Assembly (NCBI GenBank): GCA_012523405.1
Contig: JAAYIN010000025.1
Location: forward strand, 1-64,000
Reading direction: 5' to 3'
DNA: 64,000 nt
Source: Clostridiales bacterium
GTDB lineage: Bacteria > Bacillota > Clostridia > Christensenellales > Aristaeellaceae
Numbering within the stretch: the first letter of the stretch is position 1; each line of letters begins with the position of its first letter. The notes under the pieces were generated by a model. That model worked only from the letters and a program-made list of their open reading frames with translations. It ran no database searches and was not told where the DNA came from. The position numbers were made by a program, and so were the translations under genes. Shown one piece after another: positions 1 through 64,000 of this stretch.

Positions 1-2652
1 GACCGCTGCATGATAGAAGGCACGGACATTTGGCTTATCTAGATGCGACAATACATCGCTTGCGATCAGCAACAGTTTGCCGCTTTCAACATTTGCTTCC
101 AGAACTAGGGCGAGGTTGTGATTTCTTGTGAAATTATCGATCACGCGTACGATGGGTTTGACGGACGGCAGGAATGAATCCGTGATGAGGGGACGGGAAT
201 GGTAGCTGATGGCGTGCCATTGCCACTGCGCATAGCTGTGGGTGGGAAAATGCTCGAACAATGGATGATCGGCCTCGATCAAGAGACCCATTGTGCCGGG
301 TGCACTGGGAATGCCCTTGCCATCACAGAGCTTGGCAAACATTGGCCAGCACCAGAAGTCAGGGGTGTAGAAACCCTCTACGCTGCATTCGGCTGCAGCG
401 TTTGCAGAAAACACAACGACGGTTTTCCCTTCGCGAAGGGCGTTTTGTTCTGCAAGTGAGAGGGAGGAAGAGATGACGATGCCCTCAGGCGGCTGCATGA
501 TGGGATCGTTTGGATACACCCATAGCGGATATGAGGTTTGTAATTCCTCAAAAGAAATGCGCAATGCTAACTCGGTTGCATCCATTTCGGCGGGCAGTGT
601 GAGGGTGCATGTGCCAATGGTGTGCAATGCGCCTCGCGGGGCAGATGCAAAAGGAAGCGCCTGCTGCATGAGACATAACGAATCACACCAAATTTCAATT
701 GTGGGTGCACCGTAAAGATCGTGTGCGCCGTAATTGCTCACCAAAAGCTCGATCTCAATATTATCCCCTGCAAAATATGTGTAGGAGGAGAACTTTGCGA
801 GAACTACCTGTGTGCTGCAAAATTGCTGCCACTTGGCGGGCGTAATCAGGTTTTTGGACTGAAAGAAGCTGTCCAGTATCCCGACCATGGCAGTGCCTTG
901 ACCAGGGAAATCTTGAAGCCCCAGCAGTTGAAAACCAGTCATGCCTTCTGTGCGCAATAAAGCCTCGATATCTTCGCGGTAGCAATCCACCACCAGCTTA
1001 CCTGATGAACGAACAAAATCATCGCAATAGGGGAGTAAGCCCTTTTGTTCCAGCGCATCCTTAGTCCGCATAAGCGCAGTGGGGTATAGCGGTCCGGAAT
1101 AATCCTCGATCTCACGTGGGTTAGGATAGGTTTGAAATTGCCCAATCTCATGCGCTATGAGCGGCAGTGGCGATAGTGCCAGCGCGTTGTCATAGGTTTG
1201 CATGGTGCATGGGTTTTCCTGCGTTTGTAAATGCCCAAGGGGGATATCATTATGCGAAAAAGAGGCACGGATATTATCTGTTTTGCTTGTGCGCATGATG
1301 ATCCAACAATCATCCTCCGCGATGCATAGCGGGTCTTCCAGAAAGTTGTTTGCGCCCTGCGTGTATAAAATATCTGAACGATAAGCTCTGCACTCTCTCA
1401 TGAGTGCACGGTAGCACTCGCGATTGCCTGTCATTTCGTTTCCTGTGGCAAAGAGAAAGAACGATGGATGGCTTCCAAACTCGCGCAATATCTTGTGTGC
1501 CTGATCGTGCAGGAAGCGATTGAGGACGGGCTCATGGCCAGCATCTTCTGGTGATGCAAAGCAGGTCGCGAAATTAGGCAGCTCTACTTGCAGATAAATG
1601 CCCAATTGATCTGCTGCTTCAAATGCCGCGTGCGTTGGGCACCAGCTGTGGAAACGATAATGGTTGATACCGTAGTCTTTCATAATGCCAAGCACGTTAA
1701 GCCAAGCACAAACGGAAGTAGGCGCATAGCCGGTTTGGGGAAAAATGGCGCAATCGACTGTGCCGCGCAGAAAAATGGGATACCCATTCACGTGAATCTG
1801 CTTGCCTTGCACCATTTGATCTTTGAAAGCTGCGCGAATCGTTTGCGTGGATATACCCTCGCTGTGGTGGAGGGTCATTAGGAGATTGTAATAGGCGGGA
1901 GAAAATTCATCCCAATGATCGGGTTCCTCAATGGGCATCCTGAGGTCAACGTTTGTCAAACCATGTGTTAAAAACACTTCGGTTTGTTTTTTTAATTGAT
2001 GATGTTTTTCGCCTGAGTGCACGTGCTCAAGCTCGATGATTATGGCAGCGGTACATGGATCACCAGCGTTGTGAATTTCAGCCGATATCTCAAACAGCTT
2101 TTCTTTCACATTGCCCATCACCTTGGCGGAAGCAATGTATCGCTGTGAATGGACAGATAGCTGCATATAGCCAATGATGCCATTCCAATTGGTTTGGGTA
2201 TGGTCGGAGTATTGATGCCCGCGCATGAGGCAGGAAGGAAAAGCTGGACTTTGTTCCAAATCATTATCGACGCAAATGGCGAGGATATGCTTTCCTGCTG
2301 TGAGCGAATCACTCAGATCATGCCGCTGGGGGACGATGGTTTCGTCGCTCGTACTGACCTGCCTTCCATCCACCCAAATGGAGGTGAACTTGCTGCGTTC
2401 CAGCTCAAGAAAAATATGCTGCCCTTCCCAACTGCTTGGGATATCTACTTCGCGTTGATACCACGCAGCGCCTGTATAGGGACGAATGCGGGAAAGGTGT
2501 TCTGTTTCGTCTTCATTTAAGGCAAAAGAACCAATGCCGGCTGTCTCGGTTGTGCCAGGCAGCAGCATTTTGTCAGTATAGTGCGTGGGAAGCCGATCTC
2601 TTTCGCCAAGCGAGACCTGCCATGTGCCTTGCAAATCCAGTTGCGTCTGCAT
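1..2652 (-). CDS. Glycoside hydrolase family 2 protein (C-terminal end cut by window edge)
   Basis: The minus-strand frame opens at an ATG ending at 2652, behind a GAGGTGA ribosome site, and runs without a stop to base 1 (884 codons), so the protein is incomplete. Reading it by hand gives the GH2 layout: an N-terminal sugar-binding jelly roll (about residues 1-170), an immunoglobulin-like domain, then the TIM barrel. The probable acid/base is the Glu of an ATGNEM motif near residue 405 and the probable nucleophile the Glu of HEIGQF near residue 502. There is no signal peptide, so it is probably cytoplasmic. Members of the family act as beta-galactosidases, beta-glucuronidases or beta-mannosidases; the specificity cannot be read here. 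It is divergent from a GH35 beta-galactosidase, which suggests shared use on galactosidic glycans. Confidence 0.85.
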   Translation of the reverse strand, partial: MQTQLDLQGTWQVSLGERDRLPTHYTDKMLLPGTTETAGIGSFALNEDETEHLSRIRPYTGAAWYQREVDIPSSWEGQHIFLELERSKFTSIWVDGRQVSTSDETIVPQRHDLSDSLTAGKHILAICVDNDLEQSPAFPSCLMRGHQYSDHTQTNWNGIIGYMQLSVHSQRYIASAKVMGNVKEKLFEISAEIHNAGDPCTAAIIIELEHVHSGEKHHQLKKQTEVFLTHGLTNVDLRMPIEEPDHWDEFSPAYYNLLMTLHHSEGISTQTIRAAFKDQMVQGKQIHVNGYPIFLRGTVDCAIFPQTGYAPTSVCAWLNVLGIMKDYGINHYRFHSWCPTHAAFEAADQLGIYLQVELPNFATCFASPEDAGHEPVLNRFLHDQAHKILREFGSHPSFFLFATGNEMTGNRECYRALMRECRAYRSDILYTQGANNFLEDPLCIAEDDCWIIMRTSKTDNIRASFSHNDIPLGHLQTQENPCTMQTYDNALALSPLPLIAHEIGQFQTYPNPREIEDYSGPLYPTALMRTKDALEQKGLLPYCDDFVRSSGKLVVDCYREDIEALLRTEGMTGFQLLGLQDFPGQGTAMVGILDSFFQSKNLITPAKWQQFCSTQVVLAKFSSYTYFAGDNIEIELLVSNYGAHDLYGAPTIEIWCDSLCLMQQALPFASAPRGALHTIGTCTLTLPAEMDATELALRISFEELQTSYPLWVYPNDPIMQPPEGIVISSSLSLAEQNALREGKTVVVFSANAAAECSVEGFYTPDFWCWPMFAKLCDGKGIPSAPGTMGLLIEADHPLFEHFPTHSYAQWQWHAISYHSRPLITDSFLPSVKPIVRVIDNFTRNHNLALVLEANVESGKLLLIASDVLSHLDKPNVRAFYHAAV

Positions 2653-2675
2653 ATGCTCACCTCATTGATGTGCCC

Positions 2676-2704
2676 ATTGTACTGAATAACAGAGATAATG
2701 TAAA
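2676..2704 (-). promoter_or_regulatory. Promoter for the GH2 gene
   Basis: On the minus strand, -35 TTTACA (2704-2699) is followed by 17 bases and -10 TACAAT (2681-2676), about 24 bases before the GH2 start codon. I see no equally good plus-strand promoter for the GH35 gene in 2653-2953. That 300-base divergent spacer otherwise holds nothing recognisable. Confidence 0.6.
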
Positions 2705-2953
2705 TACATTGTGATTCGCCTATGCTTAATTAGCGCAAAATCCAAAAAGAAATCAGCAATCATGATGAACACAAACGAGCGTAATTGTGGTAAGATCATC
2801 CCATAGAGGGGCGTATCATAACCTCACTTAAGGTACTGTTGAAAGCCTGATTACCCCTTGCTGCTTGAAAAGCAGTTCATCTGGAAGCTATGGCTAGGCA
2901 TAAGATCACGATGGTCGTATAAAGCAATCCAAAGAACAGGGAGGACCGCCCAA

Positions 2954-5011
2954 ATGACTGAATATGGATATACAAACGAGTATCTGACCCGCAATGGCAA
3001 GCCATGGCTACCTGTCATGGGCGAAATTCATTACAGCCGCTACCCAAAGAAAGATTGGGAGCAGGAGCTGCGCAAGATGGCAGCAGGCGGCATTGGGATC
3101 GTATCTACTTATGTGATCTGGATTCATCACGAAGAGGTGGAGGGCTGCTATGATTTTGAGGGACAAAAAGACCTTCGCAGCTTTGCCCAGACCTGTGCTA
3201 AATGCAATCTCCCGTTGCTGCTTCGCATCGGCCCATGGTGCCATGGCGAGGTGCGCAATGGCGGCTTCCCTGATTGGCTCATGAAGAAGCCCTTTGCATT
3301 ACGTGCCAACAGTGACGGATACCTCGCAGCGGCTCACATATACTATCAAGAGGTATTCTCGCGGGTTGAGGGGCTCTTGCACAAGGATGGCGGACCAATC
3401 ATCGGGATACAGATTGAGAACGAATACGGCCACGCTGGAGGGCTTTGCGGCGAAGAGGGAGAGGTGCATATGCGCAATCTCACGGAGATTGCCAAGCAGG
3501 TAGGATTTGATCTGCCTTACTATACCGCGACGGGCTGGGGCGGAGCCGTCATAGGTGACCTGCTCCCAGTGATGGGGGGCTATTGCGATGCGCCATGGGA
3601 TCGCAGCACAAAGAAACTGCCTCCAAACGTCAACTACGTCTTTACGCATGAACGCAATGATTCCAATATAGGCAGCGATAGGCGCATTTTTGATGGACTG
3701 ACCTTTGATCCGCAAAAGTACCCTTTCCTTACGGCAGAACTGGGCGGAGGATTACAGGTGACAAAGCATCGCCGCCCTGTCCCCTCCGCTGCGGATATCG
3801 CCGCCATGAGCCTTGTGAAGCTTGGCTGCGGTGCGAATCTTTTGGGTTACTATATGTACCATGGCGGGACGAACCCCAAGGGTAAATTGACCACGTTGCA
3901 GGAATCTAAGCTGACGGGGTCACCCAATGATTTGCCGATACTGAGCTATGACTTCCAAGCGCCTATCCGTGAATACGGGCAGATCACATCTGCATATAGG
4001 GAAATCAAATTACTTGCGATGTTCCTAGCGGATTTTGGCGAGAAGCTTTGCGCTATGCCGGCTTATTTGTTATCCGACAAGAAAGCTGACCCAAGCAATT
4101 TGGAAGACTTGAGAATGAGCATTCGGCATGACGGCAGGAGCGGTTATGTGTTTATCAACAACCATCAACGGCTGTATGAGATGGCAGCGCATCCAAGTAC
4201 GCAGATAGACATTCAGCTTGATTGTGAAACCATCACCGTTTCTATCCCGCCCATAAAAAACGATGATTTCTTCTTCATGCCGTTTCATTTTCCATTGCGT
4301 CATGGTCGACTGCTCACTGCGCATGCAACTCCGCTTTGCCGATTGAATGCAGAAAATACCGATGAAAAATGGGCGCTTTACGCACAGGGTGAGCCTGCGC
4401 TTCGATTAGAAGACGAAAAAGATCGGAAGCATGTGATTATGCTCACAAAGGAACAAGCGCTCAATGCGTGGAAGGTCAAAGCGGATCAGGAATACCTCGT
4501 GATTTGCTATGATGCGGTATGGCAAAGCGAAGATTTGCTCATGATCCAAGGAAATCTGACGGATGATATTCGCATCTATCCAGCACCGTCCTTTCAGATA
4601 CCTCAATATGAGCGAGGCGCAGATCACAATGGCTGGGCAGTCTTTCATTCGCTCGTACAGCAAAATGAGGAATCTCGCGTGCGGGTCACTCAAGAGGCAG
4701 ATGGAAAGTACACGATTTGTTTGGAGCAAAGGTTGCCTGCAGACGGACTTCTGGAGATTGCTTATGTCGGTGATAGCGCTGAGGTTAAGATAGACGGCGA
4801 GCTGGTTGCTGATGACTTTTATACGGGTGCTACTTGGGAAGTTGGGCTGGATCGACTCAAGGGCGCAGCATGCTTGCAGCTTATCATTCACGCTTTTGAT
4901 AAAGAACATGAAGTATACCTTCAGAATCCACTTTCACTAGAAGACCGATATGCGGCAAAGCTGATTGAGGCGAAGGTGCGGCCTATGCGGCGTACCGAGG
5001 TGCGATTTTAA
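2954..5011 (+). CDS. Beta-galactosidase, glycoside hydrolase family 35
   Basis: The protein is 685 residues. It starts at the ATG behind GGGAGG; an in-frame TTG 32 codons upstream has no ribosome site and its added residues look non-coding. The GH35 barrel is clear: an N-terminal GEIHYSRYP strand, the acid/base in GIQIENEYG (about residue 156), and the nucleophile in TAELGGG (about residue 261). The C-terminal third is beta-sandwich-like. There is no signal peptide, so oligosaccharides are probably cleaved after uptake. GH35 enzymes remove terminal beta-galactose with retention of configuration. The gene is divergent from a GH2 enzyme and followed by an unrelated membrane protein. Confidence 0.9.
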   Translation: MTEYGYTNEYLTRNGKPWLPVMGEIHYSRYPKKDWEQELRKMAAGGIGIVSTYVIWIHHEEVEGCYDFEGQKDLRSFAQTCAKCNLPLLLRIGPWCHGEVRNGGFPDWLMKKPFALRANSDGYLAAAHIYYQEVFSRVEGLLHKDGGPIIGIQIENEYGHAGGLCGEEGEVHMRNLTEIAKQVGFDLPYYTATGWGGAVIGDLLPVMGGYCDAPWDRSTKKLPPNVNYVFTHERNDSNIGSDRRIFDGLTFDPQKYPFLTAELGGGLQVTKHRRPVPSAADIAAMSLVKLGCGANLLGYYMYHGGTNPKGKLTTLQESKLTGSPNDLPILSYDFQAPIREYGQITSAYREIKLLAMFLADFGEKLCAMPAYLLSDKKADPSNLEDLRMSIRHDGRSGYVFINNHQRLYEMAAHPSTQIDIQLDCETITVSIPPIKNDDFFFMPFHFPLRHGRLLTAHATPLCRLNAENTDEKWALYAQGEPALRLEDEKDRKHVIMLTKEQALNAWKVKADQEYLVICYDAVWQSEDLLMIQGNLTDDIRIYPAPSFQIPQYERGADHNGWAVFHSLVQQNEESRVRVTQEADGKYTICLEQRLPADGLLEIAYVGDSAEVKIDGELVADDFYTGATWEVGLDRLKGAACLQLIIHAFDKEHEVYLQNPLSLEDRYAAKLIEAKVRPMRRTEVRF

Positions 5012-5061
5012 ATGATGACGAAATCGAGCACGAATCTATAGATAATGATCGGAATACAGTA

Positions 5062-5090
5062 TTTAATTTCATGATGAAATGTGATACAAT
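5062..5090 (+). promoter_or_regulatory. Possible promoter for the DUF554 gene
   Basis: TTTAAT, 17 bases, TACAAT, about 80 bases before the DUF554 start codon. The -35 is weak, so this is a modest candidate. Confidence 0.4.
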
Positions 5091-5170
5091 TCTTGGTATA
5101 CGAATGCTTGCTATGCAGCGTAGTAGTACCGATCTAAGGTACGCATATCTATAGAAGGTGGGGGATCAGT

Positions 5171-5890
5171 ATGCCCGTCGGTGTAATCACTAACAGCGTA
5201 TTAGTACTTCTTGGCGGCTTGCTTGGAAGTGGTTTGAAGCGGTTCATACCTGCGTCGCTGAAGGAATCTCTGCCTAAGGTTTTTGGATTTGTTGCCATCA
5301 GCATGGGGCTGATGAAGGTGATTGTGGCGAGCAGCCTTGTGAGCGTGACAATGTCGATATTGATCGGCACTATTTTGGGTGAGGTACTGGGCATAGATAA
5401 GGTTCTTCGCAGATGGGCGACATGGCTCATTTCAAAAACGAGGAAGAGCGAAGCACCAAAGCACACGCTTGCCAGCGGCGAACCTGTACGCGATGAAGCA
5501 TTGGAACTGCTGATCTTGGCAGCTGTATCGTTTTGCGTTAGCGGGACGGGGATATTCGGCGCTCTTGAGGAAGGGTTTAGCGGAGATAGCAGTGTGCTGC
5601 TGTCAAAGTCAGGACTTGATTTCTTTACGGCCGTCCTCTTTGCGTCGGTTGCAGGTCTGAGCATTTCATTTCTATCTTTGCCGCAGCTTGTTATCATGCT
5701 GATTATGTTCTCCTTGGGTGGATGGATTGCACCCTTTATGACACCTGAAATGAAGAACAACTTCCTTTCTGTTGGCGGTGCAATCACATTGATGAACGGT
5801 TGCACAATGGCAAAAATGAGTGATATCAAAGCGATTAATGCGGTTCCATCCCTTACGCTGGTTTTGGTTTTCTCGCTCTTCATCAAATAA
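5171..5890 (+). CDS. DUF554 family integral membrane protein
   Basis: The 239-residue protein is almost entirely hydrophobic. It opens with a glycine-rich helix (GVITNSVLVLLGGLLGSGL) and has about six to seven predicted membrane segments separated by short charged loops, including a loop near residues 80-105. This matches the DUF554 (YdfK-like) family, putative membrane transport proteins without a settled substrate. The start follows GAAGGTGGGGGA. It stands alone, closed by a terminator shared with the convergent deacetylase gene. Function unknown beyond membrane location. Confidence 0.8.
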   Translation: MPVGVITNSVLVLLGGLLGSGLKRFIPASLKESLPKVFGFVAISMGLMKVIVASSLVSVTMSILIGTILGEVLGIDKVLRRWATWLISKTRKSEAPKHTLASGEPVRDEALELLILAAVSFCVSGTGIFGALEEGFSGDSSVLLSKSGLDFFTAVLFASVAGLSISFLSLPQLVIMLIMFSLGGWIAPFMTPEMKNNFLSVGGAITLMNGCTMAKMSDIKAINAVPSLTLVLVFSLFIK

Positions 5891-5915
5891 TGAAAAGTCC
5901 GATATCATCATCAAT

Positions 5916-5951
5916 AAAAACCCTGCCACGCATCATGCTTGGCAGGGTTTT
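5916..5951. terminator. Bidirectional terminator
   Basis: Inverted repeat with arms AAAACCCTGCC and GGCAGGGTTTT around a 13-base loop, lying between two convergent genes. The A run and T run let it work on both strands. Confidence 0.9.
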
Positions 5952-5966
5952 ATGTGATGCCAATGG

Positions 5967-6770
5967 CTATAGCGAGACCAATGTGCCGCCTAATATCTCT
6001 ATCGGCAAGCCATCATCCACCCGAATCCAAGCGGATGCAGCACTGGGATTGTAGACAAAGTGATTATCAGCTGCAAACTGCAAACGGCTGAACACCTGCA
6101 TGTAATCATAAATCTGGATATTCGTTGCATACCAAATATCATCTCTGCCGCCAACCTTTTGGCAGAATGCTTCGATATGATCCCAATTATTCTCTTGGGT
6201 AAATTCGTAGCTATGTCCCCAGACATACATCAAATATTGGTTCTGCGATTTGTCAATGCTCGTAAAACGATCTGCGCATTCCATTAATTGATGACTGTGG
6301 TGGCAGGTGGCCTTCCATGCCATGAAGTCCTCAGGAATATCAAACCCAAAGGTATCACCAACCACGCGTGAATAGCATACGCCTGTAAATGGCAGCATTT
6401 CTCTGATCTGCGCATTGTGTGATCCGTTGGGATAGGAAAGACCACGAACAGGATATCCCACGATTGCCTCAAGTGCGCGCCTATCCTCCATGACCTGATT
6501 GATGACCAATGGCAAGGGGCAACGGGCAATGGTTGGGTGCGTGACAGTATGGCAGGCTACTTCATGCCCCTCATATAGCGCTGCGGTGTCGCTTGCACCG
6601 ATTAAACGATCATCGTGAAGCATACGCCCTGAGTTCAGGTGGAAGGTTCCTTTGATTCCATAACGGTTAAATAATTCAATGAGGCGAATGTCCTCCGTCC
6701 GCCCATCATCATAGCTCATGGTGAGGCATTTATGCTTCCCTTGGGGGAAACAAGTATAAACCACCTTCAT
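5967..6770 (-). CDS. Polysaccharide deacetylase family protein (CE4/NodB fold)
   Basis: The protein is 267 residues, with an AGGAGG site before the ATG. It contains the NodB motif 1 as TMSYDDG (about residues 18-24), with the catalytic-base/metal aspartates, and motif 2 as HTVTHP (about 96-101), the two metal-binding histidines. A later LSYPNG matches motif 3. No signal peptide is present, so it may act inside the cell or on small substrates such as acylated sugars rather than on the wall. CE4 enzymes remove N- or O-acetyl groups from chitin, peptidoglycan or xylan fragments; the substrate cannot be named here. Confidence 0.85.
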   Translation of the reverse strand: MKVVYTCFPQGKHKCLTMSYDDGRTEDIRLIELFNRYGIKGTFHLNSGRMLHDDRLIGASDTAALYEGHEVACHTVTHPTIARCPLPLVINQVMEDRRALEAIVGYPVRGLSYPNGSHNAQIREMLPFTGVCYSRVVGDTFGFDIPEDFMAWKATCHHSHQLMECADRFTSIDKSQNQYLMYVWGHSYEFTQENNWDHIEAFCQKVGGRDDIWYATNIQIYDYMQVFSRLQFAADNHFVYNPSAASAWIRVDDGLPIEILGGTLVSL

Positions 6771-6919
6771 TAGGGTATCCTCCTTATTTATACGCGATAT
6801 ATCTTCATAATATTATTTTGCCAAATTTCTTGGATCAAGTCAAGATGATTGTTACGCAGGCGCACGGAGGAAAAAACACAAGAATGTAAGAAAAATCCTT
6901 GCTTGAGGCGTGATAGAGC

Positions 6920-6948
6920 TTGACACCAAGAAGCTTCCAATTTATACT
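6920..6948 (+). promoter_or_regulatory. Consensus promoter of the ECF-SAM hydrolase operon
   Basis: TTGACA (6920-6925), exactly 17 bases, TATACT (6943-6948). Transcription would begin near 6955, leaving a leader of about 220 bases before the first gene. Confidence 0.85.
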
Positions 6949-6954
6949 TTGAAT

Positions 6955-7173
6955 GACACAATGAACTGCTTTTATTGCCTGTCAATTGATTGGGACTTAC
7001 GCCCTGCATATCGGCGGCTGTACGCCGCGACGCTTGGCGTCTATTGTGGACTTGGATTCATTCTATCAATGATCGCAGGTCTTTTTCCGTAGCAACAAGC
7101 AATCAATCGTGTATGAAGCCATATACGATTGGAAATGCTTTGCATATCATCATATTATTAGGAGGAATCATTC
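6955..7173 (+). ncRNA. Structured 5' leader, candidate riboswitch or other cis RNA
   Basis: Paired segments seen by eye: 6985-6992 with 7100-7107 (8 bp closing helix); 7003-7007 with 7075-7079; hairpins 7012-7016/7023-7027, 7029-7033/7037-7041 and 7058-7062/7068-7072. A further 11-bp hairpin with one G-U pair (7105-7130, loop AAGC) shares bases 7105-7107 with the closing helix, so the two are at least partly exclusive. It lies just before the ribosome site AGGAGG (about 7161). No U run follows, so control at translation initiation is more likely than termination. I do not recognise a known riboswitch consensus. A 60-codon frame inside has no ribosome site. Confidence 0.5.
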
Positions 7174-7740
7174 ATGGAAAACAAGAAGCTATTCTCTGTC
7201 AGTACCAAAACCATCGTGGCAACCGGCCTTGGTGCAGCGATCTTCATGCTCCTGTTCATGTTCGTTAAAGTTCCCTCGCCCGTTCCGGAAACCAACTTCC
7301 AAACGGCTTACGGCATCGCGGGATTCTTCGGCGCATTGTTTGGACCCATCGCGGGCGGCCTGATTGCGTTCATCGGCCATGCACTCTCTGACTTCGCACA
7401 ATACGGCGCACCGTGGTGGAGCTGGGTTGTAGCAAGCGGCGTATCGGGCTTCATCTTTGGCTTGGCATACAAGTATGTCGACGCTGAAAAAGGCGAGCTG
7501 ACAGTGAAGGACGCTGTGATTTTCAACGTGATTCAGATCATCGGCAACATCATTGCATGGCTGGTTGTGGCGCCATTGCTGGACATCGTGATCTATGCTG
7601 AGGCTGTGAACCTCGTGTTCGCACAAGGCGCCATCGCTGCGCTGATGAACGCGATCAGCTGCGGCGTGATCGGCACCATCCTTCTGTTCATCTATGCCAA
7701 AACACGCACCAAGAAGGGCAGCTTGAACAAAAAAAATTGA
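7174..7740 (+). CDS. ECF transporter substrate-binding (S) component, UPF0397 family
   Basis: The protein is 188 residues with about five to six hydrophobic segments. It resembles UPF0397 S components: an N-terminal TKTIVATGLGAAIF helix, the FGALFGPIAGGLIAFIGHALSDF segment split by small residues, and a basic tail. S components bind one small molecule and toggle in the membrane on the energising module encoded by the next two genes. The substrate is not known for this family; the downstream SAM hydrolases hint at an adenosyl or methionine-related compound, which is inference. An AGGAGG site sits 8 bases before the ATG. Confidence 0.85.
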   Translation: MENKKLFSVSTKTIVATGLGAAIFMLLFMFVKVPSPVPETNFQTAYGIAGFFGALFGPIAGGLIAFIGHALSDFAQYGAPWWSWVVASGVSGFIFGLAYKYVDAEKGELTVKDAVIFNVIQIIGNIIAWLVVAPLLDIVIYAEAVNLVFAQGAIAALMNAISCGVIGTILLFIYAKTRTKKGSLNKKN

Positions 7741-7761
7741 CTTGAAAAGGAACTCTAATTG

Positions 7762-9474
7762 ATGGATAAGCGTATGCCTGTTGTATCGTTTCGAGATTAT
7801 TCGTTTCAATACCACAGTCAGGCTGAGCCCACTCTGCACGATATCAACCTTGATATCTACGCAGGGGAAAAAATATTAATTGTAGGCCCCAGTGGTAGCG
7901 GTAAAAGCACACTGGGGCATTGCTTAAATGGGCTTATCCCGTTCGCGTATCAGGGTGAAATTACAGGCACTCTGGAGATCGCGGGCGAAACTGTGGCAAA
8001 TCAGACGATTTTTGACCGTTCCAAGCGGGTTGGAACAGTGCTGCAAGACCCCGATGGGCAGTTCGTTGGGCTGACGGCGGGGGAGGACATTGCGTTTTCA
8101 TTGGAAAACGACTGCGTTGCTGTGGACGAAATGCGCGAGCGCGTGCGCGACGTTGCGGCGATGGTGGACATGGAGGATCAACTTAGGTTCTCGCCCTATG
8201 AGCTATCGGGCGGGCAAAAGCAGCGCACGGCTTTGGCGGGGGTCATGATTAATCATGTGGACATTCTGCTGTTTGACGAGCCGCTGGCGAACCTTGACCC
8301 CGCTACTGGCAAGACCGCGATTGAAATTATTGATGATATTCATCGCGATTCGGGGAAGACGATCATCATTATTGAGCATCGGCTGGAGGATGTGCTGCAT
8401 CGGCATGTGGATCGCGTGCTCGTGATGAACGACGGGCGAATCATTGCGGATATGGATGCGGATACTTTGCTTTGTTCGACTGTACTAGTAGAGAACGGCA
8501 TCCGTGAACCGCTGTATACCACCGTGCTGAAATATGCGGGCGTGGAGCTTACGCCCGATATGCACCCGGGCAGCATCGATACCATCGCGCTGGACGGCTG
8601 CAAGGACAAGCTCGCTAGCTGGATGCAGCAAGCGGATCGCACGCTTCCCATGGCGAGTGATCATGTGATCCTCAGCATGAAGGAGCTTGGGTTCAGCTAC
8701 GAGGCTGGGCGCAAGGTGCTTTCAGATGTGAATTTCGAGATTTTCAAGGGAGAAATGATCTCCATTGTCGGCAGAAACGGCGCGGGAAAATCCACCATGA
8801 CCAAGCTCCTCTGCGGCTTTGAAAAGCCCGACGAGGGGCGTATTTGCTATGATGGAAAGGACATTGCGGATCAGACGATTCGCGAACGCGCGGAATATAT
8901 TGGCCTTGTGATGCAAAACCCCAACCAGATGATCAGCGAGACGATGATCGCCAAAGAGGTGGGGCTTGGGCTGAAGCTGCGCGGGATTACGGGCGAGGAA
9001 GCGGAAGGTCGCATCGAGAAGGCGCTGAAGATTTGCGGGCTGTACCCGTTCCGCGATTGGCCGATCTCGGCGCTTAGCTTTGGGCAGAAAAAGCGCGTCA
9101 CGGTCGCGTCGATGCTGGTGCTCAATCCCAATATTTTGGTGCTGGATGAGCCGACCGCGGGGCAGGATTACCGCCATTACACGGAGATCATGAAGTTCCT
9201 TGTGGAGCTGAATCAGCAGGGCGTGACGGTGGTGCTCATCACCCACGACATGCATTTGATGCTGGAATACACGCATCGCGCGATTGTATTGAGTGCGGGC
9301 AAGCTCCTTTGCACCGCGCCCGCCAGCCAAGTGCTGACCGATAGCGATGTGATCGAGGAAGCGAATTTGAAGGAAACCTCGCTCTATCAGCTCGCAAAAC
9401 GCTGCGGCATCAAGGATGCAACCGCGTTTGTGCAATGCTTTATCGACCATGAAAGGTGGGTGAGGCAGATTTGA
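7762..9474 (+). CDS. ECF transporter energising ATPase, two fused ABC domains
   Basis: The 570-residue protein carries two complete nucleotide-binding domains. The first has Walker A GPSGSGKST (about residue 43), signature LSGGQKQR (148) and Walker B ILLFDEP (168). The second has GRNGAGKST (about 336), LSFGQKKR (436) and ILVLDEP (456). This A1-A2 fusion is the YkoD-like arrangement often found with dedicated ECF modules. A TTG directly in front of the ATG is an alternative start; the ribosome site AAGGA is weak. The gene overlaps the T component by 4 bases, indicating translational coupling. Confidence 0.92.
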   Translation: MDKRMPVVSFRDYSFQYHSQAEPTLHDINLDIYAGEKILIVGPSGSGKSTLGHCLNGLIPFAYQGEITGTLEIAGETVANQTIFDRSKRVGTVLQDPDGQFVGLTAGEDIAFSLENDCVAVDEMRERVRDVAAMVDMEDQLRFSPYELSGGQKQRTALAGVMINHVDILLFDEPLANLDPATGKTAIEIIDDIHRDSGKTIIIIEHRLEDVLHRHVDRVLVMNDGRIIADMDADTLLCSTVLVENGIREPLYTTVLKYAGVELTPDMHPGSIDTIALDGCKDKLASWMQQADRTLPMASDHVILSMKELGFSYEAGRKVLSDVNFEIFKGEMISIVGRNGAGKSTMTKLLCGFEKPDEGRICYDGKDIADQTIRERAEYIGLVMQNPNQMISETMIAKEVGLGLKLRGITGEEAEGRIEKALKICGLYPFRDWPISALSFGQKKRVTVASMLVLNPNILVLDEPTAGQDYRHYTEIMKFLVELNQQGVTVVLITHDMHLMLEYTHRAIVLSAGKLLCTAPASQVLTDSDVIEEANLKETSLYQLAKRCGIKDATAFVQCFIDHERWVRQI

Positions 9475-10304
9475 AGCTAAAGGTGTTTTCCTACAACTCA
9501 AAGGATACCCCGATCCACAAAATGTCGGGGCTGACGAAGTTCATCTGCTTTCTGTTTCTCACCTTTGCGGTCATGTTTTCCTTTGATATCAGGGCGATTA
9601 TCGGCATCATGTTCTTCTCGCTCTGGATCTTTAAGCTGTCCGAAATTAAGTTCTCACAGATTAGGTTGATGGTGATTTACGTCGCGATTTTTCTTGTGAC
9701 GAATTTCATATTGTCCTATCTTTTCTCGCCCGAGGAAGGCGTGAATATCTACGGGACAAGGCATGAACTGTTCGTGCTCTTTGGCAAGTACAGCATCACG
9801 CTCGAGCAGTTTTTCTACCAGTTGACCAAGACGATGAAGTACGCGTCCGTCGTGCCGCTGGGCATGATCTTTCTGCTGACCACCAACCCCAGCGAGTTTG
9901 CGTCGGCGTTATCGGGCATCGGCATCAGCTACAAGGCGGCGTATGCGGTATCGTTGACACTCCGCTATTTCCCCGATATCCAGCGCGATTACAACAATAT
10001 CAGTATGGCGCAACAGGCGCGTGGGCTGGATATGTCCAAGAAGGCGAAGATCAGCCATCGCTTCAAGAATGCGCTGCTGATCATCATTCCGCTGATTCTT
10101 TCCACGCTCGAGCGCGTGAATTCCATCAGCAACGCCATGGATTTGCGCGGCTTTGGCAAGCATAAAAAACGCACTTGGTACACGGGCAAGCCCTTTGAAC
10201 GCCTTGACTGGATTGCGATTGCTGTATCGGCAGCCATTTTCTTGGCAACCATTGCATTGTCGGTTTTTGTGAATCACAGCCGATTCTACAACCCATTTAT
10301 TTGA
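9471..10304 (+). CDS. ecfT: ECF transporter transmembrane (T) component, EcfT family
   Basis: About 277 residues with five to six membrane segments. The coupling-helix signature ARG occurs in QQARGLDMSKK (about residues 180-190), where EcfT contacts the ATPases. I prefer the TTG at 9471, which overlaps the ATPase stop (TTGA) and follows GGTGGGTGAGG; a GTG 15 bases upstream is the alternative. The protein completes the ECF transporter with the two preceding genes and is followed within 20 bases by a SAM hydrolase gene, so all sit on one transcript. Confidence 0.9.
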   Translation: MKLKVFSYNSKDTPIHKMSGLTKFICFLFLTFAVMFSFDIRAIIGIMFFSLWIFKLSEIKFSQIRLMVIYVAIFLVTNFILSYLFSPEEGVNIYGTRHELFVLFGKYSITLEQFFYQLTKTMKYASVVPLGMIFLLTTNPSEFASALSGIGISYKAAYAVSLTLRYFPDIQRDYNNISMAQQARGLDMSKKAKISHRFKNALLIIIPLILSTLERVNSISNAMDLRGFGKHKKRTWYTGKPFERLDWIAIAVSAAIFLATIALSVFVNHSRFYNPFI

Positions 10305-10323
10305 AGGAAAGAGTGTAATTTCG

Positions 10324-11166
10324 ATGAGTAACAAACCAATGTTGGTATTCCAAACGGATTTTACCTATAAAGAGGGCGCGGTTTGCGCGATGTATGGCGT
10401 GGTCAAGTCGGTGGATCGCAGTCTGGAGATCATCGACGGCTCGCATGAGCTGCCCCAATACGATATTTGGAGTGCGTCGTATCGCCTGTATCAGAGCATG
10501 GAATTCTGGCCGACTGATACGATTTTCGTGTCGGTGGTTGACCCTGGCGTGGGCACGGCTCGCCGCGCTTGCGTTGCGAAAACCGTGCACGGGCATATGA
10601 TCGTGACACCCGACAACGGTGCTTTGACGCATGTGAAGCGGACGATTGGGATCACCGAGGTACGCGAGATTGACGAGAGCATTAACCGCTTGCAGCGCAC
10701 CAAAGGCGTGGCGATTTTCCATGGGCGCGATCTGTTCGGCTACTGCGCGGCGCGGCTTGCATCGGGGATCATTTCCTTTGAGGAGGTCGGCCCTGTGTAC
10801 CCCGTGGAGGAGATCGTTGAGCTGCCGATTGCAGAAGCATCCGTTCAGGGCGATAAGGTCTGCGGCATCTTTGAGATCAACGACCCGAACTTTGGCAATT
10901 TATGGACGAATATCCCGCTGGAAATGTTCACAGAGGCGGGCTTTGCCTACGGCGACATGCTGAATGTGCGTGTCATTAACGATGGTAAAGTGGCGTACGA
11001 GGATCGCGTACTCTTTGAAAAGTCCTTTGGCTACGCCCAAAAAGGCGATGTGATGATCTACAACAATGAGCTGATGCGCGTGGCGATGGCGGTCTCCATG
11101 GGCAATTTTACAGAGCAATACCATCTGAATTACGGCGGCGACTGGCAGGTCGAATTTACGAAATAA
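10324..11166 (+). CDS. S-adenosyl-L-methionine hydrolase (SAM hydroxide adenosyltransferase, DUF62), copy 1
   Basis: The protein is 280 residues, full length for the family. Family hallmarks seen: an N-terminal QTDF motif after a short strand, VDPGVGT near residue 75, TPDNG near residue 96, and FHGRD near residue 133. The family splits SAM with water into adenosine and methionine, and is related to fluorinases and chlorinases; the fluorinase-specific loop is not evident. It is the fourth gene of the ECF operon, and a second paralogue lies two genes on. The two copies keep the motifs but diverge elsewhere, so they are not a recent duplication. Confidence 0.88.
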   Translation: MSNKPMLVFQTDFTYKEGAVCAMYGVVKSVDRSLEIIDGSHELPQYDIWSASYRLYQSMEFWPTDTIFVSVVDPGVGTARRACVAKTVHGHMIVTPDNGALTHVKRTIGITEVREIDESINRLQRTKGVAIFHGRDLFGYCAARLASGIISFEEVGPVYPVEEIVELPIAEASVQGDKVCGIFEINDPNFGNLWTNIPLEMFTEAGFAYGDMLNVRVINDGKVAYEDRVLFEKSFGYAQKGDVMIYNNELMRVAMAVSMGNFTEQYHLNYGGDWQVEFTK

Positions 11167-11187
11167 CACGCAACTACAAGGAGTTTT

Positions 11188-12003
11188 ATGTTTTTAAAAG
11201 CAACAGAAAATGACCGCGCATGCGTCGTTGAATACTGCGCGGCTGAACCGCAAGCGAATCTATTTTTGCTCGCGGATGTGCAAAACTTTGGCTTTGATGC
11301 GCAGTTCCAAGAGGTTTGGATGCAGAAGGATGCGGAGCAAAAATTGCAAGGTGTGCTCCTGCGCTACTACGAAAACTATCTATACTACGCCGTGAACGTA
11401 GGCGAGCATCTGGCTGAGGTAGCGAATGAGCTAAGCGCACGCAATGCGCCGCTTCTCTCCGCAAAGCCCGTGCTGCTGGATGGCATCGCCCCCCATATGC
11501 AAGGCGCGTTTGAACGCCACGATAAGATGTTATTGACCTTGAGCGGACTGGACAAGCTGGTCGCCGATCCCGCAGGGCTATGCAAGGCGGTAGCATCCGA
11601 TGCGCCAGTGATTGCCGCGCAATACCGCAAAATCGCGGAATTTGCGGCGCTATATCCAGCCGATTCCACCGTCCTTGAACAGACAATATCAAACCGCATC
11701 CAAAGCGGCGAAGGCGAGCATTGGCTTGTGCTGCGAAACGGGGAGATCATCGCGCACGCGAACTCAACCGCAGAAACCGATCAAAGCGGCGTGGTCGGCG
11801 GCGTGTTCTCATTGCCCGAGTGCCGCAGACAGGGGCTTGCAAAGGGTGTGGTGTCCGCGGTTTGCCGCAGTATGCTCAGCCGCGGGAAAACCCCGACGCT
11901 ATTCTTTGACAACCCATCCGCAGGGCAAATGTACTACAGCCTAGGATTCGAGCAAACAGGTGCATGGGGCAGCCTTGAAGCGGCTAGCGCAAAACAGGAG
12001 TGA
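11188..12003 (+). CDS. GNAT family N-acetyltransferase
   Basis: The protein is 271 residues, with an AAGGAG site before the ATG. The C-terminal half (about 130-265) is a GNAT fold: the acetyl-CoA-binding motif A appears as GGVFSLPECRRQGLAKGVV, and the usual YYSLGFE near the end corresponds to motif B. The N-terminal half is another alpha/beta region like that of double GNAT proteins. It sits between two SAM hydrolase genes with gaps of 21 and 4 bases, so it likely shares their substrate or product. Its acceptor is unknown. Confidence 0.85.
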   Translation: MFLKATENDRACVVEYCAAEPQANLFLLADVQNFGFDAQFQEVWMQKDAEQKLQGVLLRYYENYLYYAVNVGEHLAEVANELSARNAPLLSAKPVLLDGIAPHMQGAFERHDKMLLTLSGLDKLVADPAGLCKAVASDAPVIAAQYRKIAEFAALYPADSTVLEQTISNRIQSGEGEHWLVLRNGEIIAHANSTAETDQSGVVGGVFSLPECRRQGLAKGVVSAVCRSMLSRGKTPTLFFDNPSAGQMYYSLGFEQTGAWGSLEAASAKQE

Positions 12004-12007
12004 TCAT

Positions 12008-12847
12008 ATGAGGAAAACATTGGTGTTTCAAAGCGATTTTGGCTTGGTGGACGGCGCGGTCGCGGCGATGTACGGCGTATCCCTTGGCGTGGACGAATCA
12101 CTGCGCCTATTCGACCTGACCCACGAAATCCAACCCTACAATATCTGGGAGGCATCCTATCGTTTGTATCAAGCAGTGCAGTTCTGGCCTGAGGGAACGG
12201 TCTTCGTCTCCGTCATCGACCCAGGCGTTGGCTCTGACCGCAAAAGCGTGGTCGCGAAAACAAAGCTGGGGCATTACATCGTGACCCCCGACAACGGCAC
12301 CCTCACGCATCTCAAGCTTTACGTGGGCATCACCGAGGTGCGCACCATCAACGAGGGGCTCCATATGCGCAGCACCGTTGGCGGCTCCCACACCTTCCAC
12401 GGGCGCGATTTGTATGCAAATACGGGCGCGAAGCTCGCCAGCGGCTTGATCGATTTCGAGGCTGTTGGCCCTGCCATTGCCACAAGCGAGATCGTCGAGC
12501 TACCCGTTGACAAAGTCATCGTTGAGGAAAAGCGCATCATTGGCTCGATCGATACCCTTGACCTACGCTTTGGCAGCCTTTGGACAAGCATCACCCAAGA
12601 GGATTTCGCGAAGCTTGGCTTCCAATACGGCGACCGTGTGGAAGTAGCCATCAGGCACGATCATTCGCTTGTGTACAACAACCGCGTGACCTACGGCAAG
12701 AGCTTCGCGGATGTGTTCGTCAGCGAACAGATACTATATGTCAATTCGCTCTACCGCATGGCAGTTGCCATCAATCAAGGCAACTTTGCCAAGGCGTATT
12801 CGATTGGCATGGGCAGGCAATGGACGATAGAACTGATCAAGGGATAA
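12008..12847 (+). CDS. S-adenosyl-L-methionine hydrolase (DUF62), copy 2
   Basis: The 279-residue protein starts at the ATG behind CAGGAG; a longer frame begins inside the GNAT gene and is not needed. It has the same hallmarks as copy 1: QSDFG near the N-terminus, IDPGVGSD, TPDNGTLTH and FHGRDLYA. Compared with copy 1, the central loop is variant (a GGSH segment before FHGRD), which may reflect a different substrate or a heteromeric pair. It is the last gene of the operon, closed by a strong terminator. Confidence 0.88.
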   Translation: MRKTLVFQSDFGLVDGAVAAMYGVSLGVDESLRLFDLTHEIQPYNIWEASYRLYQAVQFWPEGTVFVSVIDPGVGSDRKSVVAKTKLGHYIVTPDNGTLTHLKLYVGITEVRTINEGLHMRSTVGGSHTFHGRDLYANTGAKLASGLIDFEAVGPAIATSEIVELPVDKVIVEEKRIIGSIDTLDLRFGSLWTSITQEDFAKLGFQYGDRVEVAIRHDHSLVYNNRVTYGKSFADVFVSEQILYVNSLYRMAVAINQGNFAKAYSIGMGRQWTIELIKG

Positions 12848-12865
12848 AATGCTCAGCAACGGCAT

Positions 12866-12898
12866 CAAAATAGCAGGCGATGGCATCGCCTGCTATTT
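12866..12898. terminator. Bidirectional terminator
   Basis: Perfect 16-base inverted repeat (AAAATAGCAGGCGATG and its complement) around one base, so the real hairpin loop is formed by the innermost bases. It closes the ECF-SAM hydrolase operon and the convergent zinc-ribbon gene. Confidence 0.9.
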
Positions 12899-12911
12899 TG
12901 TTATTCTTATT

Positions 12912-13121
12912 TTATTTCATGAGAAAATCCAAAACATTCAGTCCTGAACTCGTGTTACTTCGATAGAGCTCGGTATATCCGCAAGCTGTACAGGATATCG
13001 TGATAAATTTCTTGTTTTGCAGATCAAACAGCTTAGCAAAGTTGCCGCCTGTTGCTTGAAATGAATCGCTTTCATAGTTCGTGCCCTCGCACTTGGGGCA
13101 AACATATGGTTTTTGCTGCAT
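12912..13121 (-). CDS. Small zinc-ribbon nucleic-acid-binding type protein (DUF2082-like)
   Basis: The protein is 69 residues, with AGGAGGG before the ATG. Two cysteine pairs, CPKC near residue 8 and CTACGY near residue 44, form a zinc ribbon of the kind grouped as COG3478/DUF2082. The central stretch (GNFAKLFDLQNKKF) is typical of this group. Function is unknown; nucleic-acid binding is only a family-level guess. It is monocistronic and divergent from the aldo/keto reductase gene. Confidence 0.8.
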   Translation of the reverse strand: MQQKPYVCPKCEGTNYESDSFQATGGNFAKLFDLQNKKFITISCTACGYTELYRSNTSSGLNVLDFLMK

Positions 13122-13237
13122 CTAAAATCCCTCCTCTGAGGGTATGCTAACACAACCATTGAATCATTAAACCTTAAATGGATTCTGTTATATGTCAGTT
13201 TGCTTCAAATGTCGAATGAATGGTATATACTTCGTGA

Positions 13238-13266
13238 TTGACAAGGGTTACATGCATCATTATACT
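13238..13266 (+). promoter_or_regulatory. Consensus promoter of the aldo/keto reductase gene
   Basis: TTGACA (13238-13243), 17 bases, TATACT (13261-13266), about 90 bases before the start codon. Confidence 0.8.
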
Positions 13267-13356
13267 GAAAGTACTGTGGAAATAAACATAGCTATATGAT
13301 ATGAATGCGCTGAAAAAAATGATCAGCAATCAATTGCTATTGATGTAGGAGGAAAT

Positions 13357-14508
13357 ATGCAGTACAGAGCAATCGGAAAAACAGGAATGTCAGCGAGCAT
13401 CATCGGGTTTGGTGGAGAGCATTTGGATGGGAAACCCTATGCAGATGTTCAGGAGACGGTCAATGCTGCGATGGAGCATGGGATCAATATGCTGGATATG
13501 TTTATGCCAGGCGATGATATTCGCTCAAACTTTGGCAAAGCACTCAAGGGAAACCGAGACAAATTCATCATTCAAGGTCATATTGGCTCGACGGACGTCA
13601 ACGAACAGTATGATATCAGCCGTGATTTGCCTACCTGCCAAAAGTATTTTGAAAAGCTGCTTACGAATCTGCAAACGGACTATATTGATGTGGGTATGTT
13701 GTTCTTCATCGACTCGGAAGAGGATTTTGAGGCGATGTGCCATTCCGATATCACGGCATATGCACAGAAACTTAAGCAGGCTGGAATCATTCGTGCGATT
13801 GGCGCAAGCTCACATAATCCGTTGATCGCCAAGAAGGTTGTTGAAACAGGCTTGATCGATTTGCTCATGTTCAGCATCAATCCCGCGTTTGATATGGTGC
13901 CGGCAGATGGCAGTGTGTTTGACCTGATGGACAATCCTGAGTCTGGAAAGAAGAGCTTTCAAGGAATTCGCCCTGATCGATTGGCTCTATACCAGCTTTG
14001 TGAGCAGCGAGATGTGGCAATCACGGTTATGAAAACCCTTGGCGCAGGGAAGCTGCTATCCAAGGAGCATACACCATTTAATCAGCCGCTCACTGTGCAG
14101 CAATGTATCCATTATGCCTTGACTCGCCCTGCTGTGGTCAGCACGATGCTTGGCTTCAAATCACGCGATGAGGTTTTGGATGCAGTGCGTTATTTGGAAA
14201 TGACGGACAGCGAACGCGATTATACGCATGTGGTAAGCAGCATGCAAAACAATTTTGACGGCCATTGTGTGTATTGCAGCCATTGTCAGCCTTGCCCAGT
14301 GGGGATTGACATCGCATCGCTTAACAAATACCTAGACATCGCTAAACTGGATGAGCAAAATGTGCCGCCAAGCATTCGTCACCACTATAGTGCAATGGAA
14401 AATCACGGCTCAGATTGCATACAGTGCGGCAGTTGCGAGAGCCGTTGCCCATTTTCTGTTCCGATTATTGGCAATATGGAGCATGCGGTTTCTGTTTTCG
14501 GGAAGTGA
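13357..14508 (+). CDS. Aldo/keto reductase with C-terminal 4Fe-4S ferredoxin-like region
   Basis: The protein is 383 residues, with AGGAGG before the ATG. The first 280 residues are an AKR barrel (N-terminal IGKTGMSASIIGFGG, then a GINMLDMF strand with the family Asp, and an IGASSHNP segment). The last 90 residues hold cysteine clusters CVYCSHCQPC and CIQCGSCESRC, expected to bind iron-sulphur clusters. This AKR-ferredoxin type is common in anaerobes; it probably reduces a carbonyl using NADPH or takes electrons through the clusters. The canonical Tyr of the tetrad is not obvious (DMFMPGDD replaces the usual Y-containing segment), so the chemistry may differ. Substrate unknown. Confidence 0.85.
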   Translation: MQYRAIGKTGMSASIIGFGGEHLDGKPYADVQETVNAAMEHGINMLDMFMPGDDIRSNFGKALKGNRDKFIIQGHIGSTDVNEQYDISRDLPTCQKYFEKLLTNLQTDYIDVGMLFFIDSEEDFEAMCHSDITAYAQKLKQAGIIRAIGASSHNPLIAKKVVETGLIDLLMFSINPAFDMVPADGSVFDLMDNPESGKKSFQGIRPDRLALYQLCEQRDVAITVMKTLGAGKLLSKEHTPFNQPLTVQQCIHYALTRPAVVSTMLGFKSRDEVLDAVRYLEMTDSERDYTHVVSSMQNNFDGHCVYCSHCQPCPVGIDIASLNKYLDIAKLDEQNVPPSIRHHYSAMENHGSDCIQCGSCESRCPFSVPIIGNMEHAVSVFGK

Positions 14509-14604
14509 CATTGCGTAGGATCAATTGCATGAAGGGAAAATGACGTGCTGTGATGGGCATCATTTGAAATGATATGAAAGAAAAAAACATCAAAGAGGGT
14601 ACGG

Positions 14605-15645
14605 ATGATGCAAATAATTGCAGTGGTGATTACGGCGATCGTATTGCTGTTTACTGTAGGCGTTGTCATCTTAAGAACCTACACGGACCCTTGGCATGAA
14701 AAGATTGCGGACGCAGGCTTCGTGGAGAAAAACATACGGATTGGTACAACGAATGTGAACTATGCTGAGGGACCGGACAATGGACCGGCATTGCTGCTGC
14801 TTCATGCACAGCATATGGATTGGTTCAGCTACAGCCGCGTATTGCCAGAGCTATCGGAGACCTTTCATGTATTTGCTGTATCCTATCATGGGCATGGAAA
14901 AACCACTAGCGTAGCAGAAAACATGAATGCCAATCAAATAGGCAGCGACCTTGCACAGTTTATCGAGACGATTGTCGGGGAGCCTGTATACGCCACGGGC
15001 AATTCATCTGGCGGGCTTTTGACCGCATGGCTGGCAGCAAACCGCCCCGATTTAATCAATGCGATCGTTCTGGAAGACCCGCCGTTCTTCAATAGTGAAT
15101 ATCCAAAAGTTCAACAGACAATTGCCTACAAGTCCTTCACCACCTGTCACAACTATGTAGAGGCGGGTGCTGGTGATTTTCTGCTCTACTGGCTGGATAG
15201 CTCGGCTCCGTTCATCCAAAAACAAGCTGGCAAGGGTGCGCTCCCTGTGATGAAAGCGGTTGTTGCGCTTACTCGCGGCGACGATGCGGATAAAGCCATT
15301 GAAATGCCATTTGTTCCTGATGCCCTAAGCTTAATGCTTCGTGGATTGAGCATGTATGATCCGCATTTCGGCGCTGCATTCTATGATGGAAGCTGGCAGG
15401 AAGGTTTTGATCATGCGGAGGCGCTCCAGAGGATTGAATGCCCGGCACTCTTGCTGCATGCAAACTTTGAGTGTACGCAGGAAGGTCTGCTAAACGGCGG
15501 TCTTGATCAGGAGGAAGCGGACGAAGTGATTCGATTGATTCCCAATGCTGAGTATAGGAAGGTCGATGCGGGGCATGTGGTGCATTTGGAGCAGCCGGAG
15601 TTGTTTGCTGGAATATTGAAGAACTTTTTCCTCAAACAAGATTAA
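14605..15645 (+). CDS. Membrane-anchored alpha/beta hydrolase
   Basis: The protein is 346 residues. Residues 1-25 form an uncleaved-looking membrane helix (IIAVVITAIVLLFTVGVVIL), so the catalytic domain is probably outside the cell membrane. The hydrolase fold shows the oxyanion HAQHMDW segment, the nucleophile Ser in GNSSGG (about residue 134) and the catalytic His in DAGHVVHLEQP (about residue 330). There is a weak GAGGG ribosome site before two adjacent ATGs. The gene follows the aldo/keto reductase by 96 bases. Substrate unknown; an esterase or lipase-like role is inference. Confidence 0.82.
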   Translation: MMQIIAVVITAIVLLFTVGVVILRTYTDPWHEKIADAGFVEKNIRIGTTNVNYAEGPDNGPALLLLHAQHMDWFSYSRVLPELSETFHVFAVSYHGHGKTTSVAENMNANQIGSDLAQFIETIVGEPVYATGNSSGGLLTAWLAANRPDLINAIVLEDPPFFNSEYPKVQQTIAYKSFTTCHNYVEAGAGDFLLYWLDSSAPFIQKQAGKGALPVMKAVVALTRGDDADKAIEMPFVPDALSLMLRGLSMYDPHFGAAFYDGSWQEGFDHAEALQRIECPALLLHANFECTQEGLLNGGLDQEEADEVIRLIPNAEYRKVDAGHVVHLEQPELFAGILKNFFLKQD

Positions 15646-15654
15646 ATGAGATAC

Positions 15655-15683
15655 TTGCAATTATTTGCCATTGCTATTATGAT
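15655..15683 (+). promoter_or_regulatory. Promoter for the GH3 gene
   Basis: TTGCAA, 17 bases, TATGAT, about 128 bases before the chosen start codon. Confidence 0.6.
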
Positions 15684-15810
15684 AGGAGAAACAGTGAGTA
15701 TATACATGAGCGCTATCACTTGAAGAAGTGTACGGTTTTTGCATGCGTAACGCTGCAATGCCGTGAACTGCCATTGGGCGATGCGCCATGAGAAATCGAG
15801 GCGACAAACA

Positions 15811-17487
15811 ATGATGGATTTAAAACAAAGACCCTTTTATTTGACGGATGAGCAGATTGATTGGGTAAAGAAAACCATGGAAGACATGACGCTGGAGGAG
15901 AAAGTGGGTCAACTTTTTTGTCCCATCTGTGTTTCGACGCACCCCGAATATTTGAAAAATGAAATTATGCGCTTTCATGTCGGCGGCATGCTCATTAAAA
16001 CCAGTCCGTCAAAGGATGTGCGCAATGCACTTGACTATATGCAAAGCAGCAGTAAAATCCCGATGCTTTGCACAGCAAATTTAGAATTTGGCTCAACGGG
16101 TATGTTGGAGGATGGCACGTTTTTTGCGCAGCAAATGGCAATTGGCGCATCGGGTAAGGACCTGAATGCCTATCGCCTAGGCTTGGTTTCCTGCAAGGAA
16201 GCTGCTGCTGTGGGCTGTAATGTGGCATTTGCCCCTGTCTCTGATTTGGATTTGAACTGGCGCAACCCGATTGTCAACGTCAGGTCATATGGCGATAATG
16301 CGGACGTGACGCTTGCGATGTGCAAGGCTTATATGCAGGGTGCAAAAGAAGCTGGGGTAGAGGTGACGGTCAAGCATTTCCCAGGGGATGGCGTGGACGA
16401 AGTGGATCAGCATTTGCTCACAAGCGTCAACACACTCTCCTGTGATGAGTGGGATCAAACCTATGGAAAAATCTATCAGGGTATGATCGATGCGGATGCC
16501 AAGCTTGTGATGATCGGGCATATTGCGCTGCCGTCCTACCAAAAAGCGTTGAATCCAGAGCATCCTGATCAGCTGATTCCTGCCACCTTGTCACCTCAGT
16601 TGCTGGAAGGCTTACTTCGGGACAAGCTTGGGTTTGAAGGCTTGATTATGACCGATGCTACCCCCATGGTGGGCTTTACATCGGCAATGAAGCGCGCAGA
16701 CGCAGTACCGCTGAGCATTGCAGCAGGCTGCGATGTGTTCCTGTTTAACAAGAGCTTGGAAGAAGACTACCGCTATATGATGGATGGTGTCAAAAACGGC
16801 GTGCTCACAATGGAACGTCTGGAGGAAGCGGTAACGCGTATTCTCGCATTGAAGGCATCGATGAATTTACACACTTCAAAGCTGGTACCTGATGAATCGG
16901 CGCTGGAAGTTGTCGGATGCGATGAGCATCGCGCGTGGGCAAAGGAATGCGCGGATGAATCCATTACATTGGTCAAGGACACGGCGCAGCATTTACCGCT
17001 TGATGCAGCCAAAACCAAGCGCATGCTGCTGGAAGTCATCGGCGGTTTCCCGTCGGACGAGCGAGTAAAGCAGGGCATGATGAAGCGCATGGAGCAGGAG
17101 GGATTCGAAGTCACCCTCTATACGCCTGAGGATTTTGACAACTACACCTTTGGTGTTGAACCCTTTACCGATGCATATGATATCGTGCTATATCTGGGCA
17201 ATGTAGAGACTGTATCCAACGAGACTTCAAGCCGTCTCACTTGGCATACGCTGTGGGGGAATGGCGATAACCTACCTTGGTTTGTGAAGGAAGTGCCGGT
17301 GGTTTTCGCGAGCTTGGGCAACCCCTATCACTTGGTCGATGTGCCAATGATTCAGACCTATATCAATTGCTATGCCAACAGTGATACCATTATGGATGAG
17401 CTCGTGGAGAAACTGATGGGGCGCAGCGCCTTTAAGGGGCAGAGCCCTACCGATCCATTCCTCGGCAAGGAATATCTGCGTTATTAA
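15811..17487 (+). CDS. Glycoside hydrolase family 3, beta-N-acetylglucosaminidase-like
   Basis: The protein is 558 residues from the ATGATG at 15811; an upstream in-frame ATG lacks a ribosome site. The barrel (about residues 10-350) carries the NagZ-like substrate motif KHFPGDG followed by VDEVDQH, in which the Asp-x-His catalytic dyad is retained while the usual His of KHFPGHG is replaced by Asp. The nucleophile is the Asp of IMTDA near residue 288. The second domain (about 370-550) is the GH3 sandwich. No signal peptide is present, so it is probably a cytoplasmic enzyme that recycles wall muropeptides or host glycans. Confidence 0.85.
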   Translation: MMDLKQRPFYLTDEQIDWVKKTMEDMTLEEKVGQLFCPICVSTHPEYLKNEIMRFHVGGMLIKTSPSKDVRNALDYMQSSSKIPMLCTANLEFGSTGMLEDGTFFAQQMAIGASGKDLNAYRLGLVSCKEAAAVGCNVAFAPVSDLDLNWRNPIVNVRSYGDNADVTLAMCKAYMQGAKEAGVEVTVKHFPGDGVDEVDQHLLTSVNTLSCDEWDQTYGKIYQGMIDADAKLVMIGHIALPSYQKALNPEHPDQLIPATLSPQLLEGLLRDKLGFEGLIMTDATPMVGFTSAMKRADAVPLSIAAGCDVFLFNKSLEEDYRYMMDGVKNGVLTMERLEEAVTRILALKASMNLHTSKLVPDESALEVVGCDEHRAWAKECADESITLVKDTAQHLPLDAAKTKRMLLEVIGGFPSDERVKQGMMKRMEQEGFEVTLYTPEDFDNYTFGVEPFTDAYDIVLYLGNVETVSNETSSRLTWHTLWGNGDNLPWFVKEVPVVFASLGNPYHLVDVPMIQTYINCYANSDTIMDELVEKLMGRSAFKGQSPTDPFLGKEYLRY

Positions 17488-17509
17488 CCCAATGATCAAA
17501 TATGAAATG

Positions 17510-17548
17510 AAAAAGGCACGCTAGGCTTCATGCCCAGCGTGCCTTTTT
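17510..17548 (+). terminator. Terminator after the GH3 gene
   Basis: AAAAAGGCACGCT and AGCGTGCCTTTTT pair around a short loop and end in five T residues. Confidence 0.9.
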
Positions 17549-17622
17549 CATGCCTATGATTGACTTTTTGGTGGGCTATTGGACGATTGTGCAAAAACGA
17601 CTTTTATCACGTTGTCAACAAG

Positions 17623-17856
17623 TTTTCCACGGTTTTCCCACTGCTTGGAGGAGTTATCCACATGTTGGCGTATAAAAACACCCAAACACGCGTTTATTTA
17701 GGAACAAAACGTCCGCTGATCAATTCAAGAAAACATCATTTTCGTGGATGGTTGCACCATGGAAAGGGATTGCGTTTTCCTTACGAAAACCACATAGCCA
17801 TATAGTTATCCACGAGTTTTCCACGGTTTACACGTTAATCAAGGAGGTTTTCCACA
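17623..17856 (+). other. Cluster of five DnaA-box-like sites (origin-like region)
   Basis: TTTTCCACG (17623-17631), TTATCCACA (17654-17662, the consensus box), TTATCCACG (17806-17814), TTTTCCACG (17817-17825) and TTTTCCACA (17848-17856) all lie on the same strand within 234 bases. AT-rich sequence with runs of T and A follows to about 18245. No gene covers it. No dnaA, dnaN or rpmH lies in the window, so this could be a chromosomal origin separated from dnaA, or a DnaA-titrating or regulatory site. An 81-codon frame here shows no family features and overlaps the boxes. Confidence 0.5.
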
Positions 17857-18160
17857 TAAAATTGAGCAAATAGCAATTTTTGATGTTGACAGGGAGCAGT
17901 TGGATATGCTATTGTCGTTATACATTCGAAAGAATGACGTTTTGCGAGGCGCCTTCATGAAAGCGAAAAAGTGTCATAATGATTGATGCGTATATCTGAT
18001 GATGCCGCAGCTTACGTAGATGGTAGAGTCTCCATTTGCACATAATCTCATAATACATCTATATTGTTGTACATAACTGGTGCGTTTTGGTGCAAAATAT
18101 ACAAAAATAAAAGAAAAAACTGGGCATGAAGGCGAAAATATGGAATACACATATTTGCTC

Positions 18161-18189
18161 TTGCATGTTTGTTTGCATTGCATTATAAT
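18161..18189 (+). promoter_or_regulatory. Promoter of the ssnA purine operon
   Basis: TTGCAT (18161-18166), 17 bases, TATAAT (18184-18189), giving a start near 18196 and a leader of about 310 bases. A second possible promoter, TTGACA at 17886-17891 with TATTGT after 18 bases, lies upstream and is less convincing. Confidence 0.65.
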
Positions 18190-18245
18190 AATATTGCCGA
18201 TATAAAGTAAGCGTAAATATTTACATATGTTCTTGTTTGATTTTT

Positions 18246-18338
18246 AACATTCGACTGTAACGAAGTGCTCTGCGCACGGGTTGATGAGACAGTAGGTCAT
18301 TCTTACTATTGAATTCTTTTGCAAAGGGTGTTTTTTTT
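18246..18338 (+). ncRNA. Leader RNA element, copy 1 (tandem, U-run ended)
   Basis: Outer helix 18246-18252 with 18326-18332 plus 18256-18260 with 18319-18323; second helix GAAG (18262-18265) with CTTT (18316-18319), competing for one base; hairpin GTGC/GCAC (18265-18268 / 18274-18277); then GGG and a weaker arm (18281-18285 with 18308-18312, 18291-18294 with 18304-18307). A run of eight T residues (18331-18338) ends it. Pairing includes G-U pairs, so it is weaker than copy 2. The apical segment AGTGCT-NN-GCGCACGGG is shared with copy 2. Confidence 0.5.
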
Positions 18339-18364
18339 GTAACCTATTTTATCGAAGTAAAATG

Positions 18365-18456
18365 ACGGCTGCAACGGAGTGCTAAGCGCACGGGCTGTAG
18401 AATTGTACGTGATGGTCAGTTCTACAGACGCTCTCCGTAGATGCAGCCGTTTTTTT
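18365..18456 (+). ncRNA. Leader RNA element, copy 2, ending as an intrinsic terminator
   Basis: Outer helix ACGGCTGCA (18365-18373) with TGCAGCCGT (18442-18450), then seven T residues; second helix GGAG (18376-18379) with CTCC (18433-18436); hairpin GTGC/GCAC (18379-18382 / 18388-18391); GGG; and an 8-bp arm CTGTAGAA (18395-18402) with TTCTACAG (18420-18427). It ends 50 bases before ssnA. The layout repeats that of copy 1 while most stem sequences differ, which suggests a conserved fold rather than a simple sequence repeat. Confidence 0.6.
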
Positions 18457-18506
18457 GTTCCCCTCTATTTGAACAATCACTACATGAATGAAAAGGAGAA
18501 TGGAAA

Positions 18507-19844
18507 ATGTATCTATTAGGAAATGGACGACTCGTTACCCGCGATAGCAGCAGCCCCTTTCTGGAAAATGGTTGCGTGGCAATTGAAGGCAATCTGATAG
18601 CGGCTGTTGGCAGCACTGAGGCTTTGAAGGCACAATATCCCGATGCTGAGTTCAAGGATGCAAAGGGCGGGGTAATTATGCCGGGCTTCATCAATGCCCA
18701 CAATCACATTTACTCTGCTTTTGCTCGTGGCTTAAGCATCAAGGGCAACAACGCCACCAACTTCCTAGAGGTGCTGGATCAGCAGTGGTGGACGATTGAC
18801 CGCAATCTGCTTCTCAAGGATACCAAGGCAAGTGCTGATGCAACATACCTTAACTGCATCGAAAACGGCGTCACCACGGTATTTGATCATCATGCCAGCT
18901 ACGGCGCTGTAGAGGGAAGCCTCTTTGCAATCGCTGATAGCGCAAAGGAATTCGGCGTTCGTACCAACCTTTGCTACGAGATCAGCGACCGAGACGGTCA
19001 GGACAAGATGAAGGAAGCCGTTAAGGAAAATGTCGACTTCATCAATTTTGCCCAGAAAGACGAAACCGATATGGTCAAGGGCATGATGGGTATGCACGCT
19101 CCCTTCACCCTGTCCAACGAAACCCTCGAGTTTTGCATGAAGGAAAAACCCGAAGGTGCAGGCATTCACATCCACGTGGCAGAGGGTATCGATGACCTGT
19201 ATGACAGCCTAGCAAAGTATAACAAACGTCTGATGTATCGCTTATATGATATGGACGTTCTGGGTGATAAGACAATCTGCGGTCATTGCATCTACATCAA
19301 TGAAGCAGAAATGGATTTGGTCAAGCACACCAATACGATGATCGTGCATAACCCCGAAAGCAACATGGGCAATGCGGTTGGGTGCCCTCCGGTTCTGAAG
19401 ATATTCGAAAAGGGAATCCTCATCGGTCTTGGCACAGATGGATACACGAACGACATGCTCGAGAGCTATAAGGTAGCAAATATCCTGCATAAGCACAATG
19501 CCTGCAAACCCAACGTTGCTTGGGGCGAGATTCCTACCATGCTCTTTGAAAACAACCGCGAGATGGCTGGACGCTTCTATCAACAGCCCATCGGCATCCT
19601 CAAGGAAGGCGCATATGCAGACGTGATCGTGATGGATTATGATCCGCTAACCCCCATGACCGCAGATAATATCAACAGCCATCTGCTCTTTGGCTGCACA
19701 GGCAGCAATGTGGTGACCACTATCATTAACGGTACGGTGAAGATGGAAAACCGCGAGATGGTTGGCATTGACAAGAAGGCAGTACTCGCTCATTGCCGCG
19801 AGGAAGCAAGTGACCTATGGACGCGTATCAACGCGGGCAGATAA
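18507..19844 (+). CDS. ssnA: Putative aminohydrolase SsnA
   Basis: The protein is 445 residues, with AAAGGAG 9 bases before the ATG. It is an amidohydrolase-superfamily deaminase: the metal-binding HxH in GFINAHNHI (about residues 64-69), a GIHIHVAEG strand (about 217-225), GHCIYI (about 256) and a late GTDG Asp (about 312). SsnA proteins are related to guanine deaminase and chlorohydrolases and occur in selenium- and molybdenum-linked purine gene clusters; the exact reaction is not settled. It heads the long plus-strand operon behind the structured leader and is 120 bases before ygfK. Confidence 0.9.
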   Translation: MYLLGNGRLVTRDSSSPFLENGCVAIEGNLIAAVGSTEALKAQYPDAEFKDAKGGVIMPGFINAHNHIYSAFARGLSIKGNNATNFLEVLDQQWWTIDRNLLLKDTKASADATYLNCIENGVTTVFDHHASYGAVEGSLFAIADSAKEFGVRTNLCYEISDRDGQDKMKEAVKENVDFINFAQKDETDMVKGMMGMHAPFTLSNETLEFCMKEKPEGAGIHIHVAEGIDDLYDSLAKYNKRLMYRLYDMDVLGDKTICGHCIYINEAEMDLVKHTNTMIVHNPESNMGNAVGCPPVLKIFEKGILIGLGTDGYTNDMLESYKVANILHKHNACKPNVAWGEIPTMLFENNREMAGRFYQQPIGILKEGAYADVIVMDYDPLTPMTADNINSHLLFGCTGSNVVTTIINGTVKMENREMVGIDKKAVLAHCREEASDLWTRINAGR

Positions 19845-19964
19845 TAGAACCTATACGCCTGCGCAAAGGTGTATGCACATAATGTGTCATCAGTGGAAGG
19901 GACGCCAGTGGTGACGCGAATACAAAACAACAAAAAAAGCCAGGAAAAACGGAGGAAAGAGTAA

Positions 19965-22937
19965 ATGAGTGACATCATGCATCCTATTCCCTTTGGTACA
20001 CTAATGAATTGGGTTTTGAAGGAATATAAGACCCAAGGAACGATCTTTGGCGTAACAGAGCTTTACAAGCACATCAATGGCAAATCTCTACCGATCTTCA
20101 CCGAGCAGATCGAAACCCCCTTTGGCCCTGCAGCAGGCCCTCACACGCAGCTTGCACAGAACCTTATCGCGGCCTACGTTGGCGGCAGCCGTTTCTTTGA
20201 AGTCAAGACCGTACAGATCATTGACGGTGAGGACCTTCCTGTATCCAAGCCCTGCATCTTGGCAGAGGACGAGGGCTACAACGTAGAGTGGAGCACCGAG
20301 CTTCGCGTACCAGAAGCGTTTGACGAGTACGTGAAGGCATGGTTCGCGATCAAGATGCTATCCAAGCAGTTTGGCTTTGGTTCGCCCGATGGTTTTGTAT
20401 TCAACATGAGTGTTGGCTACGACCTCGCGGGCATCAAGTCCGAAAAGGTGAACAGCTATATCGATGGCATGATGGATGCAGCGGATTCTCCCGTGTGGGC
20501 AGAATGCACCGCATGGGCAAAGGAAAATCTTGCGGCGTTTGATCAACTCGATGCTGCCTATATCGATCAGATCAATCCACATGTATGTACTTCCATCACA
20601 TTGTCCACATTGCACGGCTGCCCTCCTGATGAGATCGAGCGCATTTCAACCTACCTCATCACCGAGAAGAAGTTAAACACCTACATCAAGTGCAATCCCA
20701 CCCTTCTTGGCTACGAATTCGCGCGCAAGACCATGGACGAGATGGGCTATGACTACCTTGTATTTGACGATCATCACTTCAATGCTGACCTGCAGTTTGT
20801 GGATGCAATCCCCATGTTCAAGCGTTTGATCGCTCTTTGTGCGGAGACTGGCGTGGAGTTTGGCCTCAAGCTCACTAACACCTTCCCCGTAACCATCGCA
20901 GCTGGCGAACTGCCAGGGGGGGAAATGTACATGAGCGGCAAGAGCCTCTATCCGCTGTCCATCAATCTGGCAGACCGCATTGAGAAGGAATTTGACGGCA
21001 AACTCCGCGTTTCTTATTCGGGCGGTGCAGATCAGTTCAATATCGGCGATATTTACGACTGCGGCATTTGGCCGATCACCATGGCAACCACGCTCCTAAA
21101 GCCGGGTGGATACAACCGCTTGCGCCCCATTGCTGATATCCTTGTGAACATGGATTACAGCGCATTTGAGCAGGTTGATCAGGCAAAGCTTGGCGCACTT
21201 GCGAAGAAGGCAATCGTTGATGTTCATCACGTTAAGCCCATCAAGGCATTGCCCAGCCGCAAAATGAACAAGGATGTGCCGCTGGTGGATTGCTTTATCG
21301 CTCCCTGCTCCAATCAATGCCCCATCCATCAGGACATTCCCGAGTATATCCGCTTGGTGGGTGAAGGCAAGTTTGATGAAGCGCTGCAGGTGATTTGCGA
21401 AAAGAATCCATTGCCCTTTATCACAGGCACGATTTGCAGCCACACCTGTACCTCCAAGTGCACCCGTAATTTCTATGATGAATCCGTTCAGATCCGTTGT
21501 GCAAAATTGCAAGCGGCAGAAGGCGGCTTCGATGCTTTTGTGAAGACACTTGAAGCAGGCTCCAATAACGGCAAGAACGTTGCTGTCATCGGCGGCGGCC
21601 CTGGCGGCATGGCAGCGGCTTACTTCCTGGCAAAGGGCGGCTCGAAGGTCACGATCTTTGAAAAGCGCAATGCACTTGGCGGCATCGTCAAGCACGTGAT
21701 CCCTGCATTCCGCATCAGCGATGTAGCGATTGCAAAGGATGCATCATTGCTCGAAAAGCTCGGCGTTGAAGTGAAGCTCAATACCACAGTGGAGAGCGCA
21801 CGCGACCTCCTGTCACAGGGCTATACCCACGTGATCGTTGCAAACGGCGCATGGGAGCATGGTTCTTTGAGGCTGGAAGGCGACAAGGCACTCAACGTCA
21901 TTGAGTTCCTAGAGAAGCAAAAGAACCAGCCTGAGACGCTGAGCCTTGGCACAGACGTTGTGGTCATCGGCGGCGGCAACACCGCAATGGACGCAGCCCG
22001 CGCAGCCAAGAAGGCTGACGGCGTGAAGAATGTACGTCTGGTCTATCGCCGCACGAAGCATTACATGCCCGCGGATGCAGAAGAGCTTGAACTGGCTATC
22101 GAAGATGGCGTTGAGTTCTGCGAGTTGCTCGCACCTGTATCCTTCAAGGACTGCAAGCTCACCTGCACAGTTATGGAGCTTGGCGCACCTGATGCATCAG
22201 GACGCCGCAGCCCGCAGGCAACCGACAAATCCGTGGAAGTTCCCGCAACAACCGTGATCTCCGCAATTGGCGAGAAGGTTGATACTGCATATTTCAGGGC
22301 GAACGGCGTTGAGGTGAATGAACGCGGAAACGCAGTTACGGACAGCACGTGCAGCTCCAATGGCATCTTTGTGATTGGCGATGCAAAGCGCGGTCCTGCC
22401 ACGGTAGTTGAAGCAATTGCAGACGCAACCGCAGCAGCGATGAGCATCCTTGATGAAAAACTATCGGATTTCCCGCTCCAGCAGGATGCCGAGGTACTCA
22501 AGGCAAAGCGCGCAGACCTCGTTACTTCTGAGTGCGTTACGTCTGAAAATGATCGCTGCCTAGGCTGCTCGGTGGTTTGCGAGAATTGCGTTGATGTTTG
22601 CCCCAACCGTGCAAACATCGCAGTCAGGGTTGTTGGCATGGCAAAGGAGCAGGTCGTACACGTTGATAAGATGTGCAACGAATGCGGTAACTGCACTGTG
22701 TTCTGCCCCTATATCAGCAATCCGTACAAGGATAAGTTCACTTTGTTTGCATCACCCGCTGACATGAAGGAATCGACCAATGCAGGCTTCTGCGTACTTG
22801 ACAGCGAGGCTGGCAAGGTCAAGGTTCGCATCGGCGATGATGAATATGAATCCGTACTCAATGATGATCAGCGCACGATCGCACCTCTGAAGGCGATTAT
22901 GCAAACGGTTATTTCTGATTACTCCTACTGCCTATAA
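19965..22937 (+). CDS. ygfK: YgfK, putative selenate reductase-like iron-sulphur flavoprotein
   Basis: The protein is 990 residues. The first 420 residues resemble a dihydroorotate/dihydropyrimidine dehydrogenase-type FMN barrel. A GltD-like part follows: cysteines in CSNQCPIHQDIP (about 448), an FAD site VIGGGPGGMAAAYF (about 540) and a nucleotide site VVIGGGNTAMDAAR (about 667). The C-terminus has ferredoxin-type clusters, CLGCSVVCENCVDVCP (about 865) and CNECGNCTVFCPY (about 904). The build suits transfer of electrons from NAD(P)H to a ring reduction, or to the Mo enzyme encoded downstream. A role in anaerobic urate or purine breakdown is known only for clusters of this composition; here it is inferred. 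Confidence 0.9.
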   Translation: MSDIMHPIPFGTLMNWVLKEYKTQGTIFGVTELYKHINGKSLPIFTEQIETPFGPAAGPHTQLAQNLIAAYVGGSRFFEVKTVQIIDGEDLPVSKPCILAEDEGYNVEWSTELRVPEAFDEYVKAWFAIKMLSKQFGFGSPDGFVFNMSVGYDLAGIKSEKVNSYIDGMMDAADSPVWAECTAWAKENLAAFDQLDAAYIDQINPHVCTSITLSTLHGCPPDEIERISTYLITEKKLNTYIKCNPTLLGYEFARKTMDEMGYDYLVFDDHHFNADLQFVDAIPMFKRLIALCAETGVEFGLKLTNTFPVTIAAGELPGGEMYMSGKSLYPLSINLADRIEKEFDGKLRVSYSGGADQFNIGDIYDCGIWPITMATTLLKPGGYNRLRPIADILVNMDYSAFEQVDQAKLGALAKKAIVDVHHVKPIKALPSRKMNKDVPLVDCFIAPCSNQCPIHQDIPEYIRLVGEGKFDEALQVICEKNPLPFITGTICSHTCTSKCTRNFYDESVQIRCAKLQAAEGGFDAFVKTLEAGSNNGKNVAVIGGGPGGMAAAYFLAKGGSKVTIFEKRNALGGIVKHVIPAFRISDVAIAKDASLLEKLGVEVKLNTTVESARDLLSQGYTHVIVANGAWEHGSLRLEGDKALNVIEFLEKQKNQPETLSLGTDVVVIGGGNTAMDAARAAKKADGVKNVRLVYRRTKHYMPADAEELELAIEDGVEFCELLAPVSFKDCKLTCTVMELGAPDASGRRSPQATDKSVEVPATTVISAIGEKVDTAYFRANGVEVNERGNAVTDSTCSSNGIFVIGDAKRGPATVVEAIADATAAAMSILDEKLSDFPLQQDAEVLKAKRADLVTSECVTSENDRCLGCSVVCENCVDVCPNRANIAVRVVGMAKEQVVHVDKMCNECGNCTVFCPYISNPYKDKFTLFASPADMKESTNAGFCVLDSEAGKVKVRIGDDEYESVLNDDQRTIAPLKAIMQTVISDYSYCL

Positions 22938-22955
22938 TCCTAGGAGGTAAGCATA

Positions 22956-24314
22956 TTGACGATTATCAAAAACGGAACAGTTGTATCGGCAGAAGGGCTT
23001 ACAAAGGCGGACGTAGCGTTTGAAAATGATGTGATCACTTTGGTCGCGCCTGCTATTGAAGCAGGCGCGGGTGACCACGTGATTGACGCAGAAGGGTGCT
23101 TGATATTCCCTGGATTTATCGATGGGCATACACACCTGGATATGGATAGCGGAACAAGCGTAACGGCTGATGATTTCGCTTCCGGCACAACTGCCGCCGT
23201 CTGCGGAGGAACGACAACGATCGTGGATTTCGCAACGCAGGATAAAGGAAATACCCTCATGCATGCGCTGGAATCAGGGCATAAAAAGGCAGACGGAAAA
23301 AGTGCAGCAAACTATGCGTTCCATATGGCGATCACCGACTGGAACGACGAGACCAAAGCAGAGCTTCCATTGATGAAGGAAGCTGGTGTAACATCGTTTA
23401 AAGCGTACTACGCATATGATGCGCTGCGCGTTGACGATGGCGAGATGCTGCAAATCCTGCGTGCGCTCAAGCCGCTTGGCGGCGTGCTCGGGGTACACTG
23501 CGAAAACGGAACGTTGGTCAATGCACTGCAAGCGGAGCTCAAAGCGGCGGGGAAACTAAGCCCTGCGGCGCATCCCGCATCAAGGCCGCCTGTGGTGGAA
23601 GCAGAAGCCATTAGAAGGCTTTGCGCAGTCGCCAAGCTTGCGGATATGCCGGTGCATATCGTGCATCTATCCAGCGAGGAAGGACTGAGCGAAGTTCGCC
23701 GCGCAAGGCAGGACGGTCAAAAGATTTGGGCGGAAACCTGCCCCCAGTATCTGCTGCTGGATGATAGCCGATACGAGCTTGAGGGCTTTGAAGGTGCTAA
23801 GTACGTGATTAGTCCGCCGCTGAGGTCTAAAATGGATCAGTTGGCACTCCGTAAAGCCGTGATCAACGATGAGATCGACACGATCTCCACCGATCATTGC
23901 AGCTATAACTTCGAAGGTCAAAAGACAATGGGAATCAATGATTTTACAAAAATCCCCAATGGTGCACCGGGGATTGAGCACCGTCCGGTGTTGTTTTATA
24001 CAAGTTTTGTAGCGTCAGGCGAACAAACCCCTAGCGATATGTGCCGCCTGCTTAGCGAAAATCCATCCAAACTGTTTGGCATGTGGCCGCGTAAAGGTCA
24101 GATCGCTGTGGGGGCAGATGCGGATATCACAATTTGGGATCCCAGTACTAAGGGTGTCATTACCGCTGCCGCGCAGCATCAAGCAGTTGACTACACGCCT
24201 TTTGAGGGCTTTGAGACAGTTGGCTGTGCACGGTATGTATTTGTAAATGGATTACTGACAGCAACTGACGGCATGCCCACAGAGGTCATGGCGGGACAGT
24301 ATGTAAGACGGTGA
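22956..24314 (+). CDS. hydA: Dihydropyrimidinase/hydantoinase-family cyclic amidohydrolase
   Basis: The protein is 452 residues. The start is a TTG 8 bases after AGGAGG; no ATG is better placed. The binuclear metal site is visible: HTHLD (about residues 50-54), the carboxylated lysine in TSFKAYYAY (about 149), later histidines in GVHCEN and VHIVHLSSEE, and the Asp in STDHCSYN (about 310). The family opens cyclic amide rings such as dihydropyrimidines and hydantoins. In this setting it probably hydrolyses a ring formed during purine breakdown. The next gene begins 12 bases after its stop. Confidence 0.9.
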   Translation: MTIIKNGTVVSAEGLTKADVAFENDVITLVAPAIEAGAGDHVIDAEGCLIFPGFIDGHTHLDMDSGTSVTADDFASGTTAAVCGGTTTIVDFATQDKGNTLMHALESGHKKADGKSAANYAFHMAITDWNDETKAELPLMKEAGVTSFKAYYAYDALRVDDGEMLQILRALKPLGGVLGVHCENGTLVNALQAELKAAGKLSPAAHPASRPPVVEAEAIRRLCAVAKLADMPVHIVHLSSEEGLSEVRRARQDGQKIWAETCPQYLLLDDSRYELEGFEGAKYVISPPLRSKMDQLALRKAVINDEIDTISTDHCSYNFEGQKTMGINDFTKIPNGAPGIEHRPVLFYTSFVASGEQTPSDMCRLLSENPSKLFGMWPRKGQIAVGADADITIWDPSTKGVITAAAQHQAVDYTPFEGFETVGCARYVFVNGLLTATDGMPTEVMAGQYVRR

Positions 24315-24325
24315 AGGAGGCTGGC

Positions 24326-26899
24326 ATGTACACATTGTATGTGAACGGTATGGCGCATCATACTGAAAAGAACAGCAATCTGCTGGAATTTTTGAGGGAA
24401 GATCTTGGACTGACAAGTGTAAAGAACGGCTGCGGCGAAGGCGCTTGCGGCACATGTACGGTACTAGTAGACGGCAAGAAGGTGAAGGCATGCATCTTTA
24501 GGCTTGCCAAGCTTGACGGAAAGCATATCACCACGGTGGAAGGCCTGAGCGAACGCGAGCGTGAGGTATATGTCTATGCCTTTGGTCAAACGGGCGCGGT
24601 TCAATGCGGCTTTTGCATCCCGGGCATGGTGATTTCAGCCAAAGCATTGCTTGATGAAAGCAACGATCCTAGTGCTGAGGATGTCAAAAAAGCCATCCGT
24701 GGCAATATTTGCCGCTGCACGGGATATATCAAGATTGAAGAAGCGATTTTATTGGCAGCGAAGATGTTTAGAGAGAATCTTCCCGTGCCGACTGATAATT
24801 CGGACGCACGCATTGGGCATCTGTTCCCGCGTGTTGACGTTGCAGAGAAGGTGCTTGGTACAGGGCTGTATGTCGATGACATCACCGTTGCGGGGATGCT
24901 CTATGCAAAGGCACTGCGTTCCAAGTTCCCAAGGGCCCGCGTGAACAAAATCGATCTGACGCGCGCGCTCGCGCATCCTGATACTGCGCGAATCCTAACA
25001 GCCAAGGATGTACCCTTCAATAAGACGGGTCACATCATACAGGACTGGGATGTCATGATCGAAGAAGGTCAATGCACGCGCTATATTGGCGATGCGATTG
25101 TGCTTGTTGCATCCAAGAGAAAAGAGACGCTTGATGAGATTCTCGCACTTGTGGATGTCGACTATACAGAGCTTGAGCCGATGACAGATCCGTTGGTAGC
25201 GATGAAGGAGGACGCGCCGCTCATTCACGAGAAGGGCAATGTCCTAAAGACAGAGGTTCTTAAGCGCGGCGATGTGGATAAGGCATTTGCGGAGGCAGCG
25301 CATATCGTTACCCACCACTATTCAACGCCGATGACCGATCATGCATTCATGGAGCCCGAATGCGCAATCGGCATGCCTGAGGGCGAGGATGGACTGCTGC
25401 TTTACACGGCAAGTCAGTCAGTCTATGACGAGCAGAAGGAAATCGCTCGCATGCTCCAGCTTCCGCCAGAAAAAGTTCGTTGCCAGACCAAGCTTGTCGG
25501 AGGTGGATTTGGCGGCAAGGAAGACATGAGCGTTCAGCATCATGCGGCGCTGATGGCATGGGCAACAAAGATGCCCGTAAAGGTTAAGTTCACGCGTCAG
25601 GAGAGTCTAAATATCCACACCAAGCGGCATGCGATGGAAATGGATGTTTCGACGGCCTGCGATAAGGACGGAAAACTCCTTGGTATGCGTGCTACATTGA
25701 TTTCTGACTGCGGCGCGTATGCATCGCTTGGCGGACCTGTGCTCCAGCGTGCATGCACTCATGCAGCAGGTCCCTATAACTTCCAAAACATCGATATTAC
25801 AGGTATTTGCGTCTATACCAACAACGTACCGGGCGGCGCATTCAGAGGATTTGGTGTCACGCAGAGCTGCTTTGCGGCGGAGGTCAACCTTGATCTTCTC
25901 GCTGAGAAGGTCGGCATTTCCCCTTGGGATATCCGTTACCTCAATGCCATCCGTCCGGGTCAGGAACTGCCCAACGGCCAGATCGCTTCGCCTGATACAG
26001 GCTATGCGGAATGCCTTGAAGCGGTCAAGGATGTCTTTGAAGCCAATCCCTATGCTGGTCTTGCAGGCTGCATGAAAAACAGCGGTACAGGTGTTGGTTT
26101 GCCTGATATCGGTCGCTGCAAACTCGTGGTTGAAAACGGTATGATCCGCACCCGCACAAGCGCAGCTTGCATGGGTCAAGGCGTGGCAACGGTGTGCACC
26201 CAGATCATCAGCGAGGTGACGGGCATTCCTGCATCGCAGATTTTCCACGAGCGTCCCGATACGGCGATCACGCCAAACTCGGGTACATCCACTGCATCCA
26301 GGCAGACGGTCTTTTGCGGTCAGGCAACCAGAGTCGCATCCGATAAGCTGGAAGAAGCACTTGAGAATGTTGACCGTGATCTGACAAAGCTGGAAGGGCA
26401 AAACTTCTACGGCGAGTATTCAGGCATTACAGACCCCATGGGCTCTGATAAACCCAACCCTGTCAGTCACGTTGCCTATGGCTATGCGGCGCAGGTCGTG
26501 ATCATGGACGAAACAAAGAAGGTTACGCGCGTAATTGCTGCACATGACGTTGGTCGTGTCGTGAATCCTCAGGCATGTGCTGGTCAGATCGAAGGCGGCG
26601 TGTGCATGGGTCTTGGCTATGGCATTACAGAGGACTTTAAGATGGAAAACGGGTATGTGAAGTCGAAATACGGAACGCTCGGACTCCTTCGTTCGACTGA
26701 AATGCCGCCCGTTGATGTGATCTTCATCGAGAAGGGCACTCGAGATCAAAACACATTTGGCGCAAAGGGCGTTGGCGAAATTTCAGCCATTCCCGCAGCT
26801 CCGGCTGCTGCTAATGCTGCAAGGCGCGTAGATGGTGTGCTGCGTACCAGCCTTCCTATCACCAATACCTTCTACAAGAAGGAGGCAAAAAAGGCATGA
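24326..26899 (+). CDS. xdhD: XdhD-type molybdenum hydroxylase (fused 2Fe-2S and Mo subunits)
   Basis: The protein is 857 residues from the ATG behind GGAGG; a GTG five codons upstream overlaps the ribosome site. The N-terminus binds two 2Fe-2S clusters: NGCGEGACGTC (about 36-47) and CGFC with NICRCTGY (about 95-131). The molybdopterin part spans about 160-850, with GGGFGGKEDM (about 391), GAFRGFGVTQ (about 504) and the terminal Glu loop GAKGVGE (about 812). There is no FAD domain and no separate FAD subunit in the operon, so electrons must leave by another partner; YgfK is an obvious candidate. It is related to the E. coli xdhD product. It is not a Sec protein: no in-frame TGA was needed. Confidence 0.9.
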   Translation: MYTLYVNGMAHHTEKNSNLLEFLREDLGLTSVKNGCGEGACGTCTVLVDGKKVKACIFRLAKLDGKHITTVEGLSEREREVYVYAFGQTGAVQCGFCIPGMVISAKALLDESNDPSAEDVKKAIRGNICRCTGYIKIEEAILLAAKMFRENLPVPTDNSDARIGHLFPRVDVAEKVLGTGLYVDDITVAGMLYAKALRSKFPRARVNKIDLTRALAHPDTARILTAKDVPFNKTGHIIQDWDVMIEEGQCTRYIGDAIVLVASKRKETLDEILALVDVDYTELEPMTDPLVAMKEDAPLIHEKGNVLKTEVLKRGDVDKAFAEAAHIVTHHYSTPMTDHAFMEPECAIGMPEGEDGLLLYTASQSVYDEQKEIARMLQLPPEKVRCQTKLVGGGFGGKEDMSVQHHAALMAWATKMPVKVKFTRQESLNIHTKRHAMEMDVSTACDKDGKLLGMRATLISDCGAYASLGGPVLQRACTHAAGPYNFQNIDITGICVYTNNVPGGAFRGFGVTQSCFAAEVNLDLLAEKVGISPWDIRYLNAIRPGQELPNGQIASPDTGYAECLEAVKDVFEANPYAGLAGCMKNSGTGVGLPDIGRCKLVVENGMIRTRTSAACMGQGVATVCTQIISEVTGIPASQIFHERPDTAITPNSGTSTASRQTVFCGQATRVASDKLEEALENVDRDLTKLEGQNFYGEYSGITDPMGSDKPNPVSHVAYGYAAQVVIMDETKKVTRVIAAHDVGRVVNPQACAGQIEGGVCMGLGYGITEDFKMENGYVKSKYGTLGLLRSTEMPPVDVIFIEKGTRDQNTFGAKGVGEISAIPAAPAAANAARRVDGVLRTSLPITNTFYKKEAKKA

Positions 26900-28197
26900 G
26901 TACAGTCAATACAAAGGATGCCCTATTTGAGCGCACAGGTAAACCGCAAATCAGCAAGGCGATCCCCATGGCACTCCAGCACGTTGTCGCTATGGTCGTT
27001 GGCTGCATTACCATGCCGATGATCATTGCCAGCACCGCAGGCGTTTCGCCCGCAGATCAGATCATCATGGTGCAGGCGAGCCTCTTTGTCGCAGCACTGG
27101 CCACTTTGCTTCATGCCTTTGGCGTGAAGGGCGTATTCAGCAGCGGACTTCCGGTCATGGTCGGCAGCGGCTTTGCGTTCCTGCCCACGCTTCGCATGGT
27201 GGTTGAGCAGCATGGTATTAATGGTATGGTCGGCGCACAGATCGCAGGTGCATGCTTTGGTATTTTGGTCGGCCTTGGATTTAAGAAAATCCGTAAGCTC
27301 TTTCCTCCAATCGTAACGGCTAGTGTCGTTTTGACCATTGGTATTTCGCTGTATGATACGGCGGTTGGCTATATGGCAGGGGGAACGGGCAGCGTCAAGA
27401 ACTGGGCAATTGCCTTCATTACCTTGGCAACTGTTATCGTTTGCGGACAATTCTGCAAGGGTATGGTCAAGGCGAGCGCAACGCTGATCGGTATGGTCGT
27501 TGGCTATATCGCAGCAGCACTCATGGGCGGTATCGAGTTTGGCGCAGTTGGTGCAGCAAGCTGGGTACAGCTTCCCACACCTTTTCACTTCACCCCTGTG
27601 TTCTCACTCAATGCGATTATCAGCCTTGGCATTGTGTTCATGGTCAATGCGGTGCAGGATATCGGGCAATTTGAAGCCACGGCAAACGGCTCATACGAGC
27701 GCGCAGCGACAGATCAAGAAATCACAGGCGGCGTCATTGGCAATAATATTGCAAGCCTGATCGGCGGCATCCTCGGAGGCGTACCTGTAGCAACGGCTGG
27801 GCAGAACGTTGGGATCGTGGTTACCACCAAGGTGATCAACCGCATCGTATTTGGCATTGCGGGCGCAGTCGTGATGATTGCAGCCCTTGTGCCCAAACTC
27901 TCTGCCATCCTTATCACCATTCCTCAGCCCGTGCTTGGCGGCGCAACGATCACTGTATTTGGCTCCATTGCCATGACGGGTGTTCGCATGCTGTCCCGCG
28001 ACGGACTAAGCCCCCGCAGCACATTTATCGCAGGTCTTAGCGTGGCAATGGCTGTGGGCATTCCGCAGGTGTCAGGCGCATTCGCTGGATGCCCCGCATG
28101 GGTCGGGCAGATCTTCGGCGGATCAGAGGTCATTATTGTGGCAGTGGTCGCGATTCTCCTCAACCTAATTCTCCCCAAAGATAAGAAGGAGCAATAA
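26896..28197 (+). CDS. NCS2 family purine (xanthine/urate) permease
   Basis: The protein is 433 residues with about 14 hydrophobic segments. It contains the nucleobase-ascorbate transporter signature as GQNVGIVVTTK (about residues 298-308), and the conserved Glu-containing segment QDIGQFEATANG (about 253). The start ATGA overlaps the xdhD stop by 4 bases, so the two are co-translated. The signature and the operon favour xanthine or uric acid over uracil. It probably supplies the substrate for the upstream enzymes by proton symport. Confidence 0.9.
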   Translation: MSTVNTKDALFERTGKPQISKAIPMALQHVVAMVVGCITMPMIIASTAGVSPADQIIMVQASLFVAALATLLHAFGVKGVFSSGLPVMVGSGFAFLPTLRMVVEQHGINGMVGAQIAGACFGILVGLGFKKIRKLFPPIVTASVVLTIGISLYDTAVGYMAGGTGSVKNWAIAFITLATVIVCGQFCKGMVKASATLIGMVVGYIAAALMGGIEFGAVGAASWVQLPTPFHFTPVFSLNAIISLGIVFMVNAVQDIGQFEATANGSYERAATDQEITGGVIGNNIASLIGGILGGVPVATAGQNVGIVVTTKVINRIVFGIAGAVVMIAALVPKLSAILITIPQPVLGGATITVFGSIAMTGVRMLSRDGLSPRSTFIAGLSVAMAVGIPQVSGAFAGCPAWVGQIFGGSEVIIVAVVAILLNLILPKDKKEQ

Positions 28198-28199
28198 AA

Positions 28200-29417
28200 A
28201 TGGAAAAATTTCAAATCGTCACATTTCCCCATCAGGAAGTCCCCGCTTGCGATTTAGGCAACTTCGGCGTGGACGAAGCAAAGAAGGTTCACGACTATCA
28301 TGCAAGCTTTGATGTATATACCCAGACTCCTCTGACCCCGCTTGCAGGTCTTGCCAAAGAGCTAGGCGTTGCAGAGGTCCGCGTGAAGGACGAGAGCTAT
28401 CGCTTTGGTCTCAACGCATTCAAGGTGCTTGGCGGAAGCTATGCACTTGGCTGCTATATTGCTAAGAAGCTGGGCAAGGACATTTCCGAAATGCCCGCAT
28501 CACGCATTCTATCCGATGAAATCCGCGCGGAGCTCGGCGATGTGACCTTCGTGACCGCAACCGACGGCAACCACGGTCGCGGCGTTGCATGGACAGCAAA
28601 TCAGCTGGGTCAGCATTCCGTTGTCTATATGCCAAAGGGCTCAGCGCAGGAACGCTTGATGAACATCCGCGCTGAAGGCGCAGACGCTTCGATCGTTGAC
28701 ATGAACTATGATGAGGCGGTACGCCTTGCAAACAGCCAAGCAGAAGCGAACGGCTGGGTCATGGTGCAGGATACCGCATGGGAAGGCTATACTGACATTC
28801 CGCTGTGGATCATGCAGGGCTATATGACGATGGGCTACGAAATCGTGAAGCAGCTGGAAGCGGATAACGCAGAAAAACCCACTCACGTATTCCTGCAAGC
28901 GGGCGTTGGCAGCATGGCGAGCGCCATGGCGGCGTTCCTATCCTCCTACTACGGCAAGGATCGCCCGATCATCACCGTGATTGAGCCAGAAAAGGCGAAT
29001 TGCCTGTTTAATACCGCGAAGGCGAACGACGGCAAGCTTCATTTCGTCACTGGCGAGATGAACACCATCATGGCGGGTCTTGCTTGCGGCGAGCCCTGCA
29101 CCATCGGCTGGGAAGTGCTGAAGGATTGCGTCGATGCATTCATCAGCTGCCCTGATTATGTGGCGGCTGACGGCATGCGCATCATGGCAGCACCTGTGAA
29201 GGGTGACGAGGCTGTGATATCGGGCGAATCAGGCGCTGCAACCCTTGGCTGCGTAGCCAATATCCTGATGGATAGCGATCTTTCAGAACTCAAGCAGCAG
29301 CTCAAGATTGATGAAAACAGCCGCTTGCTCTTTATCAGCACCGAAGGCGACACCGACAAAAAGAACTACCGTGACGTTGTTTGGGGCGGCAAGTACTCCA
29401 AAAACTGTCAGGGTTAA
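28200..29417 (+). CDS. ygeX: Diaminopropionate ammonia-lyase
   Basis: The protein is 405 residues, the usual length. It is a fold-type II PLP enzyme: the Schiff-base lysine lies in FGLNAFKVLGG (about residue 80), the TDGNHGRGVAW phosphate/substrate loop at about 120-130, and GVGSMASAMAAF (about 240). The enzyme converts 2,3-diaminopropionate to pyruvate and two ammonia. In purine clusters of this kind this is thought to be the carbon- and nitrogen-releasing end step. It follows the permease by 2 bases. Confidence 0.93.
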   Translation: MEKFQIVTFPHQEVPACDLGNFGVDEAKKVHDYHASFDVYTQTPLTPLAGLAKELGVAEVRVKDESYRFGLNAFKVLGGSYALGCYIAKKLGKDISEMPASRILSDEIRAELGDVTFVTATDGNHGRGVAWTANQLGQHSVVYMPKGSAQERLMNIRAEGADASIVDMNYDEAVRLANSQAEANGWVMVQDTAWEGYTDIPLWIMQGYMTMGYEIVKQLEADNAEKPTHVFLQAGVGSMASAMAAFLSSYYGKDRPIITVIEPEKANCLFNTAKANDGKLHFVTGEMNTIMAGLACGEPCTIGWEVLKDCVDAFISCPDYVAADGMRIMAAPVKGDEAVISGESGAATLGCVANILMDSDLSELKQQLKIDENSRLLFISTEGDTDKKNYRDVVWGGKYSKNCQG

Positions 29418-29440
29418 TGATTGAAAGGAGAAGAAACAGC

Positions 29441-30625
29441 ATGCTTAATCAAGAACAAATCAATGAAGTCGTAGAACTTTGTCAGAACCTAATTAAGTCC
29501 TCCAGCTACAGCGGAAATGAGGGGGATGTCGTGAAGAAGCTGACTGCTTATTTTGAAAAGAACGGCTTTGACAGCGTACATGTTGACAAGTATGGCAATA
29601 TCATCGGCTGCATCAAGGGCAATCGCCCAGGCCCCAAAGTCATGTTTGACGGACATATCGACACCGTTCCCGTGCAGGATGCCACCAAATGGGATCATGA
29701 TCCCTTCGGCGCAGAAATCGTTGATGGCAAGATCTACGGTCGCGGCACTTCCGATATGAAGGGCGCAGTGGCAGCCATGGCATGTGCAGCAGTGAACTTC
29801 GCAAAGTCCACCAACCGCGATTTCGCAGGCGAGATCTACGTTGCTGGCGTTGTGCATGAAGAGTGCTTCGAGGGCGTTGCAGCGCGCGAGATCAGCGCCT
29901 ATGTGAAGCCTGACTACGTCATCATTGGCGAAGCAAGTCAGCTCAATATCAAAATCGGCCAGCGCGGCCGCGGCGAAGTGGTTGTGGAAACCATCGGCAA
30001 ACCCTGCCACAGCGCAAACCCCGAAAAGGGCATCAATGCTGTCTACAAAATGGCAAAGGTGATCGAAGCGATTCGCACCCTTAAGCCTACCCATCACCCA
30101 GTCCTTGGCGATGGCATCTTGGAACTGACTGATATTAAGTCCGCTCCCTACCCCGGTGCATCCGTTGTACCGGAATATTGCCGCGCAACCTATGACCGCC
30201 GTCTCCTTGTGAACGAAACCAAGGAAAGCGTTCTTGCACCGATCCAAGCACTTCTGGATCAGCTGATGGCTGAGGATGCAGAGCTAAAGGTGAAGGTCAG
30301 CTACGCAACAGGCACCGAAATGTGCTTCACAGGCAATGAGATCACAGGCGAGCGTTTCTTCCCCGGCTGGCTATATGACGAGAACGATGAGTTCGTGCAG
30401 GATGTATACAAGGAGCTACAGGGCATGGGATATACTCCCTCCATCACCCAGTACAACTTCTGCACCAACGGCAGCCACTACGCGGGTGAAGCGGGTATCA
30501 AGACCTTAGGCCTTGGACCAAGCCGCGAAAACCTCGCACATACCATCAATGAGTACATTGAGATCGATCAACTTGCTAAGGTTTGTGACTGCTACACAGG
30601 CGTCATGAAGGCATTGCTTAAATAA
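29441..30625 (+). CDS. ygeY: YgeY-type M20 family metallohydrolase
   Basis: The protein is 394 residues from the ATG behind AAAGGAG; a longer frame overlaps ygeX and is not used. M20 metal ligands are present: FDGHIDTVP (about 70), GRGTSDMKG (about 103-111) and HEECFEG (about 137). A dimerisation domain occupies about 180-300. M20 enzymes remove acyl or carbamoyl groups or cleave dipeptides; YgeY is consistently found with diaminopropionate ammonia-lyase and may deacylate or decarbamoylate its precursor (inference). Confidence 0.9.
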   Translation: MLNQEQINEVVELCQNLIKSSSYSGNEGDVVKKLTAYFEKNGFDSVHVDKYGNIIGCIKGNRPGPKVMFDGHIDTVPVQDATKWDHDPFGAEIVDGKIYGRGTSDMKGAVAAMACAAVNFAKSTNRDFAGEIYVAGVVHEECFEGVAAREISAYVKPDYVIIGEASQLNIKIGQRGRGEVVVETIGKPCHSANPEKGINAVYKMAKVIEAIRTLKPTHHPVLGDGILELTDIKSAPYPGASVVPEYCRATYDRRLLVNETKESVLAPIQALLDQLMAEDAELKVKVSYATGTEMCFTGNEITGERFFPGWLYDENDEFVQDVYKELQGMGYTPSITQYNFCTNGSHYAGEAGIKTLGLGPSRENLAHTINEYIEIDQLAKVCDCYTGVMKALLK

Positions 30626-30639
30626 TAAGGAGGATGAAC

Positions 30640-32235
30640 ATGTCTGCTATTTTGCTGAAGGGTGGGCGTATTGCTGATGGCACCGGAGCACCGGCATACA
30701 AAGCCGATGTTTTAATCAAGGATCAAAAGATTGCCGCAATAGGGCAAGACCTTTCGGACGCAGACGCGCGCGTCCTTGATGTTAATGGGCTAGTCGTAGC
30801 CCCCGGTTTTATCGATACACATAGCCACTCGGATTTGGATGTCCTGCTGCGTCCGCAGGTTCTGCCCAAGATCATGCAGGGCATCACAACCGAGCTATTG
30901 GGTCAGGATGGCATATCGCTTGCCCCCTTGCCCGTGAAGTACATCACGCCGTGGAGAAAGAACCTCGCAGGGCTTGACGGCGATACAGATGACATTGACT
31001 GGACGTTTGAAACGACCGAAAACTATCTCAAGATGATTGAAAACGCGAAGCCCGGCCTCAACGAGATGTATCTCGTGCCCCACGGCAATATCCGCATGGA
31101 AGCGATGGGCTTGGATAACCGCCAGCCCAACGAAGAAGAAGTCCAGAAAATGCGCGATATCACCCGCCGCGAAATGGAAGCGGGCGCGATGGGTCTATCC
31201 ACAGGGCTGATCTATATCCCCTGTGCATATTCCGAGAGCCAAGAGATCATCGAGATGTGCAAAGTAGTTGCGGAGTATGACGGCGTGTTCGTCATTCACC
31301 AGCGCAGCGAAGCCGATACCATCCTTGACAGCATGCAGGAAGTCATTGATATTGGCCGTAAATCAGGTGTGAAGGTACATTGGAGCCATTTCAAAGTATG
31401 CGGCAAAAAGAACTGGGACAAAGTTGACGCTGTACTTTCTTTGCTCGATGAAGCCAGAAAAGAAGGAATTACGGTAAGTTTTGACCAATACCCCTATGTA
31501 GCGGGCAGCACCATGATGGGTGCGATCCTGCCGCCATGGGTACATGATGGCGGAACAGACAAAGAAGTCGAACGCCTAGCTGATCCAGAGCTTCGCTTGC
31601 GCATGATTCACGATATGGAAAACGGCATTCATGGCTGGGATAATTTCGTGGACTTCGCGGGCTTTGAGAACATCTTTGTCACAAGCGTGAAGACGGAGAA
31701 GAACGCCGATGCCGTTGGGCTTTCCATTGTGGAACTAGCAAAACTTCGCGGCACAGACAACTATAACGCAGCATTTGACCTTCTGATGGAGGAAGAAAAT
31801 GCGGTTGGCATGGTGGATTTCTACGGCACTGAGGATCATGTGAAGCTATTCATCAAGCGTCCTGAAATGAACGTTTGCACCGATGGACTTCTATGCCCCG
31901 GTAAGCCTCATCCGCGTCTATACGGCAGCTTCCCGCGCGTGCTGGGTAAGTACGTGCGCGAGGAAGGGATTCTGTCCCTTGAAGCCGCTGTTGCCAAGAT
32001 GACGGGCAAAGCCGCCGCCGTCCTAAACCTCAAAGACCGCGGGCAGATTAAAGAAGGCTACTATGCCGATATCACGATCTTCAGCAGTGAAGAAATCATT
32101 GACAAAGGCACGTACACCGATCCCATTCAGTACCCCGAGGGCATTGCCTACGTGATCGTTAACGGCGAGGTCGCTGTGGATCATGGCACGCACACGGGCG
32201 CACTTAATGGTAAGGTGCTCTATAACAACAAGTAA
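30640..32235 (+). CDS. N-acyl-D-amino-acid deacylase family amidohydrolase
   Basis: The protein is 531 residues. The ATG at 30640 sits 7 bases after AAGGAGG; the ATG at 30634 touches the ribosome site and is unlikely. The D-aminoacylase subclass is indicated by GFIDTHSHSDLDVL (HxH metal site, about residues 62-70), HQRSEAD (about 223) and VHWSHFK (about 248). Such enzymes deacylate D-amino acids. In this operon a more likely substrate is an N-carbamoyl or N-formyl ring-opening product, but this is inference. Confidence 0.88.
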   Translation: MSAILLKGGRIADGTGAPAYKADVLIKDQKIAAIGQDLSDADARVLDVNGLVVAPGFIDTHSHSDLDVLLRPQVLPKIMQGITTELLGQDGISLAPLPVKYITPWRKNLAGLDGDTDDIDWTFETTENYLKMIENAKPGLNEMYLVPHGNIRMEAMGLDNRQPNEEEVQKMRDITRREMEAGAMGLSTGLIYIPCAYSESQEIIEMCKVVAEYDGVFVIHQRSEADTILDSMQEVIDIGRKSGVKVHWSHFKVCGKKNWDKVDAVLSLLDEARKEGITVSFDQYPYVAGSTMMGAILPPWVHDGGTDKEVERLADPELRLRMIHDMENGIHGWDNFVDFAGFENIFVTSVKTEKNADAVGLSIVELAKLRGTDNYNAAFDLLMEEENAVGMVDFYGTEDHVKLFIKRPEMNVCTDGLLCPGKPHPRLYGSFPRVLGKYVREEGILSLEAAVAKMTGKAAAVLNLKDRGQIKEGYYADITIFSSEEIIDKGTYTDPIQYPEGIAYVIVNGEVAVDHGTHTGALNGKVLYNNK

Positions 32236-32256
32236 TTTGAGCAGGAGGAAAATCAT

Positions 32257-32634
32257 ATGAACACACCTATTAGCACAGACAAAGCACCCGCAGCGATCGG
32301 TCCTTATTCCCAAGCAGTTCGCGGCGGAGATACCATTTACGTTTCAGGGCAGTTGCCTATCGATCCCGCGACAGGCGCATTTGCTGGCGATGATGTGAAA
32401 GCACAGACCCGCCAATCACTCACTAACATGAAGGCAATTCTTCAAGCAGCAGGCGCTGACATGGATAAGGTGGTCAAGACGACTGTTTTGCTTAAGGACA
32501 TTGCTGATTTTGGCGCAATGAACGAAGTATATGCAGAGTTTTTTGCAGAACCCTATCCGGCAAGAGCAGCCTATCAGGTAGTCGCACTACCCAAGGATGC
32601 ACTTGTTGAAATTGAGTGTGTGGCTGTCGTATAA
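32257..32634 (+). CDS. ridA: RidA family enamine/imine deaminase
   Basis: The protein is 125 residues, full length. Typical segments: [13 protein letters not shown] at the N-terminus, [10 protein letters not shown] (about 28-37) and the substrate arginine in [10 protein letters not shown] (about 104). RidA hydrolyses reactive 2-aminoacrylate to pyruvate and ammonia. That is precisely the intermediate released by diaminopropionate ammonia-lyase, encoded three genes upstream, so its presence here is chemically sensible. AGGAGG precedes the ATG. Confidence 0.93.
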
Positions 32635-32644
32635 GAACAATGCT

Positions 32645-32680
32645 GCGCAGTTGCCGCCATTGGCAACTGCGCTTTTAAAG
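32645..32680 (+). terminator. Internal terminator or attenuator between ridA and sudB
   Basis: GCGCAGTTGCC and GGCAACTGCGC pair perfectly around a short loop, followed by four T residues, inside an otherwise tight operon. With only four Ts it probably reduces rather than stops transcription into sudB and sudA. Confidence 0.7.
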
Positions 32681-32698
32681 CAAGGGAGGAAAATACAG

Positions 32699-33541
32699 GT
32701 GTATAAGATTCTGCAAAAAGAAGTGCTTAACCCCACCGTAACTAAGATGGTGATTGATGCACCACTGGTTGCGCGCAAGGCAGAGCCTGGTCAATTTATC
32801 ATCTATCGTGCGTCACAGGATGGCGAGCGCGTGCCGCTGACCATCGCTGATTTTGACCGCGAGATGGGAACAGTGACCATTATCTTTCAGATCGTTGGCG
32901 GTTCAACAATGGAGCTAAACGCCCTACAAGAAGGCGATAGCTTGGCTGACTTTGTTGGCCCGCTGGGCAAACCCAGCCATCTAGAAGGCCTCAAGAAGGT
33001 TGCGGTTGTGGGCGGCGGCGTAGGCTGCGCGATTGCGTACCCCACAGCAAAGCGCCTTGGCGAACTGGGCGTAGAGGTGCATAGCATCGTTGGCTTTAGA
33101 AACCAAGACCTTGTGATTCTTGAAAAAGAGTTTGAAGCTGCATCCACCAAAGTCGTGAAAATGAGCGATGATGGCAGCTGGGGCGAAAAGGGACTTGTCA
33201 CCAACGCCCTTGAAGCGCTGATTAAAGAGGGCAACGAATACGACGAAGTCATCGCCATTGGCCCGCTGGTCATGATGAAATTCGTCTGCAAGCTCACCGA
33301 GAAATATGGTGTGAAGACCACCGTCTCCATGAACCCCATCATGATTGATGGCACGGGCATGTGCGGCGGCTGCCGCCTGACAGTAGGCGGCAAAACAAAG
33401 TTCGCATGTGTTGATGGTCCTGACTTTGATGGACATCAGGTTGATTTTGACGAAGCGATGCACCGAGGCGGCATGTATCGCGAGTTTGAAAAGCACGCAA
33501 GAGAAGCCGATTGTAATTTGCTAAAGAAGGAGGGCGTCTGA
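32699..33541 (+). CDS. sudB: Ferredoxin-NADP+ reductase-type subunit (SudB/NfnA-like)
   Basis: The protein is 280 residues from a GTG 9 bases after GGGAGG; the longer frame runs back through the terminator and ridA. It has an FAD-binding ferredoxin-reductase barrel (about 1-95), an NAD-binding domain (VAVVGGGVGCAIAYP near 100) and a C-terminal 2Fe-2S motif with cysteines in MCGGC and FACVDGP (about 219-240). With SudA it forms the sulfide dehydrogenase/NADH-dependent ferredoxin:NADP+ oxidoreductase type complex, which can bifurcate electrons. It probably balances redox carriers for purine breakdown. Confidence 0.9.
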   Translation: MYKILQKEVLNPTVTKMVIDAPLVARKAEPGQFIIYRASQDGERVPLTIADFDREMGTVTIIFQIVGGSTMELNALQEGDSLADFVGPLGKPSHLEGLKKVAVVGGGVGCAIAYPTAKRLGELGVEVHSIVGFRNQDLVILEKEFEAASTKVVKMSDDGSWGEKGLVTNALEALIKEGNEYDEVIAIGPLVMMKFVCKLTEKYGVKTTVSMNPIMIDGTGMCGGCRLTVGGKTKFACVDGPDFDGHQVDFDEAMHRGGMYREFEKHAREADCNLLKKEGV

Positions 33542-33542
33542 C

Positions 33543-34931
33543 ATGGCTAATATGGATCCAATCAAATGCCCCATGCCTGTGCAAGACCCCAATGTGCGCA
33601 ATGGCAACTTCGAGGAAGTAGCACTCGGTTATACCTACGATATGGCTGTGAATGAAGCCAAGCGTTGCCTAGGCTGCAAGCACAAGCCCTGCGTGGCTGG
33701 CTGCCCTGTCGGCATCGACATTCCTGCATTCCTTGGCAAAGTGGCAGAGGAAGACATGGAAGACGCATTCGATATCCTGAATCTGGATAGTGCGCTGCCC
33801 GCTGTTTGCGGTCGTGTATGCCCTCAAGAGAGCCAATGCGAAGGCAAATGCATTCGTGGCATCAAGCACGAGCCTGTTGGTATCGGTCGCTTGGAGCGCT
33901 TTGTGGCTGACTATCACCGCGAGCATTCCGACCAGAAGCCTGTTATGCCCGAGCAAAATGGCAAGAAGGTAGCTGTCATCGGTTCAGGTCCTAGCGGATT
34001 AACCGCGGCTGGTGACCTTGCAAAGATGGGCTATAAAGTCACTGTCTATGAAGCATTGCACACCCCAGGTGGCGTGCTGGTGTACGGTATCCCCGAGTTC
34101 CGTCTGCCAAAGGATATCGTAGCCAAGGAAATCCAAGGGCTCAGAGAAATCGGCGTAGACGTAGAAACTAACGTAGTCATCGGACGCACCCTCACCGTTG
34201 ATGAGCTATTTGACATGGGCAATGAAGCCGTGTTCATCGGTTCGGGTGCAGGTCTGCCGCGCTTCATGAACATCCCTGGCGAGAGCCTCAACGGCGTATA
34301 TTCCGCCAATGAGTACCTCACCCGCATCAACCTCATGAAAGCCTACAAAGAGGGCAGCAAAACGCCCATCCAGCATGCAAAGAACGTGGCAGTAGTCGGC
34401 GGCGGCAACGTAGCCATGGACGCTGCACGCTGCGCAAAGCGCATGGGCGCGGAGAATGTATACGTCGTCTATCGCCGCGGCATGAGTGAACTGCCCGCAC
34501 GCGTGGAGGAAGTCGAACATGCGGAGGAAGAGGGCATCATCTTCAAGACCCTCTCCAATCCCATTGAAGTCCTCGGCGACGAAAACGGCTCCGTTAAAGC
34601 CATCGTCTGCCAAGAGATGGAGCTGGGCGAGCCGGATGCATCCGGTCGCCGCAGACCAATGGTCAAAGAAGGCAGCGAGTTCACCCTCGATGTCGATTGC
34701 ATGATCATGAGCATCGGCACAAGCCCCAACCCGCTCATTCGCAGCACTACCCCTGGACTTGAAACCGACAAGTACGGCTGCATCATCACCAACGGCGATG
34801 ACGGCCTGACCACCCGCGATGCAGTCTATGCAGGCGGCGACGCAGTCACAGGCGCTGCGACCGTTATCCTTGCCATGGGTGCAGGAAAGCAAGCCGCAGC
34901 AGCGATTGACGAGTATTTGAAGACGAAGTGA
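33543..34931 (+). CDS. sudA: SudA/NfnB-like, glutamate synthase small-chain family flavoprotein
   Basis: The protein is 462 residues and starts one base after the sudB stop region. The N-terminal helical domain binds 4Fe-4S clusters (CLGCKHKPCVAGCP near 40; CGRVCPQESQCEGKC near 85). FAD (VIGSGPSGLTAA near 143) and NADP (VAVVGGGNVAMDAA near 284) sites follow, and the GGDAVTGAATVILAMGAG motif near 430. It lacks the glutaminase and synthase parts of glutamate synthase, and its pairing with SudB supports an Nfn-like complex rather than glutamate synthesis. Last gene of the operon. Confidence 0.9.
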   Translation: MANMDPIKCPMPVQDPNVRNGNFEEVALGYTYDMAVNEAKRCLGCKHKPCVAGCPVGIDIPAFLGKVAEEDMEDAFDILNLDSALPAVCGRVCPQESQCEGKCIRGIKHEPVGIGRLERFVADYHREHSDQKPVMPEQNGKKVAVIGSGPSGLTAAGDLAKMGYKVTVYEALHTPGGVLVYGIPEFRLPKDIVAKEIQGLREIGVDVETNVVIGRTLTVDELFDMGNEAVFIGSGAGLPRFMNIPGESLNGVYSANEYLTRINLMKAYKEGSKTPIQHAKNVAVVGGGNVAMDAARCAKRMGAENVYVVYRRGMSELPARVEEVEHAEEEGIIFKTLSNPIEVLGDENGSVKAIVCQEMELGEPDASGRRRPMVKEGSEFTLDVDCMIMSIGTSPNPLIRSTTPGLETDKYGCIITNGDDGLTTRDAVYAGGDAVTGAATVILAMGAGKQAAAAIDEYLKTK

Positions 34932-34948
34932 CGGGGGGACGTTGGGAG

Positions 34949-34969
34949 GGACTTTTTTGAAAAAAGTCC
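34949..34969. repeat. Short perfect inverted repeat after sudA
   Basis: GGACTTTTTT and its complement around GA. The tract may act as a weak terminator, but its stem is AT-rich; such elements are often dispersed in clostridial genomes. Confidence 0.5.
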
Positions 34970-35024
34970 GAATAGACGGGCGAAAGCCCCAAACCCACCC
35001 GAAAAACGGATATGCATGGGAGAG

Positions 35025-35073
35025 GACAAATAATGGGTTCAGGGTGATGAAGTGGGCGAAGCCCCCCTGATCG
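35025..35073 (+). repeat. Intergenic direct repeat, copy 1
   Basis: About 50 bases repeated with few changes at 35273-35322; both contain TGATGAAGTG-GCGAAGC followed by a C run and begin GAC-AAATAA-GGGTTCAGG. Confidence 0.75.
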
Positions 35074-35076
35074 GGT

Positions 35077-35098
35077 TGTAGGGGCGGCAGCCCCTACA
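35077..35098. repeat. Palindromic hairpin element
   Basis: TGTAGGGGC and GCCCCTACA around GGCA, nine base pairs. This GTAGGGGC-type hairpin resembles dispersed palindromes seen in many Clostridia genomes (recollection, not searched). Confidence 0.7.
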
Positions 35099-35140
35099 GC
35101 ACCATAGACGAAGTCCGCTATGTATGTTTAGAAGAAAGCA

Positions 35141-35170
35141 AAGAACGCAGCGAGTTTGCGTTCTTTTTTT
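35141..35170 (+). terminator. Terminator of the purine operon
   Basis: AAGAACGCA and TGCGTTCTT pair around a short loop and are followed by five more T residues. Confidence 0.85.
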
Positions 35171-35211
35171 GTGGGAGGACGTTGGGGAACGGATAGGTCG
35201 TTATATGAAAC

Positions 35212-35250
35212 AAGGCGGGTACAGTAACGCATACTGTGCCCGCCTTTTTG
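35212..35250. terminator. Second strong terminator
   Basis: AAGGCGGGTACAGTA and TACTGTGCCCGCCTT, one mismatch at the centre, then five T residues. It lies between the plus-strand purine operon and the minus-strand rubrerythrin genes. Confidence 0.85.
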
Positions 35251-35272
35251 TTCCTAAAGATAAAATAGGTAT

Positions 35273-35322
35273 GACCAAATAACGGGTTCAGGATGATGAA
35301 GTGAGCGAAGCTCCCCTAACCG
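35273..35322 (+). repeat. Intergenic direct repeat, copy 2
   Basis: Diverged second copy of the 35025-35073 repeat. The first copy is joined to the GTAGGGGC hairpin; the second is not. Between them lie two terminators, so the 416-base gap is a composite of repeats and terminators without a gene. Confidence 0.75.
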
Positions 35323-35347
35323 TACCTCCATCCCGTAACGTCCCCCG

Positions 35348-36529
35348 TCAATAATTCTCTTTGCGTACTTCGAAGAAGCTCTGTGAGTAGTGGCAGATGG
35401 GGCAGACATCGGGGGCTTTATTGCCCATGACGAGATGTCCGCAAATGCGGCATTCCCACATGGCAGCCTCGCCTTTTTCAAAGACCTGTTGCATTTCTAC
35501 GTTCTTTAAAAGTGCTCTGTAGCGTTCTTCGTGTGCGCGCTCTACAGATCCAACCTTGCGGAAACGCTCTGCAAGCTCTGGGAAGCCCTCGTCCTCGGCG
35601 TCTTTGGCAAAGCGGACGTACATGTCGGTCCACTCGTAGTTCTCGCCCTCGGCGGCTGCTAGGAGGTTCTGGGCGGTCTTGCCGATGTGACCAAGCTCTT
35701 CAAACCAGATGCGGGCGTGTTCCTGTTCGTTGCGAGCGGTTTTCAGGAATAGCTCGGAGAGCTGATCGTATCCTTCTCTTGATGCGACCTGCGCGAAGTA
35801 AGTGTATTTGTTTCGCGCTTGGCTCTCGCCTGCGAAGGCATCTTGTAGGTTTTGAGCAGTTTTGGTGCCTGCATAGGGGTTAGCGGCGGGCTCGGGTTTG
35901 TTTTCTACTTTTACGAATACGGATGCGGGTTGTTTGCATCGCGGGCAAATAAAATCATCCGTCATAGGTCCTTCGTGTACGTATCCACATACGCTGCAAC
36001 GCCATTTTTCCATTGAAGTTCCCTCCGTTTTTTCTTGTTCATTGTGTTTTAGTAATTTGAGTAGTTTTTCCACTGCCTGGATAGGGAAATCTGCCGCTGG
36101 AGGGCTTTGAAGGAGTGAATGCAGGAGGTCGTGTGCATTGCCGCTTTGAGGCAGCATATAGCCTGATTCACGCAATAGATCCTCCGCCATGAGCCTGCTA
36201 GACATGGCAATGGCTTTTGAAAGCTGAGCTGTGATTGGATTGCTGCTTTTCGCTATTTCACTGGCGATCTTTTCCTGCTCTGCTTTGGATTTTGATAGAT
36301 TTGTCAAGGTGTGAATAACGGGGTCTGCTTTTGGCTGCTGAGGAGGATAATCATAAGGCGCGAGCGAGATAGCGCTAGAGGGGCAAGCCTCGGCGCATGC
36401 ACCGCAGCCAATACACTTGTCCTTGTCAATGATGCTGTTTTCCGTATTGCTTGCACCGGTGGGGCAGACATACAGGCATAGACAATCCTTGGTACATAGC
36501 CTGATATTTCTGAATGCGAATTTCTTCAT
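35348..36529 (-). CDS. Ferredoxin-rubredoxin-rubrerythrin-rubredoxin fusion protein
   Basis: The 393-residue protein starts at the ATG behind AGGAGG. Order of domains: a ferredoxin part (CLCLYVCP near 17, [12 protein letters not shown] near 38-49), a helical linker (about 60-165), a rubredoxin-like ribbon ([10 protein letters not shown] near 178 and CPRCKQP near 195), the diiron ferritin-like domain with [16 protein letters not shown] and ERAHEERY motifs (about 220-355), and a second ribbon (CRICG, CPICHY) at the end. Rubrerythrins reduce hydrogen peroxide. Placing the rubredoxin in front is the reverse-rubrerythrin order known in clostridia; a fused ferredoxin is unusual. An internal ATG at 36013 has its own GGAGGG site. 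Confidence 0.88.
36013..36027 (-). promoter_or_regulatory. Internal ribosome site that could start a stand-alone rubrerythrin
   Basis: Inside the fusion gene, GGAGGG is followed 7 to 8 bases later by an in-frame ATG (start at 36013) that opens exactly at the first rubredoxin domain. Initiation here would yield a 221-residue reverse rubrerythrin without the ferredoxin part. Confidence 0.55.
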
Positions 36530-36531
36530 CG

Positions 36532-37194
36532 TCACTGCCTCCTCTCTATCTTCTGCAATTTCCAATTGGGTACTTTGCAGACAGGGCAAAGGGCAGGCGG
36601 CGCATCGCCAACATAAATGAAGCCGCAGCTTTCGCATACATAGATGTTCGCGTTTTCAAGGAAGACATCGCCTTCGCGGGTGTAGCGGGAGAGGATAGAG
36701 CTGGTCATACGGGTGACTTTTTCGCTCCATACTAAGGCACGTTGCGCGCCTCTGTCGCCGTCTGCTTTTGCAGCAGCGTTCGCAACGTCAAACGCGTCCA
36801 TATCCTGAGCGATTAGGTGCATGAGCTGATCGGTAGTTGCAGTCTGGGTGCTTGGTGTTCTTTGCTTGAAATAATCAGCAAGCGTTGTAAAGAGGCTGGC
36901 TTCCTCGCCCAGATGCTGCTTGTCACAGCCTCTGGCAAGGTTTGAGAAAAGAGCGGATAGCTCACCTGTACTCAGCTTTCTTAAATCTCCATGAAACTCT
37001 TGGATAGGAGTGATAGGCGCTGTTTCTTGTGTGCTGGCTTTTAGTTTGAAATCTGATTTAGACGCACCACAAAGCGGGCAAACCCAATCCTTAGGTAGGT
37101 CCTCCCACTTTGTATCTGGCGCAATACCTGATGATGGAATCCCGACGGCTTCATCATAGACAAAGCCGCAGATGGTGCAGACATATTGATTCAT
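36532..37194 (-). CDS. Protein with N- and C-terminal rubredoxin domains and a helical centre
   Basis: The protein is 220 residues. The first 50 form a true rubredoxin ([13 protein letters not shown] and [11 protein letters not shown]). The last 40 form a second, shorter ribbon (CESCGFIY and CPVCKVPNW), like the tail of rubrerythrin. The centre (about 60-175) is helical and may be a decayed ferritin-like fold, since no clear ExxH motif is seen. It is the first gene of the two-gene operon and ends 2 bases before the fusion gene starts. It probably passes electrons to the rubrerythrin (inference). Confidence 0.8.
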
Positions 37195-37309
37195 TTTCTA
37201 CCTCCTTGTCATTCACAAGTAAAACAAGCAAAATGGATATAACAAAAGGGTTGCTTGTATGGGGTGCTGTAATAGCAGGATATGGTTTCTCTCATCAAAT
37301 CATATCTAC

Positions 37310-37338
37310 ATTATAGGGAATATTTCCATGAAAATCAA
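37310..37338 (-). promoter_or_regulatory. Promoter of the rubrerythrin operon
   Basis: On the minus strand, TTGATT (37338-37333), 17 bases, TATAAT (37315-37310), about 115 bases before the first start codon. No PerR or Rex site was identified with confidence in the leader. Confidence 0.75.
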
Positions 37339-37373
37339 GTGCTATTGCGGGAATGGTAAATGCTGCACCCAAC

Positions 37374-37404
37374 AAAAAAGATGCTATTTGCTAGCATCTT
37401 TTTT
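37374..37404. terminator. Bidirectional terminator
   Basis: AAAAAAGATGCTA and TAGCATCTTTTTT pair around a short loop. It closes the minus-strand motor operon directly after the 164-residue gene. Confidence 0.9.
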
Positions 37405-37417
37405 GATATCGCTTTAT

Positions 37418-37912
37418 TTACTTCCCATAGGTTGTTCGCATTGTAAAGCTAAATCCCCACACATAGTAGGTCACGATCATCTCGCGAACAGGATGAGAAT
37501 TTGCAGTGGATAAGATCATCGCTGGCACATCGCCTGATGTGCGCTGCGGCAAGGAATAGACTTGTGATTGACTGAGCTGAAGAATATCTTGGGATTGCGG
37601 GACAATCTGTACTTCAATCATATCGATGGGGACGAGGCAGTTGTTGGTAATGCTGAGCGTGTAGGTCATATATACATACTCGCTAGCATCCTTCCATTCG
37701 GTTGGCTTTTGGTAGAGCGTGCCGATGAATGTGCCATCATCCACGGTGGACGTGAGCGTATGAAAGGTATCACCTGCATTAACAGCGGGAATGCCCTGTG
37801 CGGATATATCCGTTACGACAACCTCGGCTGTTGTAAACAGGTAACCAACCATCAGGAGCATCACAAGGAGCATGGATACTGCAACGATTGTGATGATTTT
37901 CAGTGCGCGCAT
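37418..37912 (-). CDS. Membrane-anchored protein of unknown function in the motor operon
   Basis: The protein is 164 residues. Residues 4-27 form one membrane helix followed by an extracytoplasmic, mostly beta-strand domain rich in Thr, Ser and Val (VYMTYTLSITNN resembles an immunoglobulin- or FxLD-like strand pair). There are no cysteine motifs and no recognisable catalytic residues. It starts 17 bases after the OmpA/MotB-like gene and is the last gene of the operon, so it is likely an accessory subunit of the motor. I do not recognise a family. Confidence 0.75.
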   Translation of the reverse strand: MRALKIITIVAVSMLLVMLLMVGYLFTTAEVVVTDISAQGIPAVNAGDTFHTLTSTVDDGTFIGTLYQKPTEWKDASEYVYMTYTLSITNNCLVPIDMIEVQIVPQSQDILQLSQSQVYSLPQRTSGDVPAMILSTANSHPVREMIVTYYVWGFSFTMRTTYGK

Positions 37913-37929
37913 TGGGACACCCCCTTTTC

Positions 37930-39009
37930 TTATTCCTCGCTGCCTAGGATATCGCGGATCTGATCGATCATTTCTGCATCCTTTAAGCGGAATTTGAATT
38001 GGACGCGGCGGGACGCATCCATATTGATGCTGCCATCGTCATTGTAAATCGCATCTGTGGAGCTCCGCCCATTGGCGGTGAGGATGCTTCGAAGCATGCT
38101 GAGCTGATCGGTGGTAAGGGAATTCATTTGCAGACAATAGGTTGCAACCGTGAGTGCACGGTCTTGCGAAAGCTCAAGATTGCTCAGGTATGTACCCGTT
38201 ATGTCGGTATGGCCTTCGATTATGATTTCCCCAAGATAGTCAGCATATTCAGGACGAAGCAAAACGCCAAGATACACTGGGATGAATTCGTTTAGTAGCT
38301 GTTTGCCCGAGTCCTTGATGTTGGACTTACCAACATCGAAGAATACTGCGCTTTCAAGCATGATATCGCCTGTGTTCTTATCAACCGATGCCTTTAAATC
38401 AGCCGATGAAAATGCGCTGCTAAGTTCCCGTATGATAGACATTCTCACGCCAACCAAATCATCTAAGCGCTGTTGCTGTGTTGCCATGGCCTCCTGCTGT
38501 GTGCCAAGGAGAATGGTTGCATCAGCGAGTTCTTTTTGCTTGCCTTCAAGGTCGGTTTTGGCTGTTGCCAGTTCGGTTTCCTTGAGTGATAATTCGGTTC
38601 GTGCTGTAATAATGAGCTTTTCCTGCTCCTCAAGGGTCGAAGTTTGAATGTCGAGCAAACCTTGCTGCTCGGTAAGGGTGGTGAGTGCACCGTCAAGTTC
38701 ATTTTGCTTTTCTGTGAGCGCAGCTTCTTTGGTGGCAAGGTCATCTTCTTGAGCACGAAGGATGCTCCGCTGTGAAGAAAGAGTGGCTTGCTGTTCATCA
38801 AGTGTGCTCTGCTGAATGCTCAGCAGGCTGGCCTGTTCATCAAGCTCGATTGTTTTGGTTTCAAGCATTGTGAAATATTGGTACATGCTATAGCATAGCA
38901 CGAGAACAAACACGAGCAGCAAAGCGGCCATCATGTCAGAATAGCTGATCCATGCAGAGCCGCCATCCGCCTTGCCAATAGATTTGCGTACATATCGTCT
39001 GCGTGCCAT
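37930..39009 (-). CDS. ZorB/MotB-like stator protein with coiled coil and OmpA domain
   Basis: The protein is 359 residues, with AGGAGG before the ATG. Residues 1-25 are basic and end in AWISYSD; Asp25 at the start of the single membrane helix (about 25-46) matches the proton-carrying Asp of MotB and ZorB. A coiled coil of near-repeats rich in Glu, Gln and Leu (about 50-185, LxxQxxxLxxQ patterns) follows, then an OmpA peptidoglycan-binding domain (about 205-345) with FFDVGKSNI and EGHTDITG. The coil is longer than in ordinary MotB or ZorB. It pairs with the upstream channel gene. Confidence 0.85.
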   Translation of the reverse strand: MARRRYVRKSIGKADGGSAWISYSDMMAALLLVFVLVLCYSMYQYFTMLETKTIELDEQASLLSIQQSTLDEQQATLSSQRSILRAQEDDLATKEAALTEKQNELDGALTTLTEQQGLLDIQTSTLEEQEKLIITARTELSLKETELATAKTDLEGKQKELADATILLGTQQEAMATQQQRLDDLVGVRMSIIRELSSAFSSADLKASVDKNTGDIMLESAVFFDVGKSNIKDSGKQLLNEFIPVYLGVLLRPEYADYLGEIIIEGHTDITGTYLSNLELSQDRALTVATYCLQMNSLTTDQLSMLRSILTANGRSSTDAIYNDDGSINMDASRRVQFKFRLKDAEMIDQIRDILGSEE

Positions 39010-39030
39010 TGGATACCTCCTGTGGATTTG

Positions 39031-40251
39031 TTACATGGGGAGACTGGTGCTGATGCGTTCCTCGTCGATGCTCGATTCTTCATCCAGTTCACTGGTCAGA
39101 AGATCAACGGCCTTTTGCATACGGCTGAGGGATGCGGCCAAATCAACGAGCTGATTAGAAAGGTTCACACCAGAGCTTTCTGCGGTTTGCATCGAAGCGA
39201 TCTGTGCATCGCGAGTGGCTTTCATATCGGAAGCGAGCTCCTGCATTTGATTTGCAATGGTGCTGCTTGCCTGCTGAATCAGAGCTGCATCGTTGCTTAG
39301 CGCACGAGCAGTATCAATGGTGCTCTGTAGGTTTTCCTGCGTTTGAAGCTGCCCGCTTGTGACGGCATTCATGGTATCACCAAGTGTATTAAGCTGACCA
39401 TGAAGCGATGTATTCATCTGCTGGATAAACTGGCCTGAAATCCGCCTGATGCCTTCCACCTGTTCCTGCGTTGCACCTTTGATAAAGGTGTCAAGAGACT
39501 GGGTGAGGGGGGTCATAGCGCGAGCGACGGCCATCTCAAGGGATGCGGATATATGATTGCTGATGCTTTCAGCTACGCGAAGCATGCGCGCCTCTTCATC
39601 CTGTTTTTGGCAGAGCATCTGCACGTCAGGCTGGAGGGGACGGGGCATAGCGAGTTCGTAGAATGTATCTTCAAAGTTGTCCATTGCGCGGGTGGCGCGT
39701 CCGATTACCATGCGGTTGAGCATGTTGAACACTAGTGAGCAAGCAATACCTGCAACGGAGGTTGCAAAGGCAAAGCGCATGCCTGAAAGCAATAGGGGAA
39801 TGCTCTGCATTGTGCCTTCGGCGGTTGCAAAGTCGATGCTGGTGAGTCCCTGCATCAGACCCATAAACGTACCCAAAATACCAAGAGAGGTGAGGAGCCC
39901 AGGGATAAGTTCGCCTAGCTGTGCGTGACCTGGCTTATCAATGACGGTTTCCTCATTGATATACTCGCTTGTATCGCATGGAATTCCGCGCAGATCAAGC
40001 TGCCCTGCGTTGAGCAAGAATTCTTGCCACTCATTACGAAGGGAACGTCCTAAAAATCTTGCCTCACGCCAAATCGGACGCTCTCCGGCAGCGGTAGAGC
40101 GCTCAAGCTTAGCGATGGCACGATTGAGCAATGTGGAGTTGCGGAATACAGGGTAGATACACTTGAAAAAACCAATGATTGTCACGACTGCAATCCCAAT
40201 GTAAATTATATACTCAGATAAGTTGCTGGTAAGATTATTTAGTATCTCCAT
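39031..40251 (-). CDS. ZorA-like MotA/TolQ/ExbB proton-channel protein with long cytoplasmic tail
   Basis: About 406 residues. Three hydrophobic helices: about 13-33, 120-142 (LLTSLGILGTFMGLMQGL) and 158-182 (GMRFAFATSVAGIACSLVF), the last two being the hallmark of the family. From about 200 to the end is a long, charged, helical tail, as described for ZorA of Zorya defence systems and not found in MotA. The start is uncertain: the ATG at 40251 follows AAGGAGG at long spacing (about 14); an ATG at 40275 lies upstream of that site. It is the first gene of a three-gene operon. Confidence 0.82.
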   Translation of the reverse strand: MEILNNLTSNLSEYIIYIGIAVVTIIGFFKCIYPVFRNSTLLNRAIAKLERSTAAGERPIWREARFLGRSLRNEWQEFLLNAGQLDLRGIPCDTSEYINEETVIDKPGHAQLGELIPGLLTSLGILGTFMGLMQGLTSIDFATAEGTMQSIPLLLSGMRFAFATSVAGIACSLVFNMLNRMVIGRATRAMDNFEDTFYELAMPRPLQPDVQMLCQKQDEEARMLRVAESISNHISASLEMAVARAMTPLTQSLDTFIKGATQEQVEGIRRISGQFIQQMNTSLHGQLNTLGDTMNAVTSGQLQTQENLQSTIDTARALSNDAALIQQASSTIANQMQELASDMKATRDAQIASMQTAESSGVNLSNQLVDLAASLSRMQKAVDLLTSELDEESSIDEERISTSLPM

Positions 40252-40293
40252 AGGTACACAAGGCACCTCCTTCATGATGATAGTCGTAGCAAC

Positions 40294-40322
40294 ATCTTAA
40301 CACTTTTAAAACAATTTGTAAA
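40294..40322 (-). promoter_or_regulatory. Promoter of the motor operon
   Basis: Minus strand TTTACA (40322-40317), 17 bases, TAAGAT (40299-40294). It places the three motor genes in their own transcription unit, separate from the DUF4230-like pair upstream. Confidence 0.65.
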
Positions 40323-40343
40323 TACATTGTCGCTAGGTATACT

Positions 40344-40374
40344 AAAAGAACGAGCGGCATGAAGCTTCTCGTTC
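40344..40374 (-). terminator. Terminator after the DUF4230-like gene
   Basis: GAACGAG and CTCGTTC arms around a 13-base loop, with TTTT on the minus strand. It separates the two minus-strand units. Confidence 0.6.
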
Positions 40375-40396
40375 CATTATGATTGTAACAATCAAT

Positions 40397-41056
40397 TTAT
40401 ACGTCTGTGACGCTGCCTGCATCGGTAGTGTTTGGCGTTGTGGGCTGAGGCGCGGGGGTATACTGCACGATCTCAATTTCGCATGTGACGCCTAGCTCGC
40501 TGCGTTCTGCAACCGAGCGGAATAGGCTTTGCAGATTGGATTGTGTTACGCCCCAAGCGCTAATGGTGTATTGCTCGTTGTTGCTGCACTCCGAAAACAG
40601 TCGGTCTTCGATCTGTGTTTTCATCGCCGAGTAGCGCTCAGGCGTTAGCGGATAGAGCCAATCGGTGCGCTTGACCTTGGTTTCATCAACCGTGAGCTTT
40701 GGATAGGCAGGCTTGGGCGAGGGTACGCGAAGGGTGATTGTGTTATCCGTTAGCGTTACCTCAGCGCTTGATAGATCAACTGTGAAGCTCATGGAGAAAG
40801 TATATGGAATCTCCACCTTTTGCACAGTGCCAATGAGCCACGCATCTTGCGAAACGGTTTCCTGACCAGTGGTTTCCACTTCGTATACCACCAGTTCATT
40901 CTTCTCCTTCAGCGTCTCGCTGAAATGTTCACTGATCCATTTTGTGTTGCTGTTGCCAAAAAGACGCTCATAGATATTAGGCGCAAAGCGGACGCATACA
41001 AGCGATATTGCAACACATAGCACAATGAAAAAAACACGCTTAATCACTTTTTTCAT
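40397..41056 (-). CDS. DUF4230-like membrane-anchored protein
   Basis: The protein is 219 residues from the ATG behind GGAGG; the 17 extra upstream codons overlap the previous gene. Residues 5-25 are a membrane helix. The outer part has alternating beta strands with a central TITLRVPSPKPAYPKL segment, which fits DUF4230 proteins (strand, Pro-rich turn, then a helix pair with conserved Glu and Arg). The last 25 residues are Pro/Thr-rich and probably disordered. Function unknown. It sits directly upstream of the motor operon in the same direction, with its own terminator. Confidence 0.65.
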   Translation of the reverse strand: MKKVIKRVFFIVLCVAISLVCVRFAPNIYERLFGNSNTKWISEHFSETLKEKNELVVYEVETTGQETVSQDAWLIGTVQKVEIPYTFSMSFTVDLSSAEVTLTDNTITLRVPSPKPAYPKLTVDETKVKRTDWLYPLTPERYSAMKTQIEDRLFSECSNNEQYTISAWGVTQSNLQSLFRSVAERSELGVTCEIEIVQYTPAPQPTTPNTTDAGSVTDV

Positions 41057-41079
41057 AGGATTTGAGTTCCTCCATTTTG

Positions 41080-41334
41080 TCAGAGCGTCGGCTGATTGGG
41101 GAGCCACTTGGCGATTTCAACAAATGCAATGACTAGCAACTTGATGAGTACATAACAAGTGGTCAAAGAGCCGACGGTCATTAGGTAACCGCGGACAAAA
41201 CGCTTGAATCGACTGCGGCGCTTTGGCTTGTGCGGTTTAGTGTGCGGCGTTGGAGGGAGTGGTTGATATGACGTATGCGACATGCCTGCGGACTGCGGCA
41301 GGTGAGGGGGGCGTTGTTGAGTTTGCGGTTGCAT
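41080..41334 (-). CDS. Small proline-rich membrane protein
   Basis: The protein is 84 residues with GGAGG 7 bases before the ATG. The first 45 residues are Pro, Gln and basic (HTKPHKPKRRSRFKRF), the rest is one membrane helix (about 50-75), so the tail is probably cytoplasmic. No family is recognised. It ends 24 bases before the DUF4230-like gene, and the two are probably co-transcribed. Confidence 0.65.
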   Translation of the reverse strand: MQPQTQQRPPHLPQSAGMSHTSYQPLPPTPHTKPHKPKRRSRFKRFVRGYLMTVGSLTTCYVLIKLLVIAFVEIAKWLPNQPTL

Positions 41335-41445
41335 AGCATAACCTCCTTCTCCATGTTATGCAGAGCACAACATCACTTGTAAGTATACGACATTTTAGCT
41401 CAAAATGCTACAAAAAAGTTACGGTTCTACTGATTTCGTGCTGGT

Positions 41446-42459
41446 TTAGGATACGCGATGCATCGTTTCGCCCACGATTAATTCGCCGGGGACAAGGATG
41501 GTTTGCACACCTGCGGTTGTAGGTTCTTCAATGTTTTCAATGAGCACTTGCGCTGCTTTCTGCCCGATGATTTTTGTATCTTGCTTGATGGTGGTGAGCT
41601 TAGGACGAAGCAATTGTAACAATTGATGACCGTCATAACCGGCAAAAGAAATATCCTCGCCAACGCGCAGCCCTGCATCAAGAATGGCATCCAAACCACC
41701 GACTGCTGCTTGGTCATCAGGCGCAAAAATACAGGTGGGGGGATTCTTAAGAGCGAGCAGCCTTTGCACGGCCTTATGGCATTTTTGTGCATCTTGATAG
41801 TCTGCAAGCTCAATGTATTCGGGCAGGACAGGAATATTATTCGCTTTCATGGCGCGATAAAAACCAGTCAATCGATGATCTGTTACAGAACTGGGCTTGC
41901 CGTGGACATAAGCGATTCGCTGATGTCCAAGCTCAGCAGCATAATTGACCAACATTTCCATGCCGCCAACGTTATCGCTGATCACACAGCTGCGGTTATT
42001 GAATGTATGGTCGATGGTGACGGCGGGAATGCTTTGACGCATAAGGTCCGCAACTTCAGGTGAATAGAAATCAATACAAGCCAAGCAAACGCCGTCAACA
42101 TTACGGTATTGACAGTGCTCAAGGAATGTCATTTTTGTTTTGCCTAGGTTGTGATTGATAAATGTAATGTCGTACCCCTGATTTTCAGCAGCGCGCTTGA
42201 AGCTGTCCAGTACGGCCGAAAAGAAAGGGTGAGTAAGACCGCTGCCATATTCGTCTACGAATAGAACGCCTAGGTTAAGCGAACGGTTGGTTTTGAGCGC
42301 ACGTGCCAGTGCGTTTGGATGATAGCCGATTTCCCGTGCGGTCGCAAGAACACGTTTTCTTGTTTCTTCACTGATGTCTGTATAATTATTCAAAGCCTTG
42401 CTGACTGTTGAGACGGATAGTCCGCATTTTTCAGCAACATCCCTAATGGTTACTGCCAT
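41446..42459 (-). CDS. LacI family transcriptional regulator
   Basis: About 337 residues. The N-terminal helix-turn-helix is a textbook LacI type (VTIRDVAEKCGLSVSTVSKAL), followed by the hinge helix (PNALARALKTNRS) and a periplasmic-binding-like sugar domain. The start is the ATG before AVTIRD; another ATG two codons earlier is equally possible and the ribosome site is weak. Its targets are unknown; no sugar-uptake genes adjoin it, and the GH2/GH35/GH3 genes lie far away. It may act on its own promoter. Confidence 0.9.
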   Translation of the reverse strand: MAVTIRDVAEKCGLSVSTVSKALNNYTDISEETRKRVLATAREIGYHPNALARALKTNRSLNLGVLFVDEYGSGLTHPFFSAVLDSFKRAAENQGYDITFINHNLGKTKMTFLEHCQYRNVDGVCLACIDFYSPEVADLMRQSIPAVTIDHTFNNRSCVISDNVGGMEMLVNYAAELGHQRIAYVHGKPSSVTDHRLTGFYRAMKANNIPVLPEYIELADYQDAQKCHKAVQRLLALKNPPTCIFAPDDQAAVGGLDAILDAGLRVGEDISFAGYDGHQLLQLLRPKLTTIKQDTKIIGQKAAQVLIENIEEPTTAGVQTILVPGELIVGETMHRVS

Positions 42460-42984
42460 TATCATCGCTCGCATTTCTATGATTATATTTGTATTCTTGT
42501 ACATGAATTCGCATGTGATATTATTATAACCTAAAAGAAGCAATTAGGAAAGGTGGTTTCGAAGTATTTTCGAAGTTTTGAAGGTAAACCTGTCGATTAA
42601 TCGAATTCAGACGGTTTTGGCAAGGGTATCCATAAACCTTGATAACATTTGATTTGGCCAGAATAAACCCATGCAAACCAGTATGCAGATACAACGATAA
42701 CGTTTTCGAAAATCAATGAAATGATTCGTAAATAAATTTCGAATGGAATAGCGTGAAGTGGAAAACAGACGGCAACGATTGATATACAACGAATATAAAT
42801 AAGCGCTCGCATAATGATTCACGAAAAATGAGTTATAATTCAATTGAACATCACACAATCTCGACAACGTTTTAGTCCGCCTATATATGGAAGCAACCAT
42901 AAAATATAGGAAACCACCTTCTCTGAAAGTGGAGAAGGTGGTTTATGTTGCATAATCATTTAATGGTTAGGTTGCCTTTTGAGG
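42460..42984. other. Gene-poor spacer with palindromes and a terminator
   Basis: Between the LacI regulator and the SpoIID gene. It holds a 12-base palindrome TCGATTAATCGA (42593-42604), a direct repeat TTTCGAAGT (about 42557-42576) and several TTTTCGAA words, any of which could be a regulator site. Short frames on the minus strand show no family features. The terminator at its end is listed separately. Confidence 0.5.
42911..42943 (-). terminator. Terminator after the SpoIID gene
   Basis: AAACCACCTTCTC and GAGAAGGTGGTTT pair around a short loop; the minus strand lacks a long T run, so efficiency is uncertain. Confidence 0.7.
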
Positions 42985-44952
42985 TTATTCTGCATCTTCG
43001 TTTGTGATGAATTTTTCCATAACATAGCCTTCTATCACATCCGTGCGTACCTTGACCCAACCCTCTTCTTGGCATCGCTCCAAAACGAGAAGGCGTTGAT
43101 TCTTGTACAGTACCATTAGGATGTCCCCATTAAGCTCAGGGGTCGCTCTGAGGTTGAGTGAGCTATCGTCATCGATCTCGGTGACTAGCGCATACCACTC
43201 TCCTTCGCTAATTGTCTGCGTGGCAGGCATAAGCGTGGGACGAGGCGTTGGCGAGGGGGCAGGACCAGGGGTTAAGGCAAGCTCTTCTTGTTCGGTCGGG
43301 AGCGTCAGATCACTTTCGGGATATTGCTGGAGCTGAAGCCCTGGATAGTAGAAGGCGAGGATTTCCTCATAGGTCTTATGATACTCTGATGCCATCCACT
43401 GCGCGCCGCGTTGGCTCATGCCTACGCCGTGACCGAATCGGCGGGCTTCAATGGTATAGTCATTCGTGGTTTCAGCAATGGACCAGATTTCGTTTTCATA
43501 GTTGCTGCTGATATCTAGCCCAAGCGTCCGTTCAACACCTGTGAAAATCGGTAGATCGAGCGTAAAGGACTCTTCAATAGCCGTATATTCACCATAGGTG
43601 GGCGCCGGGGTTGGTGAGGGCGATGGGGTAGGGACTGGGGATTCTGTGGGAAAATCGGTAGTGATGGGCATGAAGGCTGCTTGCGCCTCGTCGGTTGGCG
43701 GCGCGGGTGTCTGCGAGGGCTCAAGGGGGATAACGAGCGCTTCATCAAGTGAATCATCCACTGCAAAAAGAAGGGAAACTTCCTCTGTGTCCGGATCACT
43801 GAAATAGTCCAATGAAGAGGGCTGGGTTGTTACCTGCTCGGCTGTAGCTGGCGCTGCATCTTCTGCATGGTCTGTGCGCGTGCGTCCGCTGATGGTGACA
43901 GTCATTTTAATCATGGTCATAAGCGATGAATCATCACGATTTGGGGTATGTACGGATAAATCGCTCACCGTATCAATTCGAACGCTTTGAGGGTCTGTAT
44001 CGTACCCACGGACAGTAAGCTCTGATGCAAGTTCTGCTGCGATAAGCTTTCTAAAGGAGTAAGGGGCAACCTCTAGACCCTTCTTGCTTACGGTGATACT
44101 GCGTACGACGCTTGCCGGATTTTCTACATCATAAGGATCTTCTATAGAAGTGTAGTAGCTATAATCATCGCGAGTAGGCCATACGGTCGCGACATTCTCG
44201 GTTTGTCCGCCGTTGCTGGCTGCATAGTAGCATTGACCAAGTGCACCGCTGAAGAAACCGCAAACGCCGCGTGTTTCGCGAATGGCTTGTTCAACCACAT
44301 CGTTGCCCTCTAGGTAGCCTTTATACACCTGATCGTTGGTAGTATCTACAACGTCATAGTCGTTTGCAGGGTTTTGCTTGCGCATTGCGTAGGTTCTAGC
44401 TGCGATTGTCTGTGCTTTCAAGGCCTCCAGAGGAAATGAATTGCTCATTTCATAGGGGACAACGCCCAGCAGATAATCCTCAACATGTAAGGCAAGGATG
44501 GGTCTGATTTTGCCCTCAACGACGCTCAATGTCAGGTCGCCTTCGTATAGTGCAGGGAAATTGGTGCGGCGAAAGCCGTTCTCGCTGCTTCCCTCGCCCA
44601 AGGCGTAGCGGGTAAGCGAAATGCTGTTGCCTGCATCAAGACTCATCCCTTGATAGTATAAGTAGATGTCATTGTCCTTGAGCATGAACGATATCTCACT
44701 GCCCTGAGGCAAACGCATGGTGAATTCGCTGCCGAAGTGCAGCTCATAGGGGGATGCCAAAGAGATATCCATGCGGTCAGTAATGCCAAGCCTGCTCATA
44801 TGCACGCGGATGATTTGGCTGCGTGCATCCGCTTCGGTCAGCGCAAGGGCTGAGCGGTTTCCGTCAAGGAAAGGTGTGGTCATCAATATGAAAGCTATGA
44901 TTAACAGAATCGATAGTATGCGGCGGGTGATGGGGCGTATAGAACAAGTCAT
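42985..44952 (-). CDS. SpoIID/LytB-domain protein with C-terminal SH3 domain
   Basis: The protein is 655 residues from the ATG behind AAGGAGG; 35 upstream codons have no ribosome site. Residues 10-32 form a signal anchor. The SpoIID domain is clear in EDYLLGVVPYEMSNSFP and LKAQTIAARTYAM (about 165-195) and in GHGVGMSQRGAQW (about 510), but these halves are separated by an Asp/Glu- and Pro-rich insert (about 360-475). A Pro-Ser-Thr linker precedes a bacterial SH3 domain (about 590-650). SpoIID cleaves denuded peptidoglycan strands during engulfment; LytB-type relatives act in vegetative wall turnover. Sporulation role not certain. Confidence 0.88.
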   Translation of the reverse strand: MTCSIRPITRRILSILLIIAFILMTTPFLDGNRSALALTEADARSQIIRVHMSRLGITDRMDISLASPYELHFGSEFTMRLPQGSEISFMLKDNDIYLYYQGMSLDAGNSISLTRYALGEGSSENGFRRTNFPALYEGDLTLSVVEGKIRPILALHVEDYLLGVVPYEMSNSFPLEALKAQTIAARTYAMRKQNPANDYDVVDTTNDQVYKGYLEGNDVVEQAIRETRGVCGFFSGALGQCYYAASNGGQTENVATVWPTRDDYSYYTSIEDPYDVENPASVVRSITVSKKGLEVAPYSFRKLIAAELASELTVRGYDTDPQSVRIDTVSDLSVHTPNRDDSSLMTMIKMTVTISGRTRTDHAEDAAPATAEQVTTQPSSLDYFSDPDTEEVSLLFAVDDSLDEALVIPLEPSQTPAPPTDEAQAAFMPITTDFPTESPVPTPSPSPTPAPTYGEYTAIEESFTLDLPIFTGVERTLGLDISSNYENEIWSIAETTNDYTIEARRFGHGVGMSQRGAQWMASEYHKTYEEILAFYYPGLQLQQYPESDLTLPTEQEELALTPGPAPSPTPRPTLMPATQTISEGEWYALVTEIDDDSSLNLRATPELNGDILMVLYKNQRLLVLERCQEEGWVKVRTDVIEGYVMEKFITNEDAE

Positions 44953-45068
44953 AACGCGCCTCCTTCCAATCTTTGCGGGAGAGAAGATGTAAACTCCAAT
45001 GATACAAACGACAGGTTGCTGAGGTTTGTTGCAGTTAAATATCACTAGCAAATACAATGTATATGTTC

Positions 45069-45097
45069 ATAGTACCATCAGCATACCCAGTTAGCAA
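45069..45097 (-). promoter_or_regulatory. Promoter of the SpoIID gene
   Basis: Minus strand TTGCTA (45097-45092), 17 bases, TACTAT (45074-45069). Confidence 0.5.
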
Positions 45098-45132
45098 GAA
45101 TTCTCGCAACAACTTTGGTAAAAAATTGTAAC

Positions 45133-45172
45133 AAAAAAGGCTGCCAAGCGGAATGAAGTTCGCTTAGCAGCC
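45133..45172 (-). terminator. Terminator of the feo operon
   Basis: On the minus strand GGCTGCTAAGCG and CGCTTGGCAGCC arms with a 10-base loop and six T residues. Confidence 0.9.
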
Positions 45173-45198
45173 AGGGGAAAGAGTTAATCAGGACGATT

Positions 45199-45333
45199 TT
45201 AGTGACATCCACCGGCACAGTTGGAACAATCGCAGCCGCAACTGTTTTTGTTCGCTTTTTTATCTTTAATCATCTTATAGACGATTGCGCCGACAATTAC
45301 TAGTAGGGCTCCGCCTACGATCCAAGTTGCCAT
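45199..45333 (-). CDS. FeoB-associated cysteine-rich membrane protein
   Basis: The protein is 44 residues (below usual gene-finding length), read by hand. One membrane helix (about residues 3-19) is followed by a Lys-rich stretch and a Cys-rich tail, CGCDCSNCAGGCH. GGAAGG precedes the ATG. Proteins of this shape regularly lie after feoB in Firmicutes and are thought to aid ferrous-iron uptake or hold iron at the pore. It starts 30 bases after feoB and is followed by the operon terminator. Confidence 0.85.
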   Translation of the reverse strand: MATWIVGGALLVIVGAIVYKMIKDKKANKNSCGCDCSNCAGGCH

Positions 45334-45362
45334 ATATAATCCTTCCTTTCAAAAGGGCCAGG

Positions 45363-47720
45363 TTATGCGCCTACGCTTGTCTTCGTTGCTTGTGCGTGGA
45401 CGTCATGGGGATTCTTGCGAACCAACATATAGACCATTGCAGCTAGTACAGCGATTGCAATGACTGTCCAGAGTGAGAAGCTGCCTGCAATCAGCAGTCC
45501 GATCTGATAGAAGATCAGCGCGACAGCATATGCAAAGGCGCATTGGTAAACGATTGCAAACCATGTCCACTTTGCACTGTTCATCTCACGCTTGATTGCA
45601 CCGATAGCTGCAAAGCAAGGGCAGCAAAGAAGGTTGAAGAGTAAGAATGCAAAGGCTGCAAGTTGTCCATGACCGTTGCTTGTCTCGTCAAAAGCTGCTG
45701 CGATGGGATGAAGTCCAGCGACGATATCCTCATCCTCGCCCTCTTCAAGCAGCTCATTAGCGACTTCTTCGCCTTCGTCATCAACGATGTCAGTGAGGAT
45801 TGCGAGCACGCCGACAACCTCTTCCTTAGCGACTAGACCCATTACGGTTGCAACCGTATACTCCCAGCTGCCAAAGCCTAGGGGCTTGAACACAGGAGCG
45901 GCTACTGAACCGATTCTGCCAAGAACGCTGTGATCCATATCTTCCACTGCGCCAAAGGTCATAGGACCTTCCTGTGCTACTTCTGCTGCCTGCTCTATGC
46001 TAATATCGTTTGCAGCCGCTGCTGCATCGATTTCCGGAACATTTGCAGACCAGCCGTAGCTGGAGGCGAACCAGATGAAGATGCTGGAAACAAGAATAAC
46101 GGTACCTGCACGCTTGATGAAGCTCCAGCCACGTTCCCACATGCTATGAAGCACGTTGCTCACAGAGGGGGTGTGGTAGGGGGGCAATTCCATAACAAAA
46201 GGTGCGGGATCGCCTGCGAAGGGGCGAGTCTTCTTCAAGAGGATACCGCTGATGATAACAGCAGCAACACCGATGAAGTAAGAAGCGGTAGCAACCCAGC
46301 CAGCATTCTGGAACAGGGCGCCAGAGATCAATGCGATAATGGGGAGCTTAGCTCCGCAGGGGATGAAAGTGGTGGTCATGATGGTCATCTTGCGGTCACG
46401 GTCGTTTTCGATCGTACGCGATGCCATGATGCCGGGAATACCGCAGCCCGATGAAATCATCATAGGGATGAAGCTCTTGCCAGATAGCCCAAACTTGCGG
46501 AAAATTCTGTCCATGATGAATGCAACACGTGACATGTAGCCGACATCCTCAAGGATGGCTAGCATGATAAAGAGCACGAGCATCTGAGGAACAAAGCCGA
46601 TGACTGCACCAACACCGCCGATGATACCATCGCCAATGAGACCAACAAGCCAGCCCGCAACACCGATTGACTCAAGCCAGCCAACAACGGGTGCTTGAAT
46701 CCATTCGCCTACAAATACGTCATTGGTAAAGTCGGTTACGATTGTACCAACGGTGGTGACTGCTACATAGTATACAAACCACATAACGAAAACGAAAATT
46801 GGTATCGCTAACCAACGGTTGGTAACGATGCGGTCGATCTTATCACTTGTGGTAAGAGCTCCCTTGGGCTTGCCCTTCTTCACGCTGGTACTCACAAGCT
46901 TGGTGATATAAGCATAACGCTGATTGGTGATGATGCTTTCAGAATCATCATCCATTTCTAGCTCGCAGCCCTTGATCACTTCTTCAGCAGCATTTAGCGT
47001 TGCTTTAGGAAGATTAAGTTCAGCAATTGCCTTCGCATCACGCTCAAATACCTTGACTGCATACCAGCGAACCAGATTTGTGTCTACGATTTCGCCAGCA
47101 TGTTTGCTGCCGTCTGCGTGATGATGGTGAACGCCTTCTTCAACGTCTTTGTGTGTAATCAAATCCTCTATATGTGCCAGTGCATGCTCTACGCTGCCTG
47201 CAAACACGTGGGGAGGTGCAAACTTTGCACTTTTCTTTGCAAGCTCAACAGCTTTTTTAATAACATCCAAGCTGCCGATACCCTTGAGAGCGGAGGTTTC
47301 AACGACCTCGCAGCCAAGTGACTGCCCGAGCTTTCCAAGCTGGATCACGTCGCCGTTTTTGCGTGTTACGTCGATCATGTTAAGCGCGATGATCATTGGA
47401 ATGCCCAGCTCTGCTAGCTGGGTAGTTAGGTAAAGGTTACGCTCAATATTGGATGCATCAACGATGTTGATGATGACATCGGGTTTTTCATTGACAAGAT
47501 AGCCGCGAGCGACTACTTCTTCAAGCGTATAGGGTGAAAGGCTGTAGATGCCGGGCAAGTCCTGAATGATGACATCACTCATGCCCTTGACCTTGCCTTC
47601 TTTCTTTTCTACCGTTACGCCGGGCCAGTTGCCAACGTACTGATTCGATCCTGTCAGATCGTTGAACATCGTGGTTTTACCACTGTTTGGGTTACCTGCA
47701 AGTGCGATTTTAATAGCCAC
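45363..47720 (-). CDS. feoB: Ferrous iron transport protein B
   Basis: The protein is 785 residues, starting at a GTG 10 bases after GGAGGGG. It has the G domain: G1 GNPNSGKTT (about 8-16), a DLPG G3 (about 54) and an NMID G4 (about 113), a His-rich loop (GVHHHHADGSKH near 195), and two Gate repeats in the 11 or so membrane segments, each with the pore Cys in CGIPG and CGAKLP. A charged Asp/Glu insert (about 640-665) lies between late helices. It imports Fe2+ under anaerobic conditions. Two FeoA genes lie upstream. Confidence 0.95.
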   Translation of the reverse strand: MAIKIALAGNPNSGKTTMFNDLTGSNQYVGNWPGVTVEKKEGKVKGMSDVIIQDLPGIYSLSPYTLEEVVARGYLVNEKPDVIINIVDASNIERNLYLTTQLAELGIPMIIALNMIDVTRKNGDVIQLGKLGQSLGCEVVETSALKGIGSLDVIKKAVELAKKSAKFAPPHVFAGSVEHALAHIEDLITHKDVEEGVHHHHADGSKHAGEIVDTNLVRWYAVKVFERDAKAIAELNLPKATLNAAEEVIKGCELEMDDDSESIITNQRYAYITKLVSTSVKKGKPKGALTTSDKIDRIVTNRWLAIPIFVFVMWFVYYVAVTTVGTIVTDFTNDVFVGEWIQAPVVGWLESIGVAGWLVGLIGDGIIGGVGAVIGFVPQMLVLFIMLAILEDVGYMSRVAFIMDRIFRKFGLSGKSFIPMMISSGCGIPGIMASRTIENDRDRKMTIMTTTFIPCGAKLPIIALISGALFQNAGWVATASYFIGVAAVIISGILLKKTRPFAGDPAPFVMELPPYHTPSVSNVLHSMWERGWSFIKRAGTVILVSSIFIWFASSYGWSANVPEIDAAAAANDISIEQAAEVAQEGPMTFGAVEDMDHSVLGRIGSVAAPVFKPLGFGSWEYTVATVMGLVAKEEVVGVLAILTDIVDDEGEEVANELLEEGEDEDIVAGLHPIAAAFDETSNGHGQLAAFAFLLFNLLCCPCFAAIGAIKREMNSAKWTWFAIVYQCAFAYAVALIFYQIGLLIAGSFSLWTVIAIAVLAAMVYMLVRKNPHDVHAQATKTSVGA

Positions 47721-47801
47721 GTTCGTTTCCCCTCCATGTTTAAGGTTAGTTAAAGCTAACTATGCGATAAAAGAAAAATGGTCCTCTTGGGAGCATATCA
47801 C

Positions 47802-48023
47802 TTATTTGACCTCGATAAGTGCTGCGTCGCCTTTGCGAACGGATAACTCGTATCCACGAACTGTAAGCTCCATTGGATCGCCTAGAGGAGCGACTTTACG
47901 TACGTAGACTTCCGTGCCTTTTGTGAGCCCCATATCCATGATGCGACGTTTGATTGCGCCTTCACTGTGAAGCTTCACGATGGTGGCCTTTTCCCCGATT
48001 GCAACATTGTTTAATGTTTTCAT
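47802..48023 (-). CDS. feoA: FeoA-type SH3-like protein
   Basis: The protein is 73 residues. It has the small beta-barrel pattern of FeoA (IVKLHSEGAIKRRIMDMGLTKG, then VRKVAPLGDPMELTVRGYELSVRKGDA). FeoA binds the cytoplasmic G domain of FeoB. It lies 80 bases before feoB and 15 bases after the second feoA. Confidence 0.9.
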   Translation of the reverse strand: MKTLNNVAIGEKATIVKLHSEGAIKRRIMDMGLTKGTEVYVRKVAPLGDPMELTVRGYELSVRKGDAALIEVK

Positions 48024-48038
48024 TCCAACGTTCCTTTC

Positions 48039-48248
48039 TTAGACCATAATACGCATAGCCATGGTTTTATCAAGTGCAACACGGCTATCTTTGATGGATA
48101 GAATCATGTTCCCACCCAATTCACTGACCACATGAACCTGAGCGCCAACAACAAAACCCAGTTCTGCCAAGTGTTGACGTACTTCGTCTTTACCTGTGAT
48201 TTTTTGGATCGTATTTGTATCACCGATTGCAGCCATTGCAAGTGGCAT
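48039..48248 (-). CDS. feoA: Second FeoA-type protein
   Basis: About 69 residues, starting at the second of two adjacent ATGs, which is better spaced from AGGAG. The sequence (HLAELGFVVGAQVHVVSELGGNMILSI) is FeoA-like but differs from the first copy, having lost the paired basic residues of its mid-region. Tandem FeoA genes are common in clostridia. First gene of the feo operon. Confidence 0.85.
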   Translation of the reverse strand: MPLAMAAIGDTNTIQKITGKDEVRQHLAELGFVVGAQVHVVSELGGNMILSIKDSRVALDKTMAMRIMV

Positions 48249-48287
48249 CATATTCTCCTACCCTTCCCGTTTGATTTATTGCTGAGG

Positions 48288-48305
48288 TGTTAGAAGGATC
48301 TAACA
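48288..48305. promoter_or_regulatory. Palindromic operator candidate of the feo operon
   Basis: TGTTAGA-AGGA-TCTAACA, 7-base arms, lies just downstream of the expected start. TTAG/CTAA arms recall DtxR/IdeR-type iron repressor sites. That identity is inference. Confidence 0.5.
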
Positions 48306-48320
48306 TTTCGAACAATTGAT

Positions 48321-48349
48321 AGTTTATCATCCCTAACTATAGAAGTCAA
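48321..48349 (-). promoter_or_regulatory. Promoter of the feo operon
   Basis: Minus strand TTGACT (48349-48344), 17 bases, TAAACT (48326-48321); the palindrome above covers about +9 to +26. Confidence 0.7.
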
Positions 48350-48405
48350 GTATAAATCAAGGGAAATATGAATTAATATGTCACAAAAATTAGTATAGAA
48401 AACCA

Positions 48406-48434
48406 TTGACTCATAATAAAAAGTGTGCTACAGT
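48406..48434 (+). promoter_or_regulatory. Promoter of the Trp T-box/trpB unit
   Basis: TTGACT, 17 bases, TACAGT (48429-48434), just upstream of the T-box leader. Confidence 0.7.
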
Positions 48435-48440
48435 ACATTA

Positions 48441-48709
48441 AAGCGATGAAGAAGAGCAAGTAAGAAGATGTTATTTTGGCAAAGAGAGTCACAGATGCTG
48501 AGAATGTGGCGCAAAATGAGCTTCCCAATGGGCTTTGGAGTGTTTGCTGAAGTAAGTAGGCAAAACGGGGTTGCTTCCCGTTAAAGAAGCAAGCGTATGT
48601 TTGTACGTCAAAGGAGGACGCAATAGCGTCAAGCCGGGTGGCACCGCAGGAGTCTATTAATAGCTCTTGTCCCTGCATTGTATCAATGTATGGGGACGAG
48701 GGCTTTTTT
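48441..48709 (+). ncRNA. T-box leader with tryptophan specifier
   Basis: The conserved stem I sequences (AGAGAGTCACAGATGCTGAGA), the T-box GGGTGGCACCGC (48637-48648) and the antiterminator/terminator switch are present. In the stem I specifier loop, the codon in the standard place before GCTTTGGAG is TGG (48529-48531), tryptophan. The T-box TGGC would pair with tRNA 3' GCCA, consistent with the G discriminator of tRNA-Trp. The terminator is AGCTCTTGTCCC with GGGGACGAGGGCT and six T residues. Uncharged tRNA-Trp should thus switch on the following gene. Confidence 0.9.
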
Positions 48710-48749
48710 GATAGGCTTTTTTCCCCGCATTATGAGAGGAGCGGTACCC

Positions 48750-50120
48750 ATGAGCAAGGAAATCCCATACAAGATCTATCTAGAAGAGAGCGAATTACCC
48801 AAGAGATGGTACAATGTTCGAGCGGATATGAAAAACAAGCCTGCCCCGCTGCTGAATCCAGCAACGCTAGAGCCCATGACAGCACAGGACCTAAGCCCCG
48901 TATTCTGCGATGAGCTTGCCAAGCAGGAGGTTGACGACACCACCCCTTATTTCGACATTCCAGAGCCCGTCCTTGAATTCTACAAGATGTATCGTCCGGC
49001 GCCTCTTGTGCGTGCGTATTGCCTTGAGAAAAAGCTTGGAACGCCTGCGAAGATTTACTATAAATTCGAGGGCAACAATACCAGCGGAAGCCACAAGCTC
49101 AACAGCGCCATTGCACAGGCTTACTATGCAAAAGAGCAGGGGCTGACTGGTCTTTGCACTGAAACAGGAGCAGGTCAATGGGGAACAGCGCTTGCTATGG
49201 CGTGCGCATATCTTGATCTTGATCTTCGCGTATACATGGTTAAGTGCAGTTATGAGCAAAAACCGTTCCGCCGCGAGGTCATGCGCACCTATGGCGCGAG
49301 CGTTACGCCCTCGCCCAGCATGTCAACTGAAGTTGGCAAACGCATTTTAGCGGAGCACCCGGGTACCTCAGGAAGCCTTGGCTGCGCGATCAGCGAAGCG
49401 GTGGAAGATGCGGTATCGCATGAAGGATATCGCTACGTGCTTGGCAGCGTATTATCACAAGTGCTTGTGCACCAGACCATTATCGGTCTTGAGACGAAAG
49501 CAGCGATGGATAAATACGACATCAAACCCGATGTGATCATTGGCTGCGCAGGCGGCGGAAGCAACCTTGGCGGTCTGGTCAGTCCATTCGTTGGCGAAAT
49601 GCTTCGCGGCGAAGCTGATTACCGGATCATCGCAGTGGAACCAAAGAGCTGCCCGAGCCTGACGCGCGGCACATATGCTTATGACTTCTGCGATACGGGC
49701 AAGGTGTGCCCGCTGGCAAAGATGTATACCCTTGGCTGCAACTTTATGCCTTCTGCCAACCATGCAGGCGGCCTGCGCTATCATGGCATGAGCAGCATTC
49801 TAAGCCAGCTATATGATGATGGTATGATCGAAGCACGCGCTGTTGAGCAAACCAGTGTTTTTGAAGCGGCTGAGTACTTTGCGCGCTGCGAAGGCATCCT
49901 GCCCGCACCTGAGAGCAGTCACGCTATCCGCGTTGCTATTGATGAGGCGCTTGCTTGCAAGGAAACAGGCGAAGAAAAGACCATCCTCTTTGGCCTCACT
50001 GGCACCGGCTACTTTGATATGGTCGCCTACCAGAAATTCAACGACGGTGAAATGGGTGATTACATCCCCACCGACGAAGAAATCCAAAAGAGCCTATCTA
50101 CGTTGCCTGAAGTACCGTAA
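48750..50120 (+). CDS. trpB: Tryptophan synthase beta chain, TrpB2 type
   Basis: The protein is 456 residues from the ATG behind GAGGAG; the first 24 codons of the longer frame lie in the T-box terminator. The TrpB2 form is indicated by length and by the N-terminal segment with ELPKRWYN and RPAPL. The PLP lysine lies in NTSGSHKLNS (about 110), the ETGAGQWG loop near 138, and the phosphate-binding GCAGGGSNLGG near 270. No trpA or other trp gene is near, so it may condense serine with imported or salvaged indole. Control by the Trp T-box agrees with the product. Confidence 0.93.
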   Translation: MSKEIPYKIYLEESELPKRWYNVRADMKNKPAPLLNPATLEPMTAQDLSPVFCDELAKQEVDDTTPYFDIPEPVLEFYKMYRPAPLVRAYCLEKKLGTPAKIYYKFEGNNTSGSHKLNSAIAQAYYAKEQGLTGLCTETGAGQWGTALAMACAYLDLDLRVYMVKCSYEQKPFRREVMRTYGASVTPSPSMSTEVGKRILAEHPGTSGSLGCAISEAVEDAVSHEGYRYVLGSVLSQVLVHQTIIGLETKAAMDKYDIKPDVIIGCAGGGSNLGGLVSPFVGEMLRGEADYRIIAVEPKSCPSLTRGTYAYDFCDTGKVCPLAKMYTLGCNFMPSANHAGGLRYHGMSSILSQLYDDGMIEARAVEQTSVFEAAEYFARCEGILPAPESSHAIRVAIDEALACKETGEEKTILFGLTGTGYFDMVAYQKFNDGEMGDYIPTDEEIQKSLSTLPEVP

Positions 50121-50200
50121 GGCGCAAGGGGTTTCATCTCGGCGTTGCGCAAGGACTTTGTTCTTGGGACAACAATAAAACAAGTATTTGGAGGACTCTT

Positions 50201-50899
50201 ATGCTGGATAGCGAAGGCTTCGATATTTGGGCGGGCGACTATGATGCATCGGTTAAAGAGGCGGATGAAAGCAATTGTTATCCTTTTGCGGGATATAGAA
50301 ATGTAATGACAATGATCTACCAAACCATCATGCATCAAGCACCTGCAAAGGTTCTTGACATAGGTTTTGGTACAGGCTTTTTGACTTCAAAACTTTACGG
50401 TGCAGGAAATGAGATCACGGGCATTGACTTCTCTGCTGAAATGATTCAAATTGCAGCTGCTAAAATGCCCAATGCAAATCTTGTTCAATGGGATTTTACG
50501 CTTGATATTCCGCTTTCGCTATCTGAGCAAACCTTTGATTTCATTGTGAGCACATATGCGCTGCATCACTTGAATGATGATCAAAAGCTTACCTTCATAA
50601 CTCAATTGCTTATGTTGCTGGATGATCATGGAGCGATTTTAATTGGCGATGTGGGATTTGTGAAGAGGGCTGATTTGCTGGCATGCATGGAGCATGACGG
50701 CTGGGATGAAGAAGAGTTCTATTTCGTGTTTTCGGAGCTTGAGGCGTGTCTCAGTGCATTTTGCACATTAACGTTTCATCAATGTTCGCAAAAAGCAATA
50801 GCAGCAATCAAAAGAGTGCAGATACCGCTAGATATCTGCACTCTTTTCATATTAAATTGTATCGCGTTACTTCGTCTTGAGTGCACGCATTGCGTTTAA
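50201..50899 (+). CDS. Class I SAM-dependent methyltransferase
   Basis: The protein is 232 residues as read. Motif I is VLDIGFGTGFLTSKL (about 50-64), the acidic motif II GIDFSAEMI (about 72-80), and ALHHLNDD (about 125). GAGGAC precedes the ATG. The last 30 residues (IKRVQIPLDIC onward) are encoded by a strong terminator and the convergent gene and look non-native. In the +1 frame a stop occurs at 50799-50801, just ahead of the hairpin, so a frameshift or sequencing error near the end is possible. Substrate unknown. Confidence 0.8.
   Translation: MLDSEGFDIWAGDYDASVKEADESNCYPFAGYRNVMTMIYQTIMHQAPAKVLDIGFGTGFLTSKLYGAGNEITGIDFSAEMIQIAAAKMPNANLVQWDFTLDIPLSLSEQTFDFIVSTYALHHLNDDQKLTFITQLLMLLDDHGAILIGDVGFVKRADLLACMEHDGWDEEEFYFVFSELEACLSAFCTLTFHQCSQKAIAAIKRVQIPLDICTLFILNCIALLRLECTHCV
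50810..50847. terminator. Terminator-like inverted repeat within the end of the methyltransferase frame
   Basis: AAAAGAGTGCAGATA and TATCTGCACTCTTTT pair perfectly around a 9-base loop. It separates the methyltransferase and the convergent metal ATPase. Confidence 0.85.
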
Positions 50900-52708
50900 G
50901 ATAGCGATCACTGATACGCCGACATCAGCAAATACGGCCATCCACATATTCGCCAGTCCAACGGCGACCAAAATGAGGACAATAAACTTTACGGCCAGTG
51001 CGAAGACGATGTTTTGATGCGCGATGCGAAGTGTCTTGCGGCTGATGCGCACTGCTTTGACAAGCTTGAGCGGGTTATCGTCCATGAGTACGATATCTGC
51101 GGCTTCCACTGCAGCATCGCTGCCCAGTGCACCCATCGCAACGCCGACATCCGCACGGGTGAGAACAGGTGCATCGTTGATCCCGTCGCCGACAAATACA
51201 AGCGTTCCTTTGCGTTTGCTCTCTTGGATCAAACGCTCCACTTGCTCAACTTTTTGAGAAGGCAGGAGGTGCGCGTGCACTTCATCCAGCCCGAGCTTTG
51301 AAGCAACGTCATCCGCGACTGCTTGACTGTCGCCTGTGAGCATAACGGTCTTTGCAATGCCTTCGCGCTTTAGACCTGCGATGGCACTCGCAGAATCAGC
51401 CTTGATTTCGTCTGCGATGACGATATGCCCAAGGTAGTTGCTGTCTCGTGCGATATGAATGACGGTACCAATGTGGGGGCAATTGGGCAAAGAGACACCC
51501 TGCCGATTCATGAGCTTATCGTTACCGACGCTGATTGTTGCACCGTCCAGCGTAGCGATGATACCATGCCCTGGGATTTCTTCAATATCGCTTAAAGCAG
51601 AGGGGTCAATCTCGCCAGAATAGTGTGCGCTGATAGAGCGGCTGATGGGGTGATCGGAGCAGCTTTCAACAGTTGCTGCGATCTGAAGCAATTCGATTTC
51701 ATCGATTTGATCGGGATGAATGACTGTGACATGGAACGAACCGCGGGTGAGCGTGCCTGTCTTATCAAACACGACGGTTTGGGCGCTGGCAAGCGCTTCT
51801 AAATAGTTGCTTCCTTTTACCAGTACGCCTGCTTTGCTCGCCGCGCCGATTCCGCCAAAGAAGCTGAGGGGGACTGAAATGACCAGTGCACATGGGCAGC
51901 TAACCACAAGGAAACTCAAGGCGCGGTTGCCCCAATCAGCCCAGTTGCCGCCGAAGAAAAGCGTTGGTACAAGAAACAAAAGCAGAGCGGCAAGGCAAAC
52001 CGCGGGGGTGTAGACGCGTGCAAAACGCGTGATAAAGGTCTCTGTGCGTGCTTTTTTGTCGCTCGCGTTCTCAACCAAATCCAGAATCTTTGCTACCGTG
52101 GAGTCTGTATAGACTTTTGTCGCACGAACGCGTAATAAGCCGCTTTGGTTGATGCAGCCGCTGATTACCTCGTCCCCTTGCGATACATCACGGGGTATGC
52201 TCTCGCCTGTGAGTGCAGCGGTATCAAGGGTAGAGTGCCCGTCAAGGACGATGCCGTCAACAGCGATTCTGTCGCCTGCTTTGACAATCATCATCTCGCC
52301 AAGCATGACTTCTTCGGGATCAATAGTGATGATCTTGCCGTCTCGCTCGACTGTTGCGCTCTGGGGCGCAATGTCCATCAACGCAGAAATGGACTCGCGA
52401 GACTTGCCGACAGCGTAGCTTTCAAACAGCTCGCCAACTTGATAGAACATCATGACGGCCACTGCTTCGGGATATTCGCCGATGATTACAGCACCGATGG
52501 TTGCAATCGCCATAAGGAAATTTTCATCGAATATTTGTCCGCGCAGGATACCGGTAGCGGCTTCCTTCAATACACCAAGCCCGACGATGAGATAGGCGGT
52601 GAGAAACAGTATCATCTTGACGATGTCATGCTTTACAATGAGTGCAGCAATGAATAATGCGGCGCTTATGAGAATTCGGATCATTGCTTTTTTCTGCTTA
52701 CGAGTCAT
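50867..52708 (-). CDS. Heavy-metal-exporting P1B-type ATPase (Zn/Cd/Co type)
   Basis: The protein is 613 residues. Its metal-site CPC lies in SCPCALVIS (about 262), the phosphorylation motif in DKTGTLT (about 307), then HP (SCSDHPIS near 348), a GDGIND hinge near 510 and a final membrane pair. The N-terminal metal-binding domain is absent; it is encoded separately upstream. SCPC, with Asp/Lys in later helices, is compatible with Zn2+/Cd2+/Pb2+ efflux. AGGAGG precedes the ATG. It is the last gene of the ArsR-controlled operon, overlapping the methyltransferase gene on the other strand. Confidence 0.93.
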   Translation of the reverse strand: MTRKQKKAMIRILISAALFIAALIVKHDIVKMILFLTAYLIVGLGVLKEAATGILRGQIFDENFLMAIATIGAVIIGEYPEAVAVMMFYQVGELFESYAVGKSRESISALMDIAPQSATVERDGKIITIDPEEVMLGEMMIVKAGDRIAVDGIVLDGHSTLDTAALTGESIPRDVSQGDEVISGCINQSGLLRVRATKVYTDSTVAKILDLVENASDKKARTETFITRFARVYTPAVCLAALLLFLVPTLFFGGNWADWGNRALSFLVVSCPCALVISVPLSFFGGIGAASKAGVLVKGSNYLEALASAQTVVFDKTGTLTRGSFHVTVIHPDQIDEIELLQIAATVESCSDHPISRSISAHYSGEIDPSALSDIEEIPGHGIIATLDGATISVGNDKLMNRQGVSLPNCPHIGTVIHIARDSNYLGHIVIADEIKADSASAIAGLKREGIAKTVMLTGDSQAVADDVASKLGLDEVHAHLLPSQKVEQVERLIQESKRKGTLVFVGDGINDAPVLTRADVGVAMGALGSDAAVEAADIVLMDDNPLKLVKAVRISRKTLRIAHQNIVFALAVKFIVLILVAVGLANMWMAVFADVGVSVIAILNAMRALKTK

Positions 52709-52790
52709 TTGATCGCCTCCTGAAAATAAAGTGGTTCAAGAAATAAACGCTTGGGCAAATGCCTTTGCGTTCATTACAATGTTGGATTGA

Positions 52791-53006
52791 TTAGAGAATG
52801 ATGCAATCGGGTTCGACTTTACCAATGGCAGCCTTCGCGCCTTCAAGCGCGGTTGCAAACACATCATCCGAGGCTTCAAGTGAAAGTTTTTGAGTCATGA
52901 AATTAACTGTGACGGCGTCAACACCTGCAATCTTGCTAATAGCGGTTTCCATTTTTGCAGCGCAGTTTGCGCAATCCAGATTCTTGAGTTTGAATACTTT
53001 TTTCAT
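52791..53006 (-). CDS. Heavy-metal-associated (HMA) domain protein
   Basis: The protein is 71 residues, a lone HMA ferredoxin-like fold with the metal motif DCANCAAKME (about 10-19). AGGAGG precedes the ATG. It lies between the ArsR gene and the ATPase gene and probably delivers or buffers the metal in place of a domain fused to the pump. Confidence 0.9.
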   Translation of the reverse strand: MKKVFKLKNLDCANCAAKMETAISKIAGVDAVTVNFMTQKLSLEASDDVFATALEGAKAAIGKVEPDCIIL

Positions 53007-53027
53007 GAGTGAATCCTCCTTGATGAT

Positions 53028-53390
53028 TTATTCTTCTACGTGTTCCAAACCTTGATTGATAATGGTTCCGACATGACTGTCGGCGAGTGAATAGAATATC
53101 GATTTACCTTCGCGTCTGCTCGCAACCAATTTGCTTCTCTTGAGCAATCGCAATTGATGGGATATCGCACTTTGCGTCATGTTGAGCAATGTGGCAATGT
53201 CGCATACGCACATTTCACTTGTGAATAAGCAAAATAGAATACGGATACGTGTAGAGTCTCCAAAGACCTTAAATAGCTCGCTCAGGTCAAAGAGAATATC
53301 TTCAGACGGCATTTCAGCCGTTACTTTCTTGACGATATCCTCATGCGCGTGCATAAAGTCACAAGCAATTTGCTCGTTGTTTGCAGCCAA
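53028..53390 (-). CDS. ArsR/SmtB family metal-responsive repressor
   Basis: About 120 residues. I chose the TTG 8 bases after AAGGAG; a GTG three codons upstream overlaps the ribosome site. The winged helix is clear: ELFKVFGDSTRIRILFCL, then CVCDIATLLNMTQSAISHQLRLL. The ELCVCD-like Cys pair (CVC) in the recognition region and terminal DSHVG and H-V-E residues are typical of CadC/CzrA metal sites. It should leave its operator when Cd, Pb or Zn binds. Confidence 0.9.
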   Translation of the reverse strand: MAANNEQIACDFMHAHEDIVKKVTAEMPSEDILFDLSELFKVFGDSTRIRILFCLFTSEMCVCDIATLLNMTQSAISHQLRLLKRSKLVASRREGKSIFYSLADSHVGTIINQGLEHVEE

Positions 53391-53412
53391 GATAATCACT
53401 CCTTCAAACGTT

Positions 53413-53434
53413 CATATGAATGATCGTTCATATG
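53413..53434. promoter_or_regulatory. ArsR-type operator
   Basis: CATATGAA-TGATCG-TTCATATG, a perfect 8-base-arm palindrome immediately after the -10, in the classical place for ArsR/SmtB repression. Confidence 0.75.
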
Positions 53435-53435
53435 T

Positions 53436-53464
53436 ATGATACTACGATTCCAAAGACATGTCAA
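53436..53464 (-). promoter_or_regulatory. Promoter of the metal-efflux operon
   Basis: Minus strand TTGACA (53464-53459), 17 bases, TATCAT (53441-53436); the operator begins within two bases of the -10. Confidence 0.8.
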
Positions 53465-53551
53465 TAGACTTTGAAAAAAAAGAATGATATACTACAGGAG
53501 CATGCGCAGAGCAAGCTAACACTTTGTACATACAAAAAGGAGAACAAATGA

Positions 53552-54337
53552 ATGATTAAACTAATCGCTTCCGATCTTGACGGAACATTGCTTGAACCGG
53601 ATGGCACGCTTCCTGAGGGCATTTTTGAAACGATAGAAGAGCTGTCGGCCCTAGGTATACGCTTTATAGCAGCAAGCGGCAGGCAGTATGCCAATTTGCA
53701 GAGATTGTTTCAGCCTGTGTGGAAGCAGATGGCATTTGTCTGCGAGAATGGGGCAGTGAACGTCATTGATGATAAGATTATTGGCGTTGTTCCGATCGCG
53801 GATGATATGGCGCAGGAGCTCGTTCGCGATATTCAAGACGCGGGAATGAACCTGCTTATCAGCGGAAAACGGAACAGCTATGTGCTCAACCAAAATCGGG
53901 CGTTTACAGATGATATCATCTATCGCCTCCGTAATAATGCCGCAGTCATTAACGATGTGAGTGAAATCTGCGAACCCATGCTGAAGATATCTGGTCAGAT
54001 TTCAACGGGCTTGCCAGAAATATCAGCTCGTTTTTCGGAAAAATGGGAAAATCGAATCTCTGCTGTGGTTTCGGGCGCGGATTGGTTCGATTTTACCATA
54101 GCTCACAAGGGCATAGGGCTTGAAATGATAATAAAGGAAATGAACGTTAAGCCTTCTGAGCTTGTTGCCTTTGGAGATAACTTTAACGATGAGCGTATGC
54201 TGGCACTTGCAGGTTATCCATTCTTAATGGAACAGGCAGACCCAAGACTGCGAAAGCCAAATATAAGGCTTTGCAATAAGGTACTGCCTGTATTACATGA
54301 AATTATTAAAAACAAGGGTCACTTACCACAAGTATAA
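53552..54337 (+). CDS. Cof-type HAD superfamily phosphatase
   Basis: The protein is 261 residues, with AAGGAG before the ATG. HAD motif I is ASDLDGTLL (about 7-15), motif II AASGR (about 41), the Lys near 190 and motif IV GDNFNDERML (about 206). A C2B cap is present between motifs II and III. Cof phosphatases act on sugar phosphates, PLP or other small phosphorylated metabolites; this one's substrate is unknown. No partner genes. Confidence 0.9.
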   Translation: MIKLIASDLDGTLLEPDGTLPEGIFETIEELSALGIRFIAASGRQYANLQRLFQPVWKQMAFVCENGAVNVIDDKIIGVVPIADDMAQELVRDIQDAGMNLLISGKRNSYVLNQNRAFTDDIIYRLRNNAAVINDVSEICEPMLKISGQISTGLPEISARFSEKWENRISAVVSGADWFDFTIAHKGIGLEMIIKEMNVKPSELVAFGDNFNDERMLALAGYPFLMEQADPRLRKPNIRLCNKVLPVLHEIIKNKGHLPQV

Positions 54338-54351
54338 CCATATGCTTTCAC

Positions 54352-54972
54352 TCAGCGAATGAAATTTGTACGTACTACTGGCTCTTTGCTCGGATGATCA
54401 ATGCCGTTTTCATGTCCGCACTTGATGCATTTGAGAAGCCATGCCATATTGCGTGCCATGGTTCGCATTGTTTGCAGCCCTTCTTCATCCTTGAGTACTT
54501 CCTCGGCTGTATTGCCATGTACTTGGTTCCAGTATTGACTGGGGACAACGGGCATATTGTTGATGGTAAGGAATTTGTTCAAATCATCAAATGCGGTCGC
54601 ACACCCGCCGCGGCGTGCGCTGACCACCACAGCAGCCGGCTTGAAAGCTAGCTTTTTGCCTGCACTGTAGAAGAGCCGATCCATGAAGGACTTCATTTGT
54701 CCCGAGACACCTGCGTAGTAAACAGGCGTACCAAAGACGAATCCATCAGCCTCATTAAGTTTGGATGCAACCTTGTTCACTGCGTCCTCAAATACGCATG
54801 CCCCTAGCTTTCCGCATTGACCGCATGCGATGCAGCCCCTGATAGCAGCTCCGCCGATGTGAATGATTTCGCACTCAATATCCTGCTTTTCAAGCTCATC
54901 AGCAGTTGCTCGCAGTGCTGTATAGGTGCAGCCCTGTTTATGCGGACTGCCGTTGATTAACATAACTTTCAT
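54352..54972 (-). CDS. Flavodoxin-fold NAD(P)H-dependent FMN reductase / iron-sulphur flavoprotein type
   Basis: The protein is 206 residues. An N-terminal FMN site INGSPHKQGCT (about 6-16), a cysteine motif GCIACGQCGKLGAC (about 46-59) and a GTPVYYAGVSGQMKSF loop (about 80) mark the flavoprotein family. A C-terminal CIKCGH occurs near 187. Such proteins often shuttle electrons or reduce quinones or nitro compounds in anaerobes. AGGAGG precedes the ATG; monocistronic. Confidence 0.88.
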   Translation of the reverse strand: MKVMLINGSPHKQGCTYTALRATADELEKQDIECEIIHIGGAAIRGCIACGQCGKLGACVFEDAVNKVASKLNEADGFVFGTPVYYAGVSGQMKSFMDRLFYSAGKKLAFKPAAVVVSARRGGCATAFDDLNKFLTINNMPVVPSQYWNQVHGNTAEEVLKDEEGLQTMRTMARNMAWLLKCIKCGHENGIDHPSKEPVVRTNFIR

Positions 54973-55045
54973 ATTGAATATCCCTCCTGCATGATCTTAT
55001 GCATAGTATATCAAAAATAAGAGTAAAAAGCAGTTACTTATTTAA

Positions 55046-55083
55046 AACTTGTCCGAAAACACAAATTGTTCGGACAAGTTTTT
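55046..55083. repeat. Inverted repeat between two divergent genes
   Basis: AAAACTTGTCCGAA and TTCGGACAAGTTTT around an 11-base loop, followed by T residues on the plus strand. It looks like a terminator but lies upstream of both neighbouring genes and upstream of the plus-strand promoter, so its transcript, if any, is unknown. Confidence 0.8.
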
Positions 55084-55092
55084 ACTTTCATA

Positions 55093-55120
55093 TTGCATTT
55101 TTATCTGAGTATGCTACAAT
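55093..55120 (+). promoter_or_regulatory. Promoter of the isomerase gene
   Basis: TTGCAT, 16 bases, TACAAT (55115-55120). Confidence 0.6.
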
Positions 55121-55166
55121 AAAAAAAGAGAACATGAATATATATCTTAATAAGGAGGCTATTACT

Positions 55167-56651
55167 ATGCAGAATATTCCTCAAGTTAAACTTGGCATCG
55201 TTGCAGTCAGCCGCGACTGTTTTCCAATTACGCTTTCGGAGCGTCGTCGTAAGGAAGTTGTGCGTTGCTTTACGGAAGCAGGCGGGGAAATCTACGAGGC
55301 GCAGACCATCGTTGAGAACGAGAATCATGCAATGAAAGCGCTTGAAGAGATAAAGGCGGCGGGCGTGAATGCGCTGATCGTATACCTTGGCAACTTCGGT
55401 CCAGAAGGCCCTGAAACATTGCTCGCACAGAGCTTTTTGCCGTTGCCTGTGATGTTTGTAGCTGCTGCTGAGGAAGATACGGCTGTACTGACAAGCGATC
55501 GCGGCGATGCGTATTGCGGCATGCTCAATGCAAGTTATAATATTGGACTTCGCGGCCTTACGGTTTATATCCCTGAATATCCTGTTGGCGTACCCAGTGA
55601 AGTCAGTGCAATGATCGCTGAGTTCATTCCGGTTGCCCGCACTTTAAATGCCCTTCGAAAACTCAAGATTTTTACATTCGGACCTCGTCCGTTTGATTTC
55701 CTCGCATGTAATGCACCGATTGCACCGCTGTTCAAGCTTGGCGTTAACATTCAGGAAAACTCGGAGCTTGACCTGCTGGAATCCTATCGCAAACATGACA
55801 ATGATCCTCGCATTGAAGAAGTGGCGGCAGATATGGCGGCGGAGCTTGGCGAGGGCAATATGATGCCTACCGTTCTTCCGCGCCTGGCACAGTATGAAAT
55901 CACGCTGCTTGACTGGATCGAAGAGAACCGCGGAGCAGCTGAGTATGTCGCAATTGCAGGAAAGTGCTGGCCCTCATTCCAAACTTCGTTTGGCTTTGTC
56001 CCCTGCTATGTCAACTCACGCCTCACAGCACGCGGCATTCCGGTTGCTTGCGAAGTGGATGTTTATGGTGCACTGTCTGAGTTTATTGGCGCATGTGTAA
56101 CCGAAGGCTCCGTTACATTGCTTGATATCAACAATACCGTACCCGCTGATATGTATGAAAACCATATCGCCGGCAAGCACAACTATACTTCCAAGGAAGT
56201 ATTCATGGGCTTCCACTGCGGCAATACGCCCATTGATCGCCTAGTCAAGGGCACAATGAAGTATCAACTCATCATGAAGCGTTCGCTAGAGCCCGACACC
56301 GAGCCAGATATCACCCGCGGCACACTTGATGGCGCGATCAAGCCCGGTGACATCACCTTCTTCCGTCTCCAGAGCAATGCAGATGGTCATCTGCGCAGCT
56401 ATGTTGCACAGGGTGAGGTTCTTCCCGTTGATCCGCAGTCTTTTGGCGGTATCGGCGTATTTGCGATTCCTGAAATGAACCGCTTCTATCGTCATGTGCT
56501 GATCGCGGATCGCTATCCCCATCATGGTGCAGTCGCGTTTGGTCATGTTGGCAAGGCGATTTTCACCATCATGAAGCTCATCGGTGCTGAAACAGTTAGC
56601 TTCAACCAGCCAAAGCATATGCTTTATAAGGACGAGAACCCCTTCGGGTAA
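55167..56651 (+). CDS. L-fucose/L-arabinose isomerase family protein
   Basis: The protein is 494 residues from the ATG behind AAGGAGG; an upstream frame reads through the promoter region. It has the fucose isomerase layout: two alpha/beta lobes (about 10-170 and 170-350) and a beta-barrel C-terminus. Conserved residues include the metal-site Glu in ACEVDVYG (about 297) and the Asp in LLDINN (about 322). Family members interconvert aldoses and ketoses with Mn2+, but several homologues have no demonstrated sugar activity. It stands alone here, without kinase or transporter. Confidence 0.82.
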   Translation: MQNIPQVKLGIVAVSRDCFPITLSERRRKEVVRCFTEAGGEIYEAQTIVENENHAMKALEEIKAAGVNALIVYLGNFGPEGPETLLAQSFLPLPVMFVAAAEEDTAVLTSDRGDAYCGMLNASYNIGLRGLTVYIPEYPVGVPSEVSAMIAEFIPVARTLNALRKLKIFTFGPRPFDFLACNAPIAPLFKLGVNIQENSELDLLESYRKHDNDPRIEEVAADMAAELGEGNMMPTVLPRLAQYEITLLDWIEENRGAAEYVAIAGKCWPSFQTSFGFVPCYVNSRLTARGIPVACEVDVYGALSEFIGACVTEGSVTLLDINNTVPADMYENHIAGKHNYTSKEVFMGFHCGNTPIDRLVKGTMKYQLIMKRSLEPDTEPDITRGTLDGAIKPGDITFFRLQSNADGHLRSYVAQGEVLPVDPQSFGGIGVFAIPEMNRFYRHVLIADRYPHHGAVAFGHVGKAIFTIMKLIGAETVSFNQPKHMLYKDENPFG

Positions 56652-56701
56652 ATTGACCTCAAAGACGATTTGAAGTTAATCTACAAAATATAAACGATGT
56701 T

Positions 56702-56742
56702 ATACAATCACCTCACGCTTGATAAGTGTGGGGTGATTGTAT
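56702..56742 (+). terminator. Terminator after the isomerase gene
   Basis: ATACAATCACC and GGTGATTGTAT arms with CAC/GTG pairs nearer the loop; the T run after it is interrupted. Confidence 0.6.
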
Positions 56743-56823
56743 ATTTATTTTCATGCAAAATCTGATTGAATAACTGCATTTCAAAACGGTCAACCTAAAG
56801 CTATCAAGCAAAGGAGGTTGCGC

Positions 56824-57003
56824 ATGGAAAAAAGACGTAAAAACAATGAGAAGCTGAAAAACCCACCAGCAAGGGATTTAAACGATCTTGCATCATCAAA
56901 TGACTGTACAGGACTTACGCCGTCAGCGGTCAAGTCCGAGGTCGAGGCGGAGAGCTACGACGACATGATGCCGATTCCAAAGCCGAAACCCAGTAAGCTC
57001 TAA
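56824..57003 (+). CDS. Small hydrophilic protein of unknown function
   Basis: The protein is 59 residues. AAGGAGG stands 6 bases before the ATG and a clear terminator follows the stop, so translation is likely. The sequence is charged and proline-rich: a Lys/Arg-rich start, an Asp/Glu-rich middle (EVEAESYDDMMP) and a PKPKPSK tail. No membrane segment, cysteine or known motif. I do not recognise a family. Confidence 0.6.
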   Translation: MEKRRKNNEKLKNPPARDLNDLASSNDCTGLTPSAVKSEVEAESYDDMMPIPKPKPSKL

Positions 57004-57025
57004 CTGCTCTCACAAGTTTAACAGG

Positions 57026-57067
57026 AAAGCCCTATGATTCCAGCAAGAAAAGAATCATGGGGCTTTT
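57026..57067 (+). terminator. Terminator after the small protein gene
   Basis: AAAGCCCTATGATTC and GAATCATGGGGCTTT with one mismatch, then T residues. Confidence 0.8.
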
Positions 57068-57205
57068 GTTATGGTTTAATGGATACATTTCCAATGCAAC
57101 GAAAAGATTCTTAGGTTACCATTGCGTAGATTCGATTTCATACATAAGCATTTACTCGATCTACTGGCAAAACCACTTTTACACTTATGGCAGATGATCG
57201 TATGG

Positions 57206-57652
57206 CTAAAGGATCGGAACGCAGAACTCACAATACCCTTTCTCAACAAGGGAGAATTGATAACGCTCCAGCACAGGACGGCTTCCATCAGGCAGCCTAT
57301 CTTCATGTGCTAAGGCATCGCCGATAGAACCCCAAAACCGCTTTACTTCTTCAGCTGTGTGAAGGATCTCAAAAACAAGGTGCTCTCCGGCAGGTAAAGT
57401 GCCTTGATGAACCACTTCATCCAGTATTAGCGTCTCCGTTACAAAGCAAACATCATAACGGCATTTTTCGGGTTGAGTTGTGGGATTATCCTGTGCGATG
57501 CCATAGATGGAGCTGCCTTCTTCCCAAAGGTCATGTTTGGTTATCCAGTCTTTCATGGTCTGCATGAGCTGATAGTTCTCAGCTCCATAAGGTCCGGTTC
57601 GCCGCATATACAGGATAGAATGGGCGGGGATATTTTCGACATGGGTATTCAT
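57206..57652 (-). CDS. GyrI-like / AraC effector-binding domain protein
   Basis: The protein is 148 residues. It matches stand-alone GyrI-like domains: IPAHSILYMRRTGPYG at the N-terminus, a central GIAQDNP strand and a terminal E-R-Y-Q segment. The family binds small hydrophobic or sugar-like ligands; GyrI itself inhibits DNA gyrase. No DNA-binding part is present. Role unknown; monocistronic. A weak promoter TTGTAG-17-TAGACT lies upstream on the minus strand. Confidence 0.85.
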   Translation of the reverse strand: MNTHVENIPAHSILYMRRTGPYGAENYQLMQTMKDWITKHDLWEEGSSIYGIAQDNPTTQPEKCRYDVCFVTETLILDEVVHQGTLPAGEHLVFEILHTAEEVKRFWGSIGDALAHEDRLPDGSRPVLERYQFSLVEKGYCEFCVPIL

Positions 57653-57841
57653 AAATGCATTCCTCTCTATGTAGTATGAACTGAGTCTACCATGGTATAA
57701 AATTTTCTACAATATAGTATTAAAATTTTGAGTTTGCTGGGTTTACTTGTTTTTTATCTCTTTTATGGGAGCCTTTCATAAAGGTGATCGTTATGCTAGG
57801 ATAGAAAGCAGATGAAAAATGCAAACGGATAAGGACGTGAC

Positions 57842-58468
57842 ATGCAAATGAATCCAAAAGAAAGCTGGCTCGATTGGGCGATTGAATTACAGAGCTTGGC
57901 ACAAGTAGGCTTATTCTATGGGAAAGACCCATTTGACAAGGAACGGTACGAGCGGATTCGTGAGATTGCCGCCGAAATGATCAGTAAACAGTCGGAGCTT
58001 CCTCTTGAAAAGGTACGCAACTTGTTTTGCAATGAGGTAGGCTATCAAACACCAAAGTTGGATTGCCGTGCAGCGATTATCAAAGAGGATAAAATCCTGT
58101 TGGTCAAAGAGAACGACGGATCGTGGGCACTGCCCGGTGGATGGGTGGATGCCAATCTCTCGGTTCATGACAATGTGATCAAGGAAGCAAAGGAAGAAGC
58201 GGGGCTTGATGTAGTTTGTGATCTGGTGATTGCAGTGCAGGATCGGGAAAAGCATAATCTTCCGCGCTATGCCTACAAGATCTGTAAGGTATTCGTACTG
58301 TGCACCGCTGTTGTCGGCACATTTGAAGATAATATTGAAACCACTGATAGCGGCTACTTCGGACTGGATGAATTGCCCAATTTAGCAACGGAGAAAAATA
58401 CTGGCGAACAAATAAGCATGTGTTTTGATGCTTATCGGTCTGAAAACTGGAAGACCATCATCGACTGA
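57842..58468 (+). CDS. Nudix hydrolase with N-terminal helical domain
   Basis: The protein is 208 residues. Residues 5-65 form the helical NUDIX_N_2-type domain. The Nudix box runs GGWVDANLSVHDNVIKEAKE with EEAGLDV next (about 98-122); the first Glu of the consensus is replaced by Leu, as in some ADP-ribose or nucleoside-diphosphate-X members, while the REVxEE-type glutamates (KEAKEE) are kept. It probably hydrolyses a nucleoside diphosphate derivative. AAGGA lies 8 bases before the ATG. It shares a terminator with ppdK. Confidence 0.88.
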   Translation: MQMNPKESWLDWAIELQSLAQVGLFYGKDPFDKERYERIREIAAEMISKQSELPLEKVRNLFCNEVGYQTPKLDCRAAIIKEDKILLVKENDGSWALPGGWVDANLSVHDNVIKEAKEEAGLDVVCDLVIAVQDREKHNLPRYAYKICKVFVLCTAVVGTFEDNIETTDSGYFGLDELPNLATEKNTGEQISMCFDAYRSENWKTIID

Positions 58469-58488
58469 TTTGAGATAAAAATGCACGA

Positions 58489-58531
58489 AAAAGCCCCGAG
58501 GCTTTGGCAGATGCCATGACCTCGGGGCTTG
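58489..58531. terminator. Bidirectional terminator between the Nudix gene and ppdK
   Basis: AAGCCCCGAGG and CCTCGGGGCTT pair around an 18-base loop; A and T tracts flank it. Confidence 0.85.
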
Positions 58532-58558
58532 TCTATTTGATTGGTGTTGTCAGTACTC

Positions 58559-61195
58559 TTACTTGCTGTTCTTCTCATTGATTGCAGCATGTGCGGCAGC
58601 CAAACGAGCGATCGGAACGCGGAAGGGAGAGCAGCTCACGTAGCTCAGGCCAACATTGTGGCAGAACTCGATGGTGGAAGGATCGCCGCCGTGCTCACCG
58701 CAGATACCAAGTTTGATATCGGGGCGGGTTTCGCGACCAAGCTTTACAGCCATCTTCACTAGCTTGCCAACGCCGTTTTGATCCAAACGAGCGAAGGGAT
58801 CGCTTTCGAAGATCTGTGCGTTGTAGTAGCTGTCAAGGAATGTACCAGCGTCATCACGGCTGAAGCCGAATGTCATCTGGGTCAAGTCATTGGTACCAAA
58901 GGAGAAGAACTCAGCTTCGGTAGCAATTTCGTCAGCGGTTACGCAAGCGCGTGGGATTTCGATCATAGTACCGATGGAGTATTCGATGGTGGTGTTCTGC
59001 TCAGCAAAAACCTTCTCGATGGTCTCCACAACGGTCTTCTTGACGTATTGGAGTTCCTTGATTTCGCAAACTAGCGGAATCATGATCTCGGGTACGATAT
59101 CATAGCCGCACTCTTTTTTCACTGCGATAGCTGCCTGAATGACTGCACGAGTCTGCATTGCTGCGATTTCAGGATAAGTAACAGCTAGGCGGCAGCCACG
59201 GTGACCCATCATGGGGTTGAACTCGTGGAGTTGATCGATCTTCTTGATGATTGCCTCGCTGGTGGTGCCAAGCTCAGAAGCGATTTCAGCAATTTCAGCT
59301 ACCATGCTCTTCTGGGGTAGGAACTCATGCAGCGGGGGATCCAGGTAACGAACGGTCATAGGACGGCCTTCAAGAGCCTTGTACATTGCTTCGAAGTCAC
59401 CCTGTTGGATGGGTAGAAGCTTTGCAAGTGCCTTTTCGCGTTGCTCAACTGTGTCAGCAAGGATCATCTCGCGGACAGACTTGATGCGGTCTGCTTCAAA
59501 GAACATATGCTCTGTGCGGCAAAGGCCAATGCCCTCTGCGCCATACTCAACAGCCTGCTTTGTATCGCGGGGGTTGTCAGCGTTGGTGCGAACCTTGAGG
59601 GTACGAGCAGCGTCAGCCCACTCCATGAGGCGTGCGAAGTCGCCGGTTACAGCAGCTTCAACAGTGGCGATATCGCCAGCGTAGATGCAGCCTGTAGAAC
59701 CATCAAGGGATACATTGTCGCCTTCAACAAATACCTTGCCATTAACGGTCAAAGTCTTATTGTGCTCGTCGATTTCCAGCTCGTGGCAACCAACAACTGC
59801 TGCACGGCCCATACCACGAGCAACAACTGCTGCGTGAGAGGTCATGCCGCCGCGTGCGGTCAAAATGCCCTTGGAGTAGTCCATCCCCTCGATGTCCTCA
59901 GGTGTGGTCTCTTCGCGAACAAGGATAACGGGTAGACCAGCTTTGCCGGCAGCAGCAGCGTCAGCAGCGGTGAAGTAAACTTTACCAGCAGCAGCGCCGG
60001 GGGATGCGGGCAGACCCTTTGCAACGGGCTTTGCAGCCTTGATAGCATCAGCGTCGAAGTTGGGGTGAAGAAGGGTATCAAGTTGCTTTGGCTCAACCTT
60101 AAGCACTGCCTGCTCAGGGGTTAGCATGCCTTCGTCAACTAGATCAACAGCGATCTTTAGAGCAGCAGCAGCGGTGCGCTTGCCGTTACGGGTTTGCAGC
60201 ATGAAGAGCTTGCCATGCTCGATGGTGAACTCCATGTCCTGCATGTCGCAATAGTGCTTCTCAAGCAATGTTGCGAAATCGCAGAATTCTTTGTAAACAG
60301 CGGGCATTGCCTGCTCAAGGGTGTAGATGGGCAGTGGGGTACGGATACCAGCCACAACGTCCTCGCCCTGTGCATTGATCAGGTACTCGCCGTATAGCTT
60401 TGCTTCGCCGGTGGAGGGGTCACGGGTGAATGCAACACCAGTGCCGCAATCATCGCCCATGTTACCAAAAACCATGCCCTGTACGTTAACAGCAGTGCCC
60501 CAGGAACCAGGGATGTCGTTCATACGGCGATAGTAGATAGCGCGGGGGTTGTCCCAGCTACGGAAAACAGCTTTGATGGACTCCATCAGCTGAACTTTGG
60601 GGTCTTGCGGGAATTCTTCGCCCTTCTCCTGCAAATAGAGAGCCTTGAACTTCGCAACAACGTCCTTCATGTCGTCAGCTGTTAGATCAGTATCAGCGGT
60701 AACTCCCTTTGCCTTCTTGACTTCATCAAGAATTACATCGAAATTGCTCTTTTTGATCTCCATAACAACGTCGGAGAACATCTGGATGAAACGGCGATAG
60801 CTGTCATAAGCAAAACGGACATTGCCAGTCTGCTTTGCCATACCTTCAACAGCAACATCATTAAGACCTAGGTTCAAAACGGTGTCCATCATGCCAGGCA
60901 TGGAGGCGCGAGCGCCTGAACGGACAGAAACCAAGAAGGGATTCTCGGAATCGCCGAACTTTTTACCGAATTCTTCCTCGGTCTTTGCGAGTGCGTCAAA
61001 AATCTGCGTGACGATTTCGTCAGCAATAACTTGGTTATCCTCATAGTAGCGGGTGCAAGCTTCAGTGCTTACGGTGAAGCCCTGAGGTACTGGCAGGCCA
61101 ATGTTGGTCATCTCGGCCAAGTTGGCGCCCTTGCCGCCCAGTAGGTTCTTCATTTCCGCTTTGCCTTCTTTAAACAGGTATACGTACTTTGTCAT
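58559..61195 (-). CDS. ppdK: Pyruvate, phosphate dikinase
   Basis: The protein is 878 residues, the family length. The start is the ATG before TKYVYLF; AGGAGG lies 12 bases upstream. The N-terminal ATP-grasp domain begins with FKEGKAEMKNLLGGKGANLAEM. The swivelling phosphohistidine domain is GGMTSHAAVVARGMG (His about 460), and the PEP-binding barrel follows, with CRTEHMF near 568 and NDLTQMTFGFSRDD near 775. The enzyme interconverts ATP, phosphate and pyruvate with AMP, PPi and PEP, a central energy-saving step in clostridial fermentation. Monocistronic. Confidence 0.97.
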   Translation of the reverse strand: MTKYVYLFKEGKAEMKNLLGGKGANLAEMTNIGLPVPQGFTVSTEACTRYYEDNQVIADEIVTQIFDALAKTEEEFGKKFGDSENPFLVSVRSGARASMPGMMDTVLNLGLNDVAVEGMAKQTGNVRFAYDSYRRFIQMFSDVVMEIKKSNFDVILDEVKKAKGVTADTDLTADDMKDVVAKFKALYLQEKGEEFPQDPKVQLMESIKAVFRSWDNPRAIYYRRMNDIPGSWGTAVNVQGMVFGNMGDDCGTGVAFTRDPSTGEAKLYGEYLINAQGEDVVAGIRTPLPIYTLEQAMPAVYKEFCDFATLLEKHYCDMQDMEFTIEHGKLFMLQTRNGKRTAAAALKIAVDLVDEGMLTPEQAVLKVEPKQLDTLLHPNFDADAIKAAKPVAKGLPASPGAAAGKVYFTAADAAAAGKAGLPVILVREETTPEDIEGMDYSKGILTARGGMTSHAAVVARGMGRAAVVGCHELEIDEHNKTLTVNGKVFVEGDNVSLDGSTGCIYAGDIATVEAAVTGDFARLMEWADAARTLKVRTNADNPRDTKQAVEYGAEGIGLCRTEHMFFEADRIKSVREMILADTVEQREKALAKLLPIQQGDFEAMYKALEGRPMTVRYLDPPLHEFLPQKSMVAEIAEIASELGTTSEAIIKKIDQLHEFNPMMGHRGCRLAVTYPEIAAMQTRAVIQAAIAVKKECGYDIVPEIMIPLVCEIKELQYVKKTVVETIEKVFAEQNTTIEYSIGTMIEIPRACVTADEIATEAEFFSFGTNDLTQMTFGFSRDDAGTFLDSYYNAQIFESDPFARLDQNGVGKLVKMAVKLGRETRPDIKLGICGEHGGDPSTIEFCHNVGLSYVSCSPFRVPIARLAAAHAAINEKNSK

Positions 61196-61280
61196 AAAAA
61201 CTGTTTTCCTCCTCGTTCTTTTTGAAGATGATTCACCGGCGGAATCCATCCCCAATGCTCATCATTCCTCTAACTGCCTT

Positions 61281-61309
61281 AGTATACACGTACTTGTAAA
61301 AAAATTCAA
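61281..61309 (-). promoter_or_regulatory. Promoter of ppdK
   Basis: Minus strand TTGAAT (61309-61304), 17 bases, TATACT (61286-61281), about 85 bases before the start. Confidence 0.6.
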
Positions 61310-61396
61310 TACTATTTAACACATATGGGCGGAAAATGAGCATTTGAGTCAATTCAAATACTTTTTTCATATGATTATTACATAAAGCATGTATCC

Positions 61397-61425
61397 TTGA
61401 CATGCTTTTGTGGCAAGAATATAAT
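61397..61425 (+). promoter_or_regulatory. Perfect consensus promoter of the lgt operon
   Basis: TTGACA (61397-61402), 17 bases, TATAAT (61420-61425): both hexamers match the consensus exactly. It lies 30 bases before the start codon. Confidence 0.9.
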
Positions 61426-61454
61426 ATGAGGCAATATGTAAGGAGCGTGAAAGA

Positions 61455-62534
61455 ATGTCCATTCCGTACGGTCGTATGGTTTTTGGAAATTTGTCTTGGT
61501 ATAGCGTGCTAATTGTTTTTGGGATGCTGCTCGCGATTTTTCTGGCATCAAAGGAAGAGGCGCGCATTGGATTGCCAAAGGATACGGTGATTGATCTTGC
61601 ACTGATTGTGATTCCTTTTGGGATCATAGGGGCTAGAATATACTATGTCTTGATGAAATGGGAGCTGTTTGCTTCCAATTTGATTTCGGTGTTGTACATT
61701 TGGGAGGGCGGTCTAGCTATTTATGGCGGGGTGATTGGCGGCGCAATCGGTGCACTTATTTATGCTAAGCGAAAAAAGCTCTCGTTTCCCAAGCTTGTGG
61801 ATATCATCGTCCCGGGCGTTATTCTTGCGCAGGCCATTGGCAGGTGGGGGAATTACTTCAATATGGAAGCCTATGGTCCTGTCATTACCGATCCGATGTT
61901 TTGCTTCTTTCCACTGGGTGTCCAGATTCAAAGCGGCGGGGTATGGGCTTGGCATATGGCAACTTTCTTTTACGAATCGCTCTGGAATTTCTGTGGATTT
62001 GCGGTGCTTTGGTCGATTCGCAAGAAACAGAAGCAAAGCGGAAACGTCTTTTGCTGGTACTTGCTCATTTACGGAAGCGGTCGATTCATCATCGAGCAGC
62101 TTCGAGAGGATAGTCTCTATATTGGCAGCGTTCGCGCGTCCCAGATGCTGAGCTTGGTATTATGCCTTGCGGCAGGAGCTGTACTTCTATGGCGGGCAGC
62201 GAATGGAAAGAAGCTGCTCTTTGGCGTAGGCGCTTTGGCATCGGTGCTTTTGATTGCTCGATGGGGATTTCTAGATCAATATATTATCTATGCTGCGCTG
62301 CTGCTGGTCGCTGTGATTTGCTGTGCTTGGGCGATCAAGGCATCGGGCAATGTGAAAATGCTCGGGAGCCTTGCGATCATCACAATCGTTGATATCATAG
62401 GGCTGGTTGCATATCACAGCGGGAAGCCGCTCACGGGTCAGTTTGCATTGATGCTGCATACGGTTGTGTGCAGTGCCACATTGCCAATGTTCATTGGACT
62501 TTTATGCGGTGCACTCGACACTAACACTCAATGA
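61455..62534 (+). CDS. lgt: Prolipoprotein diacylglyceryl transferase family protein with extended C-terminus
   Basis: The protein is 359 residues. Typical Lgt features: helix with GARIYYVL (about 56-63), the YGGVIGGAIGA motif, and the signature AIGRWGNYFNMEAYG (about 122-136), then GSGRFIIEQLRED (about 206-218), which places the catalytic region in the first 235 residues. About 120 more residues form four extra hydrophobic segments absent from ordinary Lgt (about 260-280 aa). Lgt attaches diacylglycerol to the lipobox cysteine of lipoproteins. The extra helices may be a regulatory or second function. First gene of an operon. Confidence 0.88.
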   Translation: MSIPYGRMVFGNLSWYSVLIVFGMLLAIFLASKEEARIGLPKDTVIDLALIVIPFGIIGARIYYVLMKWELFASNLISVLYIWEGGLAIYGGVIGGAIGALIYAKRKKLSFPKLVDIIVPGVILAQAIGRWGNYFNMEAYGPVITDPMFCFFPLGVQIQSGGVWAWHMATFFYESLWNFCGFAVLWSIRKKQKQSGNVFCWYLLIYGSGRFIIEQLREDSLYIGSVRASQMLSLVLCLAAGAVLLWRAANGKKLLFGVGALASVLLIARWGFLDQYIIYAALLLVAVICCAWAIKASGNVKMLGSLAIITIVDIIGLVAYHSGKPLTGQFALMLHTVVCSATLPMFIGLLCGALDTNTQ

Positions 62535-62552
62535 TACAAAGGAGGGATTCCG

Positions 62553-63719
62553 ATGCCTATTGGAACCCTGAAAAACACGCTATACGGGGTCGCCATGCCG
62601 TTTCTGGGCAAACGTTGCCAGTGGAAAAACATCCAAGGCGGATCAAAAGAAACAAATGCTGCACTGCGCAAGATTTTAAGAAAAAGCCATGTGGTTGGCG
62701 CAGCTGTGCAGTGCTTTAAAGCGGGTAAACTGACGGATGGATACTCGGCAGGCTATGCAGCGCTTGAAGAGCCAAGGGAAGCAGTGACTGAAAATACGAT
62801 TTTCAGAACGGCATCCCTTGCTAAAATGGTCACAGCGCTGCTTGTATTTCGCTTGCAAACGCTCGGAAAAGTAGATGTCTGCGAGGATATTTCGACCTAC
62901 CTTGGCTATGAGGTCAGAAATCCCAACTGCAAAAAAGCGCCCATTACGCTTGGCATGCTGCTAGGGCATACATCAAGCATTGTGGATTCACCTGCTTATT
63001 TTGCATCGTTTGAGAAACCAAGGGATTTGCAAGAACTGCTCCAAGACCCTGCGTCCTATCAAAACATGATACCGGGCATTAGGTTTCGCTACAGCAATAT
63101 GGCGGCAGGTATGATTGCTTGTTTGCTTGAAAATCATTTGGGTGAGTCGTTTGAGAGCTTGATGCAGCGTGAACTGTTTGAGCCGCTCCAAATAGAAGCC
63201 ACCTTTGACCTGAGCAAGCTTGCAGGGAAATCCGTTGCGAGCAGCTATGGCGTGCTTCCGTCTGCACTTCGCTATGATGCGCGCAAGCGTCTTGCGGAGG
63301 CGGTGTCGATTGCAGAGCCAAACCCTGCGCGCCATTATTTGCTGGCATCGGGGAACTTGCTTTTGACTGCAAAAGCACTTGCGCAGCTTGGCATTGCGGC
63401 ATGCACAGGCGCAGATGGTTTCATTGATGAACACAGCCTAAGTCAAATGAAAACCCCAACAAGCGATTGGCCTGAGGAAGCGGTGCGTATGCGCCACGGC
63501 ATGGGGATTTTGCAGGTAAATGATAGCCGCATTAGCAAAGTACCGCTTTGGGGTCATCAAGGCTTTGCTTATGGCGCGGTAAATGGTATATTCTTTGATG
63601 CGGATGGCAATGGCTTCGCGATGCTAAACAGCGGCGCAAGCGAACAAAGATATGGACATCTGGCAGGGCTGAATCGTGAACTAATCTCGCTCTTAATCAA
63701 TCAAGATAAGCAAGCGTAA
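62553..63719 (+). CDS. Beta-lactamase-fold serine hydrolase (class C / DD-peptidase-like)
   Basis: The protein is 388 residues. The nucleophile motif SLAK (Ser-x-x-Lys) lies near residue 89, and the second motif YSNM (Tyr-x-Asn) near residue 180. The Lys-Thr-Gly motif is not obvious; a GHQG box (WGHQGFAYG near 333) takes its place, as in esterase-like members. No signal peptide is seen. It could be an esterase, a D-aminopeptidase or a wall-modifying enzyme; antibiotic resistance is not implied. It follows lgt by 18 bases. Confidence 0.82.
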   Translation: MPIGTLKNTLYGVAMPFLGKRCQWKNIQGGSKETNAALRKILRKSHVVGAAVQCFKAGKLTDGYSAGYAALEEPREAVTENTIFRTASLAKMVTALLVFRLQTLGKVDVCEDISTYLGYEVRNPNCKKAPITLGMLLGHTSSIVDSPAYFASFEKPRDLQELLQDPASYQNMIPGIRFRYSNMAAGMIACLLENHLGESFESLMQRELFEPLQIEATFDLSKLAGKSVASSYGVLPSALRYDARKRLAEAVSIAEPNPARHYLLASGNLLLTAKALAQLGIAACTGADGFIDEHSLSQMKTPTSDWPEEAVRMRHGMGILQVNDSRISKVPLWGHQGFAYGAVNGIFFDADGNGFAMLNSGASEQRYGHLAGLNRELISLLINQDKQA

Positions 63720-63738
63720 TGAAAGGTCGCATGTACAA

Positions 63739-64000
63739 ATGGATGATATCATTACGAAAATCACAACGGACAAGCGCGGCGCAACGGTTGTGATCAATGA
63801 GGAAATTACCCTGTGGTTTGGACGCTCGTACTGGTATGAGCGAGGGCTCAAAGAGGGTGAAGCGGTGGATTTGGCAGAGCTGCGCGAGTGGCTTTTGCCT
63901 CGTCAATATAACTCTGCGCTGAGCTATGCAGTCAGCCTTCTTGCATTGAAGGCCAGAAGCACAAGCGAGATCAGAAAGAAGCTGATCCAAAGGCTTTATA
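63739..64000 (+). CDS. recX: RecX regulatory protein (N-terminal part, cut by window edge)
   Basis: Read by hand from the ATG at 63739, behind AAAGG; 87 codons reach the window end without a stop. The N-terminal beta region is followed by a three-helix repeat with ALSYAVSLLALKARSTSEIR, a RecX hallmark. RecX limits RecA filament growth. It is third in the lgt operon. Confidence 0.85.
   Translation, partial: MDDIITKITTDKRGATVVINEEITLWFGRSYWYERGLKEGEAVDLAELREWLLPRQYNSALSYAVSLLALKARSTSEIRKKLIQRLY

Follow-up and report, generated by a model that had tools for sequence, protein, structure and literature searches.

The ssnA RNA (Rfam RF03031), a family said to have originated with Weinberg et al. 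in 2017, is captured by a model of 48 positions in which stem P1 has five pairs, the joining strand eight bases, and hairpin P2 four pairs closed by a loop of five bases. The RAT sites of the BglG/LicT antiterminators are hairpins of about 30 nt with asymmetric loops, which overlap an arm of the terminator. In pseudo-cooperative tandem riboswitches (PMC9481103), a single operon is preceded by two sensors of the same class, each equipped with a terminator; the available text of that source lists xanthine-I and xanthine-II among the classes not found in tandem and makes no mention of ssnA. The HMP-PP riboswitch, or thiS motif (PMC6478431, in its available text), places a very small sensor inside the terminator stem and its ligand suppresses termination, and the NMT1 RNA (PMC7373994, in the portion available) is a riboswitch of purine oxidation genes with xanthine and urate as its ligands. 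No published ligand for the ssnA RNA was found in the literature searched, which was largely open-access, and the riboswitch literature searched does not mention "ssnA" in its available text.

Here we describe a leader in which two ssnA RNAs stand in series before a predicted purine catabolic operon. The window, that is, the whole stretch of DNA analysed, comprises 64,000 nucleotides from a Clostridiales bacterium (GCA_012523405.1, contig JAAYIN010000025.1, positions 1 to 64,000). As the probable reading, held with some reserve, we propose that the two copies are inducing (ON) transcription switches that would sense an early purine of the pathway, their outputs being multiplied. With RF03031 the leader shares the sequence core, P1 and P2, and the position before ssnA, both copies scoring over the cut-off; it differs in having two copies, and in the whole switch layout proposed here as against a 48-position model. 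It resembles the pseudo-cooperative tandems in its two sensors of one class, each followed by a putative terminator, but its ON sign is a proposal, its ligand is putative, and the terminator of copy 1 is weak. It resembles the HMP-PP riboswitch in its small sensor within a terminator stem and in the proposed suppression of termination by ligand, but sequence, genes and ligand are different, and ssnA RNAs elsewhere also adopt other terminator layouts (types B and C below). Purine oxidation genes are shared with the NMT1 RNA, as are urate and xanthine as candidate ligands, yet the leader has no match to the NMT1 (xanthine-II) Rfam family up to an E-value of 10. The features of the leader are the following.

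18161 to 18189, plus strand: promoter candidate (TTGCAT, 17 nt, TATAAT), from reading the sequence; absent from the consensus scan
18245 to 18292, plus strand: copy 1 ssnA RNA (RF03031); P1 18252-18256/18279-18283, joining loop 18257-18264, P2 18265-18268/18274-18277
18246 to 18338, plus strand: putative copy 1 terminator, weak by energy; base stem 18246-18252/18326-18332, inner helix at 18256-18260/18319-18323, and a U run at 18331-18338
18359 to 18406, plus strand: copy 2 ssnA RNA (RF03031); P1 18366-18370/18393-18397, joining loop 18371-18378, P2 18379-18382/18388-18391
18365 to 18456, plus strand: copy 2 terminator; 18365-18379/18433-18450, arm 18395-18402/18420-18427, U run 18450-18456

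Results

Two members of a known RNA family

The original prediction, made from the letters alone, had described two structured elements sharing the core AGTGCT-NN-GCGCACGGG, and both direct reading of the sequence, which places the core at 18264-18280 in copy 1 and 18378-18394 in copy 2, and comparison with Rfam bear this out. With cmscan on 317 bases, each copy gave a full-length match to RF03031 over the cut-off of 37.3 bits (copy 1, 38.0 bits, E 5.6e-9; copy 2, 44.9 bits, E 2.6e-11). The accompanying remark that the core fits no known family was mistaken: an Rfam search had been proposed as a check, a match to a known family had been named as the outcome that would count against the idea, and such a match was what the search returned. 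All 9 of the 9 pairs in P1 and P2 of the consensus are standard in copy 1 and likewise in copy 2. Because the sensor cores are nearly identical and the stems that differ are mainly those of the terminators, the two copies are two members of one RNA class, and the near-identity of the cores also suggests one putative ligand for both. The remark that the stems differ and still pair holds as far as the pairing goes, but applies mainly to the terminators, the sensor core being nearly unchanged.

The Rfam model found no third match in the window's own genome. Other families in the leader appeared only at a lax threshold (snoR12, E 1.7; RT-7, E 4.6) and were taken as chance, and the purine riboswitch RF00167 has no match in the leader or in the same genome. 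In another genome (G010), a match to this purine riboswitch family (RF00167; 55.7 bits) lies near a contig end at locus L004, 8-105 on the minus strand, some 0.9 kb away from the ssnA RNA, which is on the opposite strand.

Upstream, the promoter had been called good, which overstates it: TATAAT (18184-18189) is perfect, but TTGCAT (18161-18166) agrees with TTGACA at only 3 of 6 positions, which is why the consensus promoter scan of the leader reported no plus-strand site.

A strong and a weak predicted terminator

Copy 2 ends as foreseen, in a perfect 9-bp stem followed by seven Ts. At the base, ACGGCTGCA pairs with TGCAGCCGT (18365-18373 with 18442-18450), the ninth pair using the first T of the U run; above it follow CGGAG/CTCCG, the GTGC/GCAC hairpin and the arm CTGTAGAA/TTCTACAG, and then the Ts (18450-18456). 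The 5' arm of this terminator contains the 5' strand of P1 and the joining loop. Its fold, at -46.1 kcal/mol (z -5.55), was equalled in stability by none of 200 dinucleotide shuffles, and enforcing the sensor reduces the figure to -21.3 kcal/mol; the stem over the sensor was likewise matched by 0 of 200 shuffles. Folding of the sensor and formation of the terminator are thus predicted by the energy model to be mutually exclusive in copy 2.

Copy 1 also has the anticipated shape, a weaker stem with G-U pairs and eight Ts: the base stem AACATTC/GGGTGTT contains two G-U pairs, and the Ts occupy 18331-18338. Its terminator fold is no better than chance (-17.6 kcal/mol, z 0.19, 111 of 200 shuffles as stable), the value falls only to -13.8 kcal/mol with the sensor enforced, and 184 of 300 shuffles were as stable. 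None of the four tandem first copies passes the stem-over-sensor test (35 to 81 of 200 shuffles as good). In the five sequences compared, the counterpart reads AACAGCC/GGCTGTT in the relatives G007, An87 and An194, with 6 of the 7 pairs present in An201; the window's stem keeps all 7 pairs, one of them through a two-sided change from G-C to U-G. It is the relatives alone that speak for copy 1 as a putative terminator, its energy being at the level of shuffled sequence. Of the original prediction, two structured leader elements in series with terminator-like ends stand. A scan for terminator-like sites found none, because its rule demands a loop of 3-8 bases.

Survey of ssnA RNAs and conservation of P1

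Loci were gathered by two routes. Whole-genome scans with the Rfam model, in overlapping sets, gave matches over the cut-off in 4 of 100 relatives, 14 of 396 genomes of the order, 4 of 300 of the window's own family, 27 of 103 of another family (f10), and 1 of 391 of the class, this one being the window's own genome. A core-pattern search of named contigs gave at least 118 loci. A wider core pattern applied to the loci from both routes gave at least 77 hits, 72 of them distinct, in 69 leaders. Among the matches listed, an SsnA coding sequence lies within 1.5 kb of 70 of the 72 distinct hits; the two others are L080, with only about 250 nt of sequence downstream, and L098, which precedes a different gene pair. 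The wider core is present in 39 of the at least 118 pattern loci, 38 of them distinct, since L056 duplicates L003. Of these 39, SsnA accompanies 37; likewise 37, among the matches listed, exceed the Rfam cut-off, the exceptions being L029 and L115.

Two sets of candidates were set aside. Pattern loci lacking the wider core, which include unrelated phyla, number 79 among the matches listed and have SsnA in 0 of 79. Seven weak RF03031 matches (L137-L142 and L159; 23-27 bits, under the cut-off) were attributed to chance, SsnA occurring at 0 of the 7 loci (E 1e-5, both strands).

Across 66 distinct cores, including the second copy of G007 added by hand, 313 of 330 P1 cells hold a pair, counting the matches listed and ignoring kinship; shifting one strand by a base in either direction lowers this to 167 or 156. 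Pairs 9-38 and 10-37 are formed in 66 of 66 cores among the matches listed, with 5 and 3 pair types respectively, the latter being G-C in 61, A-U in 3 and G-U in 2. Among the 32 hits whose loci came from the Rfam-model scans, the P1 pairs are the same as in the full set. The search pattern fixes many core bases, so invariance of the core arises partly by construction. On this comparison, the predicted sensor stem P1 is retained while its pairs vary in type.

Three terminator layouts and the sign of the switch

After correction by hand, 71 hits among the matches listed (L112 left out for its short 5' flank) fall into layout A in 10, B in 28, C in 30 and none in 3. Automatic assignment gave C 33, B 29, A 6 and none 3 of 71, and the reassignments concern the four tandem first copies and L144, listed as B but reading as C. 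In type A, the segment 5' of the U run pairs with the 5' strand of P1 and the joining loop; its members are window copy 2, the Gemmiger second copies, Anaerofilum and L098 of Intestinimonas. In type B, the terminator draws on the 3' strands of P2 and P1, as in GCGCGGGC paired to GCCCGCGC, and the members of this type are family f10 and L005, L009, L093, L103 and L118. In type C, about 40 percent of hits among the matches listed, the terminator is separate from the sensor; many Oscillospiraceae records belong here, including Oscillibacter L014 and Dysosmobacter L033. Sensor strands are thus reused by the terminator in about half of the hits among the matches listed, window copy 2 included.

Once a terminator can form, retention of the sensor carries a median cost of 13.6 kcal/mol, and never less than 6.7, in the 33 A and B hits compared among the matches listed (L135 and L144 left out), and 30 of 34 such hits among the matches listed pass the stem-over-sensor test with at most 10 of 200 shuffles equal (L144 left out, the U run of L135 set by hand), the four that fail being L075, L126, L147 and L156. 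No terminator was found in L029, L094 and L115, where the ssnA-RNA-like core is close to a start codon; these three could be relics or work at the level of translation, and two of them, L029 and L115, score under the Rfam cut-off.

Types A and B draw on opposite halves of the sensor, and both make the folded sensor and the terminator exclusive. Since both, from opposite halves, would block termination when the sensor is folded, we read the switch as inducing; one antitermination logic served by two terminator designs would be new here, on comparative grounds. It is very unlikely, in our judgement, that the same RNA class is instead an OFF switch whose ligand-bound form includes the outer stem P0 of type C leaders and favours termination. 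Type C is where that idea draws its strength: of 29 such leaders among the matches listed, 27 have an antiterminator that overlaps the terminator and 22 a P0 that overlaps the antiterminator, the latter being the usual layout of an OFF riboswitch. P0 was picked automatically, poorly in a few rows such as L012, and only 13 of 27 antiterminators among the matches listed are better than shuffles (at most 10 of 200). Against an OFF sign stand the exclusivity of sensor and terminator in type A and B leaders, the fit of induction to a catabolic operon, and P0 itself, which shares bases 8-10 with P1 and leaves the P1 partners C37 and U38 in place. Type C would be compatible with the ON reading if P0 were the ligand-free form.

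Origin of the tandem pair

Of the 69 leaders among the matches listed, 4 have both a first and a second copy over the Rfam cut-off (the window, G007, and Gemmiger An87 and An194), that is, among these matches, only in the window or its close relatives. Outside the core, the flanks of window copy 1 are 66-71 percent identical to copy 1 of the relatives; identity with copy-2-type elements is 24 to 37 percent, so that copy 1 is one inherited element. The flanks of window copy 2 are 34-39 percent identical to tandem second copies and likewise 34-39 percent to first copies, and the comparison gives copy 2 no closer tie to the second copies of the tandems; identity with Fournierella L051 is 45 percent. 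The second copy of G007 (L003 1630-1677, the same as L056) has its first P2 pair broken (GCGCAAGGG), its terminator-like stem is not followed by a U run, and An201 has a copy-1-type element only. From these comparisons we take the G007 second copy to be a decaying tandem copy, and the tandem pair to be a local elaboration that is partly decaying. At the L051 locus, where cmscan reports one hit only, TTTTTTAACA and GTTGTGCGC upstream of the ssnA RNA (5640-5687) could, as a guess, be the remnant of a first copy.

That only copy 2 switches, copy 1 being a decaying or purely structural remnant, is doubtful but deserves serious weight, since the copy 1 terminator is weak in both shuffle comparisons and copies decay or vanish elsewhere in the group, as in G007 and An201. 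Copy 1, however, retains the conserved sensor bases and eight Ts, its base stem carries the two-sided change, and its flanks have stayed close to those of copy 1 in the relatives; we keep to the reading in which both copies would switch.

The operon and the putative ligand

The genes downstream were treated as one operon from their spacing.

18507 to 19844, plus strand: ssnA, amidohydrolase (TIGR03314, 619.6 bits, cut-off 455.5)
19965 to 22937, plus strand: ygfK, reductase (TIGR03315, 1370.4 bits, cut-off 835.3)
22956 to 24314, plus strand: hyuA-like dihydropyrimidinase/hydantoinase (TIGR02033, 555.2 bits, cut-off 393.25)
24311 to 26899, plus strand: selenium-dependent xanthine dehydrogenase family (TIGR03311, 1348.8 bits, cut-off 830.45)
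26896 to 28197, plus strand: NCS2 purine permease (TIGR00801, 292.5 bits, cut-off 291.8; PF00860)
28200 to 29417, plus strand: diaminopropionate ammonia-lyase, dpaL/ygeX (TIGR03528, 622.4 bits, cut-off 532.25)
29381 to 30625, plus strand: ygeY-type hydrolase (NF009555, 511.9 bits, cut-off 321)
30634 to 32235, plus strand: Amidohydro_3 protein (PF07969, 103.1 bits, cut-off 29.7)
32257 to 32634, plus strand: RidA-type protein (PF01042)
32597 to 34931, plus strand: electron-transfer pair, FAD/NAD-binding protein and GltA-type protein (NF004862 and TIGR01316, over cut-off); the true start of the FAD/NAD-binding protein is probably after 32634

This gene set agrees with the reductive urate pathway reported in 2025, as described in the available text of PMC12507026, the source of the pathway chemistry, where the word "riboswitch" does not occur. 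In the E. coli set described there, XdhD reduces urate to yanthine, YgfK with SsnA reduces and opens yanthine, and the route continues to pyruvate; the UacY of that text is an Amidohydro_3 protein. The dehydrogenase at 24311-26899 may carry out the XdhD step.

No regulator turned up among the operon genes examined, which tells against a protein-dependent antitermination in which an antiterminator protein would sense the purine and bind the 30-nt hairpin, whose joining loop is asymmetric. We regard this as unlikely, although the size, the asymmetric loop and the overlap with a terminator arm do recall the RAT sites of BglG/LicT, and ANTAR proteins are encoded in the window's own genome (on another contig) and in 6 of the 15 carriers of ssnA RNA tested. 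In this chosen part of the carriers, searched for the CAT_RBD and ANTAR families, ANTAR is absent from 9 of 15 and CAT_RBD, the domain expected of a RAT-type system, from all 15, the window's own genome included. We continue with the proposal of direct sensing by the RNA.

An isolate of Intestinimonas sp. (bin_14_LilbubCat) carries two separate ssnA RNAs, both over the Rfam cut-off.

L098, 4571-4618, minus strand: ssnA RNA before an electron-transfer pair
L119, 4667-4714, minus strand: ssnA RNA before ssnA

The gene pair behind L098 scores over the cut-offs of NF004862 and TIGR01316, the families that close the window operon (32597-34931), which suggests that the ssnA RNA follows the genes of the pathway and not ssnA alone; on comparative grounds, this putative second target operon in the same pathway would be new here. 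A carbamate kinase gene lies beside the pair on the opposite strand.

Among 20 fetched stretches (7.4 to 16 kb each, some ending at contig ends), 13, all from f10, have only ssnA, ygfK and the dehydrogenase nearby of the eight window proteins compared, and 2 more have only ssnA and ygfK. This pattern favours an early purine of the pathway as ligand, most likely urate, yanthine (2,8-dioxopurine) or xanthine. A purine had been guessed at the outset, and with a predicted purine catabolic operon downstream it is the most reasonable choice. Quite unlikely, to our mind, is a non-purine signal (molybdenum cofactor, selenium supply or redox state), which the selenium- and molybdenum-type dehydrogenase and the redox proteins of the operon might bring to mind: L098 precedes an electron-transfer pair with no such dehydrogenase in that gene pair, and the G096 and G378 stretches, of 14.7 and 12.2 kb (G378 ending at a contig end), show no dehydrogenase match. 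The early purine is the ligand we retain.

In the window's own genus, SsnA is over its cut-off in 5 of 17 genomes and the ssnA RNA in 3 of 17, so that the RNA appears dispensable for the pathway. L176 (G012) and L177 (G003) are same-genus genomes with SsnA and no ssnA RNA match, and in G012 ssnA comes directly after the apparent end of a carbamate kinase gene, as read by eye. At two other loci the ssnA RNA is preceded on its own strand, at a distance of about 95 to 120 nt, by a 6S RNA gene (L093, 4512-4709, plus strand; L103, 4237-4437, minus strand).

Discussion

In the mechanism we propose, RNA polymerase would meet copy 1 and then copy 2, and in each the small sensor of P1, conserved joining loop and P2 could fold as soon as it is transcribed. 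When ligand holds the sensor, the 5' strand of P1 and the joining loop would be unavailable to the segment before the U run, the terminator would not form, and polymerase would read through; in the absence of ligand, the terminator would capture the sensor bases and transcription would stop. The operon would be read only after both copies had been passed, so that output would be the product of two ON responses, with less leak and a steeper, pseudo-cooperative curve. Binding of a small molecule, the identity of that molecule, the sign of the switch in vivo and termination at copy 1 are what we infer in this scheme.

A broader view, which we offer tentatively as possible but short of probable, is that the ssnA RNA is a natural urate/yanthine riboswitch class that activates the anaerobic reductive urate pathway by antitermination, with three terminator layouts built around one 30-nt sensor, and that it has been doubled to a pseudo-cooperative pair in the lineage of the window. 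If so, the doubling would make the use of urate more switch-like. The ssnA RNA is a known orphan family, and the pathway chemistry set out in 2025 (PMC12507026, in its available text) narrows the candidate ligands to a few purines, whereby the ligand of an orphan RNA becomes testable. If confirmed, the family would provide a small RNA sensor for urate or yanthine, and would show how gut anaerobes choose to consume urate, a question linked to gout.
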